A stretch of DNA of 64,000 bases from [Clostridium] saccharolyticum WM1. GTDB taxonomy: Bacteria; Bacillota; Clostridia; Lachnospirales; Lachnospiraceae. Positions 1 to 64,000 of the stretch are shown here, one piece after another; the first letter of the stretch is position 1; every line of letters begins with the position of its first letter. The notes beneath the pieces were generated by a model. The model made no database searches and was not told the DNA's origin. It saw only the letters and a list, made by a program, of their open reading frames with translations. The stretch covers positions 4,550,501 to 4,614,500 of the forward strand of contig NC_014376.1 in NCBI RefSeq assembly GCF_000144625.1, written 5' to 3'. The position numbers and the translations under genes are program-made.

Positions 1-883
1 GATTTGGAACATTTACATATCCGCCATATCCCTGAACCGAGGAAGCCCCGCAAAAGTTAGCAGCCTTTAAGCATTCCTCAGGAGATAAGCCATTTAAGAA
101 TCCATACAGGTATCCAGCATTAAAAGAATCTCCGGCACCGGTGGTATCAAGAGAATTTACGCAGTAAGCTCTGCCGTAAACCGACTCGCCGTCTTTCAGC
201 AGCCGGGACCCCCGGGCTCCCATTTTAATGGCTGCATGTGAGCAGTAACCGGATAGCTTTTCAATGCCCGCATCCAATGTGGAGGCTCGGGTATATTCCA
301 TTAATTCTTTATCATTGATGAAAAACACATCCAGTTTCTTTGTTATCTCAAACAAACATTCATCCCAGCATCCTGTATCATCCCAGCCTACATCCATGGA
401 AACCGTAGCTCCGGCTCCATGGGCGTCTTCAATAAATTGCAGATATTCTTCCAAATCAATGCGTCCCCTGTAATTAGTCAGGTGGGTATGCCGTGTTTTT
501 TCCAGCAGTCCCTTAGGAATATCCTTTGGCGTAACCTCATTTACACAGCCGTCATAGGTAATAAACCGTCTGTCCTTGTCCACATCCAGCGCAATTGAAA
601 TTCCTGTACTTTTTTCAGAACGCCTGGTCTTTACTTTTACTCCGTATTTCTGCATTTCCTGTAAGATAAATTCACCAAACAAATCATGATGCACCGCACC
701 ATAGATCATGGTCTTCATTCCCAGCTTGCTGAGTCCGATGGATGTAATAGCCACTCCGCCGCCGCACAGTACATATATATTATCCACCCGTATTTCCTCA
801 CCCGGGCCTGGCAGCGCGTCATACGGGGGTACAATCAGGTCAATATTCGGCGTACCTGCGATAAGAACATCTATTTCTTTCAT
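1..883 (-). CDS. PfkB-family carbohydrate kinase (5' part; C-terminus outside the window)
   Basis: This is a ribokinase/PfkB-type kinase that transfers ATP phosphate to a sugar or nucleoside in the cytoplasm; the substrate cannot be told. The reading frame is open from an ATG at 883 to the window edge, about 294 codons of an expected 310-330. The start is preceded by AGGAGCGG. An N-terminal segment GTPNIDLIV resembles the family's substrate-binding entry, a GGG stretch follows, and the ATP/anion-hole signature DTTGAGDSFNAGYLYGF lies near residue 250 with the catalytic Asp of GAGD. It lies 69 bases downstream of the LacI regulator on the same strand, with that regulator's putative operator between them, so the two probably form one sugar-responsive unit. 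The family call is secure; the substrate is unknown. Confidence 0.9.
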   Translation of the reverse strand, partial: MKEIDVLIAGTPNIDLIVPPYDALPGPGEEIRVDNIYVLCGGGVAITSIGLSKLGMKTMIYGAVHHDLFGEFILQEMQKYGVKVKTRRSEKSTGISIALDVDKDRRFITYDGCVNEVTPKDIPKGLLEKTRHTHLTNYRGRIDLEEYLQFIEDAHGAGATVSMDVGWDDTGCWDECLFEITKKLDVFFINDKELMEYTRASTLDAGIEKLSGYCSHAAIKMGARGSRLLKDGESVYGRAYCVNSLDTTGAGDSFNAGYLYGFLNGLSPEECLKAANFCGASSVQGYGGYVNVPN

Positions 884-918
884 GGTTTTTCCGCTCCTGT
901 GACAATGTATTTTTATAT

Positions 919-932
919 GTAAAGGTTTACAC
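919..932. promoter_or_regulatory. 14-bp palindromic operator upstream of the PfkB kinase
   Basis: TGTAAAGGTTTACA has perfect 6-bp inverted arms around GG. The same palindrome, read on the other strand, lies upstream of the LacI gene at 2030-2043. A LacI-family repressor site is the simplest reading. The arms also resemble a CcpA cre box, but the usual central CG is replaced by GG/CC. Confidence 0.65.
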
Positions 933-952
933 ATCAAGCAAAATTTTCCCTG

Positions 953-1972
953 TCAGGGAAAAATTTTTATGCAGCTGTCTCTCTCAACAATCTTATGAGG
1001 AAGTACCAGGCTGGAATATTGCCGTTCTTCCTTTTCAATCAGGTCAATAAGGGTGTTCACCGAAACATATCCGATTTCTTCAATGGGCTGATGAACCGTA
1101 GAAATAGCCGGGCGCATACTGGCAGAAATTTCACTGTTGTCAAAACCCAGGATTGAAAAATCCTCCGGTACACGGTATCCGAAATCAAACGCACAATTCA
1201 TGATACCTACTGCCACATCATCACTTCCTGCAAATATGGCGGTAGGCAAATCATCCTTACAGGAATTAATCATGTTTTTCATCATCTTATAACCATGCTC
1301 AATCTTTAAGCCGGAAAGCCTGACATATTGTTCCTTCATGGGGCAGCCTTTGTCTGCCAGTGAGTCCCTCACCCCTTCATACCGTTGGCGGCCTACTGTA
1401 AAATCCTGTAGTCCGGCACCGAAATAAGCTATTTTTCTATGCCCAAGCCGGTACAAATAGGAAATGGCATCATACGCCGCCTTATAATCATCAATATTAA
1501 CACTTGCACATGAAATTCCATCGATATGACAGCTACAGGCAATCATAGGAATCTCAGGCATGGCAGCCAGCTGTCCCAGCAATTCCTCGTCGGTCTGTTC
1601 ATTGGTCAGAATAATACCGTCTACACACATACGCTTAAATACACTTAAATACTTTTTCTCTTTTTCTAAATCCTCTTCGATATTACAGATCATAATACTA
1701 TAGTCTTTTTCAAATGCACAGTTCTCTATACTTTTTAATATTTTCGAAAAGAAACTGGTGCCGATATCGGAAACTACAACGCCGATGATGTTGGTTTTTT
1801 GCTTCAGCAAGCTTTGTGCCAGATAATTAGGTTCATAGTTCAGCCGCTTTGCAGCCTCCACCACTTTCTTATAGGCAGTTTCACTTACATAGCCCTCATT
1901 GTTTAACGCTCTTGAAACGGTTGCTATGGACACTCCCGCCTCTTTTGCAACTTCTTTGATACCAATTCCCAT
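953..1972 (-). CDS. LacI-family transcriptional regulator
   Basis: This is a sugar-responsive DNA-binding repressor. The N-terminal helix-turn-helix reads IKEVAKEAGVSIATVSRAL, followed by the hinge-helix region NYLAQSL and a periplasmic-binding-protein-like effector domain of about 280 residues ending near the C-terminus. The ATG at 1972 is chosen because AGAGGG sits 8 bases upstream and it places the HTH at the very N-terminus; the longer frame from a GTG at 1999 has no good ribosome site. Length, about 339 residues, is typical. A near-consensus promoter and a 14-bp operator precede it, which suggests autoregulation, and a second copy of the operator precedes the downstream PfkB kinase. The effector is probably the kinase's substrate or product, which is inference. 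Confidence 0.92.
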   Translation of the reverse strand: MGIGIKEVAKEAGVSIATVSRALNNEGYVSETAYKKVVEAAKRLNYEPNYLAQSLLKQKTNIIGVVVSDIGTSFFSKILKSIENCAFEKDYSIMICNIEEDLEKEKKYLSVFKRMCVDGIILTNEQTDEELLGQLAAMPEIPMIACSCHIDGISCASVNIDDYKAAYDAISYLYRLGHRKIAYFGAGLQDFTVGRQRYEGVRDSLADKGCPMKEQYVRLSGLKIEHGYKMMKNMINSCKDDLPTAIFAGSDDVAVGIMNCAFDFGYRVPEDFSILGFDNSEISASMRPAISTVHQPIEEIGYVSVNTLIDLIEKEERQYSSLVLPHKIVERDSCIKIFP

Positions 1973-2029
1973 TTCTTTATCCCTCTGCCTTACCCCCACG
2001 GAAAGCGGGGGAGGTTCTATGTAATTTTG

Positions 2030-2043
2030 TGTAAACCTTTACA
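2030..2043. promoter_or_regulatory. 14-bp palindromic operator upstream of the LacI gene
   Basis: TGTAAACCTTTACA is the exact reverse complement of the site at 919-932. It lies about 35 bases downstream of the predicted transcription start of the regulator, where a bound repressor would block elongation. Confidence 0.65.
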
Positions 2044-2085
2044 TATATTATTATTAAAAAATGCCAAGTAAATTAGCACAATCGG

Positions 2086-2114
2086 ATTATAGCATTTTTA
2101 TGTAATTTTGTCAA
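2086..2114 (-). promoter_or_regulatory. Consensus sigma-A promoter for the LacI/PfkB unit
   Basis: On the minus strand TTGACA (2114-2109) is followed after exactly 17 bases by TATAAT (2091-2086), a perfect match to the vegetative consensus. Transcription would begin near 2079 and enter the operator at 2043-2030. Confidence 0.8.
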
Positions 2115-2363
2115 TAATATATAATCAATATAAAAACATTCTCTTACCGTTCATAAAGATGCCATGATCTCAAGAAAAATGCCTGGCCATCACTACAATA
2201 CCATTGGTACAATTAATACTTAAAGAAATAACAGCAAAGCACAACAAGCCCAGGATAACAACCAACATTTCAGGAGGAATACGGGAACAGCAGCAGCCGT
2301 GTTCCCGTTTCCAGTCCTTTTTTCATATTTACTATAAATTCAAATAACGTATGGTCCCTTTCC
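2115..2363. other. Intergenic region between the alpha-galactosidase and LacI genes
   Basis: No gene is seen. It contains one inverted repeat, CGGGAACA at 2282-2289 and TGTTCCCG near 2300-2307, with T-rich sequence on its plus-strand side but no T-run on the minus side where the galactosidase transcript ends. It is a weak terminator candidate at best. Confidence 0.3.
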
Positions 2364-4553
2364 TCACCGTACCATTAAAGTGAACACCCTGGCTTCATTG
2401 TCTGCCTTGATCACCGGCATGGGCAGTCCCGCATACATCAGCGCCGCTCCGGAAAGCTTTATTCCAAGCTCCAGAATCTCATATACCGCCTGTTCCTCAA
2501 GCCCCTTAAGCCTTAAGTAGATAATCCCTTTATTCGCACCGGAAACCCGCTGTACATACCCTACTACTGCCTCTTTTTTATCATTGGAAACCGACATAAA
2601 TGCAACATACTCCCGTTCCGTTTCCGGGTCAGACAGACGGTAGTAGTCACCATGGGCCGACACCAGCCCATGCTCCTGATAGTATTTTACCTGCCTGGAG
2701 ACCGCTTTCTGCTCTTCCTCTGATATCTTATTTAAATCCAGCTCATATCCAAAGGTCCCGAAATAGGCAAGGGCTGCTCTCGTATCAATGGAAACGGTTC
2801 TTCCCGTCTGCTGGTTGGGACACTCGGAAACATGGGCTCCCATGACAAAGGGGGGGTAGATCATGGAAGTTCCGTACTGTATGTGGATCCGTTCCACCGC
2901 ATCCGTATCATCGGAACACCAGATCTGGGGCATGTAGTAAAGAACGCCCAGATCAAACCTTCCTCCGCCTCCGCTGCAGCCCTCAAACCGTACATGGGGA
3001 AACGCCTTTGTCATTTTTTCCATCAGCTTATAAAGACCCAGCACATATCTGTGGCAGACCTCTCCCTGCCTGTGAGCGGGAAGTGCCGAAGAAAAACGGT
3101 CCGTCATGCTCCGGTTCATATCCCACTTGATGTAATCAATCTGAGCATCTTTAAATTCCTCATAAAGCTGCTGGAAAATGGCTTCCACCACTTCATCCCT
3201 GCTGAAATCCAGGATCAGCTGATACCTTTGGCGGGTAGGTTTTCTTCCCGGAATGCGGATACACCAGTCGGGATGTTCCTCATAAAGCTGGGAATCCTCA
3301 TTGACCATTTCCGGCTCGATCCATATACCGAATTTTAATCCCATATCATGAATTCTTTTGGAAAACCCCGGTATTCCGCTGGGCAGTTTTTCCCGGTTGC
3401 ACTGCCAGTCTCCAAGCCCCCTGTATTCATCGGTCCTTCTTCCGAACCAGCCGTCGTCCATGACAAACATCTCAACCCCCAGTTCCTTTGCCTTACCTGC
3501 AATGTTCACCAGCATTTCTTCATCAAAATCAATCATGGTTGCCTCCCAGTTGTTGATGAGAACCGGGCATCTTTCATGGATAAACTGAGGGGGAATCAGA
3601 TGATGCTTCACTGTCCGGTGGAAATTTTGGCTCATCTTGGAAAGTCCCTGAAAGCTGTAAGTTATAACTGCTTCCGGCGTTTCAAATATACTTCCCTTTG
3701 TAAGCTCCCAGTATAACGTCTCCGGGTTCACTCCAGCCACCAGCCTGGTCTGCTTAAAATCATTGACCTCCGTTGTGATTGCAAAGTTTCCGCTGTAAAC
3801 CAGGGCGATTCCGTAACAATCTCCCCCATCCTCTGTTGCATCCGGACTGCAGAGAATGGCCGAAGGATTCTGGTAATGGCTGGATATGCCTCTGGCACTG
3901 TCCACCGTAATCTTCCCGTGTCTCACAGGAGTTCTCTCCGCACACCGCTCATGGCCCCAGCTTCCATAGAAGCTGATCATATCCATCTGATCCGTCGGGA
4001 AAGAAATACAGGCGGAATGAGCTGCATTGACAAACACAGTCTGTTCGCCTGCATTCTTAATCCTGGCACATCTTGTAATGATGTCATACTCCTCCAGCAC
4101 ACCGTAAACAAGAGTCACCTCCACCTGGGTATAAGGGTCCCTCATCAGAACCTCCAGAGTCTGCCATGTACCGCCGTTGTCCCGCAGGGAAGGCATTCCA
4201 TGTAAGCGGTATTTTCCGTCGGTCACCTTATGGGATACATATCTTAAATCCATGCAGTTGGAACCATCCCCGTTGATCACGCTGATAGCAGAAACCCGGA
4301 AGTCCGAAACTCCAAATCCCGGGTATTCCTGTTCCAGTACATCCAAACAGATGGTCCTGTCTTTTTCCGACTCATAAGGATTGGCTTCGAACCCATGGCG
4401 GATTCTCACCGGGAGATAATCCGCTGTATCGGTAATTTTTCTTCCATAGTATAAGTGTTCTAAAAACCCAAACTCCGCCACCCGGAACTGGTAGCTTGTA
4501 TGTTTCGTGTTCAGCAGGAATACTTTTTTATCCTCAATATATCGTACACTCAT
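2364..4553 (-). CDS. Alpha-galactosidase, glycoside hydrolase family 36
   Basis: This enzyme hydrolyses terminal alpha-1,6-galactosyl bonds in melibiose, raffinose or stachyose. It is about 729 residues, the usual length of clostridial and Bacillus GH36 enzymes, and has no signal peptide, so it should be cytoplasmic. Visible family motifs are DDGWFGRR near residue 366, WIEPEMV, the nucleophile motif KWDMNR near 474 (Asp) and CSDDTDA near 546, which carries the acid/base Asp. The ATG at 4553 is preferred over an upstream TTG at 4565 because GAGG lies six bases before it. It is the last gene of the binding protein-permease-permease operon, so imported galactosides would be cleaved inside the cell. 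Family call secure; exact oligosaccharide is inference. Confidence 0.95.
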   Translation of the reverse strand: MSVRYIEDKKVFLLNTKHTSYQFRVAEFGFLEHLYYGRKITDTADYLPVRIRHGFEANPYESEKDRTICLDVLEQEYPGFGVSDFRVSAISVINGDGSNCMDLRYVSHKVTDGKYRLHGMPSLRDNGGTWQTLEVLMRDPYTQVEVTLVYGVLEEYDIITRCARIKNAGEQTVFVNAAHSACISFPTDQMDMISFYGSWGHERCAERTPVRHGKITVDSARGISSHYQNPSAILCSPDATEDGGDCYGIALVYSGNFAITTEVNDFKQTRLVAGVNPETLYWELTKGSIFETPEAVITYSFQGLSKMSQNFHRTVKHHLIPPQFIHERCPVLINNWEATMIDFDEEMLVNIAGKAKELGVEMFVMDDGWFGRRTDEYRGLGDWQCNREKLPSGIPGFSKRIHDMGLKFGIWIEPEMVNEDSQLYEEHPDWCIRIPGRKPTRQRYQLILDFSRDEVVEAIFQQLYEEFKDAQIDYIKWDMNRSMTDRFSSALPAHRQGEVCHRYVLGLYKLMEKMTKAFPHVRFEGCSGGGGRFDLGVLYYMPQIWCSDDTDAVERIHIQYGTSMIYPPFVMGAHVSECPNQQTGRTVSIDTRAALAYFGTFGYELDLNKISEEEQKAVSRQVKYYQEHGLVSAHGDYYRLSDPETEREYVAFMSVSNDKKEAVVGYVQRVSGANKGIIYLRLKGLEEQAVYEILELGIKLSGAALMYAGLPMPVIKADNEARVFTLMVR

Positions 4554-4585
4554 AACTAACCTCAATCTTTCAAAAATTTTAGAAA

Positions 4586-4617
4586 GAAAGCGGAAGTCTC
4601 ATCCGATTCCCGCTTTC
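4586..4617 (-). terminator. Intercistronic hairpin between permease and alpha-galactosidase
   Basis: GAAAGCGG and CCGCTTTC form an 8-bp stem on the minus strand, followed by TTTCT and an AT-rich stretch ending in TTTTT. It may attenuate read-through so that the transporter is made in different amount from the hydrolase. Confidence 0.4.
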
Positions 4618-4646
4618 CTTTTGAATCTTATTTAGTTATTTTCCTA

Positions 4647-5468
4647 TTACTTGACCGCGCTGTCCACCATACCCTGGATAAAGTATTTCTGCAAAAACAG
4701 GAATACCACAACCATGGGCAGAATCCCGATAAAGGCAGCCGCTGCCGCCCCGTTGACATTGGCCGAGTCTGCAGAAAAGAATCCTGCAATGGCCAGGGTA
4801 ATGGTCTTGATCCTGGGGGACTGGAGTAAGTATAGGGCAAACTGGTAATTGTTCCAGCAGTTTACGCCTGTGATAATGATAACTGAAGCTGTTACCGGCT
4901 TCAGCTGAGGCATGATGATCCGGAAAAATGTCTGGAACGGCCCGCAGCCGTCAATTGCCGCCGCTTCCTCAAGGGCAACAGGAATGCTGGAAATAAAGCT
5001 GGAAAACAAAAAGATGCTGGTGGGAAGCTGAAAGGTGATCAGGGTCACGATCATGCCCCAGTAGGAATTGATTCCCTGGATCTTTGCCATAAAGGAATAC
5101 AGAGGAACCAGAATGCTTAAAGGCGGGATCATCATGACCCCCATCATAAACCCTTTCACCAGATTGTTAAGCCTGCTTTTGTTTCTCGCAAGGGGATAAG
5201 CCGCCATAGCTCCTATAACCACAATGAACAGGATTGACATACTGCTGATGATCACCGTATTTTTAAGGGCCAGAAGCATTCCTCCCCGCTCCAGGGCCGT
5301 GTAAATATTTTTTAAGTAAAGGTATCCCGGAAAGGCCCACCTGGAGGAATGGTCAAATGGTGATTTAAACGCAATGGCAGCCACCATATAGATGGGTACA
5401 AAGTGGACTGCAATGATAATGAGAGCCAGGACATATCTCCAGGCATTGGAAACTCTAGATCCCTTCAT
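4647..5468 (-). CDS. Carbohydrate ABC transporter permease (MalG/LacG type)
   Basis: This is the second inner-membrane subunit of a sugar importer (CUT1 family), 273 residues with about six hydrophobic segments. The cytoplasmic EAA loop that docks on the ATPase is visible as EEAAAIDGCGPFQTFF near residue 165. It shares a TAATG stop/start junction with the upstream permease, so the two are translationally coupled. No ATPase gene is present in the operon; a shared MsmK-type ATPase elsewhere is the usual arrangement in such systems and is inferred here. Position beside an alpha-galactosidase suggests alpha-galactosides as substrate. Confidence 0.92.
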   Translation of the reverse strand: MKGSRVSNAWRYVLALIIIAVHFVPIYMVAAIAFKSPFDHSSRWAFPGYLYLKNIYTALERGGMLLALKNTVIISSMSILFIVVIGAMAAYPLARNKSRLNNLVKGFMMGVMMIPPLSILVPLYSFMAKIQGINSYWGMIVTLITFQLPTSIFLFSSFISSIPVALEEAAAIDGCGPFQTFFRIIMPQLKPVTASVIIITGVNCWNNYQFALYLLQSPRIKTITLAIAGFFSADSANVNGAAAAAFIGILPMVVVFLFLQKYFIQGMVDSAVK

Positions 5469-6340
5469 TACGCATCCACCTCCTTTTTGTCAAAATACCC
5501 CATGACCACATTGCTGATAATCATAATCAGCAGGAATGAAAAAATCCCGATTGCAGAAGCATATCCTGCGGACTGGGCCGAAAAATACTGGTTCGTAACA
5601 AGAGTAGACAGGGAATGGGTGCTGAATCCCGGTCCACCGCTTGTAAGGGCCATTACCAGGTCAAAGAGCTTTAATCCTCCGATCAGGTTTAAGATGGTTG
5701 AGGAAGAAATGGCCGGCATCAGCAGCGGGATGGTAATGTGTTTAAACCGTTCCCAGAAGGTAGCCCCGTCGATCATGGCCGCCTCATAATACATGTTGGG
5801 AACATTCTGAAGGCCAGCTAAGTAAATGACCATGGCTACGCCCACAAACTGCAGGGAATTCACGAAAACGATGATCCGGATGGCAGTCCCTGAATGGACC
5901 AGTAAATCCACCGGCTCCATATGGAGGGCGGTCAATATATCATTGACCGCACCTCCGTCATACTGAAAGAAGAAATACATGATATAACCCATAATCAGCG
6001 GAGCAATCATAACCGGCATGTAGATAATCGTTCTGACAAGGGAACGTCCCTTAAACTTTGTATTTAAAAATAACGCGTAGCCAAGACCTAAGATGTTCTG
6101 GATCACGGTACTCATAACACCGTAAATAAGGGTATTGACCAGTGCTGTCTTTACATTTGCATCCTGAAACAATCTGGCGTAATTCTTAATTCCAACAAAT
6201 TTCATTGACTGGGAATACCCATTCCAGTTGGTAAAGGACAGCCGGATCCCCTGGATAAAAGGATAAATTACAAAAACCAGAAACAGTATTACTGCCGGAA
6301 TATAAAACAGATTGATCACTGACTTTTTTTGAATCTTCAT
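5468..6340 (-). CDS. Carbohydrate ABC transporter permease (MalF/LacF type)
   Basis: This is the first membrane subunit of the alpha-galactoside-type importer, 290 residues with six predicted helices; the N-terminal one (LFYIPAVILFLVFVIYPF) is typical of LacF/MsmF proteins. The EAA loop appears as YEAAMIDGATFWERF near residue 184. AGGAG lies upstream of the ATG. It starts two bases after the binding-protein stop codon and overlaps the next permease by one base, showing tight operon structure. Confidence 0.92.
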   Translation of the reverse strand: MKIQKKSVINLFYIPAVILFLVFVIYPFIQGIRLSFTNWNGYSQSMKFVGIKNYARLFQDANVKTALVNTLIYGVMSTVIQNILGLGYALFLNTKFKGRSLVRTIIYMPVMIAPLIMGYIMYFFFQYDGGAVNDILTALHMEPVDLLVHSGTAIRIIVFVNSLQFVGVAMVIYLAGLQNVPNMYYEAAMIDGATFWERFKHITIPLLMPAISSSTILNLIGGLKLFDLVMALTSGGPGFSTHSLSTLVTNQYFSAQSAGYASAIGIFSFLLIMIISNVVMGYFDKKEVDA

Positions 6341-6342
6341 GT

Positions 6343-7671
6343 TTACTCCTGTGCTTTCTTTTCCTCATAGCTTGTTTTCATCTGGTCTACTGCAACGGTG
6401 AGGGAATCTGCCTGTCCGGAAACAATGGCAGCTCCTGTAACACAAAGGTCGTTCCACATACCGCTTGGAAGATATTTTCTGTCAAAATACGGAATGTTTA
6501 AAATAGAACTGTCATTTGCATACTTATCATAGAAGGGAGCCAGTCTTCCCGTATCACTTACCACGTTATCAAGTCCGGAAGGCATACCACATTTGGTTGC
6601 AAGGTAAGAACAAATATCTTCACGGGCAAGGAATTCCATAAACTGCTTTACTTCCTCCGGATGCTTTGTGGTCTTTGACATGCCCACTGCAAAATGCTCT
6701 CCTGTCATCAGGGAACGTTTCAGCCCTGCTTCTCTTGCAGGAAGAGGCATAAAGCCCATTTTCGTATCTGCGTTCTGAACATAGGTCTCTGTGATTCCGC
6801 TTGCTGCGGTAAACATGAACGCTGCCTTATCGGCTGCAAGTGCCTTAATGCCGGTCATGAAATCAGCGGTAACGGCATCTGTATTAAAATATCCCTTTTG
6901 TCTCCAGGAGTCGATCTGGTTTACGACCACATTCCACTTGCTCCAGTCAAAGCTTCCGTCTAAAAGGGCGGACTGATTGGCTTCATCCTCATTGGTGATC
7001 AACGTAGGGGCGACGAAATCCATCATATTTCCCATGGTATAACTGTCTTTTCCGCCAAGCTGGATGGGGGTAAGTCCTGCTGCCTTGATTTTCTCGCAGG
7101 CCGCCTCAAAATCAGACCAGGTTTTGATGTCATCTACATTGACACCGGCTTCTTCCAGAACATTTTCGTTATAAATCATTCCGGTTAAATCCATGTCAAT
7201 AGGAAGAGTATAAAGGGTTCCTTCCTCATCCGTGATCTGCTCCTTAATGCTTGGGGAAATGTGAGATGCAAAGCTAAAATCATTTAAAGGAGATAAGTAT
7301 TCCGCATATCTTGCGACTGCCCAGCCATGGGTTGTCCACACATCTGGAAGCTGGTTGGAAGCCATTCTGGTCTTCATAATGTCGGAAAAATTACTTCCCG
7401 GCATGACCGCTTCCACGCCGATTCCTGTTTCCTCTGTAAACTGCCGGCAAACATCCTGAATGGCATCGCTGACAGATTCACCGTTTAGGTTATATAAAAA
7501 TTCAATGGTAACACCTGTGGAAGCTGCTGTACTTCCTTTGGTTTCTGTCTCTTTTGCTGTTTGTGCGGTTGTGGTTATGGTTGCCTCCACAGGCTCCTGG
7601 GGTGCCTTGGAGCAGCCCAATACGCTGACTGCAATGAAACCTGTCATTGCTGCAAGTGCTAACTTCTTCAT
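6343..7671 (-). CDS. Sugar ABC transporter substrate-binding lipoprotein
   Basis: This is an extracellular family-1 solute-binding protein of 442 residues, lipid-anchored to the outside of the membrane. The signal peptide ends in the lipobox SVLGC with Cys near residue 20, followed by a Thr/Ser-rich linker. It is the first gene of the operon and has AAGGGAGA before its ATG. It faces away from the YesM/YesN pair across a 187-base region, the classical layout in which such a regulator activates the transporter operon. The substrate is inferred from the downstream alpha-galactosidase. Confidence 0.93.
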   Translation of the reverse strand: MKKLALAAMTGFIAVSVLGCSKAPQEPVEATITTTAQTAKETETKGSTAASTGVTIEFLYNLNGESVSDAIQDVCRQFTEETGIGVEAVMPGSNFSDIMKTRMASNQLPDVWTTHGWAVARYAEYLSPLNDFSFASHISPSIKEQITDEEGTLYTLPIDMDLTGMIYNENVLEEAGVNVDDIKTWSDFEAACEKIKAAGLTPIQLGGKDSYTMGNMMDFVAPTLITNEDEANQSALLDGSFDWSKWNVVVNQIDSWRQKGYFNTDAVTADFMTGIKALAADKAAFMFTAASGITETYVQNADTKMGFMPLPAREAGLKRSLMTGEHFAVGMSKTTKHPEEVKQFMEFLAREDICSYLATKCGMPSGLDNVVSDTGRLAPFYDKYANDSSILNIPYFDRKYLPSGMWNDLCVTGAAIVSGQADSLTVAVDQMKTSYEEKKAQE

Positions 7672-7806
7672 AACAATTCTCCCTTACATTCATAATAGTT
7701 TTTAGCCGGCTATTTTGTATCCTTAGTTTATCACAGTCCTTTGGGATTCGTAAGATACTCAAATCTACACTTTCAGGCTCAATTCCATCATTTTCCCCCC
7801 AGGGGA

Positions 7807-7835
7807 TTGAAAAACATAGATAATATGGATACAAT
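7807..7835 (+). promoter_or_regulatory. Predicted promoter of the histidine-kinase gene
   Basis: TTGAAA (7807-7812), a 17-base spacer and TACAAT (7830-7835) precede the AGGAGGTGA ribosome site and the ATG at 7859. Confidence 0.5.
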
Positions 7836-7858
7836 ATAGGCCCAGGAGGTGATTCAAC

Positions 7859-9619
7859 ATGAAAAAACGCCAAAGCTTTCAAAACCGGTTTTTGGCCCTG
7901 TTTCTCATCAGTATTGTTATGCCCATTATCATCATGGCAACCATTCTTGCCTTTTACTTTCAAAACAGGATTTACCAGGACAATGAAAAATACTTTTCAA
8001 CCTCCCTCTATTCCATTTCAACCAACTTAAGCACCTATGTGTCCGACTTAAAACGGCTGGCCCTGACCCCTTATATTTATGATGATATTCTAAGTTTTTA
8101 TGCAGCCGTTGAAAATGGGAAATACACAAAAGATGGTTCCTTTGACTACCGGATTGAACGTCACAGGCAAAATTATACCACTTCCATGCAGCGAATATTA
8201 AACACGGCCAGGGAAGATATCCTGGCAGTTTCTTTCATGCCGTTAAATCCGGATAACAATATCATCGTTACTGCAACAAAAACCAGCGACCTTATGAATA
8301 CCACTGACTGCCCCTATCCCCAGGAACCCTGGTATCAGCAGGTTATACATGCAACGGATCCCTATTACTTTATGGTATCAGAACCTCCTCCTTATATCCG
8401 CTCTGAGACTACGGTCATCTCCGCCCTTCATACGGTCCGCAACGTATACACCAAACGGAAGCTGGGCGTCATCCGTATTGATGCCTCCGACAAGATCATC
8501 AAGGATATTTTCAGCAGCGTAAGCCTAAGCGAAAATTCAGGCTTTGTGATCGCAGGCCAGGATGGAACTCCCGTTTACCAGGTTGGAAAAGTGGAGAAAG
8601 GCGTCCTCGAAACGCTCCCTTCCCGAGAAAATAAAATCCGGACAGACTCCGATACGTACCTACTGTATAAAAGCGATATTTCAGGAATGCCCTGGCAGCT
8701 TATTTTTGTCTCCTCCCAAAAAGATATTTTTAAGCAAGTATCCATAGTGTGGAGCCTGGCTGCTATTTTAAGCCTTTTCTCCATTCTGGCTGCTTTCTCT
8801 ATTTTCCGTTCCAACTCAAAAAAGACTGCCCTTGCCTTAAACTCCATTTTAAATACCATGAAAAAGGTAGCACGGGGAGACTTAGAGGCTTCTGTCCCAG
8901 ATACAGACCTTTTGCAGAACGATTCCTTTAACACAGAGGAATTGTCCCTGATTGCGGAAAATTTAAATGAGATGATCCAGAAGCTGGAGCTTTACATCAA
9001 CCGGTCCTATAAATATGAGATCGACCGGCAGGAGGCAGAGTACCGGGCCCTTCAAAGCCAGATCAACCCTCATTTTCTCTACAATACTCTAAACTGCTTT
9101 CTCACTATGAACCGGATCGGAATGAAAAAAGAGCTGGAGGACAGTATTATCCAGCTCACCAGAATATTCCGCTATACCTGCAGCGATGCAAAGCTTACCA
9201 CGGTTTTGGAAGAATTTGAATTCTGCATCCAATACTGCAATCTCCTTAAGATACGCTATGATGAACGGCTGACCTTTATAAGCTCCATGGAGGAAGAGGC
9301 AAAGAACATTTCCATTCCAAGACTTCTTATCCAGCCCCTTGTGGAGAATGCCTTAAAGCATGGAATGGACGGGGACGGCATTTCCATTACCATCTCCATA
9401 TCTGCCTCCATAAAGGACCATACCCTGATCCTGGAAGAAAAAAACAACGGAATACCCATTCATATCCAGGAAGTATACTCTGATGGAAAGGTTGGCATAA
9501 GAAATGTGGAAAACCGGATAAAAATCTTTCACCCCCATGCAGTCTTTGAAATCAATCTGACTGGAAACATTACTTCTATGACAATCAAAATACCTCTGGA
9601 AGGAGAAACCTCATTATGA
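7859..9619 (+). CDS. Membrane sensor histidine kinase, YesM type
   Basis: This kinase senses an extracellular signal, probably a sugar or its binding protein, and phosphorylates the adjacent AraC-type regulator. It has 586 residues: a first membrane helix near 10-34, an extracellular cache-like domain to about 285, a second helix near 290-312, a HAMP segment, then the His_kinase motif QSQINPHFLYNTLNCF near residues 400-415 with the phosphorylatable His. The ATP-binding N-box is IQPLVENALKHGM. The start has AGGAGGTGA just upstream. It overlaps the response regulator by four bases (ATGA), so the pair is co-translated, and it is divergent from the alpha-galactoside operon that is its likely target. 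Confidence 0.95.
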   Translation: MKKRQSFQNRFLALFLISIVMPIIIMATILAFYFQNRIYQDNEKYFSTSLYSISTNLSTYVSDLKRLALTPYIYDDILSFYAAVENGKYTKDGSFDYRIERHRQNYTTSMQRILNTAREDILAVSFMPLNPDNNIIVTATKTSDLMNTTDCPYPQEPWYQQVIHATDPYYFMVSEPPPYIRSETTVISALHTVRNVYTKRKLGVIRIDASDKIIKDIFSSVSLSENSGFVIAGQDGTPVYQVGKVEKGVLETLPSRENKIRTDSDTYLLYKSDISGMPWQLIFVSSQKDIFKQVSIVWSLAAILSLFSILAAFSIFRSNSKKTALALNSILNTMKKVARGDLEASVPDTDLLQNDSFNTEELSLIAENLNEMIQKLELYINRSYKYEIDRQEAEYRALQSQINPHFLYNTLNCFLTMNRIGMKKELEDSIIQLTRIFRYTCSDAKLTTVLEEFEFCIQYCNLLKIRYDERLTFISSMEEEAKNISIPRLLIQPLVENALKHGMDGDGISITISISASIKDHTLILEEKNNGIPIHIQEVYSDGKVGIRNVENRIKIFHPHAVFEINLTGNITSMTIKIPLEGETSL

Positions 9620-11040
9620 AAATACTATTAGCCGATGATGAACGGCTGATCCGGCTGGGATTAAAAAGCATGATCGAGGAGCTTTATCCTAACGTACACC
9701 GGTTTTTTGAAGTGGAAAACGGAGAAAAGCTTTTAGAACAACTGGAAACGGATATGCCGGACCTGATATTCCTGGATATCCACATGCCAATGCTCACTGG
9801 ACTGCAGGCATTTTCCCGGTTTCATGAGCGGCAGATCCCGGTGGTCATGCTGACCGGATATGCGGAGTTTTCCTATGCACAGGAAGCTTTAAGACTCGGG
9901 GCCATTGACTATCTTTTAAAACCGGCTAGTCTTTACGAAGTCCGGGCCACCATGGAAAAGGCAGCATCTCTTTTTGGAGAGCGGGAGCTTTTGCTGAAAA
10001 AGGATTATGAGCTGGAATTTGAAAAAATTCTGGACCTTTATACATCCATCCGGTTTTTACAGACTCCAAGGCACGTTCTTCCTCCTTACACGGCTGTTCT
10101 TTTTTATATTGACCATTACCACAAAGAAACCTTTAAAAATGACTTGGATGAATTAAATACCATGCTCTCAGCTATCTCCTCCCGCCACGGTGCCAGGTTT
10201 ACATTGACGTTTCTTCCTACAGGGGAAATCTGTTATCTTACCAGCACTGCGGTTCCCCCTGAGGAGTTTCAGAAAGAGCTGATACTATTTCATAAGACCA
10301 GCGGATGTGTTGCAACCGGATTTCACATTTCAGCCGGGGATCTTTCTCAGCTGTTTGCCCAGTTTGAGGCCGTTCAAAAGGCAGAAAGCCTGCGCTTTTG
10401 CGTTGGCCTTGGATCGGTTTTATCAGAAAAAGAACGGCTTACTTTTTCTCTGCTGCTGCCTTTTTCGGATTTGCTGGAAAAGCTTTTGATTGCCCGCCAG
10501 ACAGATGATGTGATAGGTTTTCAGAATCTTCTTCACACACTTTCTCACTTTTCTTATGAAAAAGAGGTTTTTGAACTTTGTGATGATTCCTTAAACCGCA
10601 TTCTGACCATGGAATCCGGTACGCCCGCCAGCATTCTCTCCTATGGCCAGCTTTTGGAATTTTTAAGGCAGATGACTTCTCAAAACCAGAGTATTGACTT
10701 AATTGATAAAATCAACGTTTATATGGAGGAACATTATATGGACCAGATTGGAATCAATACCATAGCAGATATGATAGATATTTCACCCAATTACTTAAGT
10801 AAAATCTATAAATTGAAAACCGGAGAAAAATTTGTTGACCACTTAACCGGCGTCCGCATAAAAAAAGCAATGGAGCTTATGGCAGGGGGACATACTGCCA
10901 CAGTACGGGACACTGCTGAGCGGGTAGGATATTTCAGCACCCGGTACTTTACCAAGGTCTTCTTAAAAAGTACTGGAATCTCACCTTCCGAATATTTAAA
11001 GGGCCATATGCTGAGCGAAGGGAACCCTGCCGTTCCGTAA
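9616..11040 (+). CDS. Response regulator with AraC-type DNA-binding domain, YesN type
   Basis: This is the cytoplasmic partner of the upstream kinase, 474 residues. The receiver domain spans about 1-120 with acidic pair DD at 7-8, phosphoacceptor Asp54 in IFLDIHMPM and the conserved Lys in LLKPAS. A poorly conserved middle region follows, and the last 100 residues carry two AraC helix-turn-helix motifs (IADMIDISPNYLSKIYK and VGYFSTRYFTKVF). Overlap with the kinase and divergence from the galactoside importer suggest that it activates that operon. Confidence 0.95.
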   Translation: MKILLADDERLIRLGLKSMIEELYPNVHRFFEVENGEKLLEQLETDMPDLIFLDIHMPMLTGLQAFSRFHERQIPVVMLTGYAEFSYAQEALRLGAIDYLLKPASLYEVRATMEKAASLFGERELLLKKDYELEFEKILDLYTSIRFLQTPRHVLPPYTAVLFYIDHYHKETFKNDLDELNTMLSAISSRHGARFTLTFLPTGEICYLTSTAVPPEEFQKELILFHKTSGCVATGFHISAGDLSQLFAQFEAVQKAESLRFCVGLGSVLSEKERLTFSLLLPFSDLLEKLLIARQTDDVIGFQNLLHTLSHFSYEKEVFELCDDSLNRILTMESGTPASILSYGQLLEFLRQMTSQNQSIDLIDKINVYMEEHYMDQIGINTIADMIDISPNYLSKIYKLKTGEKFVDHLTGVRIKKAMELMAGGHTATVRDTAERVGYFSTRYFTKVFLKSTGISPSEYLKGHMLSEGNPAVP

Positions 11041-11115
11041 GAGACCAGAGCCGTTTTAGGACTTCCAGCCTATGGAAGATGATACAAATAATTCAAAATA
11101 AGATGCAATTTCTCA

Positions 11116-11172
11116 TATTGACCGAATCGGTTCATGGTGTTATAATCAGATCATAAACCGATTCGGTCAATA
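11116..11172. promoter_or_regulatory. Promoter with two inverted TetR operators
   Basis: A 17-base element at 11116-11132 (TATTGACCGAATCGGTT) is repeated as an exact reverse complement at 11156-11172. Each contains the palindrome ACCGAATCGGT or ACCGATTCGGT, with centres 36 bases apart. Within the left copy TTGACC (11118-11123) forms a -35 box, followed after 17 bases by a consensus TATAAT (11141-11146). A repressor bound at both sites would cover the -35 box and the start of transcription, so the downstream TetR gene is probably self-repressed together with its operon. Confidence 0.85.
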
Positions 11173-11192
11173 TGGTTTCAGAAGGTGAAATT

Positions 11193-11804
11193 ATGGAAAA
11201 ATTGAAAGAACTCTCAGAAGAAAAGCGGCAGCCCATCCTAGAGGCTGCATTAAAGTGTTTCGGAAAGCATGGATACAAAAAGGCCTCCATGGGTGACATT
11301 GCCAAAAGCAGCGGAATATCCAAGCCCATGCTGTTCCATTATTTCGGCACAAAAAAGGATTTATACCTTTCCCTGTCAGAATATGTAAGAAATGTTATGG
11401 TTGACGCATACAAACGAAATGAAATTGACGTATGCGGCGATTTGTTTGAGCGCATCACCGCAGCTTCAAGAATGAAAATGGGCATACTGGAAAAAGATCC
11501 GCACATACTGAAATTTATCATCAGCATGGTTGAAGAAACGGATGAAGAGGTCATTGACATCACAAAAAGGATTATGCCGGAAGCCCAGCGGTTTTCCTAT
11601 GACCTGGTGGTGAAAAAGGAGGACGCGGCTAAATTTAAGGAAGGTGTGGACATTGATGCGGTCATGCGCCTGATGTTCCTGATGGCGGAAGGATACGCCT
11701 ATGAAATGTCCAACGGCCGGTGTGATCTTTTAAAAATCATGGAAGAACTGGAAAAAACCATGCACATGCTGAAAAGCAACCTATATAAGGAGGAATACCT
11801 GTGA
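11193..11804 (+). CDS. TetR/AcrR-family transcriptional regulator
   Basis: This is a ligand-responsive repressor of 203 residues. The helix-turn-helix covers about residues 15-60 (ALKCFGKHGYKKASMGDIA, then SGISKPMLFHYFGTKK), followed by an all-helical ligand domain. The ATG at 11193 is preferred because AGGTGA lies five bases upstream; the ATG at 11172 overlaps the operator and has no ribosome site. It overlaps the next gene by four bases (GTGA). Paired operators in its promoter imply autorepression of the whole five-gene operon. The inducer may be the compound handled by the downstream enzyme and exporter, which is inference. Confidence 0.93.
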   Translation: MEKLKELSEEKRQPILEAALKCFGKHGYKKASMGDIAKSSGISKPMLFHYFGTKKDLYLSLSEYVRNVMVDAYKRNEIDVCGDLFERITAASRMKMGILEKDPHILKFIISMVEETDEEVIDITKRIMPEAQRFSYDLVVKKEDAAKFKEGVDIDAVMRLMFLMAEGYAYEMSNGRCDLLKIMEELEKTMHMLKSNLYKEEYL

Positions 11805-14305
11805 AGTATATACTGAAAATTCAGGATAAAGAGGCCGGTTCCATCAGGATATCCGGCGGCAAGGGAGCCAGTCTTTCAAGGCTGACCCAGCGGTTCCCGG
11901 AAAAGGTTCCGGATGGTTTTATTATTACAACAGAATTTTTTAAATACTATATCCAGCCTGCCGTCATCCATGTCCAGGATGATATAAAATCTGCGGTTGC
12001 CGGACTGACGCTGCCCGCCGATGCAGTAAAATTGATCCAATCCGCCTATGAAGACCTTGGGGAGAACATTTCCGTTGCCGTCCGTTCCTCCGCCACGGCG
12101 GAGGATCTGCCGGATGCTTCCTTTGCCGGCCAGCAGGACACTTTTTTAAACGTCTCCGGTTTTCAAGCCGTAACAAAAGCCGTCATCAACTGCTTTGCCT
12201 CCCTGTATAACCAGAGAGCAGTTTCTTACCGGGCCAAAAACGGGTTTGACGAAAGTGAAGTCCAAATGGCTGTAGTCGTGCAAAAGATGGTGGTGGCAAA
12301 GGCGGCAGGGGTTATGTTTACCGCCGATCCCATAACCTCCGACCGTTTTACAACTGCCATTGAAGCAGTGGAAGGACTTGGGGAAGAACTGGTGTCCGGT
12401 CGTAAGACCCCGGTTACATGGACGGTCAAGGGTGGTACCGCAAAGAAAAGAAACGGCGCAGAGTCATGTCTTACCGAAGCCCAGGTAACCGCTCTTTCTT
12501 CCATAGGGAAAAAGATCGAAAAGGAATTCGGCAGCCCCCAGGACATTGAATGGTGCTTTGACGGACAAAGGTTTTACATTGTCCAGTCCCGGGCAATCAC
12601 CACCCTTTTTCCCTGCCCTTCCTCTCCCGATGGCTTTAAACGCTGCTTTATCTCCGTGGGACATTTACAGATGATGACCGACACCATGCTGCCCCTTGGC
12701 ATGTCTTTTTGGAAATTGATGTCAGAAACTGTAAACATCACGGAGATTGGCGGCCGGCCTTATATGGAGATCACCCATAATCTGAATAGCCCGGCAGGCA
12801 AAGCTCTGGTGAGGCAAAAGCTTTCCAATTCCGATGAGCTGATGAACCACGCATTTCATCAGGTTCTGGAAAGAAAGGATTATATTAAATCCATTCCCAA
12901 AGGTCAGAAAAGCGAGTTTGCAATACCAAAGTATGTGATCAAATGTATCATTGCCGGATTGAAAATTTACCGGAAAAACAATCCGGCCATCATTGACGGC
13001 TACAACCGCCGTATGGAAGCAATAATCCAAAAAACCAGAAATGAACTTGCAGGCCGAAGCGGCAAAGCGGCGATCGATTACATGATAAACGATATGGAAA
13101 ATCTCATGAAGAGCCTGTTTGACCCGGATGGTTTTGGCCCGCTTATGGTGACGTTCTTCCTTACAAAGCCTATTGATAAGGCTGGAAAACTCCTTCTTGG
13201 AAAGGAACATATAAGCGTTGATGTATCTAAATCCGTAAAGGGGAACATCACCTCGGAAATGGGTTTTTCCGTCAGCCGTATTGCAGATGCAGCCAGAGAT
13301 TATCCGGAAGTTTTAAAATATCTTGAAACAGCCGGAGATAAATTTCGGATTGAGGATTTAAAGAGACAGCAGGGCGGAGAGGATGCCGCAAAAGCCTTTG
13401 AAGAATTCTTCTCACGGTATGGAATGCGCTGTCCCGGAGAGATCGACATCGCAAAACCCCGGTTTGCGGAAGCGCCTGGAAAAATCCTTCCCACCGTATT
13501 GGCCGACGTAAGGCTCCCCAAGGGCCACGCAGAGCGAAGGCTCCTTCAGGGACAGAGAGAAAGCGAGGAAGCGGGAAAGGCCTTGGTTTTGGCTGCCAAA
13601 AAGAAATGGGGAGCCAGGAAAGCCAGGAAGCTGGCAAAACAGCTTTCCTTTTACCGGAATTTCTTAGGCCTGCGGGAATCCCCGAAATATTACTGGATGA
13701 AACGCTATTGGGAATACAAACAGGCGATCATCCGGGAATCTGAAAAGCTGGTGGAAAAAGGCAGACTGAGAAATGTGGAGGATGTTTTCTATTTAAGCCT
13801 TCCGGAGCTGGCCGGCTTATTTTCAGGAGAATGGAAACCCGATTATATAAAAATTGATGCAATGCGTGCAGATTATGAAAGGTACGCCTCCCTGACTCCG
13901 CCCCGCTTAATCTTCTCCGACGGGGAAGTGGTGGAAGGAGAATACAAACGCAAGGTCCCGAATGGGGCACTGCCCGGGCTTGCCGTATCGGGAGGTGTGG
14001 CAGAGGGCCGGGCCAGGGTCATCCTGGACATCGCAGAGGCCGGAAAAATAGAAAAAGGCGATATTCTGGTGACCAAATTTACTGACCCCAGCTGGACACC
14101 AGCCTTTATCTCCGTAAGCGGACTTGTTACGGAGGTAGGCGGAATGGCTACCCACGGTGCGGTTATCACACGGGAATACGGCCTGCCCGCGGTGGTAGGT
14201 GTGACCGATGCTACAAAACAAATAATGGATGGAGACCGGATCCGTGTAAACGGCAATCTGGGGTATGTAGAGTTTTTGGAGTTAAGAAAGGAGGCTCTCC
14301 AGTGA
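11801..14305 (+). CDS. PEP-utilising enzyme of rifampicin-phosphotransferase-like architecture
   Basis: This is an 834-residue phosphotransferase of the PEP synthase/PPDK/Rph superfamily. An ATP-grasp-like pyruvate-phosphate-dikinase domain fills about 1-290 (GGKGASLSRL, VRSSATAEDLPDASFAGQQ, QDIEWCFDG). The middle has MTDTMLPLGMSFWKL and no recognisable PEP-binding TIM barrel. The swivelling His domain lies at the C-terminus, with GMATHGAVITREYGLPAVVG near 783 and the phospho-carrier His in THGA. That order (ATP domain, central domain, terminal His domain) is that of rifampicin phosphotransferase; true PEP synthase has an internal His domain and a C-terminal barrel. GTG start with AAGGAGG upstream. 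It sits between a TetR gene and an ABC-2 exporter, suggesting modification or detoxification of a small molecule. The substrate is unknown. Confidence 0.8.
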   Translation: MKYILKIQDKEAGSIRISGGKGASLSRLTQRFPEKVPDGFIITTEFFKYYIQPAVIHVQDDIKSAVAGLTLPADAVKLIQSAYEDLGENISVAVRSSATAEDLPDASFAGQQDTFLNVSGFQAVTKAVINCFASLYNQRAVSYRAKNGFDESEVQMAVVVQKMVVAKAAGVMFTADPITSDRFTTAIEAVEGLGEELVSGRKTPVTWTVKGGTAKKRNGAESCLTEAQVTALSSIGKKIEKEFGSPQDIEWCFDGQRFYIVQSRAITTLFPCPSSPDGFKRCFISVGHLQMMTDTMLPLGMSFWKLMSETVNITEIGGRPYMEITHNLNSPAGKALVRQKLSNSDELMNHAFHQVLERKDYIKSIPKGQKSEFAIPKYVIKCIIAGLKIYRKNNPAIIDGYNRRMEAIIQKTRNELAGRSGKAAIDYMINDMENLMKSLFDPDGFGPLMVTFFLTKPIDKAGKLLLGKEHISVDVSKSVKGNITSEMGFSVSRIADAARDYPEVLKYLETAGDKFRIEDLKRQQGGEDAAKAFEEFFSRYGMRCPGEIDIAKPRFAEAPGKILPTVLADVRLPKGHAERRLLQGQRESEEAGKALVLAAKKKWGARKARKLAKQLSFYRNFLGLRESPKYYWMKRYWEYKQAIIRESEKLVEKGRLRNVEDVFYLSLPELAGLFSGEWKPDYIKIDAMRADYERYASLTPPRLIFSDGEVVEGEYKRKVPNGALPGLAVSGGVAEGRARVILDIAEAGKIEKGDILVTKFTDPSWTPAFISVSGLVTEVGGMATHGAVITREYGLPAVVGVTDATKQIMDGDRIRVNGNLGYVEFLELRKEALQ

Positions 14306-15174
14306 AAGCAATTCATATTAAAAACCTTACCAAGAGCTATGGGGATCACAGGGGCATTGAGGATGTGAGCTTTTCCGTTGAAGAGGGGGAGATTTTCGGA
14401 TTTATCGGACCAAATGGGGCAGGCAAATCCACTACCATCCGCACGCTTCTGGCCCTGATCCGTCCCACCTCCGGCAGTGCGGAGATCTTTGGCAGGGACT
14501 GTATCAGACAGGCAGCAGAAATCGCAAAGGATGTGGGATATCTGCCAGGAGAGTCCGCCTATTATGACAATATGACGGTCCGGGAGCTGGTAAAGTATGC
14601 GGCGGATTTATATGGCGTAAAGAACGATGATAAAATAAAAGAGCTTTCCAGGCGCTTAAACCTGGATTTGTCCCGGAAAATCGCCGACTTATCCCTCGGC
14701 AACAAAAAGAAAGCCGGAATCCTGTGTGCCTTGCTCCATTCTCCCAGGCTCATTCTATTAGACGAACCCACCAGCGGTTTAGACCCCCTGGTCCAGCAGG
14801 AGTTTTTTGAGATTTTAAAAGAAGAAAACAAACGTGGCGCAACGATCTTCTTTTCTTCCCACGTCCTGTCAGAAGTGCAGAAAGTCTGCGGCCGGGTGGC
14901 CATTTTAAAGGAAGGAAAAATAATCGGTGTACAGAAAATCAGCCAGCTTCGGGCCAACAGTCATAAAAAGATCAGCGTTACGGCAGAGGAAATACCGGCA
15001 GGATTTTTTGACCTTGGGGGGATTACCAATTATCATCAGGAAGGCAATGGCGCCTCATTCCTGTTTATGGGGAATATGGGAGAGATCCTGGCAAAACTAT
15101 CCGCATTAAAAGTCCATGACCTTTTTATCGAAGAACCGGCGCTGGAAGAAATTTTTATGCACTATTACAGGTGA
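14302..15174 (+). CDS. ABC transporter ATP-binding protein (ABC-2 exporter type)
   Basis: This is the nucleotide-binding subunit of an exporter, 290 residues. Walker A is GPNGAGKST near residue 36, the signature is LSLGNKKKAG, Walker B is LILLDEPTSGLD and the H-loop His follows in FFSSHVLS. The signature has Leu-Gly in place of the usual Ser-Gly-Gly, a common variant in this CcmA/NatA-like group. A GTG start overlaps the preceding stop codon (GTGA). It would power the two membrane proteins encoded next. Confidence 0.93.
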   Translation: MKAIHIKNLTKSYGDHRGIEDVSFSVEEGEIFGFIGPNGAGKSTTIRTLLALIRPTSGSAEIFGRDCIRQAAEIAKDVGYLPGESAYYDNMTVRELVKYAADLYGVKNDDKIKELSRRLNLDLSRKIADLSLGNKKKAGILCALLHSPRLILLDEPTSGLDPLVQQEFFEILKEENKRGATIFFSSHVLSEVQKVCGRVAILKEGKIIGVQKISQLRANSHKKISVTAEEIPAGFFDLGGITNYHQEGNGASFLFMGNMGEILAKLSALKVHDLFIEEPALEEIFMHYYR

Positions 15175-15184
15175 GGTGACGGGG

Positions 15185-15982
15185 ATGACTGTATTTAAAT
15201 ATGAACTGAAACAGTTAAAGAAAAATATTATCATCTGGTCCCTGTCTATGGGCGGTCTGATCTTTCTCATGCTTCCCACTTACCTTGGTTTTATCTCTGG
15301 GGCAGATGAAATGATGGCGGGGGCCATAAATAACAACTCCATGTTTGAAGCCTTAGGAGTTAGTGCTGCCTTTGTAATGACCCCCCTTGGCATGTTCAGC
15401 TTTTTAAACCTCTTTGCTATGACAGCGGCGGCAATTCACGGAATGAGCATTGCTTTTTCCTCCCACACCAAAGAATTTGTAAACAAATCAGCTGAATTTC
15501 TGCTGACTAAGCCCCATTCCAGAAGCAGGGTATTTTTTAGCAAGCTTCTTGCCTGTACAGCAGACAGCCTGATTGTGGGAACCGCTTATATCATAGGAGC
15601 TGCACTCGCCCTTCTTACCGTAAAAGGCATTTCCATTGATTGGAGGGCATTCCTTCTCATAGGAAAATCCCTTGTGCTGGTAGAGCTGATGTTTGTGGTT
15701 TTGGGGACAGCTGCAGGAACGTTTTTTCCCAATGTGCGGACTCCTGTACTTTTATCTTCCTGCGTCATGTTTGCCTTATTCTGTTTAAGCTCCATGTCAA
15801 AAAAGATCCAGGTACCGGTGCTGGGATATTTCACCCCTTTTGCATTCTTTGATCCTGTAAGCATCGCTGAAACCGGATTTTACCAGTGGAATTTCGTGGT
15901 GTGGTATGTGATCCTGGCCGGGGGGCTGCTGTATGTCAGCAGCAGTGCATACCGGAAAAAAGATATTGTATTTGGAGGCTGA
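15185..15982 (+). CDS. ABC-2 type transporter permease, first subunit
   Basis: This is a 265-residue membrane protein with six hydrophobic segments and an amphipathic N-terminus (MTVFKYELKQLKKNIIIWSL) typical of ABC-2 permeases. The ATG at 15185 is chosen because GAGGTGACGGGG lies just before it; a longer in-frame start would run back into the ATPase gene. It is paired with the following permease, so the exporter is probably a heterodimer of membrane subunits. Confidence 0.88.
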   Translation: MTVFKYELKQLKKNIIIWSLSMGGLIFLMLPTYLGFISGADEMMAGAINNNSMFEALGVSAAFVMTPLGMFSFLNLFAMTAAAIHGMSIAFSSHTKEFVNKSAEFLLTKPHSRSRVFFSKLLACTADSLIVGTAYIIGAALALLTVKGISIDWRAFLLIGKSLVLVELMFVVLGTAAGTFFPNVRTPVLLSSCVMFALFCLSSMSKKIQVPVLGYFTPFAFFDPVSIAETGFYQWNFVVWYVILAGGLLYVSSSAYRKKDIVFGG

Positions 15983-15984
15983 AC

Positions 15985-16782
15985 ATGAAGACGATATATT
16001 TAAAAGAGCTGAAATTAACAAGAAAGCTGTTGATGATATGGCTGGTGCTGGTGATAATGCTGACAGGATTTGCAGCAATAGAATTTGTGGTGCTAAAGGA
16101 TGCTATGGGGGAAATCGCAAAAATGGCGGAAGACTTCCCAAAGATCATATTGATTTTATTCGGACTGAATGGGATAAAAATTGACACTCCCCTGGGGGCC
16201 TATCAGTGCATGGTATTCTGGACCGGCTTACTGGCCTTCTTTTATGCGGGATTTGCAGGGGTATTTGCTGTTTCCAGGGAAGAAACGTTTGGCACCAGCG
16301 AGTTCCTGTTCACAAAGCCTTATAAACGTTCCGCCATCATCTGGGCGAAAATCGGAGCGGCAGTAACAAATCTTGGGGTGTTTTCCCTTACCATGGGGAT
16401 CATGTCGTATTTGTGCATCATCCTGCCGCTGGGAGATACCAGCTTTACCGGCATTCATATCCTCACTACCGCCGGAATGTTTCTGATACAAACGGTGCTT
16501 TTCACCACCGGACTGTTTATCTCCAGCCTTGCCAATAACTATAAATCCGCAAGCCTTTTTACAATGCTTGCGGTTGCGGGATTTTATGGGGCCAGCTTTG
16601 CCCTTGATTACGCCGGCATAAGAAATTTCCTAAACGTGCTGACACCGATTGGCTATTTTAATGTGGTATCCATTTCAGAACACGGGTTGAATCCTTTTTA
16701 TATCCTGCTTTCCATGGGGATCACTCTGGCAGGGTGTATCATGGCCGCCGGTCTTTATGAAAAGAGGGATCTGCGCCATTGA
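15985..16782 (+). CDS. ABC-2 type transporter permease, second subunit
   Basis: This is a 265-residue membrane protein with about six hydrophobic segments and the same KxLKxxxK-type N-terminus as its upstream neighbour (MKTIYLKELKLTRK). The ATG at 15985 has TTTGGAGG upstream and starts two bases after the previous stop codon. It is the last gene of the TetR-phosphotransferase-exporter operon. The exported compound is unknown; self-protection against an antibiotic is one possibility. Confidence 0.88.
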   Translation: MKTIYLKELKLTRKLLMIWLVLVIMLTGFAAIEFVVLKDAMGEIAKMAEDFPKIILILFGLNGIKIDTPLGAYQCMVFWTGLLAFFYAGFAGVFAVSREETFGTSEFLFTKPYKRSAIIWAKIGAAVTNLGVFSLTMGIMSYLCIILPLGDTSFTGIHILTTAGMFLIQTVLFTTGLFISSLANNYKSASLFTMLAVAGFYGASFALDYAGIRNFLNVLTPIGYFNVVSISEHGLNPFYILLSMGITLAGCIMAAGLYEKRDLRH

Positions 16783-16799
16783 GGAAAATAATAATAGCA

Positions 16800-16832
16800 G
16801 AGGAACCGGGCTTTTCAATAGCCCAGTTCCTC
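16800..16832 (-). terminator. Terminator at the 3' end of the LUD gene
   Basis: A 13-bp stem (16800-16812 with 16820-16832, one G.U wobble when read on the minus strand) with a 7-base loop is followed on the minus strand by the U-rich TGCTATTATTATTTTCC. The stem overlaps the last codons of the LUD coding sequence. It may also stop the converging exporter operon, although the plus-strand tail is less U-rich. Confidence 0.7.
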
Positions 16833-17432
16833 ATTTACAAGGATCACTTTGATCCTGTCTTTTATAAACTGGCCTGCAATCAGAACAAAATCATTGCAGA
16901 TTCTCTCCTTATGTCTGCAGTCTACGCAGCGCCCAAGGGCTGCGCAGGGAGTTGCCTTGTTAAGACGCTTGGCATCCAGGGGCGCTGCAATCTGCCTGGC
17001 TCGTTTAACCGCAGCATCCACATCTTCCGTAATTTTATTCACTCCTGCAACAACGATGACCTGTTTCGGGCCGTATAGCATGGGAGCCACCCGGCTGCCG
17101 TTGCCGTCAATGTTAAAAAGCGTTCCATCCATAGTAACTGCATTAACTCCCGTAAGAAAGGTATCAGCCGAAAAATTCTTCAAGTATATCTCTCTTTTGC
17201 CTTCTTTTGTAAGGGAAGGGTCAAACTTATCCAGAAAGTTTACCTTTCTTTTCCTCAAATCATCAAACACTTCCATTTGTTCCAGGGTAACGGAATCCCC
17301 GCAGCCTACGGTAGTTCCATCTGCAATAAGCGTTCTCAATAGTTCCAATAGTTCTTTTTTATCCTGAACCTGAAAACCTGCCATGTTATTCCGCTGCAGG
17401 TTCTTTATCAGGGAAGGGGGATAAAGCTCCAT
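16815..17432 (-). CDS. LUD-domain protein (lactate-utilisation LutC-like)
   Basis: This is a 205-residue cytoplasmic protein of the LUD (DUF162) family, related to LutC and to the C-terminal part of LutB, proteins linked to lactate oxidation. Visible features are VGCGDSVTL near residue 40, NAVTMDGTLFNIDGNGSRVAP and GPKQVIVVAGVNKI; a Cys-rich stretch CAALGRCVDC near the C-terminus could bind metal. The ATG at 17432 is chosen for TTTGGAGG upstream; an in-frame TTG at 17447 overlaps that ribosome site. It follows the PutP-type symporter on the same strand after 65 bases. Lone LUD proteins like this have no firmly established reaction. Confidence 0.85.
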   Translation of the reverse strand: MELYPPSLIKNLQRNNMAGFQVQDKKELLELLRTLIADGTTVGCGDSVTLEQMEVFDDLRKRKVNFLDKFDPSLTKEGKREIYLKNFSADTFLTGVNAVTMDGTLFNIDGNGSRVAPMLYGPKQVIVVAGVNKITEDVDAAVKRARQIAAPLDAKRLNKATPCAALGRCVDCRHKERICNDFVLIAGQFIKDRIKVILVNEELGY

Positions 17433-17497
17433 AAATATTTCCTCCAAAGCATCCTGTTCTTTCCGGTCAGCAGGCGGTCTTCTGATAGGAGCGCATG

Positions 17498-19048
17498 TTA
17501 CTGTTCAGCCGTAGTTTTACCAACTGATTCAAATTCCTGATAAATCTCTTTGGAAGGCGGTGCTGTAACCAGTGATACGATAATGATAGCAGCGCATGCT
17601 GCAGTAAAGGCCGGGAGAAGTTCATAAATATTCCATATTCCGCCTAATGGACGTACTGCATATTTCCAAATAAACACCATAACACCACCTGATACCATAC
17701 CGGCAATGGCGCCCCATAGATTGCTGCGCTTCCAGAACAGAGCAAAAAGCATTACCGGTCCGAAGGAGGCACCAAAGCCTGCCCAGGCAAAGGAAACAAT
17801 AGTGAACACAGAGCTGTCAGGATCCCAGGCCAGAATCACACCAACCAGGGCCACTCCAATCACCGTAAGCCTTGCAACCAATTTAGAAGCTTTTGCGCTT
17901 ACTTTAACCTTAAAAAAGTCCTGCAAAAGATTCTGGGATACACCGGAAGCTGCAGTTAAAAGCTGGGAATCCGCGGTTGACATGGTACAAGCCAGGATTC
18001 CCGCCAGAACCACGCCTGCAACGATGGCTAATAAGAACCCGTTTCTCCCCAAAATATCTGCCAGTCTGATGATAACGGTTTCTGCATCAGACCCGGTTGA
18101 CAGCATGGGAATATGGCCCGCAATGGAAACACTGTATCCGATGATTCCAATGAGAATCGCAACGAACATGGAAATAACCACCCATACCGAAGCAATTCGG
18201 CGGGAAGTCTTAAGCATATCTTCATCACTGACAGCCATAAAGCGCAGCAGGATATGAGGCATTCCGAAATACCCCAGCCCCCAGGCCATGGTGGAGATAA
18301 TAGATAGAAAACCGTATGGAGAAGCACTGCCTTCCCACATGTCGTGAACCTGGGTCATGCTTAAATAGCCCTCAAGAGACCGGGCATTCTCCATAACATT
18401 GTTCCAGCCCCCGGAGGCGGAAATTCCGAAAAAAACTATGATGACCAGTGAAATGCTCATGACAATGCTTTGGATTAAATCTGTGGTCGATACAGCCATA
18501 AATCCGCCCATCACGGTATAACCCACAATGACGGCCGCTCCTGCAATCATGGCACCATGGTAATCAATCTGAAACAGACTGTGAAACAGCGTGCCTACGG
18601 CCTTGAAACCGGATGCAGTATATGGAATGAAAAAGATCAGAATAATGACAGCAGAAATACACATCAGGAAGTTTTTATCATCCCGGTAACGCCTTGAAAA
18701 AAAGTCAGGAATGGTAATGGCATTGCACACCACCGAATACCGGCGAAGCCGTTTCGCAACGAGCAGCCAGTTTAAATAGGTACCCACAGCCAGACCAATG
18801 GCGGTCCAACCTGCATCTGCGATTCCGGTTAAATAAGCAACTCCGGGAAGTCCCATAAGCAGCCAGCTGCTCATATCAGAGGCTTCTGCGCTCATGGCCG
18901 TAACCAGAGGACCAAGCTTCCTTCCACCCAGATAAAACTCATCGGCAGAATCACCGCCCCCCTTTTTGCTGTAATAAAATCCTATGTAGACCATACCGAT
19001 CAGATAAATGATAATAGCGGATAAAATCCCTGCCTGCCCTATGCTCAT
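17498..19048 (-). CDS. putP: Sodium/proline-type symporter (SSS family)
   Basis: This is a 516-residue membrane transporter of the sodium:solute symporter family, importing proline or a related compound with sodium. It has about 13 hydrophobic segments; family features are the N-terminal FYSKKGGGDSADEFYLGGRKLGP, the segment MSAEASDMSSWLLMGLPG and CTMSTADSQLLTAASGVSQNL in the later half, all close to PutP. AGGAGGGAACG precedes the ATG. It has its own promoter and probably co-transcribes the LUD gene. A TetR regulator lies just upstream on the same strand. Confidence 0.92.
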   Translation of the reverse strand: MSIGQAGILSAIIIYLIGMVYIGFYYSKKGGGDSADEFYLGGRKLGPLVTAMSAEASDMSSWLLMGLPGVAYLTGIADAGWTAIGLAVGTYLNWLLVAKRLRRYSVVCNAITIPDFFSRRYRDDKNFLMCISAVIILIFFIPYTASGFKAVGTLFHSLFQIDYHGAMIAGAAVIVGYTVMGGFMAVSTTDLIQSIVMSISLVIIVFFGISASGGWNNVMENARSLEGYLSMTQVHDMWEGSASPYGFLSIISTMAWGLGYFGMPHILLRFMAVSDEDMLKTSRRIASVWVVISMFVAILIGIIGYSVSIAGHIPMLSTGSDAETVIIRLADILGRNGFLLAIVAGVVLAGILACTMSTADSQLLTAASGVSQNLLQDFFKVKVSAKASKLVARLTVIGVALVGVILAWDPDSSVFTIVSFAWAGFGASFGPVMLFALFWKRSNLWGAIAGMVSGGVMVFIWKYAVRPLGGIWNIYELLPAFTAACAAIIIVSLVTAPPSKEIYQEFESVGKTTAEQ

Positions 19049-19114
19049 CGTTCCCTCCTGTTGTCAAAAAGTTGATACAGCTTTTTACGTAAACCAAAAA
19101 GCCATAATAGGAGT

Positions 19115-19143
19115 ATTATAGCATGGGTAAATATAGAACGCAA
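19115..19143 (-). promoter_or_regulatory. Predicted promoter of putP
   Basis: On the minus strand TTGCGT (19143-19138), 17 bases and a consensus TATAAT (19120-19115) lie about 70 bases before the putP start. Confidence 0.6.
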
Positions 19144-19153
19144 CGCAGAACTC

Positions 19154-19170
19154 AGTATAGACTATATACT
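19154..19170. promoter_or_regulatory. Inverted repeat upstream of the putP promoter
   Basis: AGTATA and TATACT are separated by five bases, just upstream of the putP -35 box. It could be an operator for the neighbouring TetR protein, whose own upstream region also contains TATACT, but the match is short. Confidence 0.3.
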
Positions 19171-19269
19171 AGACGTTTTTTAAATTAAATTCCATTTCCC
19201 CTTATTTTAAAAGGGTTTTATACAAGACGATAATTTATGACAGGCACAAGACAAGTTTTATTTCCAATA

Positions 19270-19857
19270 TTATTCTGGAAGAAAACCGCTTAAGAAGGAA
19301 GGCAGAACCGTAGCGCTGTACTGTCGGAGCGAATATTCTCCGCCGCATAAACACCAGTCATACATGAGAGACCTCTCGCATAAAGCATAAAGCTTAACCA
19401 TTTCACTGACACTGAAACGGGTGCCGATCTGCCCCTTTTCCTGACCCTGGGCAATGATCTTTCTAAGAAGCCGATAATAAGTCCGGTTATGGTCAAGGAG
19501 ATGCTTTTCTCCGTTGGTAACAAGCTGAGTGGAAAGAAGTCTTGCCAGCAGATCAATGGAAATGCTGTTTTCGATCATGCCAAACAATTCGCTGTTAAGA
19601 AACAGGAGCTTTTCCATCGCAGGCATGTCCGGATCAATGGTATTGGTCAGTTCTTCATATTTATCGTCAAACAGAACACTCAAGGTGCTTAGCAGGGCAT
19701 CCTTACCATCAAAATAATGATAAAAAGACCCCTTGGATGTCCGGGACAGTTCAATGATTTCTTCTACCGTGGTATCCTCATATCCCTGTTCATAGAATAA
19801 TTTCCAGGCCGCATTCACGATCTTTCCCCTGGTATTCCGCACATTTTTTTTGGCCAT
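19270..19857 (-). CDS. TetR-family transcriptional regulator
   Basis: This is a repressor of 195 residues. The HTH is at about 10-55 (GKIVNAAWKLFYEQGYEDTT, then SRTSKGSFYHYFDGKDALL), followed by a helical ligand domain. The ATG at 19857 is chosen because AAAGGAGGG lies upstream and the HTH then begins at the usual distance; an upstream in-frame start at 19941 adds residues unlike the family. It is on the same strand as putP and the LUD gene and may control them; the ligand is unknown. Confidence 0.9.
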   Translation of the reverse strand: MAKKNVRNTRGKIVNAAWKLFYEQGYEDTTVEEIIELSRTSKGSFYHYFDGKDALLSTLSVLFDDKYEELTNTIDPDMPAMEKLLFLNSELFGMIENSISIDLLARLLSTQLVTNGEKHLLDHNRTYYRLLRKIIAQGQEKGQIGTRFSVSEMVKLYALCERSLMYDWCLCGGEYSLRQYSATVLPSFLSGFLPE

Positions 19858-19998
19858 GCCCTGCCCTCCTTTCATTCCATTGGCTTTGATCTTCAATTCT
19901 ACCACAAGTATACCACAGGACAAGTACCATCCTTCTATCATCTGCTTTCACCGGCCGCCCACTCCTTTTTTATACTCCAGAGTCCTGCCTGCATATCT

Positions 19999-20235
19999 TC
20001 AAATTAAATAAGGATCATCCACCATGGGCGGAAAAAAATCCGCCGTCTGTATAATCGCCATTTCCTCACTGATCTGATAAACGCAGGCATCATCCGCAGT
20101 ATCAAAGCCAACGATCAATGCCGGATCGGATAGCTTCGGTAAACCGCCAATGATATTTGAAAGAGCTCCCGGCCCTAATTTTGCCGCTCAGCCTCCGCCG
20201 GATACAAACCTTGTGAGCAATCCTTTTCCTTCCAT
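19999..20235 (-). pseudogene. selD: Truncated selenide,water dikinase (SelD) with in-frame selenocysteine TGA
   Basis: The minus strand from an ATG at 20235 encodes the first 78 residues of selenophosphate synthetase, read through a TGA at 20190-20188. The sequence is LTRFVSGGG, then the TGA codon, then [17 protein letters not shown], and later [31 protein letters not shown]. In SelD this TGA position is the catalytic Cys or Sec of the GG(C/U) loop, and many clostridial SelD proteins use selenocysteine. A small stem AGGGC/GCTCT with loop CGGGA begins 11 bases after the TGA, as expected for a bacterial SECIS element. The frame ends with LI and a stop right after VDDPY; some 260 residues including most of the ATP-binding domain are missing. 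Remnant of a deletion; a functional copy may lie elsewhere. Confidence 0.82.
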
Positions 20236-20345
20236 ATGAAGCACCGCCTTTCTGAAAACTTATGATATTGATTTTTGTATTTACTCCGGTTTCCTTAGGG
20301 AACGCTTCTCTGATTCCGGCTCCGGTTAGTATGTGATTCTGCTTC

Positions 20346-21704
20346 CTACCTGTCTCCCAGGGACTTATATTCCTCTTCCTGCATTACACTGATGTAAGCC
20401 GGACGGATGATTTTATCCATGTTGATCAGCTCTTCAATCCGGTGGGCACTCCAGCCTACGATTCTTGCAATGGCAAAGATGGGGGTGAACAATTCATTGG
20501 GAATGTCCAGCATGCTGTACACAAAACCACTGTAAAAGTCCACGTTGGCGCTTACGCCTTTGTAGATCTTTCTCTCATCTGCAATCACCTGGGGGGCAAG
20601 ACGTTCGATCATGGAATAGAGGTTAAAATCCTCCAGGCGTCCTTTTTCCTCTGATAACTGCTTCACAAAACCTTTGAATATTTCCGCACGGGGATCGGAT
20701 TTGGAATAAACCGCATGTCCCATACCGTAAATAAGGCCTTTTTTATCAAATGCTTCCTTATGGAGAAGCTTTCTTAAATAATTCTCCACTTCCTCCTCAT
20801 TTTTCCAGTCCCGGACCTCCTTTCGTAAGTCTTCCATCATTTCCACCACCTTGATGTTGGCACCGCCATGCTTAGGGCCTTTTAAAGAAGCAAGGGCAGC
20901 TGCAACCACGCTGTATGTGTCAGTACCGGAAGAGGTGACCACATGGGTCGTAAAGGTAGAGTTGTTACCGCCGCCATGCTCCATATGAAGGATGAGGGCC
21001 AGATCAAGAACATGGGCTTCCACTTTGGAATACTTCATATCCGGCCTTAGAAGCCTTAAGATATTCTCCGCCGTAGACAGCTTCTCATCCGGCCTGTGGA
21101 TGTACATGCTTTCCCCTCTTTCATAGTGGTTGAATGAGTGGTATCCATAAACTGCCAGCATGGGCATCACACTGATCAGCATCAAGCTTTGGCGGAGCAC
21201 ATTCGGTACGGATATGTCGCTGGCCTTATCATCGTAAGAGGCCAGAGTCAGGATGCTTCTGGCAAGGCAGGACATCATATCCTGGCTGGGTGCTTTCATG
21301 ACCACATCTCTGACAAAATTAGTGGGCAGAGTCCGGCTGTAGCCCAGGGTCCGGGTAAAGCGTTCCAGCTGATCCTTGTCCGGCAGATCTCCGAAAAGAA
21401 GGAGATAGGCGATTTCCTCGAAACCGAAACGTGATTCTCTCACAACACCGTTTACCAGATCATGAATGTTATATCCCCGGTAAAACAGCTGGCCTTCACA
21501 TGGTACCTTTTCTCCGTCTACGATCTTGTTTGACAGAATTTTCGACACCTTGGTCAAGCCTGCCACAACGCCGCTTCCGCTTTTGTCCCTGAGTCCCCGC
21601 TTTACTTCATATCTGTCATAGGCTTCCAGGTCGATCCTTTCGTCATTTAAACAGATATCGGACCACTCGTCCACATTTCTAAAAAATTCTTTCTGGTTCA
21701 TCAT
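20346..21704 (-). CDS. Citrate synthase
   Basis: This enzyme condenses acetyl-CoA and oxaloacetate to citrate. At about 452 residues it is the longer variant common in clostridia. Catalytic regions are visible: HMEHGGGNNSTFTTHV (first His and substrate loop), GLIYGMGHAVY (second His) and NVDFYSGFVY (catalytic Asp), with SAHRIEEL near the C-terminus. Two adjacent ATGs (21704, 21701) follow AAAGAGGTG; either may be used, and a GTG at 21708 overlaps the ribosome site. It stands alone between the selD remnant and a divergent membrane-protein gene; no aconitase or isocitrate dehydrogenase is nearby, so it may feed glutamate synthesis from a different locus. Confidence 0.93.
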   Translation of the reverse strand: MMNQKEFFRNVDEWSDICLNDERIDLEAYDRYEVKRGLRDKSGSGVVAGLTKVSKILSNKIVDGEKVPCEGQLFYRGYNIHDLVNGVVRESRFGFEEIAYLLLFGDLPDKDQLERFTRTLGYSRTLPTNFVRDVVMKAPSQDMMSCLARSILTLASYDDKASDISVPNVLRQSLMLISVMPMLAVYGYHSFNHYERGESMYIHRPDEKLSTAENILRLLRPDMKYSKVEAHVLDLALILHMEHGGGNNSTFTTHVVTSSGTDTYSVVAAALASLKGPKHGGANIKVVEMMEDLRKEVRDWKNEEEVENYLRKLLHKEAFDKKGLIYGMGHAVYSKSDPRAEIFKGFVKQLSEEKGRLEDFNLYSMIERLAPQVIADERKIYKGVSANVDFYSGFVYSMLDIPNELFTPIFAIARIVGWSAHRIEELINMDKIIRPAYISVMQEEEYKSLGDR

Positions 21705-21830
21705 GCACACCTCTTTCTTAAATCAGGTCGTCAAGTTTCACTGCTTTCCTCCCATTGGCTCCCTATGCCTGCGTCAACCCCTTTCGGTTCTTATTGAATG
21801 ATCCAAAAATTCACATTTGAACTTTTCAAT

Positions 21831-21859
21831 ATAATATATAATTTTTTTTAAAAATGCAA
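21831..21859 (-). promoter_or_regulatory. Predicted promoter of the citrate synthase gene
   Basis: On the minus strand TTGCAT (21859-21854), 17 A/T-rich bases and TATTAT (21836-21831) lie about 130 bases upstream of the coding start. Confidence 0.5.
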
Positions 21860-21977
21860 GTAATTTTTAAGCATACTGTCCGCCCTGTCTTTTATGCCAT
21901 CGGGATATATTGACAAATTCCCCTCCAAATCTTATACTTGCCTTAATTTCCTTTTGAGGAATACATCGGAGGTTTTC

Positions 21978-22628
21978 ATGAAAATAGATCTTTCCCTGTT
22001 TTTCTTTGTAGAAGCCATTGGAACCATTGCTTTTGCCTCTTCCGGAGCTATGGTTGCCATTAAAAAACGGCTGGATCTTCTTGGAGTAATTGTACTTGGT
22101 GTCACCACTGCCGTGGGAGGGGGTATGTTAAGGGATATTATAATAGGAAATGTGCCCCCTGCCCTTTTTAAAGACCCGGTCTATGTATTGCTGGCCTTTA
22201 TAACGGTTATGCTTCTATTTATCATCGTAAGGATGAATCAGGAGATCCTGGCAGGACGTTCCATAGAAACCTATGAAAAGGTCATGAACATATTTGATGC
22301 CATCGGCCTTGGTGCCTTTACTGTTGTAGGGATTGATACAGCAGTTCTGTCCGGTTATGGGGATTATGATTTCCTCATTATCTTTTTAGGCGTTATCACC
22401 GGAGTCGGAGGCGGCATACTGCGTGACATTATGGCCGGACAAACTCCCTATGTCCTTAGAAAACACATTTATGCCTGCGCTTCCATTGCAGGCGCTATCC
22501 TTTATGCAAAGCTTATGAACTGCATGAACGGCAATATCGCCATGGTGATCGGTGCCTGTTCCGTGATACTGATCCGCCTTCTGGCGACCCGCTTTTGCTG
22601 GAATCTGCCTACAGCAACAAAAAACTAA
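21978..22628 (+). CDS. TRIC-like/UPF0126 (YadS) membrane protein
   Basis: This is a 216-residue integral membrane protein made of two homologous UPF0126 repeats of three helices; each repeat carries the hallmark glycine-rich segment GGGMLRDIIIG (first) and GGGILRDIMAG (second). Members are related in fold to trimeric intracellular cation channels, and some have been linked to amino-acid uptake; the substrate here is unknown. The ATG at 21978 is chosen because CGGAGG lies six bases upstream. It is followed 20 bases later by a DUF1461 membrane protein and probably shares its transcript. Confidence 0.9.
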   Translation: MKIDLSLFFFVEAIGTIAFASSGAMVAIKKRLDLLGVIVLGVTTAVGGGMLRDIIIGNVPPALFKDPVYVLLAFITVMLLFIIVRMNQEILAGRSIETYEKVMNIFDAIGLGAFTVVGIDTAVLSGYGDYDFLIIFLGVITGVGGGILRDIMAGQTPYVLRKHIYACASIAGAILYAKLMNCMNGNIAMVIGACSVILIRLLATRFCWNLPTATKN

Positions 22629-22648
22629 ATTCCTCAAGGAGGACACCA

Positions 22649-23359
22649 ATGAACCGTTTTCTTCAATATACTGCCGGAATCATTTTTTCCCTCTGTCTCA
22701 TGACCGTGCTGTTATTTACCTCCGTGGAGGCCGCCGTATACTGGGTGCCGGGATACTTTGAAAAAGAATATGCCAAATACAATGTAACCGAATCCGTCTC
22801 CATGACAATGGAGGATCTTCTTAACGTTACCGGGGAAATGATGTCCTATCTGCGGGGCAAGAGAGATGATCTTCACGTGGAAACCACCATGGGAGGCGTA
22901 GAACGGGAATTTTTTAATGCCAGGGAAATCGCTCATATGGAGGATGTCCGGGGATTGTTTTTAGGTGCCCTTTCTATACGGAGAGGCTGCCTCATGGTCA
23001 TGGCTTTATGTCTCATGATCCTTCTTCTATTAAAAACCAGCTTTAAGAGAACATTTCCCAGGGCCGTATGTGCGGGAACCGGAATCTTTTTTTTCCTGTC
23101 TGCTGTCTTAGCAATCATTATTTCTACGGATTTCACCAGGTATTTTATCCTGTTTCATCATATCTTTTTTAAAAATGACTTATGGATGCTGGATCCTTCC
23201 ACGGATATGCTGATTAACATCGTACCGGAAGGCTTTTTTAGGGACACAGTTTTCCTCATCGGCTCCATCTACCTTTTCTCCATCCTTATGATCTTCGCCG
23301 CCTGCCTCTTTCTTATGAGCAGGGCCGGAAGGAAACAGTCCCAAACCGGAAGCATGTAA
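22649..23359 (+). CDS. DUF1461/TIGR01906-family integral membrane protein
   Basis: This is a 236-residue membrane protein of unknown function, conserved in clostridia and streptococci. It has a hydrophobic N-terminal segment (9-30), an extracellular loop of about 90 residues containing YLRGKRDDL and EFFNAREIAHMEDV, and three more hydrophobic segments. AAGGAGGA precedes the ATG at 22649. The conserved extracellular REIAHMEDV segment is the part most like other family members. Confidence 0.85.
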   Translation: MNRFLQYTAGIIFSLCLMTVLLFTSVEAAVYWVPGYFEKEYAKYNVTESVSMTMEDLLNVTGEMMSYLRGKRDDLHVETTMGGVEREFFNAREIAHMEDVRGLFLGALSIRRGCLMVMALCLMILLLLKTSFKRTFPRAVCAGTGIFFFLSAVLAIIISTDFTRYFILFHHIFFKNDLWMLDPSTDMLINIVPEGFFRDTVFLIGSIYLFSILMIFAACLFLMSRAGRKQSQTGSM

Positions 23360-23513
23360 ACCCACCGGATATACAGGCATATCCACTGGTTTCCTTGGCA
23401 TGCAAATACAGAAAAAACAGCAAATAATCTTTACTTGTCAAGGCAAATAACCTATACTGTAGGTTGAAGTATTGTCTGAAACCCAACCAACGATTATGGA
23501 GAGATTGCTCAAT

Positions 23514-25073
23514 ATGACTCAAATTATAAAGAAGTTTTCTATATTTTTTCTGTGCCTGCTTTTTCTTGTCTCCTCTAATACAGAGACTTCTCTGGCGGCT
23601 GAAGACTGGCCTTCCGGTATATCGGTCCAGGCCCAGGGGGCTATTCTGATGGATGCGGACACCGGTACGGTTCTGTGGGGACAGAATATACACAACCAAT
23701 ATTTTCCCGCCAGCATAACCAAGGTCATGACCGCACTTCTGGTCATAGAAAACTGCAGTCTGGACGAAACTGTAACTTTTTCCCATAACGCCGTTTACAA
23801 TGTAGAGTCAGGAAGCAGCAACGCAGGAATCAATGAAGGGGACAAGCTGTCTGTGAAAGACTGTCTCTACGCCCTGTTGTTAAAATCAGCCAATGAATCG
23901 GCCAACGCTCTTGCAGAGCATGTGGCAGGAAGCACCGAAGCCTTTGCCGATATGATGAACACCCGGGCAAAGGAGCTTGGATGTACAAACACCCATTTTT
24001 CCAATCCGAGCGGCTTAAATAACCCGGAGCATTATACTTCCCCTTACGACATGGCTCTCATAGCAAGGGCAGCATTTAACAATCCGGTATTTGGAGAAAT
24101 CGACTCTACAACCTACTATAAACTTCCGCCTAACTCCATTAATAAGGAAGGGCTTACCATCTATCCCGGTCATAAGATGATGCGGAAAAGCACCCCTTAC
24201 TACTATCCGGGCATTGTCGGCGGAAAAACAGGCTACACCACCCTGGCCGGCAATACTTTGGTCACCTGCGCGGAAAGAAATGGGTTAAAGCTGATCACCA
24301 TTATCTTAAAAGGATCAACTCCCCAGTATTGGTCTGATACTAAAAATCTTCTAAATTTCGGTTTTGATAATTTTGTGTCCTTAAAGGCGGCAGATCATGA
24401 AAAAACCTACAGCTCCATTACCAGCGACTTAAGCTTCAGCGGATTGACCATCACGAAGCCGGAGGCCCTGATTCTTGACCCGGACAGCCGGATCATCCTG
24501 CCAAAAACAGCAAGCTTTTCTGATGCAAAGCCGGAGCTCAGCTATGATATTTCATCCGGGGACCCGGAAAATGCCATTGCTAAAATCAATTACCGTTACA
24601 ACGACCGTGTGGTTGGCTGTACCTTCCTGGAGGTAAATGATGCTTTATTCCAGAATAAGGCACAGGAGACAAAAACAGCCACCAATCTGCAGGCTGAAAC
24701 CTACTCTGCATCCGGAGATGCTCCGGATCCGTCTGCTGCCCAGACTTCCACAACACCTTCCAGAAAGAGTCTGGAAAAAGAAGCAGAAGATTACAGGGAA
24801 AAGGCTTTGCGGCCTTTTGAAATCCCATTGGCAGCATGGCTCATATTAGGAAGTGTGGGAGCCGCCGCAGTCATCGGCGGGGCTGTCGCCTTCTTTCTAT
24901 ACCGGAAGCATAAGGAGGAACAGGATTTTCTTATCAGGCGGGAACAGCGCATGAAACGACTTCAGGACTCCGGTGTTTCAGCCGATGAGTTCAACAGCAT
25001 CATGGAACAAAGGCGCAGTTCCTATTCATCAAAGCGGAAAGGACGGCGGGGCGGCCGTTTCAAATTCCGCTAG
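23514..25073 (+). CDS. D-alanyl-D-alanine carboxypeptidase (penicillin-binding protein 5/DacF type)
   Basis: This enzyme trims the terminal D-Ala from peptidoglycan pentapeptides outside the membrane. A signal peptide ends near residue 28 (TSLAA). The active-site motifs are SITK at 67-70 (nucleophile Ser), SAN near 125 and KTGYTT near 240. The peptidase domain is followed by a beta-rich domain, a Ser/Thr/Pro-rich linker and a C-terminal membrane helix (LILGSVGAAAVIGGAVAFFL), then a basic tail rich in Arg/Lys/Gly. The usual family has an amphipathic membrane anchor; here a real helix and cytoplasmic tail replace it. The ATG at 23514 gives the best signal peptide, with GGAGAG upstream; an ATG at 23496 is possible. 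Confidence 0.93.
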   Translation: MTQIIKKFSIFFLCLLFLVSSNTETSLAAEDWPSGISVQAQGAILMDADTGTVLWGQNIHNQYFPASITKVMTALLVIENCSLDETVTFSHNAVYNVESGSSNAGINEGDKLSVKDCLYALLLKSANESANALAEHVAGSTEAFADMMNTRAKELGCTNTHFSNPSGLNNPEHYTSPYDMALIARAAFNNPVFGEIDSTTYYKLPPNSINKEGLTIYPGHKMMRKSTPYYYPGIVGGKTGYTTLAGNTLVTCAERNGLKLITIILKGSTPQYWSDTKNLLNFGFDNFVSLKAADHEKTYSSITSDLSFSGLTITKPEALILDPDSRIILPKTASFSDAKPELSYDISSGDPENAIAKINYRYNDRVVGCTFLEVNDALFQNKAQETKTATNLQAETYSASGDAPDPSAAQTSTTPSRKSLEKEAEDYREKALRPFEIPLAAWLILGSVGAAAVIGGAVAFFLYRKHKEEQDFLIRREQRMKRLQDSGVSADEFNSIMEQRRSSYSSKRKGRRGGRFKFR

Positions 25074-25090
25074 ATACCAAGGGGCAAAAT

Positions 25091-26182
25091 ATGAAGATGC
25101 ATCAAATACTATCAAAAAGGGACCTGCTTCGGAATTTTCTGATCACCTTTCATTCCCTGCTGGTGGCCACCATTCTCTCCTACATGATGCATATACTGGG
25201 AGGGTATACGAATAATGTAGGAATCATCTATATGATGGCAGTGGTATTGGTCTCCCGCTATTCCACCGGCTACGTACCGGGAGTCATTGCCTCCTTTATC
25301 AGCGTGATCTGTGTAAACTTTGTGTTTACTTATCCATATATGGCTTTTAATTTTACAATGGAAGGATATCCGGTTACCTTCATTGCACTGCTGGTCATTT
25401 CAACTATTACAAGCGCTACTACGACTCACCTGAAGGAACAAAGCCGAATCCTGAACGAACGGGAAAAGCGGTTGATGGAGGCAGAGAAGGAAGCCCTGAG
25501 AGCCAATCTTTTACGAGCCATTTCCCATGACCTGCGGACGCCCCTCACAGGAATTATCGGCGCCAGCAGCACATACCTGGAAAACTTCGGCAATATGCCG
25601 GAGTCAGAAAAAACTAGCCTGGTTACCAACATCCGGGAAGATGCCAACTGGCTCTTAAATATGGTGGAAAACCTATTAAGTGTCACCAGGATCCGTGATA
25701 CCGGTGCCCACGTTCTAAAACGCCCGGAGCCATTGGAGGAGGTGGCATCGGAATCCATAGAACGGTTTCGCAAAAGACTTCCCGATTCCATTGTACGTGT
25801 AACCGTGCCGGATGAGTTTGTCATGGTTCCCATGGATGCCACATTGATCGAGCAGGTGATCATCAATCTTCTGGAAAATGCTGTCTATCATTCCAATTCA
25901 ACGGAACCGATCCGCCTGTCCATCTCCGTGGAGGATGGGTATGCCCGGTTTGAAGTGAGGGATCATGGCGTGGGGATTTCCCCGGAACGGCTGGATACTT
26001 TATTTGACGGCTTCACCTCATCACCTAACAGCAGCTATGATTCCCATAAAGGAATGGGAATCGGGCTTTCTATCTGTAAGGCCATTGTCACTGCTCACGG
26101 CGGGAACATCAAAGCAGCCAATGAGGAGCATGGCGCGGTTTTTACATTTACACTACCATTAGGGGAGAATGCTTATGAATAA
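25091..26182 (+). CDS. KdpD-like sensor histidine kinase lacking the KdpD N-terminal domains
   Basis: This is a membrane kinase of 363 residues. Four hydrophobic segments within about 15-125 resemble the DUF4118 membrane domain of KdpD. A helical linker is followed by the H-box AISHDLRTPLTG near 142 with the phosphorylatable His, N-box INLLENAVYHS, and G-boxes DHGVGIS and KGMGIGLSI. Full KdpD is about 900 residues with an N-terminal KdpD/USP sensor that is absent here. No kdpFABC genes lie nearby. It overlaps the response regulator by eight bases. Such short forms are probably not simple potassium sensors. Confidence 0.9.
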   Translation: MKMHQILSKRDLLRNFLITFHSLLVATILSYMMHILGGYTNNVGIIYMMAVVLVSRYSTGYVPGVIASFISVICVNFVFTYPYMAFNFTMEGYPVTFIALLVISTITSATTTHLKEQSRILNEREKRLMEAEKEALRANLLRAISHDLRTPLTGIIGASSTYLENFGNMPESEKTSLVTNIREDANWLLNMVENLLSVTRIRDTGAHVLKRPEPLEEVASESIERFRKRLPDSIVRVTVPDEFVMVPMDATLIEQVIINLLENAVYHSNSTEPIRLSISVEDGYARFEVRDHGVGISPERLDTLFDGFTSSPNSSYDSHKGMGIGLSICKAIVTAHGGNIKAANEEHGAVFTFTLPLGENAYE

Positions 26183-26885
26183 GTTTACAATAGTCATGAT
26201 TGAAGACGAAAAGAATATCTGCAACTTTATTGAAAGCGCTTTAGAAAGACATGATTATAAAGTGAATACAGCCCATAACGGCCGGGATGGGCTGGCCCTG
26301 ATCAATTCCCTCTGCCCCGATGTGATCCTACTGGATCTTGGGCTTCCTGACCTGGACGGGATTGATATCATAAAAAGTGTCCGAAGCTGGACTTCCATTC
26401 CCATTATTGTTATCTCTGCCAGGACCCAGGAGCATGAAAAGGTGGCTGCTCTTGATTATGGTGCCGATGATTATATTACAAAGCCCTTTGGGACCAGCGA
26501 GCTGTTAGCCAGGATCCGCACTGCCCTGCGCCATGGAAGGCCTACGGTCAGTACGGTGGATGGTTCTGTCATCCCCACGCCATACAAGAGCGACGGTCTG
26601 GTCATTGATTTCGCCAAGCGTCTGGTCACACTGGAGGGCCATAAAATTCATTTGACCCAGATCGAATACAAGCTGGTCTCCCTTCTTGCCATTCATTCCG
26701 GCAAGGTCCTGACCTATGACTACATCATAAGCCATATCTGGGGACCTTACGCGGATAATAACAACCAGATCCTTCGGGTCAATATGGCCCATATCCGCAG
26801 AAAGATAGAGATTAATCCGGCAGAGCCAAACTATATTTTCACGGAAATCGGAGTCGGTTACCGAATGAAAGAAAGCGAGATTTAG
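26175..26885 (+). CDS. OmpR/KdpE-family response regulator
   Basis: This is a 236-residue regulator with a receiver domain (acidic ED at 10-11, Asp54 in ILLDLGLPDLDG, Lys in ITKPFG) and a C-terminal winged helix of the OmpR/PhoB type (HLTQIEYKLVSLLAIHSGKV, then RVNMAHIRRKIE). The ATG at 26175 is chosen because AGGGGAG lies seven bases upstream; the ATG at 26169 is too close to it. It is the cognate partner of the overlapping KdpD-like kinase; target genes are unknown. Confidence 0.93.
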   Translation: MNKFTIVMIEDEKNICNFIESALERHDYKVNTAHNGRDGLALINSLCPDVILLDLGLPDLDGIDIIKSVRSWTSIPIIVISARTQEHEKVAALDYGADDYITKPFGTSELLARIRTALRHGRPTVSTVDGSVIPTPYKSDGLVIDFAKRLVTLEGHKIHLTQIEYKLVSLLAIHSGKVLTYDYIISHIWGPYADNNNQILRVNMAHIRRKIEINPAEPNYIFTEIGVGYRMKESEI

Positions 26886-27895
26886 GAAAGGGGGGAATCC
26901 CCCTTCTTTTTATTAATCTTCCGGACCCTTGTCTTTTCCACCCGTTTTTTTCTGGTCTCTTCCTTTTTCTCGTAAATCTCCGGGATTTCCTCCTCTCCCA
27001 CCAGTCTCATGGTCTTCACCACGTAGACACGGCCGTCATCGCAGCGCCTCATACGGATCTTGCCTTTTACGTGCCCATGTTCCGGGCAGCAGCCAAGGGC
27101 CGTATAAAACTTCTGGTTCACGGAAAACCATCTGATCTTCTTTCTCAGCATCCGGTTGCATTTGCAGCAGATCAGATCGGTTACGGTTTTGTCCCCTATG
27201 GCATCCTGCTTTGTCTCAAAGGGCCTTGAAATGTATTTGGAATACCCTGGAAAAACCAGATATACCTCTTCATCCTTATTTTCCGGCAGACGGTAATAAT
27301 CCGTTGACCAGTATTCCCGGACTTTCATAAAATCCATTTTATACAGTATGCGGCCGGTGTAATGGGCATCGTCAAGTGCCCGGTGGAAAGGCCGGTCTTC
27401 CATGACCTGCTGCTCTAAAACCGCTATGTCAAGGGACTGCCTATCCTTGCCGTCCCCATAGAGCAGGCTGTAAAGTTTCTGCACATCATAATAGAGAAAA
27501 GGCTTTGGAAAAGGATTTAAGATACCATAATAAGCCATATTCCTCTGCAGCTCCGTTAAGTCCATGGATCCCCAGGTGCAGAACACGGCTTCCTCCCCGC
27601 ACCACGTAAGAAAATCCTTTACGGCTTCCTCAAAGTTCCGTCCTTCCTGGATCAGGGTCTTTTCGTCCATGTGGGTCACTTCCAGTATCTTTTCATGAAG
27701 CTCAGGATAGATCCGCGGTCGGATCAGCCTCTTAAATTCTCCAACCTCTTCCATTGCTTCATTGAGCTTTACCGCTCCGATCTCAATGATTTCAAAGGGC
27801 AGGTGCTCCACAGCCTCATCCTTCCCTCCGGCACTCTGGTTCCATTCCAGATCCAGTACAATATAATCCTTCATATTCTGCTCTCTGTTTTTCAC
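26882..27895 (-). CDS. DEDDh 3'-5' exonuclease (KapD/exonuclease-domain protein)
   Basis: This is a 337-residue protein with a DnaQ-like exonuclease fold in its first 190 residues. The catalytic carboxylates are visible as DLEWNQ near the N-terminus, the middle TWGSMDLTEL region and HRALDDAHYTG, the DEDDh arrangement with His before the last Asp pair. The C-terminal part contains two CxxC-like pairs (CCKCNRML and LGCCPEHGH), possibly zinc binding, and a Lys/Arg-rich tail, so it may bind nucleic acid. The start could be the GTG near 27895 or the ATG seven codons later, where homologues begin (MKDYIVLDLEWNQ). It follows the DUF3006 gene on the same strand after 11 bases. Confidence 0.85.
   Translation of the reverse strand: MKNREQNMKDYIVLDLEWNQSAGGKDEAVEHLPFEIIEIGAVKLNEAMEEVGEFKRLIRPRIYPELHEKILEVTHMDEKTLIQEGRNFEEAVKDFLTWCGEEAVFCTWGSMDLTELQRNMAYYGILNPFPKPFLYYDVQKLYSLLYGDGKDRQSLDIAVLEQQVMEDRPFHRALDDAHYTGRILYKMDFMKVREYWSTDYYRLPENKDEEVYLVFPGYSKYISRPFETKQDAIGDKTVTDLICCKCNRMLRKKIRWFSVNQKFYTALGCCPEHGHVKGKIRMRRCDDGRVYVVKTMRLVGEEEIPEIYEKKEETRKKRVEKTRVRKINKKKGDSPLS
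26888..26911 (+). terminator. Terminator after the KdpE-like gene
   Basis: AAGGGGG and CCCCCTT form a 7-bp stem with a four-base loop, followed by CTTTTTATT. It overlaps the last codons of the converging exonuclease gene. Confidence 0.65.
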
Positions 27896-27906
27896 CCTTT
27901 CATCCT

Positions 27907-28119
27907 TTATTCTGTCAGACCTTTCAGCTTGTTACGAATCCTCTGCCTCCGCCTTTCCGTCTCTTCCCTCTCAAGAGTCCAAGTCCCATCCGCCTTTGTA
28001 AGGATATCCCCCTCCCTTACTCCTTCCGGCAGTTCCAAGGCCTGAACCTTTACCATGTCTCCGTTTTCATCCTCACAGATAACGATGGTTTCTCCAATTC
28101 TGTCTATGGTATACTTCAT
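27907..28119 (-). CDS. DUF3006 family small protein
   Basis: This is a 70-residue protein that starts MKYTIDRIGE and contains CEDENGDMVKV and LPEGVREGDIL, the conserved core of DUF3006. The ATG at 28119 is chosen for AAAGGAA upstream. Its function is unknown; in clostridia it regularly follows an MBL-fold ComEC-like gene, as here (28 bases downstream of it), which suggests a functional link. Confidence 0.85.
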   Translation of the reverse strand: MKYTIDRIGETIVICEDENGDMVKVQALELPEGVREGDILTKADGTWTLEREETERRRQRIRNKLKGLTE

Positions 28120-28147
28120 AACCGTTCCTTTTCCTTTCCCAGCCAGG

Positions 28148-29230
28148 CTAAGGGCTGCAGCTTTGGCAGGGTTCATACCCCTGCCTGATCAGTTCCTCTC
28201 TGGAACCCTGATAGGTCTTCCGGTTTTCTTCCTTTATGGAAGACGCTGATTTACAGTCCGGCCGGTGAAACTTTTTGGTATTGGTATTTATAACATAGCC
28301 CTGGGCGTCTGGCGTATCCTTAGTTCTGTCCTTTTCTGGGAATTCCCCGGTTTCAGGAAAGGCGATCCTGGTACCGTCGCTTACCGCCACAATGGTACCA
28401 AGCCGGTCTGTCCGCAAGGCCTTAATGCCCCTCTCCTTTAACATATTCAGGATCTCCTTGTGAGGATGCCCATAATCATTATTTTTTCCGCAGGAAATCA
28501 CCACAAACTCCGGATCGACCCTGTCCAGAAAGCCCGGAGACGACGAGGTGGAACTTCCATGATGGGATAGTTTCAGCACATCGGCCTTTAAAGAAAAGCC
28601 GCCGGCTGCCATATCCTCTTCCGCTTCCTTTTCCGCATCTCCGCATAGAACAAAGCTGTTATTTCCATAATCCAGACGGATACCAACGGACCAGTTGTTC
28701 AAATTATCTCCATAGTCCCCGGCGGGAGCAATGATCTGGAAAGACGCATCTCCCAGAGGATAAGTATCACCCGGTTTTGGAAGGGTGACGTTCAGCCGTT
28801 TCTCCCCTATGGCATCCAACAGGCCTTCATAAACTTTGGTGGTATGTTCCTTTTCCGGCAAAAAGACCTTCTGGATTTCAAACTTCCGGATGATGGTCTC
28901 CATGCCGCCGATATGATCGGAATGGGGATGGGTTCCGATCACGTAATCCAGGGTCTTCACTCCCTGCTTTTCCAAATAGGAAGCCACCGTTTCCCCCTGG
29001 TCCCTTTCTCCTGCATCTATGAGCATAAAATGTCCGTCTTTTTCAATCAGAGTGCTGTCCCCCTGGCCCACGTCAATAAAATGTACTCTTAAATCCGTAC
29101 CTGCCCCGTATCTCTCACGTTCCTTTGGGAATGAGGTGGATCTTACCGCTGCCGGTCCGCACCCTGCCATGCACAGGGTGATGAGGACAACCGCTGCTGC
29201 CAGTATCCGCTTATAAAATTTTTCTGCCAT
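28148..29230 (-). CDS. MBL-fold lipoprotein with ComEC/Rec2-like hydrolase domain
   Basis: This is an extracellular metallo-hydrolase of about 360 residues. A signal peptide ends in the lipobox CMAGC. The metallo-beta-lactamase core contains FIDVGQGDST, the zinc motif THPHSDHIGG and later KLSHHGSSTS, as in the C-terminal domain of the competence protein ComEC, thought to act on DNA. The last 45 residues (FHRPDCKSASSI through YEPCQSCSP) form a small Cys-containing module seen at the end of many such proteins, with three Cys as possible metal ligands. It is the first gene of a run with DUF3006 and the exonuclease. A role in handling external DNA is inferred. Confidence 0.88.
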   Translation of the reverse strand: MAEKFYKRILAAAVVLITLCMAGCGPAAVRSTSFPKERERYGAGTDLRVHFIDVGQGDSTLIEKDGHFMLIDAGERDQGETVASYLEKQGVKTLDYVIGTHPHSDHIGGMETIIRKFEIQKVFLPEKEHTTKVYEGLLDAIGEKRLNVTLPKPGDTYPLGDASFQIIAPAGDYGDNLNNWSVGIRLDYGNNSFVLCGDAEKEAEEDMAAGGFSLKADVLKLSHHGSSTSSSPGFLDRVDPEFVVISCGKNNDYGHPHKEILNMLKERGIKALRTDRLGTIVAVSDGTRIAFPETGEFPEKDRTKDTPDAQGYVINTNTKKFHRPDCKSASSIKEENRKTYQGSREELIRQGYEPCQSCSP

Positions 29231-29315
29231 TTGCATCTGCCTCCGCCCTGTTATTATATGATAGAATCCTTAATCCTACAAGCTTTTTTCCAAGGCAGCG
29301 GCCTTCTGTGCCGTC

Positions 29316-29345
29316 AAAAAGGCGGGCTGCAAAAAGCAGCCCGCC
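29316..29345 (-). terminator. Terminator after the cell-wall-binding protein gene
   Basis: A perfect 10-bp stem, GGCGGGCTGC and its complement around AAAAA (29321-29330 with 29336-29345), is followed on the minus strand by TTTTTGACGG. Confidence 0.85.
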
Positions 29346-29360
29346 AATTCCTTTTAAACC

Positions 29361-30314
29361 TTAAGGAAGCTTTGCTCCGTCAGCTCCCACCCGAAAACCA
29401 TCTGGCGTTGTGGTATTGGTAAGCATATGTCCGCCAGTACTATCACAGTAAAACTGCTTCCCGTTCCACTGGACCCAGCCGGTGGCCATATAGCCCTTTT
29501 CATTGAAGAAATACCACTGTCCGTTAATATTCTGCCAGTTACCTGCCGGATAGCTTCCATCGGCGTTCACATACCACCAGCCGTTTTCATCCTGCTTCCA
29601 ACCGCCTTTGTTTCCGGAGGAAGTACGGTTTTGCTCCGCAGCCGCCCCATCCACATAGTTGACGGAAGACTCTACCCAGTCGCCTTTATTTCCCGGATTC
29701 TGCCTGCTTACCGGGCGCACCTTAAAGGTGTAGGTTCCCGCTTTTGCCAGGGACTCTGACAGATCCAGACTGGTCCCCGTGGCGGTCTTTACCCCTCCTG
29801 TATGCTTTCCGTCACGGTACAGCTTCACTTCATAGCTCCCCGCCCCGGCGGAAGGACTCCATATAGCCAGAGTTTTAGATCCCCATTCCGCACTTGTTAT
29901 GGCCTGGGAGGACTCTCCCACTCTGGGAAGGTCAATGGTCACTGTCAGTGTCTGGCTGAAATCTTCCTTTGCCTGCTTTACATAAGTTCCTCCATTAATG
30001 GTGAAACCTGATTCCGGAGCGGCAAAATAATACCCTTCCTGAGCATACAGCTTCACTTCCATCCTGGGTACATCCTGTTCATACCACTGAAATCCGCTGT
30101 TGGTAAATTCATACTCTCCCACATCGATCTTGCCGGTTTTTACCGTCACCTCCGCCTGCTGGTCGGAAACAGATCCGCCAGGAACCACATCGGCTGTCAC
30201 GGTTATGTTCACAGTTGTGATCTTCTTTCTGACAGCTGCCATAGCCGTCATGGAGTTTAATCCTGCTGCCATCGTTACAGTCAGCACCAGTGATAAGATT
30301 CTTTTACCATTCAT
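29361..30314 (-). CDS. Secreted protein with C-terminal cell-wall/choline-binding-type repeats
   Basis: This is a secreted protein of about 317 residues. A signal peptide (MNGKRILSLVLTVTMAAG) ends near AMAA. The N-terminal half has no clear family; a middle segment (SAEWGSKTLAIWSPSAGAGS) looks like a fibronectin-type beta sandwich. The C-terminus has tandem aromatic/glycine repeats (WKQDENGWWYVNADGSYPAG, WQNINGQWYFFNEKGYMATG) of the CW_binding_1 type, which anchor proteins to the cell wall. The ATG at 30314 is chosen because GGGGA lies seven bases upstream. No enzymatic motif is seen, so it may be a surface or matrix protein. Confidence 0.85.
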   Translation of the reverse strand: MNGKRILSLVLTVTMAAGLNSMTAMAAVRKKITTVNITVTADVVPGGSVSDQQAEVTVKTGKIDVGEYEFTNSGFQWYEQDVPRMEVKLYAQEGYYFAAPESGFTINGGTYVKQAKEDFSQTLTVTIDLPRVGESSQAITSAEWGSKTLAIWSPSAGAGSYEVKLYRDGKHTGGVKTATGTSLDLSESLAKAGTYTFKVRPVSRQNPGNKGDWVESSVNYVDGAAAEQNRTSSGNKGGWKQDENGWWYVNADGSYPAGNWQNINGQWYFFNEKGYMATGWVQWNGKQFYCDSTGGHMLTNTTTPDGFRVGADGAKLP

Positions 30315-30377
30315 AAACATTCCCCGTCTTTCTTCCATAAATTTCATATTGCATTGAGTAGACCCATTATAACCCAT

Positions 30378-30683
30378 TTCAGGGCGTTTGTGAATAACCT
30401 TTCTTGTTTCCTTAAGCTTTCCATGATGGTTCAGATGCCATCTGCCGGAACAACGGCGGATCTTCCGGTTTTATTTTGGAGCAAACCGCTTTTTCGGGGA
30501 TTTGTTGTTCATTAAGTATATTTTAACTTATTGATTAATTTCTTTTTTATTGATAATGATTCCTTTATTTTCTCACTTGTTAATAATATATCAAAAATTA
30601 ACTAAAATTATAGCGGATTGTCGCAGAAATATATTGCATTATGACCATTAATATGATAAACTAACGTCAATGAAACATTTGCT
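30378..30683. other. Intergenic region upstream of the second sugar importer
   Basis: No gene is visible. The region is AT-rich from 30500 and probably carries the importer promoter near 30600-30660, but no -35/-10 pair close to consensus with standard spacing could be identified. Confidence 0.35.
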
Positions 30684-30765
30684 AGAGAAAAAGAGAAAGC
30701 AGACGTTACATTTCCGCCATTATCTCTAAGACGGAATGTAATGCCGGTTCTCTTTTTCTTTTTAG
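30684..30765 (+). promoter_or_regulatory. Structured 5' leader before the ABC importer operon
   Basis: Two nested inverted repeats form one long imperfect hairpin. The inner stem pairs TTACATTTCCG (30706-30716, one bulge) with CGGAATGTAA (732-741 of this segment, i.e. 30732-30741); the outer stem pairs AAAAAGAGAA (30688-30697) with TTCTCTTTTT (30748-30757). The T-rich strand TTCTCTTTTTCTTTTT could act as a terminator tail behind the inner stem, so the leader could switch between termination and read-through. No known riboswitch class is recognised. Confidence 0.45.
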
Positions 30766-30786
30766 GAAAAGGAGGATAAGTTTTTC

Positions 30787-31650
30787 ATGAAAAAGAAGCC
30801 GTTTTTCCGTGTGATCGAGCCTTATCTGTATTTATTGCCTGCCATGTTTTTCTTCTCGGCATTCCTGTTCTGGCCATTCCTGAAGACCATTTGGCTCAGT
30901 TTTGCCATGACGACTCCCCTTGGAGCGGTTTCCTCCCTTGTGGGCCTAGGGAACTATTTATCCATCTTCACCTCTCAGGCCTTCCAGAACAGCCTTCTGG
31001 TATCCTTTCAATATGCAGTCATGACCGTGTTCTGCTCCATTGTCATAGGGTTTATCCTGGCAATCATTAGCAATGAAGAAATTAAGGGAAAAAACCTGTT
31101 CCGTACCATTTATGCACTGCCCATGGCCATTTCCGCCGCGGCTGCTTCCGTTGTTTTCATGTTCATTTTCCACAGCAGCCTGGGAATCATCAACAAGGTC
31201 CTTGGAACCCACATCGGCTGGCTGACGGATCCTAGGTATGCGCTTGGTGCCGTCACCCTTGTGACCGTATGGATGAACATCGGGTTAAACTTTATATTTC
31301 TTACCGCCGCCTTGCAAAGCGTTCCCATGGACTTATATGAATGCGCGGCCATTGAAGGAGCCGGATTTTATGCCAAGCACAGGCACATCACCATTCCATG
31401 CATATCTCCTACCCTGTTTTTCCTTTTGATCATCAATGTCATCAATGCCCTTCAGGCTTACGCCCAGGTTAAGATGATGACCCAGGGCGGCCCTTCCGGA
31501 AGCACCAACGTCATCGTATACCAAATCTATCAGGAAGCCTTTATCAACAGCCGGTTCGGCATGGCCTGCGCAGAATCCATCGTTTTGTTTATAATCCTGA
31601 TGGTTCTGACTCTGCTTCAATTTAAACTGGAAAAGAAGGTGACCTATTGA
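30787..31650 (+). CDS. Carbohydrate ABC transporter permease (MalF/UgpA type)
   Basis: This is a 287-residue membrane subunit of a CUT1 importer with six hydrophobic segments. The EAA loop reads YECAAIEGAGFYAKHRHITI near residue 183. AAAGGAGG precedes the ATG. Its stop overlaps the start of the second permease (TGATG), which shows coupling. With the downstream binding protein the set most resembles glycerol-3-phosphate or sugar importers; no ATPase gene is in the operon. Confidence 0.92.
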   Translation: MKKKPFFRVIEPYLYLLPAMFFFSAFLFWPFLKTIWLSFAMTTPLGAVSSLVGLGNYLSIFTSQAFQNSLLVSFQYAVMTVFCSIVIGFILAIISNEEIKGKNLFRTIYALPMAISAAAASVVFMFIFHSSLGIINKVLGTHIGWLTDPRYALGAVTLVTVWMNIGLNFIFLTAALQSVPMDLYECAAIEGAGFYAKHRHITIPCISPTLFFLLIINVINALQAYAQVKMMTQGGPSGSTNVIVYQIYQEAFINSRFGMACAESIVLFIILMVLTLLQFKLEKKVTY

Positions 31651-32465
31651 TGAAAAACAAACTGGTGAAATATTTGCTTTATACCTTAAATATCCTTTTT
31701 GCAATCGTCATCATCTCACCTGTTGTCTACTGCTTTAACGTCAGCATGATGACCATGAAGGAAGTATTTTCCGGCGGCTTCTGGCCAAGGCAGCTGATTT
31801 TGGATAATTACAGAAAGGCCCTGCAGCTGGCCCCGTTCTTTACCTTTATCAAAAACTCCTTGATCGTATCCGGTACGGTTACTTTTGGGCAGATCGGCAC
31901 CGGAGCTTTGGCGGCCTATGCCTTTTCCATGATGAAATTCCGCGGCAGGAACGCCCTGTTTTTGCTTATGCTTGCTACTATGATGATCCCAAGTCAGGCA
32001 ATCATCATAGCAAACTACTTAATCATCTGCGACCTGGGGCTTAAGAATACTTATACCGCCCTGATCCTCCCAAATGTTGCATCTGCCTTTGCGGTGTTTA
32101 ACATGAGACAGGCATTCCTTCAGCTTCCCATGGAAATCAAAGAGGCTGCGGATATTGACGGATGCAGCAACTTCCGTTTCTTCTGCTTCATCGCCCTGCC
32201 TCTTGTAAAACCGTCTATGGGCGCACTTGGCATCTACATATTCCTTCAAAGCTGGAATCACTATTTATGGCCCCTGCTTGTAACGGATTCCGTAAACATG
32301 AGAACCGTTCAGATCGGTCTGGGCATGCTTCAGGGTGCGGAATCCACGGACTTCCGTCCGGTCATGGCCGGCTCCATGATCATTCTGGTCCCCTCCATCC
32401 TGGCTTTTGTATTAGGACAGAAGCAATTGATTTCCGGACTCACTTCAGGTTCTGTTAAAGGGTAA
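31650..32465 (+). CDS. Carbohydrate ABC transporter permease (MalG/UgpE type)
   Basis: This is the 271-residue second membrane subunit. The EAA loop reads KEAADIDGCSNFRFFCFI near residue 160, and the helix MIPSQAIIIANYLII is typical of the family. The ATG at 31650 overlaps the upstream stop; an in-frame TTG one codon earlier is less likely. It is followed 65 bases later by the binding-protein gene. Confidence 0.92.
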   Translation: MKNKLVKYLLYTLNILFAIVIISPVVYCFNVSMMTMKEVFSGGFWPRQLILDNYRKALQLAPFFTFIKNSLIVSGTVTFGQIGTGALAAYAFSMMKFRGRNALFLLMLATMMIPSQAIIIANYLIICDLGLKNTYTALILPNVASAFAVFNMRQAFLQLPMEIKEAADIDGCSNFRFFCFIALPLVKPSMGALGIYIFLQSWNHYLWPLLVTDSVNMRTVQIGLGMLQGAESTDFRPVMAGSMIILVPSILAFVLGQKQLISGLTSGSVKG

Positions 32466-32530
32466 GTATTTTATGCAGGCCTATTGGGACTGTGTAGAGA
32501 TAAAATCTATATAATTAAAGGAGGATTTAT

Positions 32531-33937
32531 ATGAAAAGAAGAAAAAGATGGCTGGCGGCAATTATGGCTGCAGTCATGTCCATGACTCTTGCAGCATGCG
32601 GAGGAGGTGCTGCCACTTCCGGGCAAACCACAGCGGCAGGCTCCACAGAAGCCCCTGACACCAAAGCCGCAGCGGACACAAAGGCCCCTGCGGAAGGCGG
32701 AAAGACAGTCATCACCTTATGGCATGCCATGGGAGGCGTTAACGGAGAAGCAACCGAAGCTCTGGTTAAGGCATTTAACGAATCCCAGAATGAGATTGAA
32801 GTGAAAAGTGAATATCAGGGAACCTATGATGACTTAATCACCAAACTGAAAGCGGCCATGCAAAGCGGCAACATGCCGGATGTATGCCAGATGTATGACA
32901 TCGGAACAAAGTTCATGACCGACAGCGGTTATGCCATTCCGGTGCAGGATATGTTTGCCACTACAAACTTTGATCCTTCCACCGTTATGAACATCATCAC
33001 CAGCTACTATACGGTAGACGGAAAACAAATGTCCATGCCATTTAACGTCTCCACCCCCATGCTGTACTACAACAAGGACGTTTTTAAGGCTGCAGGCTTA
33101 GACCCCAACACTCCTCCCAAGACATTTGATGAGGTTTTGGAATTTTCCAAGAAAATTGTGGAAAGCAAAGCTGCTCCGGTAGGCTATGCCCAGGCCATTT
33201 ACGGCTGGTTCTTTGAACAGCAGATCGCCGGACAGGGAAAATATTATGCAAACAATGAAAACGGGCGGAAAGCCCCTGCCACGGAAGTGGATTTCTTAAA
33301 CAACGGAGCAGGATTAAAGATTTTTGAAACCTGGAAAAAGCTCATGGATTCCGGATATGCGGCAAACTACGGAAGCACCACCGCAGATACTCAGACCGCA
33401 TTCTTCTCTGGTCAGACTGCCATGATCATTGAATCCACGGCAATCCTTAAAAATGCTACGGCCAGCAGCGATTTTGAAATCGGTACCGGATACCTTCCAA
33501 AGATTGATGCAAGTGCTGCCGACGGCGGTGTAATCATCGGTGGCGCCTCCTTATGGATGATGGATAATAAGGATGAGGCAAAAAAGAACGCTGCCTGGAA
33601 GTTTATTGAATTTACCACCACACCGGATTCCCAGGCCACCTGGAGCATGTCCACCGGCTATTTTGCAGTTAACCCCAAGGCTTATGAAACTCCGGCCATG
33701 AAGGATTTCATTGCCCAGAATCCGAATTTTACCACTGCGATCAACCAGCTTAAGGATACTCCTGTAAACGGATACACCGCAGGCGTATTATCAGGAGTGG
33801 CTACCGAGTCCAGAAAGCTCTTTAACGAAGCAATGGAAAAGACCTATGACGGTACTTATACTCCGGAACAGGCGATCGATTTCCTGGCTGAAAAAGTGAA
33901 TGCAGCCATTGCAAATTACAATTCTTCCACAAAATAA
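32531..33937 (+). CDS. ABC transporter solute-binding lipoprotein (UgpB-like)
   Basis: This is an extracellular family-1 solute-binding protein of 468 residues. The signal peptide ends in the lipobox LAACG, followed by a long Thr/Ala-rich linker to about residue 55. The domain begins TVITLWHAMGGVNGE and has MPDVCQMYDIGTKFM, which resembles UgpB, the glycerol-3-phosphate or glycerophosphodiester binding protein. AAAGGAGG precedes the ATG. A sugar ligand remains possible; only sequence impression supports the UgpB likeness. Confidence 0.9.
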   Translation: MKRRKRWLAAIMAAVMSMTLAACGGGAATSGQTTAAGSTEAPDTKAAADTKAPAEGGKTVITLWHAMGGVNGEATEALVKAFNESQNEIEVKSEYQGTYDDLITKLKAAMQSGNMPDVCQMYDIGTKFMTDSGYAIPVQDMFATTNFDPSTVMNIITSYYTVDGKQMSMPFNVSTPMLYYNKDVFKAAGLDPNTPPKTFDEVLEFSKKIVESKAAPVGYAQAIYGWFFEQQIAGQGKYYANNENGRKAPATEVDFLNNGAGLKIFETWKKLMDSGYAANYGSTTADTQTAFFSGQTAMIIESTAILKNATASSDFEIGTGYLPKIDASAADGGVIIGGASLWMMDNKDEAKKNAAWKFIEFTTTPDSQATWSMSTGYFAVNPKAYETPAMKDFIAQNPNFTTAINQLKDTPVNGYTAGVLSGVATESRKLFNEAMEKTYDGTYTPEQAIDFLAEKVNAAIANYNSSTK

Positions 33938-33943
33938 GAGAAA

Positions 33944-33990
33944 AAAGGGACTGTCGCACCATATTCCGTGCAACAGTCCCCTTTGTTTGT
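33944..33990. terminator. Bidirectional terminator between the importer and FAD-oxidoreductase genes
   Basis: AAAGGGACTGT plus GCAC pairs with GTGC plus ACAGTCCCCTTT around a short loop. On the plus strand it is followed by TTTGTTTGTTT, and on the minus strand by the T-run complementary to AAAAAA. It separates two converging operons. Confidence 0.8.
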
Positions 33991-34018
33991 TTAAAGCTTC
34001 ATGCATGAGACGGCTGAT

Positions 34019-35380
34019 TCAGCAATAAGGCTCAAGAAACGCCCCGCCGGCCTTTAAGGTTTCCCGGAGCTGAACCACATCAATGGCAGCCACACTGATC
34101 CCCTGGCCTGCTGCAAGAGCCGCCGCAGTGCCGGCCCCTTGGCTGATGGCCATCAGTATGGGAGTTACGCGAACGGCCGCACAGGCTTCGTGAGTTGCAC
34201 TCATGCAGCGCCCGGTCACCAGTAAGTTATCCAGCTCATTGGTGTATAAGCAGCGGTAGGGAATGGAATACCAGCTTCCCTTTTTTAAATAATGATGCTC
34301 CATGGTCCCCCCGTCGGGTGAATGGATGTCGATGGGATAGCCGCCCATGGCGATTGCATCCTCAAACATCTTATTCTGAAGAAGGTCCGCAGCCGTCAGC
34401 TTATATGCGCCGTTGATCTTGCGGCTTTCCCTGATTCCGATATGAGGTCCTGTGGAAACAATCACTGCCTGTTCGAATCCCGGGATGTATTTTTTCATGA
34501 AATTTACAATGATATGAGCCTGTCTTCTGCCCTCTATTTCCGCCTCGGTCAGATCAAAGGAATCCACCGCACTTTTTTTCACGATCCGGGACATATTAAG
34601 GATATATTCTCCCAGATTATTGGTTTCAAAGCACAGCACCATATCCCTGTCAATGGGAAATTCCCCTGCTTCCCTGGCCTTTTTGATAATAGAATACGCT
34701 CCCTGGACTCCGCTTCTTGGAATCAGCTCCAGACGGTCAAAGGGAATGGTAGAAAGCATATCATCCGAATGGCTTTTTACATATTCCATGACTCTTTCCC
34801 TATCTACGTTCCGCACCTTAAGGTTCATGGTCATGGGCTGGGCAAGATGGTCCTCTTCCCTTCCATAGACGCTTTCAATTCCGGCGTGAGTTGCAAGATC
34901 CCCGTCTGCCGAAGCGTCAATAAAGACCGATGCGGCTGCATCAAAGAACCCCTGTTTCCCATACAGATGCACTTTGCTGATTTTCCGCCCCTCCCGTTCA
35001 CAGCCGGTGTAAACGGTGTGATACAAAAGATCAGCCCCCGATTCCCGGACCATGGTCTCCAGAACCAGCTTCATTCCTTCCGCGTCAAAGGGTGTTATGG
35101 AACTGGCATACCCTACAAAATCCTCCATATGACCAGGGGAAAATCCCTCGTTCACCATTCGCTCCACGATTTCCTCAGCGATTCCCTGCACAACCTGTGT
35201 GCTGCCTGCATGAAAGGTCATCTGGGGGCCAGTGCCCGCCATGGTCAGCATTCCTCCCAGACATCCGTTCTGTTCCACAAGAAGCGTTCTGGCTCCGTTT
35301 CTGGCGCTGGCAATGGCCGCTGATGTTCCTGCCGGTCCTCCGCCGATCACAACCACATCATAATTCAAATCCTGTTTCAT
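34019..35380 (-). CDS. FAD-dependent oxidoreductase (FAD_oxidored family)
   Basis: This is a 453-residue flavoprotein. The FAD-binding Rossmann motif VVVIGGGPAGTSAAIASARNG lies within the first 30 residues, followed by LLVEQNGCLGGMLT, typical of the FAD_oxidored group; DGDLATHAG in the middle and CMSATHEACAAVR near the C-terminus are further conserved parts. The ATG at 35380 is chosen for AAGGAGAAGG upstream; an in-frame upstream start adds a non-homologous leader. It is the last gene of the hydantoinase/permease cluster. The oxidised compound is unknown, but a step after ring opening of the cluster's substrate is plausible. Confidence 0.88.
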   Translation of the reverse strand: MKQDLNYDVVVIGGGPAGTSAAIASARNGARTLLVEQNGCLGGMLTMAGTGPQMTFHAGSTQVVQGIAEEIVERMVNEGFSPGHMEDFVGYASSITPFDAEGMKLVLETMVRESGADLLYHTVYTGCEREGRKISKVHLYGKQGFFDAAASVFIDASADGDLATHAGIESVYGREEDHLAQPMTMNLKVRNVDRERVMEYVKSHSDDMLSTIPFDRLELIPRSGVQGAYSIIKKAREAGEFPIDRDMVLCFETNNLGEYILNMSRIVKKSAVDSFDLTEAEIEGRRQAHIIVNFMKKYIPGFEQAVIVSTGPHIGIRESRKINGAYKLTAADLLQNKMFEDAIAMGGYPIDIHSPDGGTMEHHYLKKGSWYSIPYRCLYTNELDNLLVTGRCMSATHEACAAVRVTPILMAISQGAGTAAALAAGQGISVAAIDVVQLRETLKAGGAFLEPYC

Positions 35381-35443
35381 ATACCTTCTCCTTTTTCTTT
35401 CCCGCCCGGTATGGGCATAAAGGGATACCACCAAGGGCATTTC

Positions 35444-36025
35444 TTATTCCTGGCCGTTATTGAGGGCAGGATGGTGCTCTTGGGAAGCCGCTGCCAACTG
35501 GTGGTAGCGGCAGGCAAACCCATGAGCTCCGATTTCCGACAGCGCCCGGATTCCCGTCCGCCCTATTTTTAATCTGCCCAGCCTTACAATCGGCACCTGA
35601 TAATCCTTACTGGTCAGTCCCAGCTCACTCCATTCCAGAAAATGATAGTATTCATGGCTCAGTATCAGGTTTACTGCCTCATCTGTCTCCATCCCGTTTT
35701 CCTCTGCCCAGAGAGAAATAGATTTCATATAGAGGTGGATCAGCTTCTGCCCGGTTAAATAATCACTGAAGTATCTCTGATTTCCCATGACGTAGTCGGT
35801 ATCCACCGTTTCACAGGTGAGGCCGCTTTCTTTCACGATTCTCATAAAATTCTTTTCTCCCCGGTAACGCTTAAAAACCAGCTCTGCTGCCCTTATTCCT
35901 TTCATCCAGGCATTTTCTGTGATGACCGGTCTGTCGCATTCAGGAATCTTGCCGTAACAGATGTCACGGCTCAGCTCTTCGTCAGCCAGTTCCCTGCCGG
36001 GAAACGGCATGGAAATTTTATTCAA
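35444..36025 (-). CDS. Uncharacterised protein with an HEYYH metalloprotease-like motif
   Basis: I do not recognise a named family. The 193-residue protein has no signal peptide. It contains LSHEYYHFLEW at residues 123-132, a match to the zinc-binding HExxH pattern, and a second conserved-looking segment SEIGAHGFACRYH at 163-175 that could give a third ligand (Glu164 or His168). This suggests a small zinc-dependent hydrolase. The start is a TTG with GGCGGTGA upstream; an ATG five codons later is an alternative. It lies between the hydantoinase and the FAD oxidoreductase, on the same strand. Confidence 0.7.
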   Translation of the reverse strand: MNKISMPFPGRELADEELSRDICYGKIPECDRPVITENAWMKGIRAAELVFKRYRGEKNFMRIVKESGLTCETVDTDYVMGNQRYFSDYLTGQKLIHLYMKSISLWAEENGMETDEAVNLILSHEYYHFLEWSELGLTSKDYQVPIVRLGRLKIGRTGIRALSEIGAHGFACRYHQLAAASQEHHPALNNGQE

Positions 36026-36068
36026 GATTTTTCACCGCCTGTCCGTTCTTCCTCATATTCCTCAAACT

Positions 36069-38222
36069 TTATGAATCTGCCCTTTTCGTTGCCACAATCA
36101 AAATCTTTTCCTCTTTGTCAAAGCCCGTAAGCTCTGCATTACCCAGGCCGCAGATCTGCTCCCGGTTCTGAAGGCCTGACAGATCAATGATACGTTTTCC
36201 TGATACCAGATAAATATTAGGCAGATTGGCGCCTCCGTCATTAAACACGGTCAGTTCTTCCAGAAACCAGTCAGCCTTTGCTTCCCATTCCTTTATCTTT
36301 GCCTCCGCAACAAGAGCATTGTTTTTCTGAAGCCGGATGACCCCCTCTTCATCGATCAGGCGCAGGGGAGTGGTGGTCGTTTTCACCAGACCCAGTAATT
36401 TTCTTTCCACCTTCTTATACTGAACCGCATACATACGGCCGTTCTCAGCCGTAACGGACAGTTCCTCCGGAGCTACTGACAGATTATCAGCAGACAGCTT
36501 TATAAGCTCTTTCACAGACAGCTTTGCACTGCCCAGGGTTTTGCTTCTCATTTCCGTAGCACCAACAGCAATCGCCCTTACAAGATTTTTCTGGGTATCA
36601 ACATCCACATGAATCTCAATGGTTCCGGGCGCGGCACCGCTTTGTATGGCTTTCTGCTCCGCCTCCCTGCGGATGCTTAAAATATCTTCCTGGGAGGGAT
36701 TTGACACCGTTCGTTCCACCATATCCCGGACCATGGCCAGGGCCACGCCAATGGTAGAAATGACCGCCGCATTGCCCGCGATCCGGCATTTATGCTTCAG
36801 GGTTTCGGCCAGATGAGGCACCACGCTGGCCGCTCCGCCGCCTCCGCCTACAAAAACCGTCTGCTCCGGCCGCATTTTATAATCCTTCATCAGCTGCTCT
36901 GCCACTTTCGCATTTTTTGCTGCCGCAAAGGCCATTACCTTTTTAGCAGCTTCCTCCACGGTGCAGCCCATGTTTTCTGCCAGGGGCTTCCATGCCTTCC
37001 TGGCCGCCTCCACATTCCCATAGGCGTAATCCTCCGGCTTCACATAACCGGCAATGTTGGCTGCCCCGGCCATGGTCAGGGTGACCCTTACTCCGTTGTC
37101 GCATACGATTACCGCGTAATCCGGATCAGTGGACACCGGCCTGACCGTCTCAAGCCTTGGATTCCGGATCAGGCCGGCATCCGTATAGACTTCATAATCC
37201 AGTCCTGCGATATGGGCACTTCTGGGCCCCATATCCACCGCCTTTCCATCCCTTATCTGGACCATGCTTCCGCCTCCGATTCCCACGGTCCTCACATCCA
37301 GGCTGTTTAAATAGGTTTTATGTCCTCCCACCTCAGCGTACTGGATCATGACCTTGCCATCCTTCACACAGGAGATATCCGTTGATGTACCGCCGACTTC
37401 AAAAAACAGGCCATCCGTCAGCTTTTCATACATCAGCGCTCCGGCAACTCCGGCAGCCGGTCCTGAAAGAATGGTCATAATAGGCCGGTTTCTTACCTCA
37501 TCCACGGTCATGACCCCGCCGTCACACCGCATCACCATAAGCGGGCTTTTGATCCCTGCGTCCTTAATGCTTTTTTCCGTCATGGTGGCAGCTTCCAGCA
37601 TTTTAGGCATAATGCTGGCATTCACCACGGCGGTCCTGGTTCTTATCTTTAAGCCGTACAGCTTGGAGATCTCATTGGTAGCGGTTCCCGGAACCTCCAT
37701 CTTCCTGCACATCTCCAGAGCCATGTTTTCATTGACCGGATCATCCACGCTGAACGCTTCTGCCGCAACGATACTTGAAGCGTCCCGCTCCAATAAGGAA
37801 TGGATGGCGTTTTCAATGGTGCTTTCCAGTTTTTCCGCCTCTGAAGTATCCGCATAAACATTCTGGCTCACCAGAAATTTTCCGGCTGCCAGTTCAATGT
37901 TTCCGATGTTTGTATCTGATTTGCTCTTTACTCCCTGCAAGCCGCTTCCAAGGGTCACAATGCCTACTGAGGCCACATCTCCTTCCAGAAGAGCATTGGT
38001 TGCCTGGGTCGTGCCGTGTGCGATAAAAACCACGTCCTCCGGGCTGATGCTGCAGTCTTCCATGATTTTTTGCAGCGCCTGTACAATTCCTTCCGCCACG
38101 CCTCTGGAAGAATTGTGGGTGGTCGGCGTTTTTACAACACCGACCAGCTCAAAAGTTTCATTATCAATGGCAACTGCATCCGTAAATGTGCCGCCGACAT
38201 CAATTCCGATACGTACTTTCAT
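36069..38222 (-). CDS. Hydantoinase/oxoprolinase family protein (HyuA type)
   Basis: This is a 717-residue ATP-dependent amide-ring hydrolase relative. The N-terminal HyuA domain has DVGGTFTDAVA near residue 8 and AHGTTQATNALLEG near 68; an actin-like hydantoinase A domain follows (GPAAGVAGA, FEVGGTSTDIS, FVGGGGGAASVVPHLAE). The family opens cyclic amides or carboxylates ketones using ATP, often with a HyuB partner; no HyuB gene is present here. AGGAG lies upstream of the ATG. It follows a permease gene by 25 bases and precedes the HEYYH protein. The substrate is unknown; 5-oxoproline, hydantoin or a related lactam are candidates. Confidence 0.9.
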   Translation of the reverse strand: MKVRIGIDVGGTFTDAVAIDNETFELVGVVKTPTTHNSSRGVAEGIVQALQKIMEDCSISPEDVVFIAHGTTQATNALLEGDVASVGIVTLGSGLQGVKSKSDTNIGNIELAAGKFLVSQNVYADTSEAEKLESTIENAIHSLLERDASSIVAAEAFSVDDPVNENMALEMCRKMEVPGTATNEISKLYGLKIRTRTAVVNASIMPKMLEAATMTEKSIKDAGIKSPLMVMRCDGGVMTVDEVRNRPIMTILSGPAAGVAGALMYEKLTDGLFFEVGGTSTDISCVKDGKVMIQYAEVGGHKTYLNSLDVRTVGIGGGSMVQIRDGKAVDMGPRSAHIAGLDYEVYTDAGLIRNPRLETVRPVSTDPDYAVIVCDNGVRVTLTMAGAANIAGYVKPEDYAYGNVEAARKAWKPLAENMGCTVEEAAKKVMAFAAAKNAKVAEQLMKDYKMRPEQTVFVGGGGGAASVVPHLAETLKHKCRIAGNAAVISTIGVALAMVRDMVERTVSNPSQEDILSIRREAEQKAIQSGAAPGTIEIHVDVDTQKNLVRAIAVGATEMRSKTLGSAKLSVKELIKLSADNLSVAPEELSVTAENGRMYAVQYKKVERKLLGLVKTTTTPLRLIDEEGVIRLQKNNALVAEAKIKEWEAKADWFLEELTVFNDGGANLPNIYLVSGKRIIDLSGLQNREQICGLGNAELTGFDKEEKILIVATKRADS

Positions 38223-38247
38223 AAAATAAAATCTCCTGTCTGAATGC

Positions 38248-39549
38248 TTAGAAGTATATAAATGCTGATATGATGACTCCGATCACCGAAACCGTCCAAA
38301 GGTATGGAAGCAGTTTTTTTGTTATGGTATTCACATCCACCTCGGCGAAATTTGCGGTCCAGACGTTCTGGGTATTGGTCGGATCTCCGCAGCCCTGTAT
38401 CCTTTCCGCTGACAAAAACGCACCCATAACAGCCTGGGGATTCAGCGTTCCAAGGCCAATGACTAAAGCAGCGATACCGGACCCCAGTCCGAATAAGTTC
38501 ATGGGACCTCTGTATAAGGATAAGGGGGCCAGGACACTGAAAAAGATGATGTATCCGATTTTTGATGAGGGAATTACCGCAATCAGGAACGGATTCAGCA
38601 CTTCTTTTACCATGGCATGAGTTACCGCAAGATATAAGATACCAATGCCTATCATTAAAATGATTGCAGGTGCTGCATCCGTAATTCCATCATAGCAGGT
38701 TTTTACCAGAAGATTCATCGCCTTTGAAAAGCTCTTGGAGGTAAACACCAGGATCCATAAGATACCGGCCAGAAAGGAAGGAACTACAGGCACCTTTAAG
38801 AAAGCCACCAAAACAATGGGGATAAGGGGCGTGATCATCGCAAGCCCTCCGGTCATGCCCCGAAGCTGCTTGGTCTGGGCCTGGTCAGAGACAGGTGCGG
38901 AAAAAGCAAACTTGACTCCGTTTTTCTTAAACTCAACAAAGATCAGTACAATGGTGGCTGCCAGGGTAAGTACCAGCATATAGATCTCAAATCCTTTTAT
39001 CTGGGCAATTTCCAGACCGAATATGCTGGAAAAGGAGGTCCAGTTGGCTATGTTAAAGCTGAGCCCTACGGCAAATGCCATTAAAAATATACTTGCTGCA
39101 CTGACTGCAGGAACACCCACGGAAATGAGAATAGGCAGAACAATGGTTCCTACCATGATAACGGAACCAAGACCGCTTAAGGTCGTAAACAATAGAGCCA
39201 CCGCAGTTACCATGATCAGCGTGACAATCAGCGGTCTGTCGCCTCCCAGTTCTGCACTCTTTTTAATAATGTTCTCAGTTACCCCCGTCTTGTTCATCAG
39301 CTGGCCCAGCCATGCGCCAAAAATAACGGCCATAATGGCGGATCCCATACGTACGGTACCGGCCTCCAAAACAGTGGAAAGCCAGCCGATCTGAGCTCCT
39401 TCCCCATTGACTCCCACGGCAGGAACTCCTGCAATCACGCAGATAACAACAGCCAATAGCGGCAGCGCCAGCAGGGTGGGCAGTTTTTTTGCCATCATAA
39501 ATGCAGCGATTATAAGAAAAGCAATGATGATAAATGTTCCCTGTAACAT
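38248..39549 (-). CDS. Ion-transporter-superfamily permease (carboxylate-type)
   Basis: This is a 433-residue integral membrane protein with about 11 hydrophobic segments, in the style of CitMHS/DctM-like carboxylate transporters, although the exact family is not certain. The first helix is IIIAFLIIAAFMMAKKLPTLLALP and two re-entrant-like segments (LSGLGSVIMVGTIVLP; FLSAERIQGCGDPTNTQN) are visible. GGAGG lies upstream of the ATG. It lies between the TIM-barrel gene and the hydantoinase gene, so it probably imports the compound that they process. Confidence 0.8.
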   Translation of the reverse strand: MLQGTFIIIAFLIIAAFMMAKKLPTLLALPLLAVVICVIAGVPAVGVNGEGAQIGWLSTVLEAGTVRMGSAIMAVIFGAWLGQLMNKTGVTENIIKKSAELGGDRPLIVTLIMVTAVALLFTTLSGLGSVIMVGTIVLPILISVGVPAVSAASIFLMAFAVGLSFNIANWTSFSSIFGLEIAQIKGFEIYMLVLTLAATIVLIFVEFKKNGVKFAFSAPVSDQAQTKQLRGMTGGLAMITPLIPIVLVAFLKVPVVPSFLAGILWILVFTSKSFSKAMNLLVKTCYDGITDAAPAIILMIGIGILYLAVTHAMVKEVLNPFLIAVIPSSKIGYIIFFSVLAPLSLYRGPMNLFGLGSGIAALVIGLGTLNPQAVMGAFLSAERIQGCGDPTNTQNVWTANFAEVDVNTITKKLLPYLWTVSVIGVIISAFIYF

Positions 39550-39582
39550 ACGTTTTTTCCTCCATATTCCCCATTATTAAGA

Positions 39583-40278
39583 TTATAATTGATCCACTGC
39601 ATGTTTAAATTGTCTGGTTACGGCTTTTACCTGATCCGCTGTCGGATCTTTTCCCATAACCACCGCTCCGATCATGACGGCTTTGCAGCCGGCTTCATAA
39701 AGATGTCTGACTTCCTCAGGACGGATCTTTTTCTGGGTAGGAATCAGGGTCGGCTTCCCTGCCTTGGCAGATATATCCGTATAACGGAGTATATCACCGT
39801 AGTTTAGCGGAGTCCCGTAAAGCTCTCCCGGCTGGACGCTGCATTCCAGTATATCAATGCCGGATAAACGCACCCCATCCAGGGTATTTTGATTATATGT
39901 ACAGTCAATAGCCGCCATTTTAGTCAGTTTCCTGCTTTCCATCATATAACATGGCAGATGCTGCAGGTAAGAGGAAAAGAAACGAAGGCCCATTTCTTCC
40001 GCCTCCAGCCTTTCCTCATTGGTAATAAACGCATCTTCCCCACCAGGTACCAGTCCAACGGGTACCTCCCCGCAAAGTTTTATCAGTTCTTTTAAAAACC
40101 GGCGGTTTTCTTCATATGTCCCAAAGGTATGGCCGCTGGCGCGGTGCCATACATTTGCATGGACCTTAATTGCCTGCGCTCCCCCCTCCAGCGCAGCCCT
40201 GGCCAGCTCCAGATTGTTTTCCGGAAGGCTTACAACCAAAGTGAACTTGTTTTCTTTTACCATTGCCTTAAAATCCAT
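39583..40278 (-). CDS. Uncharacterised TIM-barrel-like protein
   Basis: This 231-residue cytoplasmic protein is not recognised at family level. Its pattern suggests a (beta/alpha)8 barrel: LVVSLPENNLELARAALEGG at the start, a strand AIKVHANVW, and near the end AGCKAVMIGAVVMGKDP, a phosphate-binding-type strand-loop seen in many barrels. The ATG at 40278 is chosen because AGGAGAAG lies upstream. It is the first structural gene after the ROK regulator and precedes the permease. An aldolase, epimerase or phosphate-ligand enzyme is possible. Confidence 0.6.
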   Translation of the reverse strand: MDFKAMVKENKFTLVVSLPENNLELARAALEGGAQAIKVHANVWHRASGHTFGTYEENRRFLKELIKLCGEVPVGLVPGGEDAFITNEERLEAEEMGLRFFSSYLQHLPCYMMESRKLTKMAAIDCTYNQNTLDGVRLSGIDILECSVQPGELYGTPLNYGDILRYTDISAKAGKPTLIPTQKKIRPEEVRHLYEAGCKAVMIGAVVMGKDPTADQVKAVTRQFKHAVDQL

Positions 40279-40324
40279 TGACTTCTCCTTTCCAGGTGGC
40301 AGCTTGCCGGCGGCCGTCCGGCAG

Positions 40325-41311
40325 CTACATTTCATAAATCACTTTTTTCAGCACTCGCATGCCTAGATCTGTTTCCATATGGTTAATCACGGGCTTTACG
40401 GCCCTGATTTCAACAGCTTGTTTAATTAAACGTTTTTTCCGCAGCTGACCGCTGACTCGTTTTGCCAAGTCCTCTCCTTCTGTCAGCCTGCCTGATAAGT
40501 ATACATTTTCTATGGGAAACAGCATGCAGATCATCTGCAGTATATTGACAATCCCTTCTGTCAGTCTGTCACTGGTTATTTTTTTATCCTCTGTTTCCAC
40601 AAACGGAGTCATATCCGCTTTTTTTCCCGAACTCATATCAAGAAGCGTCCCATTGGCGGTTATGGATACAAATACCTTTTTTCCGATTTCAATATGGGCG
40701 CTGTTGGCACTCTCTTCTCTTTCCAGTATCTGCCGGAAAGAATAGACCTGGGAATATTCTTCTATGACCGGCACCTTAAACTGGGTCTTAACCGCTTCAC
40801 AGAAAGAAATGGTGTCGGAAGACAAGGATGTGGAATACATGACATTAAAATCGCTGGGATTCATATCCTCCTGAAAAAGCAGGCCGATTCCGGCCAGCTG
40901 GCCATTGCATAGATTTTCTGCATCCTCTTTTAAATACTGAATGACCTTTTCCAGCAGCTCATTGCCTGTGATATAATAATCCGACAGGATCACACTGTCG
41001 CCTTTTTCCAGGGAAAGATCCATAAAATGGAGCACGGCCCTTCTCCAGCCGATTTCCAAAACGGCAATATACCCTTTGTTTTTATTAATTGACAGTTCGG
41101 TTCTCTTTCTGCCACCCGTAGAAACGGCAATTCCGCTTTCTTCGATCCAGCCCTTTTCCATCAATTCTGAAGTCAGAGAGGATACCGTGCTGGGGGAAAG
41201 CCCTATGATCTCCGATAATTCAATGCGGGAAACCGATTCCTTTTCCAGTATCACGCTCATGATCAACCGCAGATTTTCCCTTTTCATGTCCTGTAAACCG
41301 CTTTTTTTCAT
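40325..41311 (-). CDS. ROK-family transcriptional regulator
   Basis: This is a 328-residue regulator with an N-terminal winged helix (residues 10-60, SRIELSEIIGLSPSTVSSLT) of the XylR/NagC type, followed by a ROK-like domain. The ROK Zn motif CxCGxxGC and the GEIGH sequence are not visible, so the domain looks divergent and probably lacks kinase activity. It heads the catabolic cluster with 46 bases to the TIM-barrel gene and presumably responds to its substrate. Confidence 0.85.
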   Translation of the reverse strand: MKKSGLQDMKRENLRLIMSVILEKESVSRIELSEIIGLSPSTVSSLTSELMEKGWIEESGIAVSTGGRKRTELSINKNKGYIAVLEIGWRRAVLHFMDLSLEKGDSVILSDYYITGNELLEKVIQYLKEDAENLCNGQLAGIGLLFQEDMNPSDFNVMYSTSLSSDTISFCEAVKTQFKVPVIEEYSQVYSFRQILEREESANSAHIEIGKKVFVSITANGTLLDMSSGKKADMTPFVETEDKKITSDRLTEGIVNILQMICMLFPIENVYLSGRLTEGEDLAKRVSGQLRKKRLIKQAVEIRAVKPVINHMETDLGMRVLKKVIYEM

Positions 41312-41405
41312 GTTTCTACCGCATCCTCCTTCTTTTTTCGGTCTCCGAAATAAGTATGTAATTTAAAAATATTCCATTTGCACGGAAATGTCAATGGATT
41401 ATTTT

Positions 41406-41711
41406 TTACCTCCCGTATTTTAGGCAGAATGCACCAATTTTATTTTTTAATTTGTTAAGAATACCGAAATATTTAAGCTTTACAGAATCATTTTCTTTTG
41501 AATAATTATTTAATAATGATGGAACATCCAAAGAATTGTCAGTAATATAATTATATTTTATTAAATAATTAAAATTTAAGTACTGTTTAAGTATTATATA
41601 CCTTAAACTGGTCCCGCTGAAATAGGAAACGAAGCGTTTTCTTAAATAGATCTTCTGGAGAAGAAAATATTCCAAGTAGTCTGGATAGTTAAAAAAATAA
41701 CTGGAAAATTC
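41406..41711 (-). pseudogene. AT-rich open frame without clear start (probable gene remnant)
   Basis: This stretch of about 100 codons is open from a TAA near 41711 to a stop at 41406. It has no ATG; a TTG at 41675 has no ribosome site. The composition is strikingly AT-rich (many Ile, Lys, Asn, Tyr, Phe: YLNFNYLIKYNYITD), unlike its neighbours. I do not recognise the product. It may be the 3' end of a transferred gene, or chance in an AT-rich spacer. Confidence 0.3.
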
Positions 41712-41759
41712 TTATTCATCAGCCAAATAATTCCGATATATCTTTTGAACACCAAGCAG

Positions 41760-41788
41760 TTTCGGCCTGCAGCCGCCTCAGGCCGAAA
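41760..41788. repeat. Perfect inverted repeat upstream of the chemoreceptor gene
   Basis: TTTCGGCCTG at 41760-41769 and CAGGCCGAAA at 41779-41788 form a 10-bp stem with a nine-base loop, 20 bases before the chemoreceptor start. No T-run follows on the plus strand, so it may be a 5' leader structure or an operator rather than a terminator. Confidence 0.6.
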
Positions 41789-41808
41789 ATCGGGAAAGGA
41801 AAAATAAT

Positions 41809-43632
41809 ATGAAAAAACAAAATACGAATGTGGAAGGCACCCTCAGAGAGAAGGGCTCTCTGCTCAAAAACCTGTCTATCAGCAAAAAGCTGATTTTAGG
41901 TTTTGGTGTAATGCTGCTGATCATCATGGCATCCTCCGCCCTGTCCGCTTTGAACACAAAAAATCTCGGGTTCCAGGTCAAACGCTATTACCGCTACACC
42001 GTACCAAACACCAACAGCACATGGACCATGAGATCCGGCCTTGCCTCAGCACAAAAATACCTTTTACAGGCAGTTCTTGATGATGATGCCCAGGCCATAC
42101 AGGAAAACCTGACAAAGGCTCAGGAACAGGAAGAAAGCGCTGCCGCCGCATTAGAAGCTTTTGCAAAAAACCAGTCTTCCAGTGCAAGGGATCAAGAGAT
42201 TGCCCAGCTGAATGATCTGCTGGCAAAAGCCGGAACCGCCAGAGAAGAGATTTCCGGGCTTCTTCTTGCCTCCTCCCACGGAAACACCAGCAAAGCCTAT
42301 GAATCCTATAAAAACAATTACTCTCCCGCCCTTGACCAGGCAGGAGAGATCCTGTTAAATTTTTCAAAGATCCAGGTTCAGTTTGCCACTTCCCAGCAGC
42401 AGGAAGCAAAAACCATTATAAAAGCAGCCTGGTTCACCCTTTCTCTGTCCCTGCTGATCTCCCTGTTATTTTCCCTTTTCATTACAGCCGTTATCAGGAA
42501 GGCCATTCTGGTTCCTGTAAAGGAAATTGAGCTTGTTTACAAGGAAATGGCAAAGGGTAATTTACAGACTCAGATTACCTATGAAAGCCGGGATGAGCTT
42601 GGAAGTATGGCGGAAAGTATCAGAAATACAAATGCCGCGATTACCTCCTATATCCGTGACATTACGGAAAAGCTGAATCTTCTGGCACAGGGGGATATGC
42701 GCTTCTCCATGGATCTTGATTATATTGGAGACTTTGAAGCCATCAAAAATGCAATCATTAAAACGGTAACATCTTTAAACCGTACCCTCATCATGATCGA
42801 TGCCGCCGCAGAGCAGGTAAATACTGGGACAGAGCAGGTTTCTTCCGGCGCCCAGCAGCTGGCCGCCGGTTCCACAGAGCAGGCCGCTTCCGTAGAAGAG
42901 CTGTCCGCTTCGATTGCTAACATCACGGAACAGGCTGAGGAGAATTCAAAAAATGTTGCAAAGGCTACGGAATATGTGAAACAGACCAGCGATAATGTGA
43001 AGAACGGCGGCTCCCATATGAAGCAGCTTACAAAAGCAATGGACAACATCGGCGTCTTTTCCGATCAGATCACCAATATCACAAAGGTTATTGAGGACAT
43101 TGCATTCCAGACCAATATCCTATCCCTTAACGCTGCCATTGAAGCTGCCCGGGCAGGTACCGCAGGAAAAGGCTTTTCCGTTGTAGCAGATGAGGTCCGC
43201 AACCTTGCTGCCAAATCCGCAGAAGCCGCAAAGCAGACAGCAGAACTTATACAAAATTCCGTTTATGCAGTACAGGAAGGCACTCAAATCACCCAGAAAA
43301 CCGCCCAGATCCTGGAGGATATTGATAAAACCACTGGCTATATTAACGATATTGTGAATAAAATCAATGGATCAGCCTCAGAACAGGCCTCTTCCATTGA
43401 GCAGATCCGTTTAGGACTGGAGCAGGTATCCGCAGTCATTCAGGCGAATGCAGCTACTGCGGAGGAGAACTCAGCCTCCAGCGAGGAGATGAGTGCCCAG
43501 GCCAATACTCTTCGGGATGAGGTTGGTAAATTCCGCCTGGAAGCAGAACAGAGACCAGGAAGAGAACCGGATCAAAACACGCAAAGATACGATGAGGATG
43601 ACAGCACAGACCCTGTCTGTCAAAAATATTAA
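41809..43632 (+). CDS. Methyl-accepting chemotaxis protein
   Basis: This is a membrane chemoreceptor of 607 residues. Helix 1 ([20 protein letters not shown]) is followed by a four-helix-bundle sensor of about 160 residues, helix 2 near 205-228, a HAMP domain, and a signalling domain from about 340 to 590. The hairpin tip that contacts CheA/CheW reads [36 protein letters not shown] short acidic tail follows, without a CheR-binding pentapeptide that I can see. The ligand is unknown. AAAGGA precedes the ATG and a strong terminator follows, so it is monocistronic. Confidence 0.95.
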
Positions 43633-43680
43633 AAATCACCGGGAAACATACAGGCACGCACATATGCCATGATATAATCA

Positions 43681-43734
43681 GGAGCTGCCCGGGACAGATG
43701 CAGTTTATCTGTCCCGGGCAGCTCCTTTTCTTAG
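43681..43734 (+). terminator. Strong terminator after the chemoreceptor gene
   Basis: A perfect 19-bp GC-rich stem (43681-43699 with 43707-43725) and a seven-base loop are followed by TTTTCTT. The converging hydrolase gene ends just beyond it. Confidence 0.92.
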
Positions 43735-43737
43735 GTT

Positions 43738-44556
43738 CTAACACCCTCCGCCGGCAAATTCAGCCAAAACCTTATTGAATTCATCCTTTTGGTCATAAAA
43801 AGCCCCATGTCCGCTGAATTCCAAGGATACCAGCCTGGAATTTCTGATGCTTTGATGCTGGATTTCTCCAAGAGGATAAGGCACTACCTTATCATGGATT
43901 CCGTGGATGATCAGGGTCGGAACCTGGATTGATTCCAGATCGGAAAACAATACCTCCTGGATCCAGGTATTTGCAATGGCCGCTGTTGCCCAGCCTGCTG
44001 CCTGCAGACCCAATTGGAGAAACCATTGGGAAAACGGCTCAGAAATATGCTGGAAGAAGAATATATTGCCAAAATCATTTAACATGTTTGGGCGGTCGGC
44101 ATAGGTCCCGTCAATGATCTGAAGCACTGCCTCCTTGTCAAGCCCATAAGGGAAATTGGGACGCTTTATCAGGCTTGGCGCTGCTGCCGCAAACAAAGCA
44201 AGCCTTGATACCCCGTAGCCTCTGTGCCTTGCCATGTATCTGACGGCAATGGCCCCTCCCGTAGAATGACCTGCCAGAGTAATATCCTTTAGCTTCAGCA
44301 CATTCATGACCGCTCTCACATCATCGGCCAGACGGTCATAATCATATCCGTAAAACGGCTTATCAGAATTCCCGAATCCCCTTGTATCAATGCCAATGCA
44401 GCGAAAGCCCATTTTCGGAAGGACATCAAACTGATATTCAAACAGCTTATGGCTTCCCGGCCAGCCGTGAAGAAATAAAATTGTCTTTTTGCAGTCCGGA
44501 TTCAGATCTTCAACGTATATGTTTACATTTTTTTCAACGGTTATATAGTATCCCAT
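43738..44556 (-). CDS. Alpha/beta-fold hydrolase
   Basis: This is a 272-residue soluble hydrolase. The oxyanion-hole motif LFLHGWPGSH is near residue 30, the nucleophile elbow is AGHSTGG (Ser) near 98, a later HGIHDKVVP holds the likely acid, and SGHGAF near 255 holds the catalytic His. That triad order matches haloalkane-dehalogenase, epoxide-hydrolase and esterase-like enzymes. GTGGGATC precedes the ATG at 44556; a GTG at 44571 is possible. The gene stands alone; the substrate is unknown. Confidence 0.9.
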   Translation of the reverse strand: MGYYITVEKNVNIYVEDLNPDCKKTILFLHGWPGSHKLFEYQFDVLPKMGFRCIGIDTRGFGNSDKPFYGYDYDRLADDVRAVMNVLKLKDITLAGHSTGGAIAVRYMARHRGYGVSRLALFAAAAPSLIKRPNFPYGLDKEAVLQIIDGTYADRPNMLNDFGNIFFFQHISEPFSQWFLQLGLQAAGWATAAIANTWIQEVLFSDLESIQVPTLIIHGIHDKVVPYPLGEIQHQSIRNSRLVSLEFSGHGAFYDQKDEFNKVLAEFAGGGC

Positions 44557-44706
44557 GATCCCACTCTGCACAATATGTTTAATCTATGCTATTCCTTCTT
44601 GCCGCCTATGATTCCATCTTTTCATTAAAGCAGGGGTTCCGCCCAAATATTTGAAACAGATACCGCCTGAAATCACCAAAAGCATTATGCCCGGGACCGC
44701 TGGTTT

Positions 44707-44953
44707 TTAGGGAAGCACGATATCAAAAACAAAAGGGAACGTCTCTGCCGTCCGATTAACATAATCAACCTTATATCCAGTACCGTCTTGATAGAAAAAA
44801 CCATTCTCCACATCAATTTTCACATAGCACATGGCCTTATGATTATCATCATTATGTTTAAAAGCCTGTTTTCCTTTGCCGTTGCAAGGGCAAAGGCACA
44901 ATCTTAGAAAACAGTTCATTCATAACCTCCATTGCCTTTTCATATTCGCTCAT
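44707..44953 (-). pseudogene. Degraded pyridoxamine-5'-phosphate-oxidase-like flavoprotein gene
   Basis: A strong AGGAGGA site precedes an ATG at 44953 that opens MSEYEKAMEVMNELFSK. A one-base shift after the Lys codon then gives CAFALATAKENR, which continues the N-terminal pattern of PNPOx-like proteins (NELF..., FALATA). A third frame (44919-44707, no stop) carries GKQAFKHNDDNHKAMCYVKI and ends DIVLP. No single frame spans it, so at least two frameshifts or a deletion have broken the gene. It lies directly downstream of the Toprim-like gene. The family call rests on a short motif. Confidence 0.5.
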
Positions 44954-44966
44954 AAGATTCCTCCTG

Positions 44967-45686
44967 TTATCTCCTGTTACCTGCTGCAGCTTCCGGCTCT
45001 TTATTCTGAAAAAGAAGGTGAAAATTGCAGTGCCTGTGCAATGAATTCAGGTCCTGCATAATAAAGTTCCAGGTTTCATGAAATTCCCCTGGCACAGCAA
45101 AATCCCCGGATGACATAAAGTCCTGGAACCCCTTCTGATCCAGGCCATACTTGTCTGCAAAAGAATCTGCATACCTGATTTTTTTATCATCGGACAGGTC
45201 TTCCTCATTATTATGAAGCACATGCTCCAGATTCCGTGAAAAATAATAAACGAAGTAAGGTACCTTACCAACCGCATCAGCCGTACAAAGCCGCTGCAGG
45301 ATTTTAGACTTTCTTCTGTTCCGTTCAATGATCCTTTCAGGATCTGGTGCTTCAATCCTGTCGTCATAATAGCGTAGGGTTCTATCTCTGCCTTTTAGGA
45401 CCCGGTCCTCCGGTATAAAGGCTCCGTCAATATCTACAAGGTGAATTACCTTTATAATATCTCTTTTTTCAAAGCCATACCGTTTTCTTTCCAACTCCAT
45501 ATGCTCATAAACGGTTTTAACGGCATTGGCCCCTGATATCCGCCAGTTGCTTGTCATATCCCCATGAACCACATGGAAGCGGACCTCTTCCCTATGAAAT
45601 ACTTTTTTAAGTACCGGACTTAATGCATCCTCATCCGTAGGCCCTTCCACAAGGTACAGGATTACCTTTTTAGTTTTGGTTCCCAT
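44967..45686 (-). CDS. Toprim/RloB-like putative nuclease, partner of an AAA ATPase
   Basis: This 239-residue protein has YLVEGPTDEDAL at 11-22, matching the glutamate-containing first motif of Toprim domains (as in OLD and AriB-like nucleases), and an IHLVDIDGAF segment at 81-90 with two Asp in the place of the second metal motif. The rest is helical and basic. It overlaps the AAA ATPase by 17 bases and is probably co-translated. In known defence systems (AbiL, PARIS, Gabija) an ATPase acts with a Toprim or RloB nuclease; which of these, if any, this pair belongs to is not established. Function inferred from motif and neighbour. Confidence 0.65.
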   Translation of the reverse strand: MGTKTKKVILYLVEGPTDEDALSPVLKKVFHREEVRFHVVHGDMTSNWRISGANAVKTVYEHMELERKRYGFEKRDIIKVIHLVDIDGAFIPEDRVLKGRDRTLRYYDDRIEAPDPERIIERNRRKSKILQRLCTADAVGKVPYFVYYFSRNLEHVLHNNEEDLSDDKKIRYADSFADKYGLDQKGFQDFMSSGDFAVPGEFHETWNFIMQDLNSLHRHCNFHLLFQNKEPEAAAGNRR

Positions 45687-47073
45687 CCTTTACCGCCTTT
45701 CCGGCACGGCGGAACGCCCGGCCGATTTCCACGCTGTCGGTTTCCTCATAAACAGTTTCTTTCTGACCTCCTAAAGTGATGCTCCTAAGGTACATATCCC
45801 GTAAATTATGATTGCTCTTTATATTCTGCAGACGGATATACCGGTTGGAGGAATTGGCTGTGGAAAAAACAATGCTGTTTTTGTTGATCATTTCCAGCGC
45901 ACGCAGGTTATGTGATGTGAAAATCAACTGTCCCCTTGCCCCTTTTTCAAACACGGAAAGAAGTTCCCCTAAAAGGTATTCATAAACACCCGAATCCAGT
46001 TCATCAATAATCAGACACATGGAAGCGTTGTTATAAACACACATAAGGGCATTTAAAACAGAAATGATCTTAAGAATCCCTTCTGACTCATAGTTTAAGG
46101 GGATTATGGTCTCTCCCCTCTTAGAAATCAATTCCACTCTGTACCCGGTTTCTCCCCGCTCAGAAAGCTGCTCTCCAAAATCATGGATCCCTATGGAAAG
46201 GCCGGGGATTATGGTGTCAAGGACCACATTCATTTCCTCAATGATCTGCCGGGCTATTGTAAAATGCTCTTTGCTGATGACGGAAGGCTCATCCAGCCTG
46301 ATGAGCAAATCTCCCTTTGCAACCCTTTCCCCAAGGTCCAGGCGGAAAGTAAAAGGGATCATGAAATTCATGCTGATTGCCCCGGCATGGGCATTGGAAA
46401 TGACAAATAAATTCATGCCTGCATATTGATGAAGCGCTTCAATGAGGAAGGCATATTCCTCCGATGCACCCTTAGCGGCTGACAGAAATACCCCCCTGCC
46501 CTCCGGGCCGAAGATAAAAGAAACCAGGTCTTTCCGGGCCATCTTTTTTGCAACGGTCAAATTGACCTTATTTTCATCATTTTCCCGTATTAAATCTTCC
46601 AGCCGGTATTTTGGAGTAAAGATCCCCCCCTCAGAATGCAGTTCATAATCGATCAAGGTCTTTTTGCTTTCAAATTTTTCTCCGTTCCAGGCGGCCCCCC
46701 TTAGGATCTCCCGGGTAATTTCAAACTCGGTGCCGGTCACTCTCTTTAATTGAACAGAATATTCTGTCATGGTCTTTTTGCTGTCTGTCTGGATAATAAA
46801 CCGGACCATAATCGTACAGACATCTGCCTCTTTGGAAATGTAGTGGACCGCTTCCCGTGACAAAGGCCGCCCCGTCAGCAAAACCTGGACTAACCCCATT
46901 GCCTCGATCACGGCTGTTTTTCCCGAACCATTCTGGCCATATATGCCCAGAATATCAGCAGTTTTTGAAAAATAATCCCGTTTTCCGGCAGACGGCATTA
47001 CAATTTTTCCGTATTGGGTATTCTTAAATCCGCTTAATTCAATTTCACTTATGCGAACCGTATTCTGAACCAT
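45670..47073 (-). CDS. AAA-family ATPase of ABC/SMC-like type (defence-associated AAA_15/AAA_21)
   Basis: This 467-residue ATPase opens with RISEIELSGFKN and has Walker A GQNGSGKT at 46-53. A central insertion of about 250 residues follows. Near the C-terminus are NYESEGILKIISVLNAL (signature-like helix), Walker B CLIIDELDSGVYEYLL near 356 and the H-loop TSHN near 383. This Rad50/OLD-like layout is typical of single-chain ATPases paired with nucleases in phage-defence loci. The ATG at 47073 is chosen because the predicted promoter puts transcription start near 47094; a longer frame to 47151 would begin upstream of it. It is translationally coupled to the Toprim-like gene. Not an obvious transporter ATPase, as no permease is near. 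Confidence 0.82.
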   Translation of the reverse strand: MVQNTVRISEIELSGFKNTQYGKIVMPSAGKRDYFSKTADILGIYGQNGSGKTAVIEAMGLVQVLLTGRPLSREAVHYISKEADVCTIMVRFIIQTDSKKTMTEYSVQLKRVTGTEFEITREILRGAAWNGEKFESKKTLIDYELHSEGGIFTPKYRLEDLIRENDENKVNLTVAKKMARKDLVSFIFGPEGRGVFLSAAKGASEEYAFLIEALHQYAGMNLFVISNAHAGAISMNFMIPFTFRLDLGERVAKGDLLIRLDEPSVISKEHFTIARQIIEEMNVVLDTIIPGLSIGIHDFGEQLSERGETGYRVELISKRGETIIPLNYESEGILKIISVLNALMCVYNNASMCLIIDELDSGVYEYLLGELLSVFEKGARGQLIFTSHNLRALEMINKNSIVFSTANSSNRYIRLQNIKSNHNLRDMYLRSITLGGQKETVYEETDSVEIGRAFRRAGKAVKDGNQN

Positions 47074-47100
47074 CGTTCCATCAACCCCTTTTCTGACTAC

Positions 47101-47128
47101 AGTATAGCATAACTCTTGAATGATACAA
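47101..47128 (-). promoter_or_regulatory. Predicted promoter of the AAA/Toprim pair
   Basis: On the minus strand TTGTAT (47128-47123), 16 bases and TATACT (47106-47101) lie just upstream of the AAA start, so the two genes form their own transcription unit. Confidence 0.55.
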
Positions 47129-47235
47129 ATACTTTTCAAGTAATGGTACATTTTGTTCCGATATTGAATAATTATACTCCAAATGAAGGAATATATTCAG
47201 AGAATCAAAAAGGATTCCACCCTCTCTGTGCTTTC

Positions 47236-47610
47236 TTATTCGCCGCCTTCGATTGTCACCACCACACGGTTTGGCAGGCAGACAATCAGTTCTCCGCTCT
47301 TATGGATCCTTCCAGTGCGGACACATACCTTATCCGGACAGGAAGCCTCCGTAATGCTGGCATAGCCATCCTTTATGACCAGGTGGTCCGTACCCCCAAG
47401 CCCATCAATGATCATGTCTGTGTCCTTATAAAGATCCAGTGCTGCCACAGTCTTTCCGTCTACGGTGACCACCACCTGCTCCGGTGCTTTTCTGTTTCCG
47501 GCATAAAATACTGCGGAAAGCAGACCTGCCGTCACCAGGATAGCGGCAATGAGAATCAGCTCTCTTCTTTGCTTGACAGTTAATTTTTTTAAATGTTCCA
47601 ATTCCGCCAC
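47236..47610 (-). CDS. NusG domain II-containing membrane-anchored protein
   Basis: This is a 124-residue protein: a membrane helix near 18-38 (LILIAAILVTAGLLSAVFYA) and an extracellular NusG domain II-like beta domain (EQVVVTVDGKTVAALDL, then ASCPDKVCVRTGRI). The paired Cys in CPDKVC are characteristic of this family. Such proteins are found beside flavin-based electron-transfer, Rnf-like and ApbE loci in Firmicutes; here it is divergent from the electron-transfer operon that starts at 47896. Function unknown; a link to that operon is inferred. Confidence 0.88.
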   Translation of the reverse strand: MAELEHLKKLTVKQRRELILIAAILVTAGLLSAVFYAGNRKAPEQVVVTVDGKTVAALDLYKDTDMIIDGLGGTDHLVIKDGYASITEASCPDKVCVRTGRIHKSGELIVCLPNRVVVTIEGGE

Positions 47611-47836
47611 CTCATATTTCTCTTAAGTTTCCTGAACCTTTATTATAACATGGCGGTCCTGTTTATAAAATAAGAAACTGGAAATAGATGTTCATAAGGA
47701 ATATGCTTTCATGCGGGTCAGAAATAAAGGAAAATATGAAAAATATGGAAAAACCTAGAAGACTCATAGGTAAAATTATTAAGAATAGGAAAAATTATCG
47801 TTTTTAGATAAAATTCTGGTAAAAACAATGCTAATA

Positions 47837-47845
47837 TGTTATAAT
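47837..47845 (+). promoter_or_regulatory. Extended -10 promoter of the electron-transfer operon
   Basis: TGT followed directly by TATAAT (TGnTATAAT, 47837-47845) lies about 50 bases before the ribosome site of the Ndh2-like gene; no good -35 box is present, as is usual for extended -10 promoters. The spacer between the NusG-II and Ndh2 genes is otherwise AT-rich and empty. Confidence 0.5.
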
Positions 47846-47895
47846 AATGTCAAAGTGGCAATTTGTGAGCCGCTATCATACAAGGAGGGGAAGAC

Positions 47896-49914
47896 TTGAA
47901 GAAAATAGTAGTGCTAGGTGCCGGTTATGCCGGTATTTTAACTGCCAAAAAACTGGAAAAAAAATTCCGTAAATTGAAGATGGACCATGAAGTAAGCATC
48001 TCCATCATCGACAGGCATCCATTCCATACCATGCTCACTGAACTTCACGAGGTGGCCGCTGGAAGAGTTGAGGAAGACAGTATCCGCATCAGCTTAAAGA
48101 AAGTATTTGCAGGCAGGAATGTGGAGATCATCACAGACACCATCAGCCAGATATCCATTGAGGAGAAAAAACTGACGGGAAGCCAGGGCGAATATGATTA
48201 TGACTATCTGGTTCTGGCCGCCGGGTCCAAACCTACCTTTTTCGGTGTGGAAGGCGCAGAGGAATATTCTTATAAGCTTTGGTCCTATGAAGATGCTATG
48301 TTATTAAAGGAACGGATCCATGAAATGTTCCGCAACGCAGCCTGTGAGCCGGATGAGAAGGAAAAACGCCGCCTTTTGACTTTTTATGTAGTTGGAGCCG
48401 GTTTTACCGGTGTGGAGATGGCGGGAGAACTGGCAGAATATGTACCCTTCCTGTGCGAAGAGTATGAAATAGATCCGTCTCTTGTTTCCATGCATGACGT
48501 GGATATATTAAAGAGAACAGTACCCATTCTTCCGGAGAAGCTGTCCGGTAAAGTAGAACGGCGCCTGGAAAAGATGGGCGTAACGGTAATGATGGAAACC
48601 GGCGTGACGGCTATTGGCAAGGATTACATCGAGTTGAATCAAAACGGCAGGAAGAACCAGTATCCGGCCGGGACGGTGATCTGGACAGCCGGTATCGAAA
48701 GCGCAGATATCACCGGGGAAGCGGCAAAAACCCTGGAATCCGTCGGACGCGGAAGAATCCAGGTTGATTCTTACCTTCGGGCCAAGGATCATGAAGAAGT
48801 TTATGTGGTAGGCGACAACATGATGTATGTTCCCCAGGGGGAGAAAGATCCTGTTCCCCAGATGGTGGAAAACTGTGAGCAGAGCGCGGATACCGCTGCC
48901 CGCAATATGGTATGCGCCATTACGGGTACAGGTGCTATGGAGGAGTATCATCCATCCTTCCACGGTGTTATGGTTTCTGTAGGCGGCCGTTATGGAGTCG
49001 CAAGGGTAGGCCTTCCCAGCCATATGTTCAATCTTTGTTCCTTCTTTGCCATGTTATCAAAGCATTTTATTAATGTGGTTTATTTTATCCAGGTACTGGG
49101 CTGGAATAAGGTTTGGAGCTATGTATGCCATGAATTCTTTACCATTCGCAACCGCAGAAGCTTTCTGGGCGGGCATTTCTCCAACAGGACCCCAAGCTTC
49201 CTGCTGGCCCCTCTTCGGGTGTGGCTGGGTGCTGTATGGGTGTTTGAAGGTGTTATGAAGATTGTGGAAGGCTGGATGGGCCAGCCTATGCTCAGCGGAT
49301 TCTTTGGAGGCGCCAATCAGTTTTTCAACAGCATCCTGGCTCCCTACGGAATCACAGGCATCGGCGGAGCTGCTCCTTCTGCAGATGCAGTTGCCAGCGC
49401 AACCTCTGCTGCGGCTGACGCGGTTTCCAGTGCCACCGGAGCTGCAGCCGGTGCAGTATCTGCGGGTGTGCCTGTTTTCTCCTATCATATTTTAGGAATC
49501 ATTGACGCTACCCTTGTCAGCTCTGTAGGCTTATCCCATGCTACTTTGTCTGATTATGCCTTTAAACTGGACTTTGCACCTATGAACTGGTTTGTAAACA
49601 ATGTCATCCTGCCTAACGGCGGACTGCAGCTTTTCATGCAGCGGGGGATCGTGATTGCAGAGATCCTCATCGGCCTTGCTTTGATGGCAGGTTTATTCAA
49701 TTTCCTTTCCTCCGGTGTGTCCCTGGTGCTTCAGTTTATGTTCGTCTGTACCACCGGTCTTTACTTAAACACGTTCTGGATGATTTTCGCCGGCATTGCA
49801 GTCTTAATCGGCGGCGGCAGAACCTTTGGTCTTGATTATTATGTCATGCCCTGGCTTAAGAAAAAATGGAGAAAACTTCCCTTTATAAGGAAGTGGTATT
49901 TATACAATGACTAA
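47896..49914 (+). CDS. Type II NADH dehydrogenase (Ndh2-like) with C-terminal membrane extension
   Basis: This 672-residue flavoenzyme should oxidise NADH and reduce a membrane quinone. The FAD motif VVLGAGYAG is at 4-12, the NADH motif VVGAGFTGVEMAG near 165, and VYVVGDNMM near 305 marks the second FAD segment. After about 400 a second part begins that ordinary Ndh2 (about 400-430 residues) lacks: several membrane helices (WLGAVWVFEGVMKIVEGW; IAEILIGLALMAGLFNFL) resembling DoxX, split by an Ala/Ser-rich loop. Ndh2 of the Listeria electron-transfer locus has a comparable extension. TTG start, with AAGGAGGGG upstream. It is the first gene of the operon and overlaps the next by eight bases. Confidence 0.9.
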   Translation: MKKIVVLGAGYAGILTAKKLEKKFRKLKMDHEVSISIIDRHPFHTMLTELHEVAAGRVEEDSIRISLKKVFAGRNVEIITDTISQISIEEKKLTGSQGEYDYDYLVLAAGSKPTFFGVEGAEEYSYKLWSYEDAMLLKERIHEMFRNAACEPDEKEKRRLLTFYVVGAGFTGVEMAGELAEYVPFLCEEYEIDPSLVSMHDVDILKRTVPILPEKLSGKVERRLEKMGVTVMMETGVTAIGKDYIELNQNGRKNQYPAGTVIWTAGIESADITGEAAKTLESVGRGRIQVDSYLRAKDHEEVYVVGDNMMYVPQGEKDPVPQMVENCEQSADTAARNMVCAITGTGAMEEYHPSFHGVMVSVGGRYGVARVGLPSHMFNLCSFFAMLSKHFINVVYFIQVLGWNKVWSYVCHEFFTIRNRRSFLGGHFSNRTPSFLLAPLRVWLGAVWVFEGVMKIVEGWMGQPMLSGFFGGANQFFNSILAPYGITGIGGAAPSADAVASATSAAADAVSSATGAAAGAVSAGVPVFSYHILGIIDATLVSSVGLSHATLSDYAFKLDFAPMNWFVNNVILPNGGLQLFMQRGIVIAEILIGLALMAGLFNFLSSGVSLVLQFMFVCTTGLYLNTFWMIFAGIAVLIGGGRTFGLDYYVMPWLKKKWRKLPFIRKWYLYND

Positions 49915-50893
49915 TAGAGAATTGTTGGAGGATTCCGTCGGGCTGCGGTATGATTTTGAAGAGGCATTTCATTTGATGGCAGTGACTGTGGAGAAGCATT
50001 TAGCTTCCGCCCCTCCAGTCATCAGGAACTACACGGCCCATCTGGCGAAATCCACAGGCAAATTCATCCGTGCCTACGGTCTGATGGCCTGTTCCATGGA
50101 TGAGGAAGATAAAGTCCCGGCGGACGCCGTCACTTTGGCATCTGCGGTAGAACTGCTGCATCTGGCTACCCTGGTTCATGACGATGTGATCGATGACGCT
50201 GATACAAGGCGGGGAATTGAAACGCTTCAAAAGAGATTCGGAAAAAAAGCTGCTGTCATCTGCGGAGATTACCTGTTGTCTCTGGCGTTGAAACTGGCGT
50301 CTTCCATTCCTCAGAAAAACCAATATGAGGCATTGGATATGCCAAATTACCTGTGCAGGATCTGCATGGGTGAACTACGTCAGGAAATTAACAACGGGAA
50401 CCTGGATTTGTCGGTTTACCGGTATTTAAGCATCATCAAGGGAAAGACTGCGGCTCTTTTTGAAGCCTCTTTTCACGGCGGCGCCATGCTTTCCACAAAA
50501 GATGAGAGAAAACTCCGCATGTACCGGAAGGCTGGAAACGATGTGGGCATGATTTTCCAGCTTATGGATGACTGCATCGATTATGAGATGGAGGAGACGG
50601 AAGCCAAGAAAAATGTCCGCTCCGATTATGAAGAAGGAGTCGTTACCCTTCCTCTCATCCATGCGATGAATCAGGATGAGAGTTTTTCCGGCCAGGTTAA
50701 AAATGGCCTTGTTTCCGCCAAGGAGCTTTATACCAAAGTTTTAGAAGCCGGAGGAACTGCTTATACAAAAGCCGTTGCCGGCAGATACTATGGAAAAGCT
50801 TCAAACACCATCGGCAATCTGGGATTATCCGAAGCCAAAAAGGCTCGAATCATGACCGTGGTGGATAAATCTTATTATGGTATTAAAAAATAA
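49907..50893 (+). CDS. Polyprenyl (heptaprenyl-type) diphosphate synthase
   Basis: This 328-residue trans-prenyltransferase builds the isoprenoid side chain of a quinone from IPP and FPP. The first Asp-rich motif is VHDDVIDDADTRRG near 83-96 and the second is FQLMDDCIDYE near 217. It overlaps the Ndh2-like gene by eight bases and is followed by the FMN-binding lipoprotein, the position of dmkB in the Listeria electron-transfer locus. Chain length cannot be read reliably from the sequence. Confidence 0.93.
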   Translation: MTNRELLEDSVGLRYDFEEAFHLMAVTVEKHLASAPPVIRNYTAHLAKSTGKFIRAYGLMACSMDEEDKVPADAVTLASAVELLHLATLVHDDVIDDADTRRGIETLQKRFGKKAAVICGDYLLSLALKLASSIPQKNQYEALDMPNYLCRICMGELRQEINNGNLDLSVYRYLSIIKGKTAALFEASFHGGAMLSTKDERKLRMYRKAGNDVGMIFQLMDDCIDYEMEETEAKKNVRSDYEEGVVTLPLIHAMNQDESFSGQVKNGLVSAKELYTKVLEAGGTAYTKAVAGRYYGKASNTIGNLGLSEAKKARIMTVVDKSYYGIKK

Positions 50894-50928
50894 TACAATA
50901 GAAAGCAACATAAGGAGGAGTAATTTCT

Positions 50929-52044
50929 ATGAAAAAACGAGTATTAGCTTTAGGATGCGGCCTCATGGCAGCAGCCTCCATTCTGGCAGGGTGTTCTTCC
51001 AATTTAAAGCAGACACCGACAACTGCAGCACCGACAGAAGCTGCAACTACTGCCGCACCGGACACTCAGGCAGAAACCACCACAGAAGCTGCAAAGGCTG
51101 AGGCTGCAGGCGGCGCCCTGTCTACGGGTTATGCAGTACTTTCTTCCATCGGTAAATCTACGGATGCAGGCGAAAAAGATGGCCTTGCTGAAGTAGATAC
51201 CATGTTTGCAGCCGTACTGGTCGACGAAAGCGGAAAGATCGTAGACTGTAAGATTGATTCCATTCAGACCAAGGTAAACTTCTCCAAGGAAGGGAAACTA
51301 CTTACAGATCTTGGTACTGTCGTTGAATCCAAAAATGAACTGGGAGAGAAATACGGCATGAAAAAAGCTTCCGGTATCAGCAAGGAATGGAATGAGCAGG
51401 CTGCCGGCTTTGCCAAGTATGTCATCGGAAAAACAGCTGATGAAGTTAAGGGAATCGCTGTTTCTTCTGAGGGCCTTGCAGACGATGCAGACTTAAAGGC
51501 TACCATCACCGTTCATATCGGAGACTTTATTAATGTTGTTGATCAGGCTGTTGCTAATGCCAAGAGCGCTGGCGCTGCAGAAGGCGACAAACTGGGCTAT
51601 GGCATCGTAACCGGTATCAGAAAGTCCAAAGATGCAGCCGCAGATGCTGACGGTGTCGCACAGGCTTATTCTACCTACACCATTGCCACCTTTGGCGCAG
51701 ACGGAAAAATCACAAGCTGTGTTCTGGACGCTTCTCAGGTCAATGTAAACTTCAATGCTGCCGGCAAGATCACCAGCGACTTAAAGTCCACTGATTTTAA
51801 GACCAAGGATCAGCTGGGTGATGCCTATGGCATGAAAAAAGCTTCCGGTATCGGAAAAGAATGGAATGAGCAGGCTGCCAGCTTCGCAGATTATGCAGTT
51901 GGCAAGACCGCCAGTGAGATTACAGGACTTGCAATTGATGAAAAAGAAGGTGCACCAACAGATGCCGATTTAAAGGCCAGCGTTACCGTTGGTATTGGTG
52001 ATTTCCAGACTGGTATCTCCAAGGCAGAAGCAAATGCAAAATAA
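50929..52044 (+). CDS. Tandem FMN-binding lipoprotein (PplA-like)
   Basis: This is an extracellular lipoprotein of 371 residues, lipobox ILAGC with Cys22, a Thr/Ala-rich linker to about 60 and two homologous FMN-binding domains (62-207 and 215-371). Each repeat shows a GYA/GYG start, VNF region, YGMKKASGI, EWNEQA and a final DADLKA(T/S)(V/I)TV segment. The last residue of that motif (Thr192, Ser351) is the likely site of covalent FMN attachment by ApbE, although the motif departs from the usual (S/T)GAT form. In Listeria PplA carries electrons from membrane quinol to extracellular acceptors. AAGGAGG lies upstream of the ATG. It is followed by apbE with an 11-base overlap. Confidence 0.88.
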   Translation: MKKRVLALGCGLMAAASILAGCSSNLKQTPTTAAPTEAATTAAPDTQAETTTEAAKAEAAGGALSTGYAVLSSIGKSTDAGEKDGLAEVDTMFAAVLVDESGKIVDCKIDSIQTKVNFSKEGKLLTDLGTVVESKNELGEKYGMKKASGISKEWNEQAAGFAKYVIGKTADEVKGIAVSSEGLADDADLKATITVHIGDFINVVDQAVANAKSAGAAEGDKLGYGIVTGIRKSKDAAADADGVAQAYSTYTIATFGADGKITSCVLDASQVNVNFNAAGKITSDLKSTDFKTKDQLGDAYGMKKASGIGKEWNEQAASFADYAVGKTASEITGLAIDEKEGAPTDADLKASVTVGIGDFQTGISKAEANAK

Positions 52045-53107
52045 AAAAGCAGCAAAATTTATTATAATTGCCGGAACTCTGGCAGCGCTTACTATGGCGG
52101 CGGTGAATACCGCCGCCATAGGAGCAAAAAAGGAACAAAAATACCACGCCGAATTTTTGAATCTCTTCGATACCGTCACACAGATTGTAGGATATGCCAA
52201 AAATAAAGAGGAATTTACTGAACTTGCTACGGAAGTACATGACGAGCTGGAAACGTACCACAAACTGTATGACATCTATCATGATTATGAAGGGATACCC
52301 AATATTAAGACCATCAATGATAATGCCGGCAAAGGCCCTGTAAAGGTGGACCCGAAGATCATACAAATGCTGAGCCTGGCCAGGGAAGCCTATGAAAAAA
52401 CAGACGGTAAGGTGAATGTGGCCATGGGAAGTGTTCTTTCCATCTGGCATGACTACCGTACCGCAGGCTTAGAAACTCCGGAAACAGCTCAGGTTCCCCC
52501 TATGGATGAGCTGAAAGCGGCCGCCCTGCATACGGATTTTTCAAAGGTAATTATCGATGAAGAAGCTTCTACCGTATATCTGGAAGACCCTGATATGAGG
52601 CTGGACGTGGGATCCATAGCAAAAGGCTATGCCACAGAGCAGGTTGCAGAATTTCTGGAAGCAAAAGGGACCGATCATATTCTTCTCAGCGTAGGAGGCA
52701 ATATCCGCGCCATTGGGAAGCGTGCAGACGGAAAGCCTTGGAAACTGGATATTCAGAACCCGGATACTGACAGCGAAAAAACCGCCATCGACACGTTGGG
52801 TCTGGACGGGCTTTCACTTGTCAGCAGCGGTGATTATGAAAGATACTATGTGGTAGACGGGGTAAAATACCATCATATCATTGATGCAGATACACTGATG
52901 CCTGCGGCATACTTCCGGGCGGTCTCTATCGTTTGCAGGGATTCCGGCTGGGCGGATGCCCTTTCTACCGCCATATTTAACCTTCCCTATGAAAAGGGGC
53001 TGGCGCTGGTTGAACGCATGGATGATGTGGAAGCAATGTGGGTCATGCCGGATGACAGCATCCGGACAAGCAGCGGCTATGAGGCATACCGCAGCCATGA
53101 CCGCTGA
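52034..53107 (+). CDS. apbE: ApbE-type FAD:protein FMN transferase
   Basis: This extracytoplasmic enzyme links FMN from FAD to Thr/Ser of target proteins. It is 357 residues with an N-terminal hydrophobic anchor (FIIIAGTLAALTMAAVNTAA) and the family motifs FDTVTQI, DVGSIAKGYATEQ, SVGGNIRAIG and DALSTAIFNL. The ATG at 52034 overlaps the end of the FMN-binding lipoprotein gene by 11 bases, a coupling that argues strongly that this lipoprotein is its substrate. The longer frame from 51989 would run into that gene and has no ribosome site. Confidence 0.95.
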   Translation: MQNKKAAKFIIIAGTLAALTMAAVNTAAIGAKKEQKYHAEFLNLFDTVTQIVGYAKNKEEFTELATEVHDELETYHKLYDIYHDYEGIPNIKTINDNAGKGPVKVDPKIIQMLSLAREAYEKTDGKVNVAMGSVLSIWHDYRTAGLETPETAQVPPMDELKAAALHTDFSKVIIDEEASTVYLEDPDMRLDVGSIAKGYATEQVAEFLEAKGTDHILLSVGGNIRAIGKRADGKPWKLDIQNPDTDSEKTAIDTLGLDGLSLVSSGDYERYYVVDGVKYHHIIDADTLMPAAYFRAVSIVCRDSGWADALSTAIFNLPYEKGLALVERMDDVEAMWVMPDDSIRTSSGYEAYRSHDR

Positions 53108-53177
53108 TTTTACAAGCACCCTGCGGGTATCCCTGGATGCCCGAAGATCATGGGCAGATTAGAGGAAAGGTGGATAT

Positions 53178-54905
53178 ATGTCATATAGAGGACTGCAGGA
53201 TTTTATTCAAACATTGGAAACGAGAGGGGAGCTGACCCGTGTAAGGGCAAAGGTATCCCCTCTCTTTGAAATAACGGAGATCACTGACAGGGTCTGCAAA
53301 TCAGAAAATCCCGGCGGCAAAGCGCTTCTTTTTGAACATGTGGAAGGCTCCCCCTATCCGGTGCTGATGAACGCCTTCGGCACGGATGGCAGAATGGCCC
53401 TTTCCCTTGGAGCAGACAGCCTGGAGGATATTGCAGCAGACATCGATGCCTATTTGGATTTTGGAAACTATACGTCTGTTTCAAAGCTGATTTCCTTTGC
53501 ACCAAAGCTGCTGCGCCTGTTGTGCTGTTTCCCTATCCGAAGCAGTATTCACCTGCGGCGTCCAAGCTGCCAGCAGGTGATCGAGAGAGAACCGGATCTG
53601 GGGAAACTGCCGGTACTCCAGTGCTGGCCACTGGACGGAGGCCGTTTCTTTACTCTTCCTCTTGTCTTTACAAAATACCCTGACACAAAGCTTCAGAACA
53701 TCGGCATGTACCGGATGCAGGTACTGGATTCCAGGACCACGGCCATGCACTGGCAGAAGCACAAGGACGGAGCCGGCATTTACGAGGCATACCGTAAAAA
53801 AGGCTGTCCAATGCCCGTATCCGTTGTACTGGGAGGGGACCCGGCCATCACCTATGCTTCCACGGCACCTCTTCCGCCAAAACTGGATGAGATGATGCTG
53901 GCTGGATTTCTCAGGAAACGGCCGGTGAAAATGGTAAAATGCATTACCAACGATCTCTACGTGCCTGAGGATGCGGAATTTGTGCTGGAAGGCTATGTGG
54001 ATCCCCAGGAAGATCTGGTTTGGGAAGGACCTTTTGGGGATCATACGGGTTATTATTCCCTGGCGGACTGGTATCCTAAATTTCATGTCACAACCATCAC
54101 CCGCAAAAAGCATCCGGTTTATCCTGCCACTGTGGTTGGTAAGCCACCTATGGAAGACTGCTATATGGCAAAGGCTACGGAACGAATTTTCCTTCCTATT
54201 TTAAAAATGGTAATTCCTGAGCTGCGGGATATCCATCTACCCTTTGAAGGAGTCTTCCATAACTGCGCAGTGGTATCCGTAAAACCTTCCTATCCTGGCG
54301 CTGCCAGGACCGTTATGAACGCTATCTGGGGTATGGGACAGATGAGGACCGCCAAGATGATCGTGGCAGTTGATGAAACCATTGATCCCAGTGATACGGC
54401 GGCAGTCTGGCGGGAGGTGTTGCGCTATGCCCATCCCGGAGAGGACTTTGTGGTCAGCAAAGGGCCATTGGATGCCTTAGATCACTCCTCTGATTACCCC
54501 TTGTACGGCGGACGGCTTGGCATTGATGCCACCAGCAAAGGGAAAGAAGCATTCCCCCAGGGCTCCATTTTCGTTCTGCCCCTCCATAAGGAACAGCCCT
54601 GGGAAGGAAGGCAAAAAGCCCTTGCTTTATTGGAAGAGAAAAAGGCTTCCCTCATAGTAGTTGTAGACGAGGATGTGGACCCCTCGGATCATTCCACCGT
54701 CATGTGGCGGGTGTTCAACAATATTGACGTTACCAGAGACATGTTTACTGCAGGCCGGCGGGCAGCTTTTGACGCCACAAGAAAAAGACTGGAGGAAGGA
54801 CTTTCCCGTCCCTGGCCCGAAGACATTGTGATGACGGATGAGGTCAGAAAAAAGGTATCAGAGAAATGGAGTACTTATGGGATCGATCATGATAAAAATA
54901 GTTAA
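53178..54905 (+). CDS. UbiD-family decarboxylase (menaquinone-type, MqnL-like)
   Basis: This 575-residue enzyme is a prenylated-FMN-dependent decarboxylase for an aromatic acid. It begins MSYRGLQDFIQTLETRGEL and contains SYPGAARTVMNAIWGMGQ and WRVFNNIDVTRD, typical of UbiD. It is longer than classical UbiD (about 490) and close to the variant in futalosine-type menaquinone synthesis, where it removes the carboxyl group of a prenylated naphthoate. GAAAGGTGG precedes the ATG. It overlaps the UbiA-like gene, and its cofactor maker UbiX is two genes downstream, so the three genes form a working set. Confidence 0.9.
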   Translation: MSYRGLQDFIQTLETRGELTRVRAKVSPLFEITEITDRVCKSENPGGKALLFEHVEGSPYPVLMNAFGTDGRMALSLGADSLEDIAADIDAYLDFGNYTSVSKLISFAPKLLRLLCCFPIRSSIHLRRPSCQQVIEREPDLGKLPVLQCWPLDGGRFFTLPLVFTKYPDTKLQNIGMYRMQVLDSRTTAMHWQKHKDGAGIYEAYRKKGCPMPVSVVLGGDPAITYASTAPLPPKLDEMMLAGFLRKRPVKMVKCITNDLYVPEDAEFVLEGYVDPQEDLVWEGPFGDHTGYYSLADWYPKFHVTTITRKKHPVYPATVVGKPPMEDCYMAKATERIFLPILKMVIPELRDIHLPFEGVFHNCAVVSVKPSYPGAARTVMNAIWGMGQMRTAKMIVAVDETIDPSDTAAVWREVLRYAHPGEDFVVSKGPLDALDHSSDYPLYGGRLGIDATSKGKEAFPQGSIFVLPLHKEQPWEGRQKALALLEEKKASLIVVVDEDVDPSDHSTVMWRVFNNIDVTRDMFTAGRRAAFDATRKRLEEGLSRPWPEDIVMTDEVRKKVSEKWSTYGIDHDKNS

Positions 54906-55755
54906 TAAACTGAATGAATACGGGAAACTGGTCATGTTCAGCCATACCATCTTTTCCCTGGCCTTCGCTGCGGTAGCCCTCCTTGCAGCTTCCGGGGGCC
55001 GGCCGGATCCAAAGGTGGTGTTCTGGGCTGCCCTTGCCTTTTTAAGTGCCAGAACAGGGGCCAATGCCCTAAACCGGGTGGTGGATGCCAGGATCGACGC
55101 AAAAAACCCCAGGACAGCCAGCCGCCAGATTCCCCGGGGGGATATTGGAATAAGGGAGACCCTGGCCCTGGTGGCTGTCTGCTTTCTGGTTATGGTGTTC
55201 AGCGCTTCCCGGTTAAACTTATTGTGCCTCCTCCTGTCTCCCATTGCTTTGTTCCTGATGACGATTTACTCCTACACAAAGCGATTTACCTGGATGTGCC
55301 ATCTGGTTCTGGGAATTACGTGCGCCTGCGCTCCCGTAGGGGCGTGGCTGGCGGTAACGGGGCATTTCTCCCTGATACCGCTTTTCTTTGGCGCGGCAAA
55401 CTGCCTCTGGACCGGGGGATTTGATATTATCTACGGCTCTCAGGATTATGAATTTGATAAGGCAAACGGCCTTCATTCCATTCCGGTCCGGTACGGCATA
55501 AAAGGCGGATTAATCATCAGCACCCTGTTCCATGGGGCGGCACTTTTTTGCCTGTGCTTTGCCGGTGTTCTACTTTATCCTCAGTTTGGTTTGCTTTACG
55601 GAACAGGTCTGGGAATCATTGCAGTCCTGATGGTGATCCAGCACCGGCTGGTATCACCGGACCACCTGGAAAATGTTAATATTGCATCATACAGCATCAG
55701 CCAGATCACCAGCATCGTGCTTCTGGTTTTCGGGACTTTGGATGTATACTTTTAA
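54877..55755 (+). CDS. UbiA-family prenyltransferase (MqnP-like)
   Basis: This integral membrane prenyltransferase of about 292 residues attaches a polyprenyl chain to an aromatic ring. The first Asp-rich motif is NALNRVVDARIDAKNPRTASR near residue 65 and the second GSQDYEFDKANGLHSIPVRYG near 200; about eight hydrophobic helices. The ATG at 54877 is chosen for GGAG upstream, and an ATG at 54889 is the alternative. It overlaps the end of ubiD. With the polyprenyl synthase in the same operon and UbiD/UbiX on either side, its product is probably a prenylated naphthoate. Whether the ring is a 2- or 6-naphthoate is inferred, not seen. Confidence 0.92.
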   Translation: MGSIMIKIVNKLNEYGKLVMFSHTIFSLAFAAVALLAASGGRPDPKVVFWAALAFLSARTGANALNRVVDARIDAKNPRTASRQIPRGDIGIRETLALVAVCFLVMVFSASRLNLLCLLLSPIALFLMTIYSYTKRFTWMCHLVLGITCACAPVGAWLAVTGHFSLIPLFFGAANCLWTGGFDIIYGSQDYEFDKANGLHSIPVRYGIKGGLIISTLFHGAALFCLCFAGVLLYPQFGLLYGTGLGIIAVLMVIQHRLVSPDHLENVNIASYSISQITSIVLLVFGTLDVYF

Positions 55756-55776
55756 AGCAAAGGAAAGAGACGGACA

Positions 55777-56361
55777 ATGAAACAATATGTAGTTGGAATA
55801 ACAGGCGCAAGCGGCAGTATTTACGGCCTGCGGACAACGGAGGCCCTGCTTGAGGCCGGAGCCAGAGTGCGGCTCATACTGACCGGAACCGGGGAAAAGG
55901 TGGTTGCCTACGAGACCGGACAGGAAGCCGGTGAGTGGATCGCCGGCTTTAAGAAACGATTCCCGGATCAGCTTATTCCGGAAGATAACAGTGATCTGTT
56001 TTCTGCGTCTGCCAGCGGTTCCCATCTGGCGGATGGAATGATTATTGCCCCTTGCTCCATGTCAAAACTGGCCCACATTTCGGCAGGCATTACACCGGAT
56101 CTGATGACACGGGCTGCGGATGTGGCACTGAAGCAGCGCCGACCTCTGGTGCTGATGCCAAGGGAAACCCCCCTGTCCCAGATCCATCTGAAAAATATGC
56201 TGGCACTGGCAGAGTGCGGAGCCTTTATCGTACCCGCCATGCCCGCCTTCTATCAAAAGCCAAAAAGCCTTGATGACATGGCAGATTTCATGGCAGGCCG
56301 GGTATTGGACTGCCTGGGAGTGGAAAACCACCGGTATGCCAGGTGGAAAGAAGAAGTATAA
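55777..56361 (+). CDS. ubiX: UbiX-type flavin prenyltransferase
   Basis: This 194-residue soluble enzyme makes prenylated FMN, the cofactor of UbiD. FMN-binding motifs are GITGASGSIYG near the N-terminus, APCSMSKLAHISAGITPDL in the centre and VLMPRETPLS. AAAGGAAAGAGAC precedes the ATG. Its place after ubiD and ubiA shows that it serves that decarboxylase. Confidence 0.95.
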   Translation: MKQYVVGITGASGSIYGLRTTEALLEAGARVRLILTGTGEKVVAYETGQEAGEWIAGFKKRFPDQLIPEDNSDLFSASASGSHLADGMIIAPCSMSKLAHISAGITPDLMTRAADVALKQRRPLVLMPRETPLSQIHLKNMLALAECGAFIVPAMPAFYQKPKSLDDMADFMAGRVLDCLGVENHRYARWKEEV

Positions 56362-56428
56362 AATAATATATATCAAATAACTAAAAAGGATTATAAGAAA
56401 ATATATGGAAAATTCAGGAAAGAAAACA

Positions 56429-57379
56429 ATGAAACAACGCCTCTTAAGAGGCAGAAAAATCCTCCCTCTGCTGCTGTGGGGCGCAGCGGCCGCCCTTTTA
56501 AGCGGTTGTACCGGCAAGGCCGCTCCCCCGGTGGATACCACTATTCATTTGGGAGTCATGTATTCTTCCGATATCGTACCCCTTACCATCATTACAGAAC
56601 AGGGACTTGATAAAAAGTACGGGTTTCAGCTGGATATGCAGGTATTTTCTTCGGCCAAAGACCGGGATGCGGCCCTTCAGGCCGGAAAGCTGGACGGAGT
56701 GTTTACTGATTTTATCGGTCTGTGCATGTATCAGAATGCCGGACTGGACGTAAAGGCTACCGGATGTACGGATGGGGATTATGTACTGCTGGCCGGAAAA
56801 GATACCGGGATCACTTCTCTGGAAGCTGGAGCCGGAAAAAGCATTGCAATATCAGAAAATACTCTGATTGAATATTCTCTTGATTATATTTTAAATAATG
56901 CCGGATTGGATGATACATATCTGGACAAGCAGGTGGTGCCGAGGATCCCTGACAGACTTGAAATGCTGCGAAACGGCAAAGTAGATCTGGTTCTTCTGCC
57001 GGAGCCCTTTTCCACTCTTGCCATTAAGGATGGCGCCGTCATCCTGGGAAGCGCCAACACGGACGGGCTGTATCCCGCAGTATCTGCATTCACACAGAAA
57101 GCCATTGAAGAAAAATCCGCCCCCCTTCAAAAGATGTATCAGGCATACGATGAAGCCGTTGACTACCTTAACAGCACACCTCTTAAGGAATATGAAGCCG
57201 TTGTCATCAAGGGTGCAGGTTACCCGGAGGAACTTACCGGAAGCATCAAGCTTCCTGTATTCCGGAAAAATGAGCTGCCAAAGACTGCTGACCTGCAGGC
57301 TGCCGTGGAATGGGCATCAGAGAAAGGGTTATGCAGCCCAGATTTAAAGCCCGAAGAATTGATGGGAAAACTGAAATAA
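56429..57379 (+). CDS. ABC transporter substrate-binding lipoprotein (NMT1/SsuA type)
   Basis: This is an extracellular type-2 periplasmic-binding-fold lipoprotein of about 316 residues. The signal peptide ends in lipobox LLSGC, then DTTIHLGVMYSSDIVPLTII and GKLDGVFTDFIGL, with LVLLPEPFS and GAVILGSAN in the second lobe, a pattern of NMT1/ThiY/SsuA proteins that bind aromatic or sulfonate-like ligands. The ATG at 56429 follows AGGAAAG; an ATG at 56405 is possible. It lies directly behind ubiX and before an ATPase and permease. The ligand is unknown; a quinone precursor is a tempting guess since this fold is shared with futalosine enzymes MqnA and MqnD. Confidence 0.85.
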   Translation: MKQRLLRGRKILPLLLWGAAAALLSGCTGKAAPPVDTTIHLGVMYSSDIVPLTIITEQGLDKKYGFQLDMQVFSSAKDRDAALQAGKLDGVFTDFIGLCMYQNAGLDVKATGCTDGDYVLLAGKDTGITSLEAGAGKSIAISENTLIEYSLDYILNNAGLDDTYLDKQVVPRIPDRLEMLRNGKVDLVLLPEPFSTLAIKDGAVILGSANTDGLYPAVSAFTQKAIEEKSAPLQKMYQAYDEAVDYLNSTPLKEYEAVVIKGAGYPEELTGSIKLPVFRKNELPKTADLQAAVEWASEKGLCSPDLKPEELMGKLK

Positions 57380-57406
57380 AAAATCAGGATGAAAGGAGGG
57401 AACCAG

Positions 57407-58162
57407 ATGCTGGAAGTAAATGACGTTTCCGTTACATATGAAAAAGGCGGGATACATAAGGTCATTGACCGTATGTCCTGGCAGCTGGAGACAGGGACGG
57501 TCCTGGCCCTGGCCGGTCCCTCCGGCTGTGGTAAATCCACCATGATCCACGCCCTGGCCGGACTCCTTCCTTATAAGGGTTCCATCACCCTGGATGGAAC
57601 CTTGCTTAAACCGGAAATATGTTCCATCGGGCTGATCCCCCAGAACTACGGGCTTCTGCCCTGGAAAACCGTCAGAGAAAACTGCCTTTTTGCCGCCAGG
57701 ATCAGAGGAAATACCGGGGATTTGGAAATACGGCTTACCAACCTTTGCAGAGAACTTGGGATTCATGGTCTTTTGGACCGTTATCCTGGTACGTTAAGCG
57801 GCGGCCAGGCACAGCGTGCCGCCCTAGCCAGAGCATTTCTTATGGATCCGGAACTGCTTCTTATGGATGAACCCTTCGCAGCCCTGGATATTGGAGCTGC
57901 ATTGGCAGCAAGGGATTTATTTCTTAGGATCTGGAACGAAAAAAAGCCCACCACAGTCATTGTGACCCACCGGGTAGAAGATGCCCTTTCCCTTGCCCAC
58001 AAAATCGCGGTTATGGAACGGGGCGGGGGCCTTTATACCTTCCGCAACCCTTGGCAGGGAGTACCGCATCCTTTTGAAGCAGCATACAGGGAGCTGGAAC
58101 AGCAGATAACAGAAAAAGTTATAAAGGCGGATGAGGGCGGAAAGAAACGTTTGATTCATTAG
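57407..58162 (+). CDS. ABC transporter ATP-binding protein (SsuB/TauB type)
   Basis: This 251-residue ATPase powers the importer. Walker A is GPSGCGKST near residue 36, Q-loop LIPQNYGLLPWKT, signature LSGGQAQRAALARA, Walker B LLLMDEPFAALD, H-loop IVTHRVEDAL. The PWKT Q-loop variant is typical of the nitrate/sulfonate/taurine group. The ATG at 57407 has AAAGGAGGG upstream. It sits between the binding-protein and permease genes. Confidence 0.95.
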   Translation: MLEVNDVSVTYEKGGIHKVIDRMSWQLETGTVLALAGPSGCGKSTMIHALAGLLPYKGSITLDGTLLKPEICSIGLIPQNYGLLPWKTVRENCLFAARIRGNTGDLEIRLTNLCRELGIHGLLDRYPGTLSGGQAQRAALARAFLMDPELLLMDEPFAALDIGAALAARDLFLRIWNEKKPTTVIVTHRVEDALSLAHKIAVMERGGGLYTFRNPWQGVPHPFEAAYRELEQQITEKVIKADEGGKKRLIH

Positions 58163-58172
58163 GAGACAAAAT

Positions 58173-58910
58173 ATGAAGAAAAAATTATGGGTCTTTTTAA
58201 AGGGATTTTTGCTTGTGAATTTGTTATGGTTCCTGCTCGCCGAATTGATGGCAACTTCGGTGCTGCCTGGACCGATTACAGTCTACAGCAGATTTGACCA
58301 GGTGGCAAATGGAAAGCTATTGCTCCATATCGGAGCCAGCTTAGGCCGTGTTGGAGCGGGCTTGTCCATTGCCCTTATCATAGGCATTCCTGCTGGAATT
58401 ATCATGGCTTCTTCTCCTATGGCCAACCGCCTTCTCCACCCTCTGGTCTATTTCTCCTATCCGGTTCCCAAAACAGCTCTCCTTCCGGTCTCCATGCTTC
58501 TTTTAGGCCTAGGCAATGGATCTAAGATCCTCATCATCGTCCTGACTACGGTATTCCAGATCATAGTGGCGGTCCGGGATTCGGCAGAGCATATTGATGA
58601 AGACATTTACTATATGGCAAGAAGCGCCGGCGCCCATAAGAAAAACATACTAAAAGATATCACTCTTCCGGCAGTGCTTCCGGAGCTGTTCACCAGCATA
58701 CGGATCGGAATGGGAACCTCCCTGGCCATTCTTTTGATTGTGGAGGCTTACGGAACCCGATGGGGGCTGGGCTACTACATCCTGGACGCCTGGTCCAGAA
58801 TCAATTATATTCAAATGTACGGAGGCATTGTTGTCATGTCGGTGGTAGGTGCAGCATTGTTCTGGGCATTGGATGGGATTCAGTGGGCATTGTGCAAATG
58901 GGCAAGGTAA
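58173..58910 (+). CDS. ABC transporter permease (SsuC/TauC type)
   Basis: This 245-residue membrane subunit has six hydrophobic segments and an EAA-type loop YMARSAGAHKKNILKDITL near residue 150, typical of the nitrate/sulfonate/thiamine-precursor import group. AGGAG precedes the ATG. It closes the operon that starts with the Ndh2-like gene. Confidence 0.92.
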   Translation: MKKKLWVFLKGFLLVNLLWFLLAELMATSVLPGPITVYSRFDQVANGKLLLHIGASLGRVGAGLSIALIIGIPAGIIMASSPMANRLLHPLVYFSYPVPKTALLPVSMLLLGLGNGSKILIIVLTTVFQIIVAVRDSAEHIDEDIYYMARSAGAHKKNILKDITLPAVLPELFTSIRIGMGTSLAILLIVEAYGTRWGLGYYILDAWSRINYIQMYGGIVVMSVVGAALFWALDGIQWALCKWAR

Positions 58911-58939
58911 CTTCCCTGGCTATAAAATAAATTGACACC

Positions 58940-58968
58940 TTGACAATGCTAATTAAATAAAGTATATT
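58940..58968 (+). promoter_or_regulatory. Near-consensus promoter of the ferredoxin-arsR operon
   Basis: TTGACA (58940-58945), 17 bases and TATATT (58963-58968) lie just upstream of the ferredoxin gene. Confidence 0.8.
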
Positions 58969-58986
58969 AGTAATATCTTAATTACT
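58964..58986. promoter_or_regulatory. ArsR-type operator overlapping the -10 box
   Basis: ATATTAGTAATAT is a perfect palindrome across the -10 region, and AGTAAT plus ATTACT form a second inverted repeat with a six-base gap just after it. AT-rich palindromes in this position are typical targets of ArsR repressors; the last gene of the operon encodes one, so autoregulation is likely. Confidence 0.6.
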
Positions 58987-59001
58987 TATTTGGAGGTGTC
59001 T

Positions 59002-59208
59002 ATGAACAAACCAAAAAGGATCGCCCGCATCGGCAAGGAATGTGTGGCCTGCGGGAGCTGTGTAACAACCTGCCCGAAGGGAGCCATCGCCATTGCTTCC
59101 GGCGTTACTGCCCGGATTGACAAGGATAGGTGTATTGGCTGCGGCAAATGCGCCAGGATATGTCCTGCTGATGTAATCACAATTGAAGAACGGAGAGCCG
59201 CCGTATGA
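59002..59208 (+). CDS. 2[4Fe-4S] ferredoxin
   Basis: This is a 68-residue electron carrier with two clusters: CVACGSCVTTCPKGAI near residues 13-28 and CIGCGKCARICPADVI near 42-57, each with CxxCxxCxxxCP spacing. The ATG at 59002 has GGAGGTG upstream; an upstream TTG overlaps it. It overlaps the NapH-like gene by four bases and would transfer electrons to or from that membrane protein. Confidence 0.95.
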   Translation: MNKPKRIARIGKECVACGSCVTTCPKGAIAIASGVTARIDKDRCIGCGKCARICPADVITIEERRAAV

Positions 59209-59819
59209 AAAAGAATTGGTATGAATTTCTCTGGATTGTGGAACTCATTTATTTCATCCTGGGTCTGTGTAATATTCTCTTCGCATGGCTTGGCATGGTG
59301 TTTTTTACTATTCCCCTGCTGGCTGCCATTATGGGAGGAAACAAGATATATTGCAACCATTTTTGCGGGCGGGGGCAATTACTTGGCCTGCTGGGAGGCA
59401 GATGGAAGCTCTCCCGCAATGTGCCGCCCCCCAAATTTTTGCGCAGCCGCTGGTTCCGGTACGGGTTTCTGGCTTTTTTTATGACCATGTTCAGCCTGAT
59501 GCTTTTTAGTACTTATAAGGTTTTTGCCGGCGCACCACTGAAAGAAGCAGTAACTCTTCTGTGGGTATTTAAGCTTCCCTGGCAATGGGCAGACGTCTCC
59601 ATGACAGCTCCCTGGGTGGCGCAGTTTGCCTTCGGCTTTTTCGGCGTAATGCTGACCTCCACGATCCTGGGCCTTGGTACCATGGTTCTGTTCCGTCCCC
59701 GTTCCTGGTGCGTCTACTGCCCCATGGGGACCATGACCCAGGGAATCTGCCGGCTGAAACTGGGAAAGGAGGGTACCGACTGTGGAAGAACAAGCAAAAA
59801 AGATAGCGGAGCTGCTTAA
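59205..59819 (+). CDS. NapH-like membrane protein with iron-sulfur-type cysteines
   Basis: This 204-residue membrane protein has four hydrophobic segments (LIYFILGLCNILFAWLGMVF; GFLAFFMTMFSLMLFSTYKV; QFAFGFFGVMLTSTILGLGT). Cys pairs are visible at NHFCGRGQ and in SWCVYCPMGTMTQ (CxxCP), as in NapH/RnfH-like proteins that pass electrons between quinol or ferredoxin and the membrane, though full ferredoxin motifs are not present. It starts in the ferredoxin stop (ATGA). A direct link to sulfur, nitrogen or selenium reduction is not evident. Confidence 0.75.
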   Translation: MKKNWYEFLWIVELIYFILGLCNILFAWLGMVFFTIPLLAAIMGGNKIYCNHFCGRGQLLGLLGGRWKLSRNVPPPKFLRSRWFRYGFLAFFMTMFSLMLFSTYKVFAGAPLKEAVTLLWVFKLPWQWADVSMTAPWVAQFAFGFFGVMLTSTILGLGTMVLFRPRSWCVYCPMGTMTQGICRLKLGKEGTDCGRTSKKDSGAA

Positions 59820-60066
59820 AATATTGGCCAATGAGCACCGCCTGCTGATATTGTGCGCACTGATCCAAGGGCCCCTTGCGGTAGGAGAAATCCACAAATA
59901 TACTCCCAACATTACCTCTTCCGCGCTCTCACAGCATTTGAACCAAATGAAGACAGCGGGTATCCTGTCTTCTGAAAAACTGGGTATGAACGTGGTATAC
60001 AGCATTCAGGACCAGCGGGTGATCTTACTGATCGGGTCTATCAAAGAGCACTACTGCAGGGAATGA
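59782..60066 (+). CDS. ArsR-family transcriptional regulator
   Basis: This is a 94-residue winged-helix repressor: LLKILANEHRLLILCALIQG, then NITSSALSQHLNQMKTAGIL as recognition helix and VVYSIQDQRVILLI as the wing. It has few Cys (CAL and the C-terminal HYC), so metal sensing is not obvious; a redox or small-molecule signal is possible. GTG start with AAAGGAGGG upstream; the gene overlaps the end of the NapH-like gene by 38 bases. It probably represses the operon through the palindrome at 58964. Confidence 0.9.
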   Translation: MEEQAKKIAELLKILANEHRLLILCALIQGPLAVGEIHKYTPNITSSALSQHLNQMKTAGILSSEKLGMNVVYSIQDQRVILLIGSIKEHYCRE

Positions 60067-60087
60067 ATTTGATGGGCGAATAAGATC

Positions 60088-60128
60088 AAAGGCAAGGGGA
60101 CTGGCAGATGCCAGTCCCCTTGCCTTTT
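60088..60128 (+). terminator. Terminator of the ferredoxin-arsR operon
   Basis: A perfect 15-bp stem (60091-60105 with 60110-60124) and a four-base loop are followed by TTTT. Confidence 0.92.
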
Positions 60129-60174
60129 GCCGCTTACCCATAGAGACAGGAGCGGTTTATATTCTGTTTTTCTT

Positions 60175-60378
60175 TTAGGTAAACTGATTCGCCAGGGTGC
60201 TGAGCACCTTTGCCTGGGCGGTAGCCGAATTGGACTGCACCACTGCCGTAATTTTCACCACACTGTCGGTGATGTGGGAGACAGAACGGCTTTGCTCCTC
60301 TGAGGCTGACTGGATCTCTCCGATGCCAGATGCAATCTCTCTGGCATCCATTAATACAGTGCTTAACATCCGGACCAT
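60175..60378 (-). pseudogene. Remnant of a methyl-accepting chemotaxis protein C-terminus
   Basis: The frame encodes DAREIASGIGEIQSASEEQS and SVSHITDSVVKITAVVQSNSATAQAKVLSTLANQF, the descending signalling helix of a chemoreceptor. The usual EESAAASEEL stretch after NSATA is missing, and the N-terminal sensor, HAMP domain and hairpin tip are absent; no AGGAGG-type start is seen. It is a decayed fragment; upstream sequence to 60475 shows no continuous frame. Confidence 0.7.
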
Positions 60379-60498
60379 GGAATCAGTTAAGTCCTTTCCT
60401 GTACAATCAATTCTTCCAGATATTTCAGATTTATTGAGATCTTCCCAGAAGTATGGCCACTCTGAAGTAATATGATTGCCGGCAAAAATACTTATGTT

Positions 60499-60511
60499 GT
60501 GTATTTTACAC
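60499..60511. promoter_or_regulatory. Short inverted repeat upstream of the iron-type binding protein
   Basis: GTGTA-TTT-TACAC lies about 100 bases before the coding start at 60609. It may be an operator; it does not match the 19-bp Fur consensus well enough to call. Confidence 0.25.
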
Positions 60512-60608
60512 CTTTGTGTGATATTGTCGGATTTACATTTCCAGTCCCCACAGCTAAAATGGTACTATCAGATAAACAGTGAAACAACCATAGGGAGGAA
60601 AGAATCGC

Positions 60609-61697
60609 ATGAAGAAAACAGCAAAAATATCAGCAGTCTTATTAGCCATGGCACTGGCAGCCACCGGCTGCAGCTCTGGAAAACCGGCTGATAATAACAC
60701 AGCGGCTGACACGGGAAAAACTCAGGCTGCCGCTCAGACACCAGGAGAGGAAGATCCGGTTTTGGTAGTCTATACCGCCCGCGGCGAATCTTTAAACAAT
60801 GCCGTGATTCCGGAATTTGAAAAGGACACCGGCATTAAAGTCGAGGTGGTAGTCGCCGGCACCGGCGAGCTGTTAAAAAGAGCTCAGTCAGAAAAAGCCA
60901 ATCCTCTTGGCGATATCTTCTGGGTGGCTGACCAGACCATGTTATCCGCATCCAAAGACCTGTTCCTGGAATACGTATCCTCTGAAAATGACAACATGAT
61001 CGATGCCTTCAAGAATACCACCGGTTACTTTACCCCTGCATTTGCAGATCCTACGGTTATGATCGTAAACAAAGACTTAAAAGGCGATACGAAGATCGAT
61101 GGATTTGAGGATTTATTAAATCCGGAGTTAAAGGGAAAAATCGCATTTGGCGATCCAGTAAACTCCAGTTCCGCGTTCCAGTCATTGCTGGCTATGCTTT
61201 ATGGCATGGGCAAAGACGGGGATCCCCTTTCAGACGAAGCTTGGGCTTTTGTTGACAAGTTCATTGCCAACTTAGACGGTAAAATGTGCAACAGCTCCAG
61301 CCAGGTGTATAAAGGCGTGGCTGAGGGCGAATATGTGGTTGGTTTAACCTGGGAAGATCCTGCTGCCAACTATGTTAAGGAGGGTGCCGCAGTAGAAGTT
61401 GTATTCCCGGCGGAAGGAGCCATCTTCCCCGGAGAATCTGTCCAGATTCTAAAAGACTGCAAACACCCGGAAAATGCAAAGAAATTTGTAGATTATATGC
61501 TGTCAGAGAAGATCCAGAATGCTGTCGGTTCCACACTGACCGTACGGCCTTTAAGGAAAGACACCACTCTGGCTGATTATATGAAACCTCAAAATGAGAT
61601 TAAATTATTTGATAATTATGATGAGGGATGGGTAGCAGAGCACAAATTAGAAATCACCAATCGGTTCAGTGAGCACCTGGAAACATCCATGGATTAA
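60609..61697 (+). CDS. Iron(III)-type ABC transporter substrate-binding lipoprotein
   Basis: This is an extracellular family-1 binding lipoprotein of 362 residues; lipobox AATGC with Cys21, Thr/Ala-rich linker to about 48. The domain has LVVYTARGESLNNAVIPEFE, GDIFWVADQTML, PELKGKIAFGDP and GLTWEDPAANYV, typical of the FbpA/AfuA group for iron(III), phosphonate-like or 2-aminoethylphosphonate ligands. TAGGGAGGAAAG precedes the ATG. It is followed by an attenuator-like hairpin and then the ATPase and permease genes. Confidence 0.9.
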   Translation: MKKTAKISAVLLAMALAATGCSSGKPADNNTAADTGKTQAAAQTPGEEDPVLVVYTARGESLNNAVIPEFEKDTGIKVEVVVAGTGELLKRAQSEKANPLGDIFWVADQTMLSASKDLFLEYVSSENDNMIDAFKNTTGYFTPAFADPTVMIVNKDLKGDTKIDGFEDLLNPELKGKIAFGDPVNSSSAFQSLLAMLYGMGKDGDPLSDEAWAFVDKFIANLDGKMCNSSSQVYKGVAEGEYVVGLTWEDPAANYVKEGAAVEVVFPAEGAIFPGESVQILKDCKHPENAKKFVDYMLSEKIQNAVGSTLTVRPLRKDTTLADYMKPQNEIKLFDNYDEGWVAEHKLEITNRFSEHLETSMD

Positions 61698-61717
61698 TAA
61701 ACCGCATCCATTCAAAG

Positions 61718-61756
61718 AAAGACTGCCTGAGACTCAGTCAGGGGCAGTCTTTTTGT
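61718..61756 (+). terminator. Intercistronic attenuator between binding protein and ATPase
   Basis: AAAGACTGCC (61718-61727) and GGCAGTCTTT (61743-61752), with TGA/TCA extending the stem, form a hairpin followed by TTTT. It may terminate most transcripts and so give more binding protein than ATPase and permease. Confidence 0.75.
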
Positions 61757-61792
61757 ACAAAAAATTATGAAGTATGTTAGGAGACAGGAACA

Positions 61793-62893
61793 ATGGGAGT
61801 AGCAATCAGTATAGAAAACGCAGTAAAACGCTTTGGTAAAGATACCATTATCAATGGTTTATCCCTGGATATTAAACCTGGAGAGTTCTTTACCCTGCTG
61901 GGACCCTCCGGCTGCGGCAAGACAACCCTGCTTCGAATGGTCATCGGCTTTAACAGCATTGAGGGCGGCGAAATCAAGGTAGACCAGAAAGTAATCAACA
62001 ACATCCCAACCAACAAGCGAAACATGGGTATGGTCTTCCAGAACTATGCCATTTTCCCTCATATGTCAGTCAGGGATAATGTAGCTTTCGGGCTGAAAAA
62101 CAGGAAAATACCTGCATCACAAATCGAAGCCCAGGTAGATGAAATCCTGAAGATCGTCAAAATCGACCATTTAAAAAACCGTATGCCAGCCAAACTGTCA
62201 GGCGGCCAGCAGCAGCGTGTTGCCCTGGCACGGGCCATCGTCATTCATCCCGAAGTTCTTTTGATGGATGAACCGCTGTCAAACCTGGACGCGAAACTCC
62301 GGGTGGAGATGAGAAATGCCATTAAGCGGATCCAGCAGCAGATCGGAATTACCACCGTTTATGTAACTCATGACCAGGAAGAGGCCCTGGCCGTATCAGA
62401 CCGGATCGCTGTCATGAACGGCGGTGTGATCCAACAGATTGATACGCCTAAGAACATCTATCAGCGTCCCGCAAACTTATTTGTATCCACCTTTATCGGC
62501 TTGTCCAATATCCTGTCCGGTAAAATATCGGTGAAAAACGGAGAGACCTCCATTCAGATACAGGATTATACCGTACCCATGAGCCAGTTAAGCCAGGAAG
62601 TGAAGGACGGACAGAGGATCAAGGTATCCATCCGACCGGAAGAATTCATCATCAACCAGGCAGATGGTGCCGGCATCCCTGCAACAGTAAAAAGCAGCGT
62701 ATTTCTTGGTATAACCACCCATTATTTTGTTGCACTGGCAGACGGTCAGGAAATCGAAGTCATTCAGAATTCCGATATCTGGGATATCATCCCGGATGGC
62801 TCTGGCATCCGTCTTGCTGTGCAGCCTCAAAAGATCAACATCTATACAGAAGACGGAAATAAAAATCTTGTGGTCAGGAGGGATCAGGTATGA
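61793..62893 (+). CDS. ABC transporter ATP-binding protein (FbpC type)
   Basis: This 366-residue ATPase has Walker A GPSGCGKTT near residue 38, Q-loop VFQNYAIFPHMS, signature LSGGQQQRVALARA, Walker B VLLMDEPLSNLD and H-loop YVTHDQEEAL, and then a TOBE-type regulatory domain of about 120 residues (LSNILSGKISVKNGE to the end). GGAGACAGGAACA precedes the ATG. It overlaps the permease gene by four bases. Confidence 0.95.
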   Translation: MGVAISIENAVKRFGKDTIINGLSLDIKPGEFFTLLGPSGCGKTTLLRMVIGFNSIEGGEIKVDQKVINNIPTNKRNMGMVFQNYAIFPHMSVRDNVAFGLKNRKIPASQIEAQVDEILKIVKIDHLKNRMPAKLSGGQQQRVALARAIVIHPEVLLMDEPLSNLDAKLRVEMRNAIKRIQQQIGITTVYVTHDQEEALAVSDRIAVMNGGVIQQIDTPKNIYQRPANLFVSTFIGLSNILSGKISVKNGETSIQIQDYTVPMSQLSQEVKDGQRIKVSIRPEEFIINQADGAGIPATVKSSVFLGITTHYFVALADGQEIEVIQNSDIWDIIPDGSGIRLAVQPQKINIYTEDGNKNLVVRRDQV

Positions 62894-64000
62894 GATATGC
62901 CGGTGAAAAGAAATGCAATATTTGGGTCGCCATGGCACTGGGGATTCTCAGCCTTTTTCTTATCTTTGTCGTCTATCCCTTAGTTCTGATACTATATAAG
63001 AGTGTACTGACCCAGGATGGTTCCCTCAGTCTTGCATATTTCGGTAAATTCTTTGCCAGAAAATATTACTGGAGTACTCTGGTAAACAGTTTTAAAGTCA
63101 CCATCGTTTCCACCCTGCTGGCGGCTGCTCTGGGTCTGGTTATGGCATATGTTCTGCGAAGTGTACGAATCAGAGGAAGTAAGTATTTAAATATCCTGAT
63201 TGTCATGTCCTATCTTTCTCCTCCGTTTATCGGAGCTTATGCCTGGATCCAGTTGCTTGGGCGCAATGGCTTTATCACCAGGATCTTAAACAACCTGTTT
63301 CAAGTGAAGCTAAACGGCATTTATGGGTTTGCCGGAATTGTTCTGGTCTTCTCATTGCAATCCTTTCCGCTGGTTTATATGTATATCTCAGGTGCTCTTA
63401 AAAATCTGGATAACTCCTTAAATGAAGCCGCCGAAAGCCTGGGCTGCAGTGCCGTACAGAGAGTGTTTCAGGTGATCGTGCCGCTTGTCATGCCCACCAT
63501 GCTTGCCAGCTCCTTACTGGTATTTATGAGAGTGTTCTCCGATTTTGGTACCCCCATGCTGATCGGCGAAGGTTATAAGACATTTCCGGTATTGATGTAC
63601 AGCCAGTTTATGGGTGAGGTGAGTACGGATGACCATTTTGCGGCTGCACTCTGTGTCATTATCATCGGCATCACCCTGGTGTTGTTCTTCTTTCAGCGCT
63701 ATCTGGGAAACCGGTTTACCTATTCCATGACCGCATTGAAGCCTATGGAAGCAGAACATTGTACTGGCCTTAAGAATGTATTATCCCACTTATTTGTATA
63801 CCTGGTTGTCCTCATCGCCATCTTGCCCCAGCTTACCGTTATTTTTACTTCCTTCCTGGCTACCGGAGGGGGAAGCGTATATACCGGCGGTTTCTCACTT
63901 GATAACTATCGGAATACACTGTTTTCAAAGAATAACAACGGTGCTATTTTCAACACTTATTTATTCGGTCTTTGTGCCATAGCTGTGGTTGTGGTGCTGG
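62890..64000 (+). CDS. ABC transporter permease (FbpB type), C-terminus outside the window
   Basis: The frame is open from the ATG at 62890 to the window end, about 370 residues of an expected 530-560. It shows the first six-helix half, with loop EAAESLGCSAVQRVFQVIVPL, and the beginning of a second half (VLSHLFVYLVVLIAILPQLTV), as expected for a fused two-domain iron(III)-type permease. Start overlaps the ATPase stop (ATGA). Same operon as the binding protein at 60609. Confidence 0.93.
   Translation, partial: MRYAGEKKCNIWVAMALGILSLFLIFVVYPLVLILYKSVLTQDGSLSLAYFGKFFARKYYWSTLVNSFKVTIVSTLLAAALGLVMAYVLRSVRIRGSKYLNILIVMSYLSPPFIGAYAWIQLLGRNGFITRILNNLFQVKLNGIYGFAGIVLVFSLQSFPLVYMYISGALKNLDNSLNEAAESLGCSAVQRVFQVIVPLVMPTMLASSLLVFMRVFSDFGTPMLIGEGYKTFPVLMYSQFMGEVSTDDHFAAALCVIIIGITLVLFFFQRYLGNRFTYSMTALKPMEAEHCTGLKNVLSHLFVYLVVLIAILPQLTVIFTSFLATGGGSVYTGGFSLDNYRNTLFSKNNNGAIFNTYLFGLCAIAVVVVL

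Follow-up and report, generated by a model that had tools for sequence, protein, structure and literature searches.

A ten-gene operon in [Clostridium] saccharolyticum WM1 encodes a candidate importer for a ring precursor of menaquinone, next to the enzymes that would complete the quinone from it. The operon lies in the window, by which we mean the whole stretch of 64,000 nucleotides that was analysed. From the gene content and the genomes compared, we consider it probable that the importer takes up 1,4-dihydroxy-6-naphthoate or a close relative, which would be finished to demethylmenaquinone and used here for extracellular electron transfer (EET). Such importers have been proposed, yet we found no description of one, and the operon supplies a concrete candidate.

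Organization of the operon

The genes form a co-oriented run on the + strand from 47896 to 58910, as given in the preliminary description, with families supported by Pfam and NCBIfam models; where adjacent genes do not overlap, the gap between them never exceeds 70 bases. The operon and its divergent neighbour comprise the following features:

47236..47610, - strand, NusG domain II protein (PF07009, 106 bits)
47896..49914, + strand, Ndh2-like NADH:quinone oxidoreductase with a C-terminal extension, 672 aa (PF07992, E 8e-36)
49907..50893, + strand, trans-polyprenyl diphosphate synthase, DmkB/HepT role (PF00348, 181.5 bits)
50929..52044, + strand, PplA-like lipoprotein and candidate carrier of FMN, built of two homologous halves (alignment with five homologues)
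52034..53107, + strand, ApbE, FAD:protein FMN transferase (PF02424, 234.6 bits)
53178..54905, + strand, MqnL, UbiD-type decarboxylase, long form (TIGR03701; PF20696 twice)
54838..55755, + strand, MqnP-like prenyltransferase of the UbiA family (TIGR01475 above cut-off; PF01040)
55777..56361, + strand, MqnM, UbiX-type flavin prenyltransferase, which makes the UbiD cofactor (TIGR00421 above cut-off)
56405..57379, + strand, substrate-binding lipoprotein (SBP) of an ABC importer, NMT1/SsuA-like, candidate naphthoate binder (PF13379; alternative start 56429)
57389 (or 57407)..58162, + strand, ABC importer ATPase (ABC ATPase families, up to 152 bits)
58173..58910, + strand, ABC importer permease (PF00528, 67.6 bits)

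Judged by eye, two listed starts are probably too far upstream: the ApbE frame is listed from 51989, the likely start being 52034, and the UbiA frame from 54838, the real start being about 54877. Scans for promoters and terminators gave nothing informative.

The Ndh2-like dehydrogenase, polyprenyl synthase and ApbE were assigned from Pfam families, the Ndh2 call not coming from an Ndh2-specific model. The synthase has hexaprenyl and heptaprenyl synthases as its best NCBIfam models, with scores below their cut-offs. At E 0.001, neither Pfam nor NCBIfam has a model that matches the lipoprotein at 50929-52044, and a PDB sequence search with it returned no useful match. It is PplA-like, judging from its two homologous halves, which align at DLKAT with T192 and DLKAS with S351, and from its homologues in five other loci of the same kind (L068, L069, L070, L072 and L073), where the Ndh2-like proteins are 60-67% identical to that of the window. 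The preliminary description called it a tandem FMN-binding lipoprotein; FMN binding is a prediction.

In one paper (PMC4746308), MqnP, MqnL and MqnM are predicted to be late futalosine enzymes, MqnP and MqnL acting on the 6-carboxylate, and their genes are stated to be found with the Mqn pathway and missing from the other genomes of that paper. The same three families are encoded side by side here, in a genome without an early-pathway marker. The UbiD protein (53178-54905) scores 600.8 bits against TIGR03701, 'menaquinone biosynthesis decarboxylase' (cut-off 495.9), and 329.8 against the 4-hydroxy-3-polyprenylbenzoate decarboxylase model, far below 788; PF20696 matches two stretches of it, the long form having a second UbiD_C stretch. 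For the UbiA protein, three MqnP models are among the best-scoring, at 277, 233 and 192 bits, all below their own cut-offs, against 118 bits for the proteobacterial UbiA model. The UbiX protein scores 210.4 bits against TIGR00421 (cut-off 108.9), a model not specific to MqnM. Enzymes of the ubiquinone type were rejected on these scores for both UbiD (329.8 versus 788) and UbiA (118 versus 277).

Early pathway markers and linkage of the importer to mqn genes

The genome, a single contig that is 100% complete and Lacrimispora-like, was searched for MqnA/D, MqnC, MqnE, MenD, MenA and MenG. It contains no match for MqnA/D (PF02621) or MenA, and none above cut-off for MqnC, MqnE, MenD or MenG/UbiE; the weak matches for MqnC (48.6 bits, cut-off 428), MqnE (44.5, cut-off 435) and MenD (61.2, cut-off 244) are presumably other radical-SAM and ThDP enzymes. 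On the genes searched, we rejected the possibility that a full men or mqn pathway is encoded elsewhere; the preliminary description had named the absence of both pathways as support for import. The organism seems to lack the ability to build the naphthoate ring, and since no MenG/UbiE is above cut-off, a demethyl product would be expected. Among 61 genomes, MqnA/D matches occur in 9 relatives (6 above cut-off, including two of the same genus); these are presumably binding proteins of ABC systems.

A UbiD/UbiX arm and an importer within one operon had been thought not typical. The arrangement turned out to recur as a mostly clostridial module and is not peculiar to this genome: the set of ubiD, ubiA, ubiX, SBP, ATPase and permease genes is found in many genera with its order rearranged, which is more than chance. 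Carriers of the module include Thermoanaerobacterium saccharolyticum (L096) and Lacrimispora celerecrescens (L067). In a sample of 246 genomes of the order, MqnL is above cut-off in 16 and MqnC in none, MqnE is below cut-off in all 17 genomes searched, and 11 of the 16 MqnL genomes have importer genes in the MqnL locus. The first SBP profile had 11 rows, 10 from loci found through UbiD plus the window, so that their high scores are by construction; its non-circular part is that no other genome among the 246 exceeds 270 bits. Two genomes, G123 (99% complete) and G237 (75%), have MqnL and show no importer of this family.

A scan of genomes by the binding protein alone is non-circular. Among the best 80 of 205 loci, mqnP is in the fetched DNA of all 36 that fall outside a Negativicutes-type clade (clade N), 35 of which also have mqnL or mqnM, and the SBP gene is at most 1.3 kb from mqnP in 31; UbiD, UbiA and UbiX were assigned in these loci by BLAST best hits of at least 110 bits. 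The locus counts include related species, which are not independent, and carry no phylogeny-aware correction. Genome tests for MqnL, MqnC and MenD covered 50 of the 80 loci, namely 32 linked ones and 18 from clade N, hand-picked with spread and contig size in view. MqnL is above cut-off in 44 of the 50, and MqnC in 0 of the 32 linked genomes versus 15 of the 18 from clade N.

Possible ligands of the importer

A lipoprotein SBP of NMT1 fold, an ATPase and a permease are all present. The best fold matches of the SBP are SsuA, PqqT, TauA, CmpA and Thi5, a search of its profile against PDB sequences gave only weak NMT1-type matches, and databases label its relatives 'NitT/TauT family' or plain ABC transporter substrate-binding protein. 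It is 13-19% identical to the binding proteins of NMT1/SsuA-type importers, including PqqT, a binder of the quinone cofactor PQQ, and differs from them in belonging to a sequence family of its own, marked by an invariant R79/D80 and the motif PxxPxRxExL. The futalosine enzymes MqnD and MqnA likewise have a binding-protein fold, whereas the window's SBP is a lipoprotein served by a separate translocator. Seven residues (R79, D80, D94, S142, T145, R176 and E178) are identical in all 47 linked SBPs, a number that includes one duplicate (L052 and L085 have the same sequence), and in all 44 from clade N. These residues, two arginines among them, form a putative pocket, so called from positions near helix starts in the SBP fold. 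R176 is also present in 13 of 13 distant SBPs, and R79 in 12 of 13.

Two other groups of importers bear on the ligand. Clade N, a clade of 44 rows including L119 and L143, which have no family name, has an importer 36-41% identical to the window's, located apart from quinone genes. Because this clade has a close importer even though 15 of its 18 tested genomes have MqnC above cut-off, loss of the early pathway is no strict condition for having the importer; in two of its genomes, G322 and G311, MenD reaches 165 and 161 bits, below the cut-off of 244. Among the distant importers, those of L201 and L202 are next to a MenA-like prenyltransferase and that of L194 is next to UbiX. The MenA-linked SBPs and their relative in L203 have S142 changed to M, T145 to S and P171 to N, at positions (almost) invariant in the main group, which suggests another ligand. 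Eight genomes have a distant importer and no MqnL match; in six of these no quinone-synthesis gene was recognised nearby, where not every neighbour was identified. A PgaB-like deacetylase is near the distant importer in L193, L196 and, by eye, L197, so this branch may carry something else.

In the mechanism that we propose, the lipoprotein at 56405 would capture a ring acid in soluble form. This acid would most likely be 1,4-dihydroxy-6-naphthoate, which MqnD produces in neighbours that use the futalosine pathway, and the two-gene ABC translocator would bring it inside. MqnP would attach a side chain made by the polyprenyl synthase, and MqnL, with prenylated flavin from MqnM, would remove the carboxyl group. 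The product would be demethylmenaquinone, no MenG being recognised in the genome. Ndh2 would reduce it with NADH, and electrons could exit through the ApbE-flavinylated PplA-like lipoprotein, that is, by flavin-based EET.

The most serious alternative, though an unlikely one, is that the importer takes up 1,4-dihydroxy-2-naphthoate, which is an intermediate of the Men pathway and is released by some bacteria, or else several naphthoates, with MqnP and MqnL accepting it. The 2-carboxylate is described as an exogenous quinone source and growth factor in the available text of two papers (PMC10746273, PMC5738691), and the distant importers of L201 and L202 adjoin MenA-like enzymes. The main group, however, is tied to MqnP and MqnL, predicted for the 6-carboxylate in the portion consulted of PMC4746308; the genome studied here has no MenA match; and the SBPs of L201, L202 and L203 depart from the main group at its (near-)invariant positions. 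Uptake of some other aromatic acid, such as hydroxybenzoate, for a benzoquinone-type lipid would agree with the use of UbiA, UbiD and UbiX families in ubiquinone synthesis and with the many aromatic acids that are UbiD-type substrates. We regard it as the least probable reading, given that UbiD is above the menaquinone decarboxylase cut-off and well short of the polyprenylbenzoate model, that UbiA favours MqnP models over the proteobacterial one, and that the later ring-modifying steps such a lipid needs are not seen in the operon.

There is also a small chance that the substrate of the ABC system is an unrelated nutrient (a thiamine precursor, sulfonate, flavin or metal) and that the system is present by chance or as a helper. 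Its fold matches, its database labels and the separation of the clade N importer from quinone genes would fit this reading. Against it, mqnP is in the fetched DNA of every locus outside clade N (36 of 36 among the best 80 of 205 loci), across many genera and in rearranged order. A thiamine or sulfonate role, named in the preliminary description as one that would count against import of a ring precursor, left no sign in the model searches: the SBP scores 70.5 bits against the SsuA model TIGR01728 (cut-off 163.5), and Rfam models, for example the TPP riboswitch, have no match above gathering score in the window. A comparably low probability attaches to early futalosine steps being carried out by unrecognised, unrelated enzymes, with the importer serving salvage only, which would itself be compatible with naphthoate import. 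The pathway does have non-orthologous replacements, according to the accessible part of PMC4746308, and importer and MqnC occur together in 15 of 18 clade N genomes; but MqnC is below cut-off in 32 of 32 linked genomes and MqnE in 17 of 17 of the order, and replacement of such radical-SAM steps seems unlikely to us.

Relation to known systems and to electron transfer

DmkA is a prenyltransferase of the MenA type. What the operon has in common with the Listeria-type flavin EET locus, in the available description (PMC8906456), is an Ndh2-like dehydrogenase, a polyprenyl synthase, a PplA-like lipoprotein and ApbE encoded in one operon, with DMK as the expected quinone. The difference is that MqnP, MqnL and MqnM replace DmkA here, that the operon gains an ABC importer, and that none of its genes was identified as EetA, EetB or FmnA. 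Lactiplantibacillus plantarum is likewise an EET-capable anaerobe dependent on the naphthoates of others, and in the accessible text its EET is fed by exogenous naphthoate through an uptake route not identified (PMC10746273). That organism uses the 2-carboxylate and DmkA, whereas the window's operon has a linked, dedicated candidate importer.

A 2016 paper proposed that microbes exchange quinone precursors and stated that the transporters were still to be annotated (PMC4746308), and the consulted portion of a 2017 paper states that no such transporter had been described (PMC5738691). Our literature search found no described importer for menaquinone ring precursors, and a conserved three-gene candidate makes the question of precursor transport directly testable. 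The broader proposal is that this is the first identifiable family of such importers, its main branch carrying 1,4-dihydroxy-6-naphthoate and tied to MqnP, MqnL and MqnM in Clostridia whose early pathway was lost or never present, and its distant branch, at least partly next to MenA-like enzymes, carrying 1,4-dihydroxy-2-naphthoate; we put its chances at about even. If it is true, the 6-carboxylate would be a traded public good, and many 'incomplete' futalosine pathways would be completed by import. This would account for late-only futalosine gene sets, would predict anaerobes that rely on futalosine-pathway neighbours for quinone, and would enlarge the set of candidate EET-capable clostridia.

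Across loci, the importer accompanies the MqnP/MqnL/MqnM arm rather than EET. The preliminary description had it serve EET, and it does share the operon with EET genes here. In the fetched DNA of the 36 linked named loci, an Ndh2-like gene is found in 13 and a PplA-like gene in 5. EET genes are present in a minority of these loci, and an EET-specific importer was rejected on this survey. Homologues of the divergent NusG domain II protein are found in 9 of the same 36 loci.

The operon and the early pathway

A preliminary description of this locus, as a co-oriented run of mostly overlapping or closely spaced genes from an Ndh2-like dehydrogenase to a three-gene ABC importer, is borne out: positions 47896-58910 hold ten genes on the + strand, with neighbours overlapping or no more than 70 bases apart. 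Family searches gave the following order, in which UbiD, UbiA and UbiX are taken as MqnL, MqnP and MqnM, the late enzymes of the futalosine pathway.

Genes of the operon, 47896-58910
Gene 1, +, Ndh2-like pyridine nucleotide-disulphide oxidoreductase with a C-terminal extension
Gene 2, +, polyprenyl synthase
Gene 3, +, lipoprotein, no family match
Gene 4, +, ApbE
Gene 5, 53178-54905, +, UbiD (TIGR03701 menaquinone biosynthesis decarboxylase, 600.8 against a curated cut-off of 495.9)
Gene 6, +, UbiA (over the TIGR01475 cut-off; near MqnP-type models, below their cut-offs)
Gene 7, +, UbiX
Gene 8, +, NMT1-type binding lipoprotein
Genes 9 and 10, +, ABC ATPase, then ABC permease

The gene 3 product had been described as a tandem FMN-binding lipoprotein. 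Its tandem character stands, as alignment shows the two halves to be homologous to each other; candidate flavin sites are proposed by analogy with Listeria PplA, T192 and S351 being likened to its Thr143 and Thr265, and in PplA serine can replace threonine (PMC8906456). MqnL proteins come in two sizes, a short form whose open frames run to some 480-510 codons and a long form of some 565-660 codons, the latter marked by a second UbiD_C stretch. The UbiD of the window is of the long form; second partial matches were also found in four other genomes (G045, G049, G062 and G220). Downstream of the operon, at 59205-62893, lie genes for a protein of 204 aa in which Cys motifs of the 4Fe-4S membrane type were recognised by eye (it has no NCBIfam match), for a regulator judged by eye to be ArsR-type, and for a binding protein, best matched in NCBIfam by 2-aminoethylphosphonate types under cut-off, together with an ATPase.

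It had been proposed that the cell imports a ring precursor, and the early genes were accordingly sought in the whole genome (one contig, 4.66 Mb, 100% complete). There were no matches to the MqnA/D family PF02621 or to MenA, and the top scores for MqnC (48.6 bits; cut-off 428), MqnE (44.5 against 434.6), MenD (61.2 against 244.2) and MenG/UbiE (52.1 against 158) fell far short. When run on 14 named control genomes, these searches exceeded cut-off in 4 (PF02621), 2 (MqnC), 2 (MqnE), 7 (MenD), 6 (MenA) and 10 (MenG). The markers sought for the two ring-making routes (MqnA/D, MqnC and MqnE for one, MenD and MenA for the other) are thus absent, as the proposal anticipated; given the MenG/UbiE result, a methylated product is not expected.

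Linkage of the importer to the late enzymes

An alignment of the substrate-binding protein was compared with a genome collection of 84,980 species, which gave 205 relatives; the counts here concern the best 80 of the 205, of which 44 fall in a single Negativicutes-type clade and 36 outside it. In the fetched DNA of these 36 loci, mqnP was present in all, mqnL or mqnM also in 35, and a permease in 33. A script that required all six gene types, and no more than 8 kb between ATPase and binding protein, found 27 of the 36; some misses are contig ends, and at L118 and L142 the ATPase lies farther away. The binding-protein gene is within 1.3 kb of mqnP in 31 loci, and 1.8-6.8 kb away on opposite strands in five. 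The sources include Clostridium, Caloramator, Thermoanaerobacterium, Fervidicola, Caproiciproducens, Anaerotruncus, Acetivibrio, Herbinix and Lacrimispora, among others. One locus (L077) is on a contig named Calditrichales bacterium MX18-03; the module is present with no ubiX recognised, and its sequences are nearest to clostridial ones, which can be read as horizontal transfer or as a misnamed or mixed assembly.

Pathway tests on 50 of the 80 kept genomes (32 linked, 18 Negativicutes-type) placed MqnL over cut-off in 44, comprising 28 of the linked and 16 of the others; of the four linked misses, two are diverged copies, one is a gene interrupted by a stop and one is due to a contig edge. MqnC was over cut-off in none of the 32 linked genomes, whereas it was in 15 of the 18 others, so that this early-pathway marker is missing in all the genomes tested in which the importer accompanies the late enzymes. 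MenD exceeded cut-off in 1 of the 50, Clostridium sp. OS1-26 (G289, locus L079), where a TAA stop divides mqnL; the import route may have decayed once the Men pathway had been gained, or the stop may be a sequence error.

Within the order Lachnospirales, MqnL exceeded cut-off in 16 of 246 genomes sampled and MqnC in none; MqnE and MenD were over cut-off in none of 17 (the 16, plus G220 with an MqnL match under cut-off). Eleven of the 16, this genome among them, have the binding protein, ATPase and permease in one locus with mqnL, mqnP and mqnM, in varying arrangements: the binding-protein gene is sometimes on the opposite strand or other side, or extra genes are interposed. Three of the remaining five (G045, G232 and G247) have a more distant importer elsewhere in the genome, with profile scores of 165-259 bits where the main group reaches 369 or more; in G232 this importer directly adjoins ubiX. 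Profile search found no importer in G123 or G237. The nearest relatives are Lacrimispora, the binding protein being 89% identical to that of L. indolis and 87% to that of L. celerecrescens; with MqnL over cut-off in 6 of 25 Lacrimispora genomes and a contig-edge fragment in a seventh, the locus is patchy within the genus.

Divergent importers

The 44 Negativicutes-type binding proteins form one clade (100/99), mostly from Selenomonas, Anaerovibrio, Mitsuokella and Pelosinus, and sister to those of linked, mostly thermophilic Clostridia (100/92). None of mqnL, mqnP and mqnM was found in the fetched DNA of any of the 44 loci. Here the importer coexists with the pathway; it may act in salvage, or it may have a different ligand. 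At such loci (e.g. L133, 7502-9955) the importer is preceded by unnamed proteins, about 130-150 and 264-320 aa long, that are found again at one locus after another.

The distant importer occurs in 11 genomes of the order, 8 of them without an MqnL match. In two of the latter, G151 and G086, it adjoins a prenyltransferase that is best matched by models of 1,4-dihydroxy-2-naphthoate polyprenyltransferases, though below their cut-offs (E 5e-35 and 1.5e-29). The binding proteins of these two and of G143 keep R176, with changes at S142, T145 and P171, which are invariant or almost so in the main group. At L193, L196 and, by eye, L197, all in genomes that lack an MqnL match, a distant relative of the importer adjoins a PgaB/IcaB-like polysaccharide deacetylase, and the distant branch may therefore be mixed. 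Two further loci carry other genes near the late enzymes. L057 (1817-2788), from G247 with its distant-type importer, has a folate-family ECF S component near mqnL and mqnP (TIGR04518, just over cut-off). In L062, from G232, a piece of mqnL and mqnP are closely followed by a gene (2653-3366) for a protein of the nucleoside phosphorylase family; MqnB belongs to this superfamily.

Predicted function and neighbouring genes

The most likely reading is that 1,4-dihydroxy-6-naphthoate, the predicted ligand, is imported. MqnP would prenylate the ring acid, and MqnL, using a cofactor supplied by MqnM, would decarboxylate it to demethylmenaquinone. Ndh2 would then reduce this quinone, and the lipoprotein, in its predicted flavinylated form, would oxidise it again. 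Whether prenylation or decarboxylation comes first was left open where these enzymes were predicted (PMC4746308). Extracellular electron transfer is probably a local use of the quinone, judging from gene content: the fetched DNA of the 36 linked loci has Ndh2-like genes in 13 and PplA-like genes in 5, and L128, from a species named ferrireducens, has an Ndh2-like gene but no PplA-like one. At other loci different chains may use the quinone.

Precursor exchange was proposed by Ravcheev and Thiele in 2016, with transporters still to be annotated (PMC4746308); from the portions available, a 2017 Microbiome paper gave such transporters as not yet described (PMC5738691), and a 2023 L. plantarum paper expected uptake pathways, yet unidentified (PMC10746273). 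Nothing on import was found in the available portions of a 2026 survey of quinone pathways (PMC13386864) or a 2025 paper on DHNA synthesis (PMC12421875), and no importer for these precursors is described among the matches listed, as titles and abstract starts, in the open-licence PMC literature. A flavinylation survey (PMC8238504) does not mention PplA, UbiD, DmkA, Ndh2, NusG or demethylmenaquinone. The case for a new transporter function of the predicted importer is strong and can be tested.

Several genes recur beside related loci. In 18 linked loci (L051, L058, L059, L076-L078, L080, L082-L084, L086-L088, L113, L118, L124, L138 and L142) and in L104 of the Selenomonas-type clade, the fetched DNA has a gene for a class-III aminotransferase next to one for a U32 protein of about 640 aa, whose best NCBIfam matches, TrhP and UbiU, are under cut-off. 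L116 shows the U32 gene only, and the pair does not adjoin the operon of the window. As pure speculation, the two might hydroxylate and aminate a quinone ring without oxygen, to give an amino-naphthoquinone. A Cache-domain chemoreceptor (Pfam) lies between mqnL and the binding-protein gene in L054 (10453-12420), with a same-sized ORF there in L055, and chemotaxis towards the precursor is possible. Finally, a small FMN-binding protein follows the permease in L049 (Pfam), L050 and L051 (both by alignment), and in L049 is succeeded by a Cache-domain sensor kinase and response regulator, possibly a system sensing the precursor or an acceptor.
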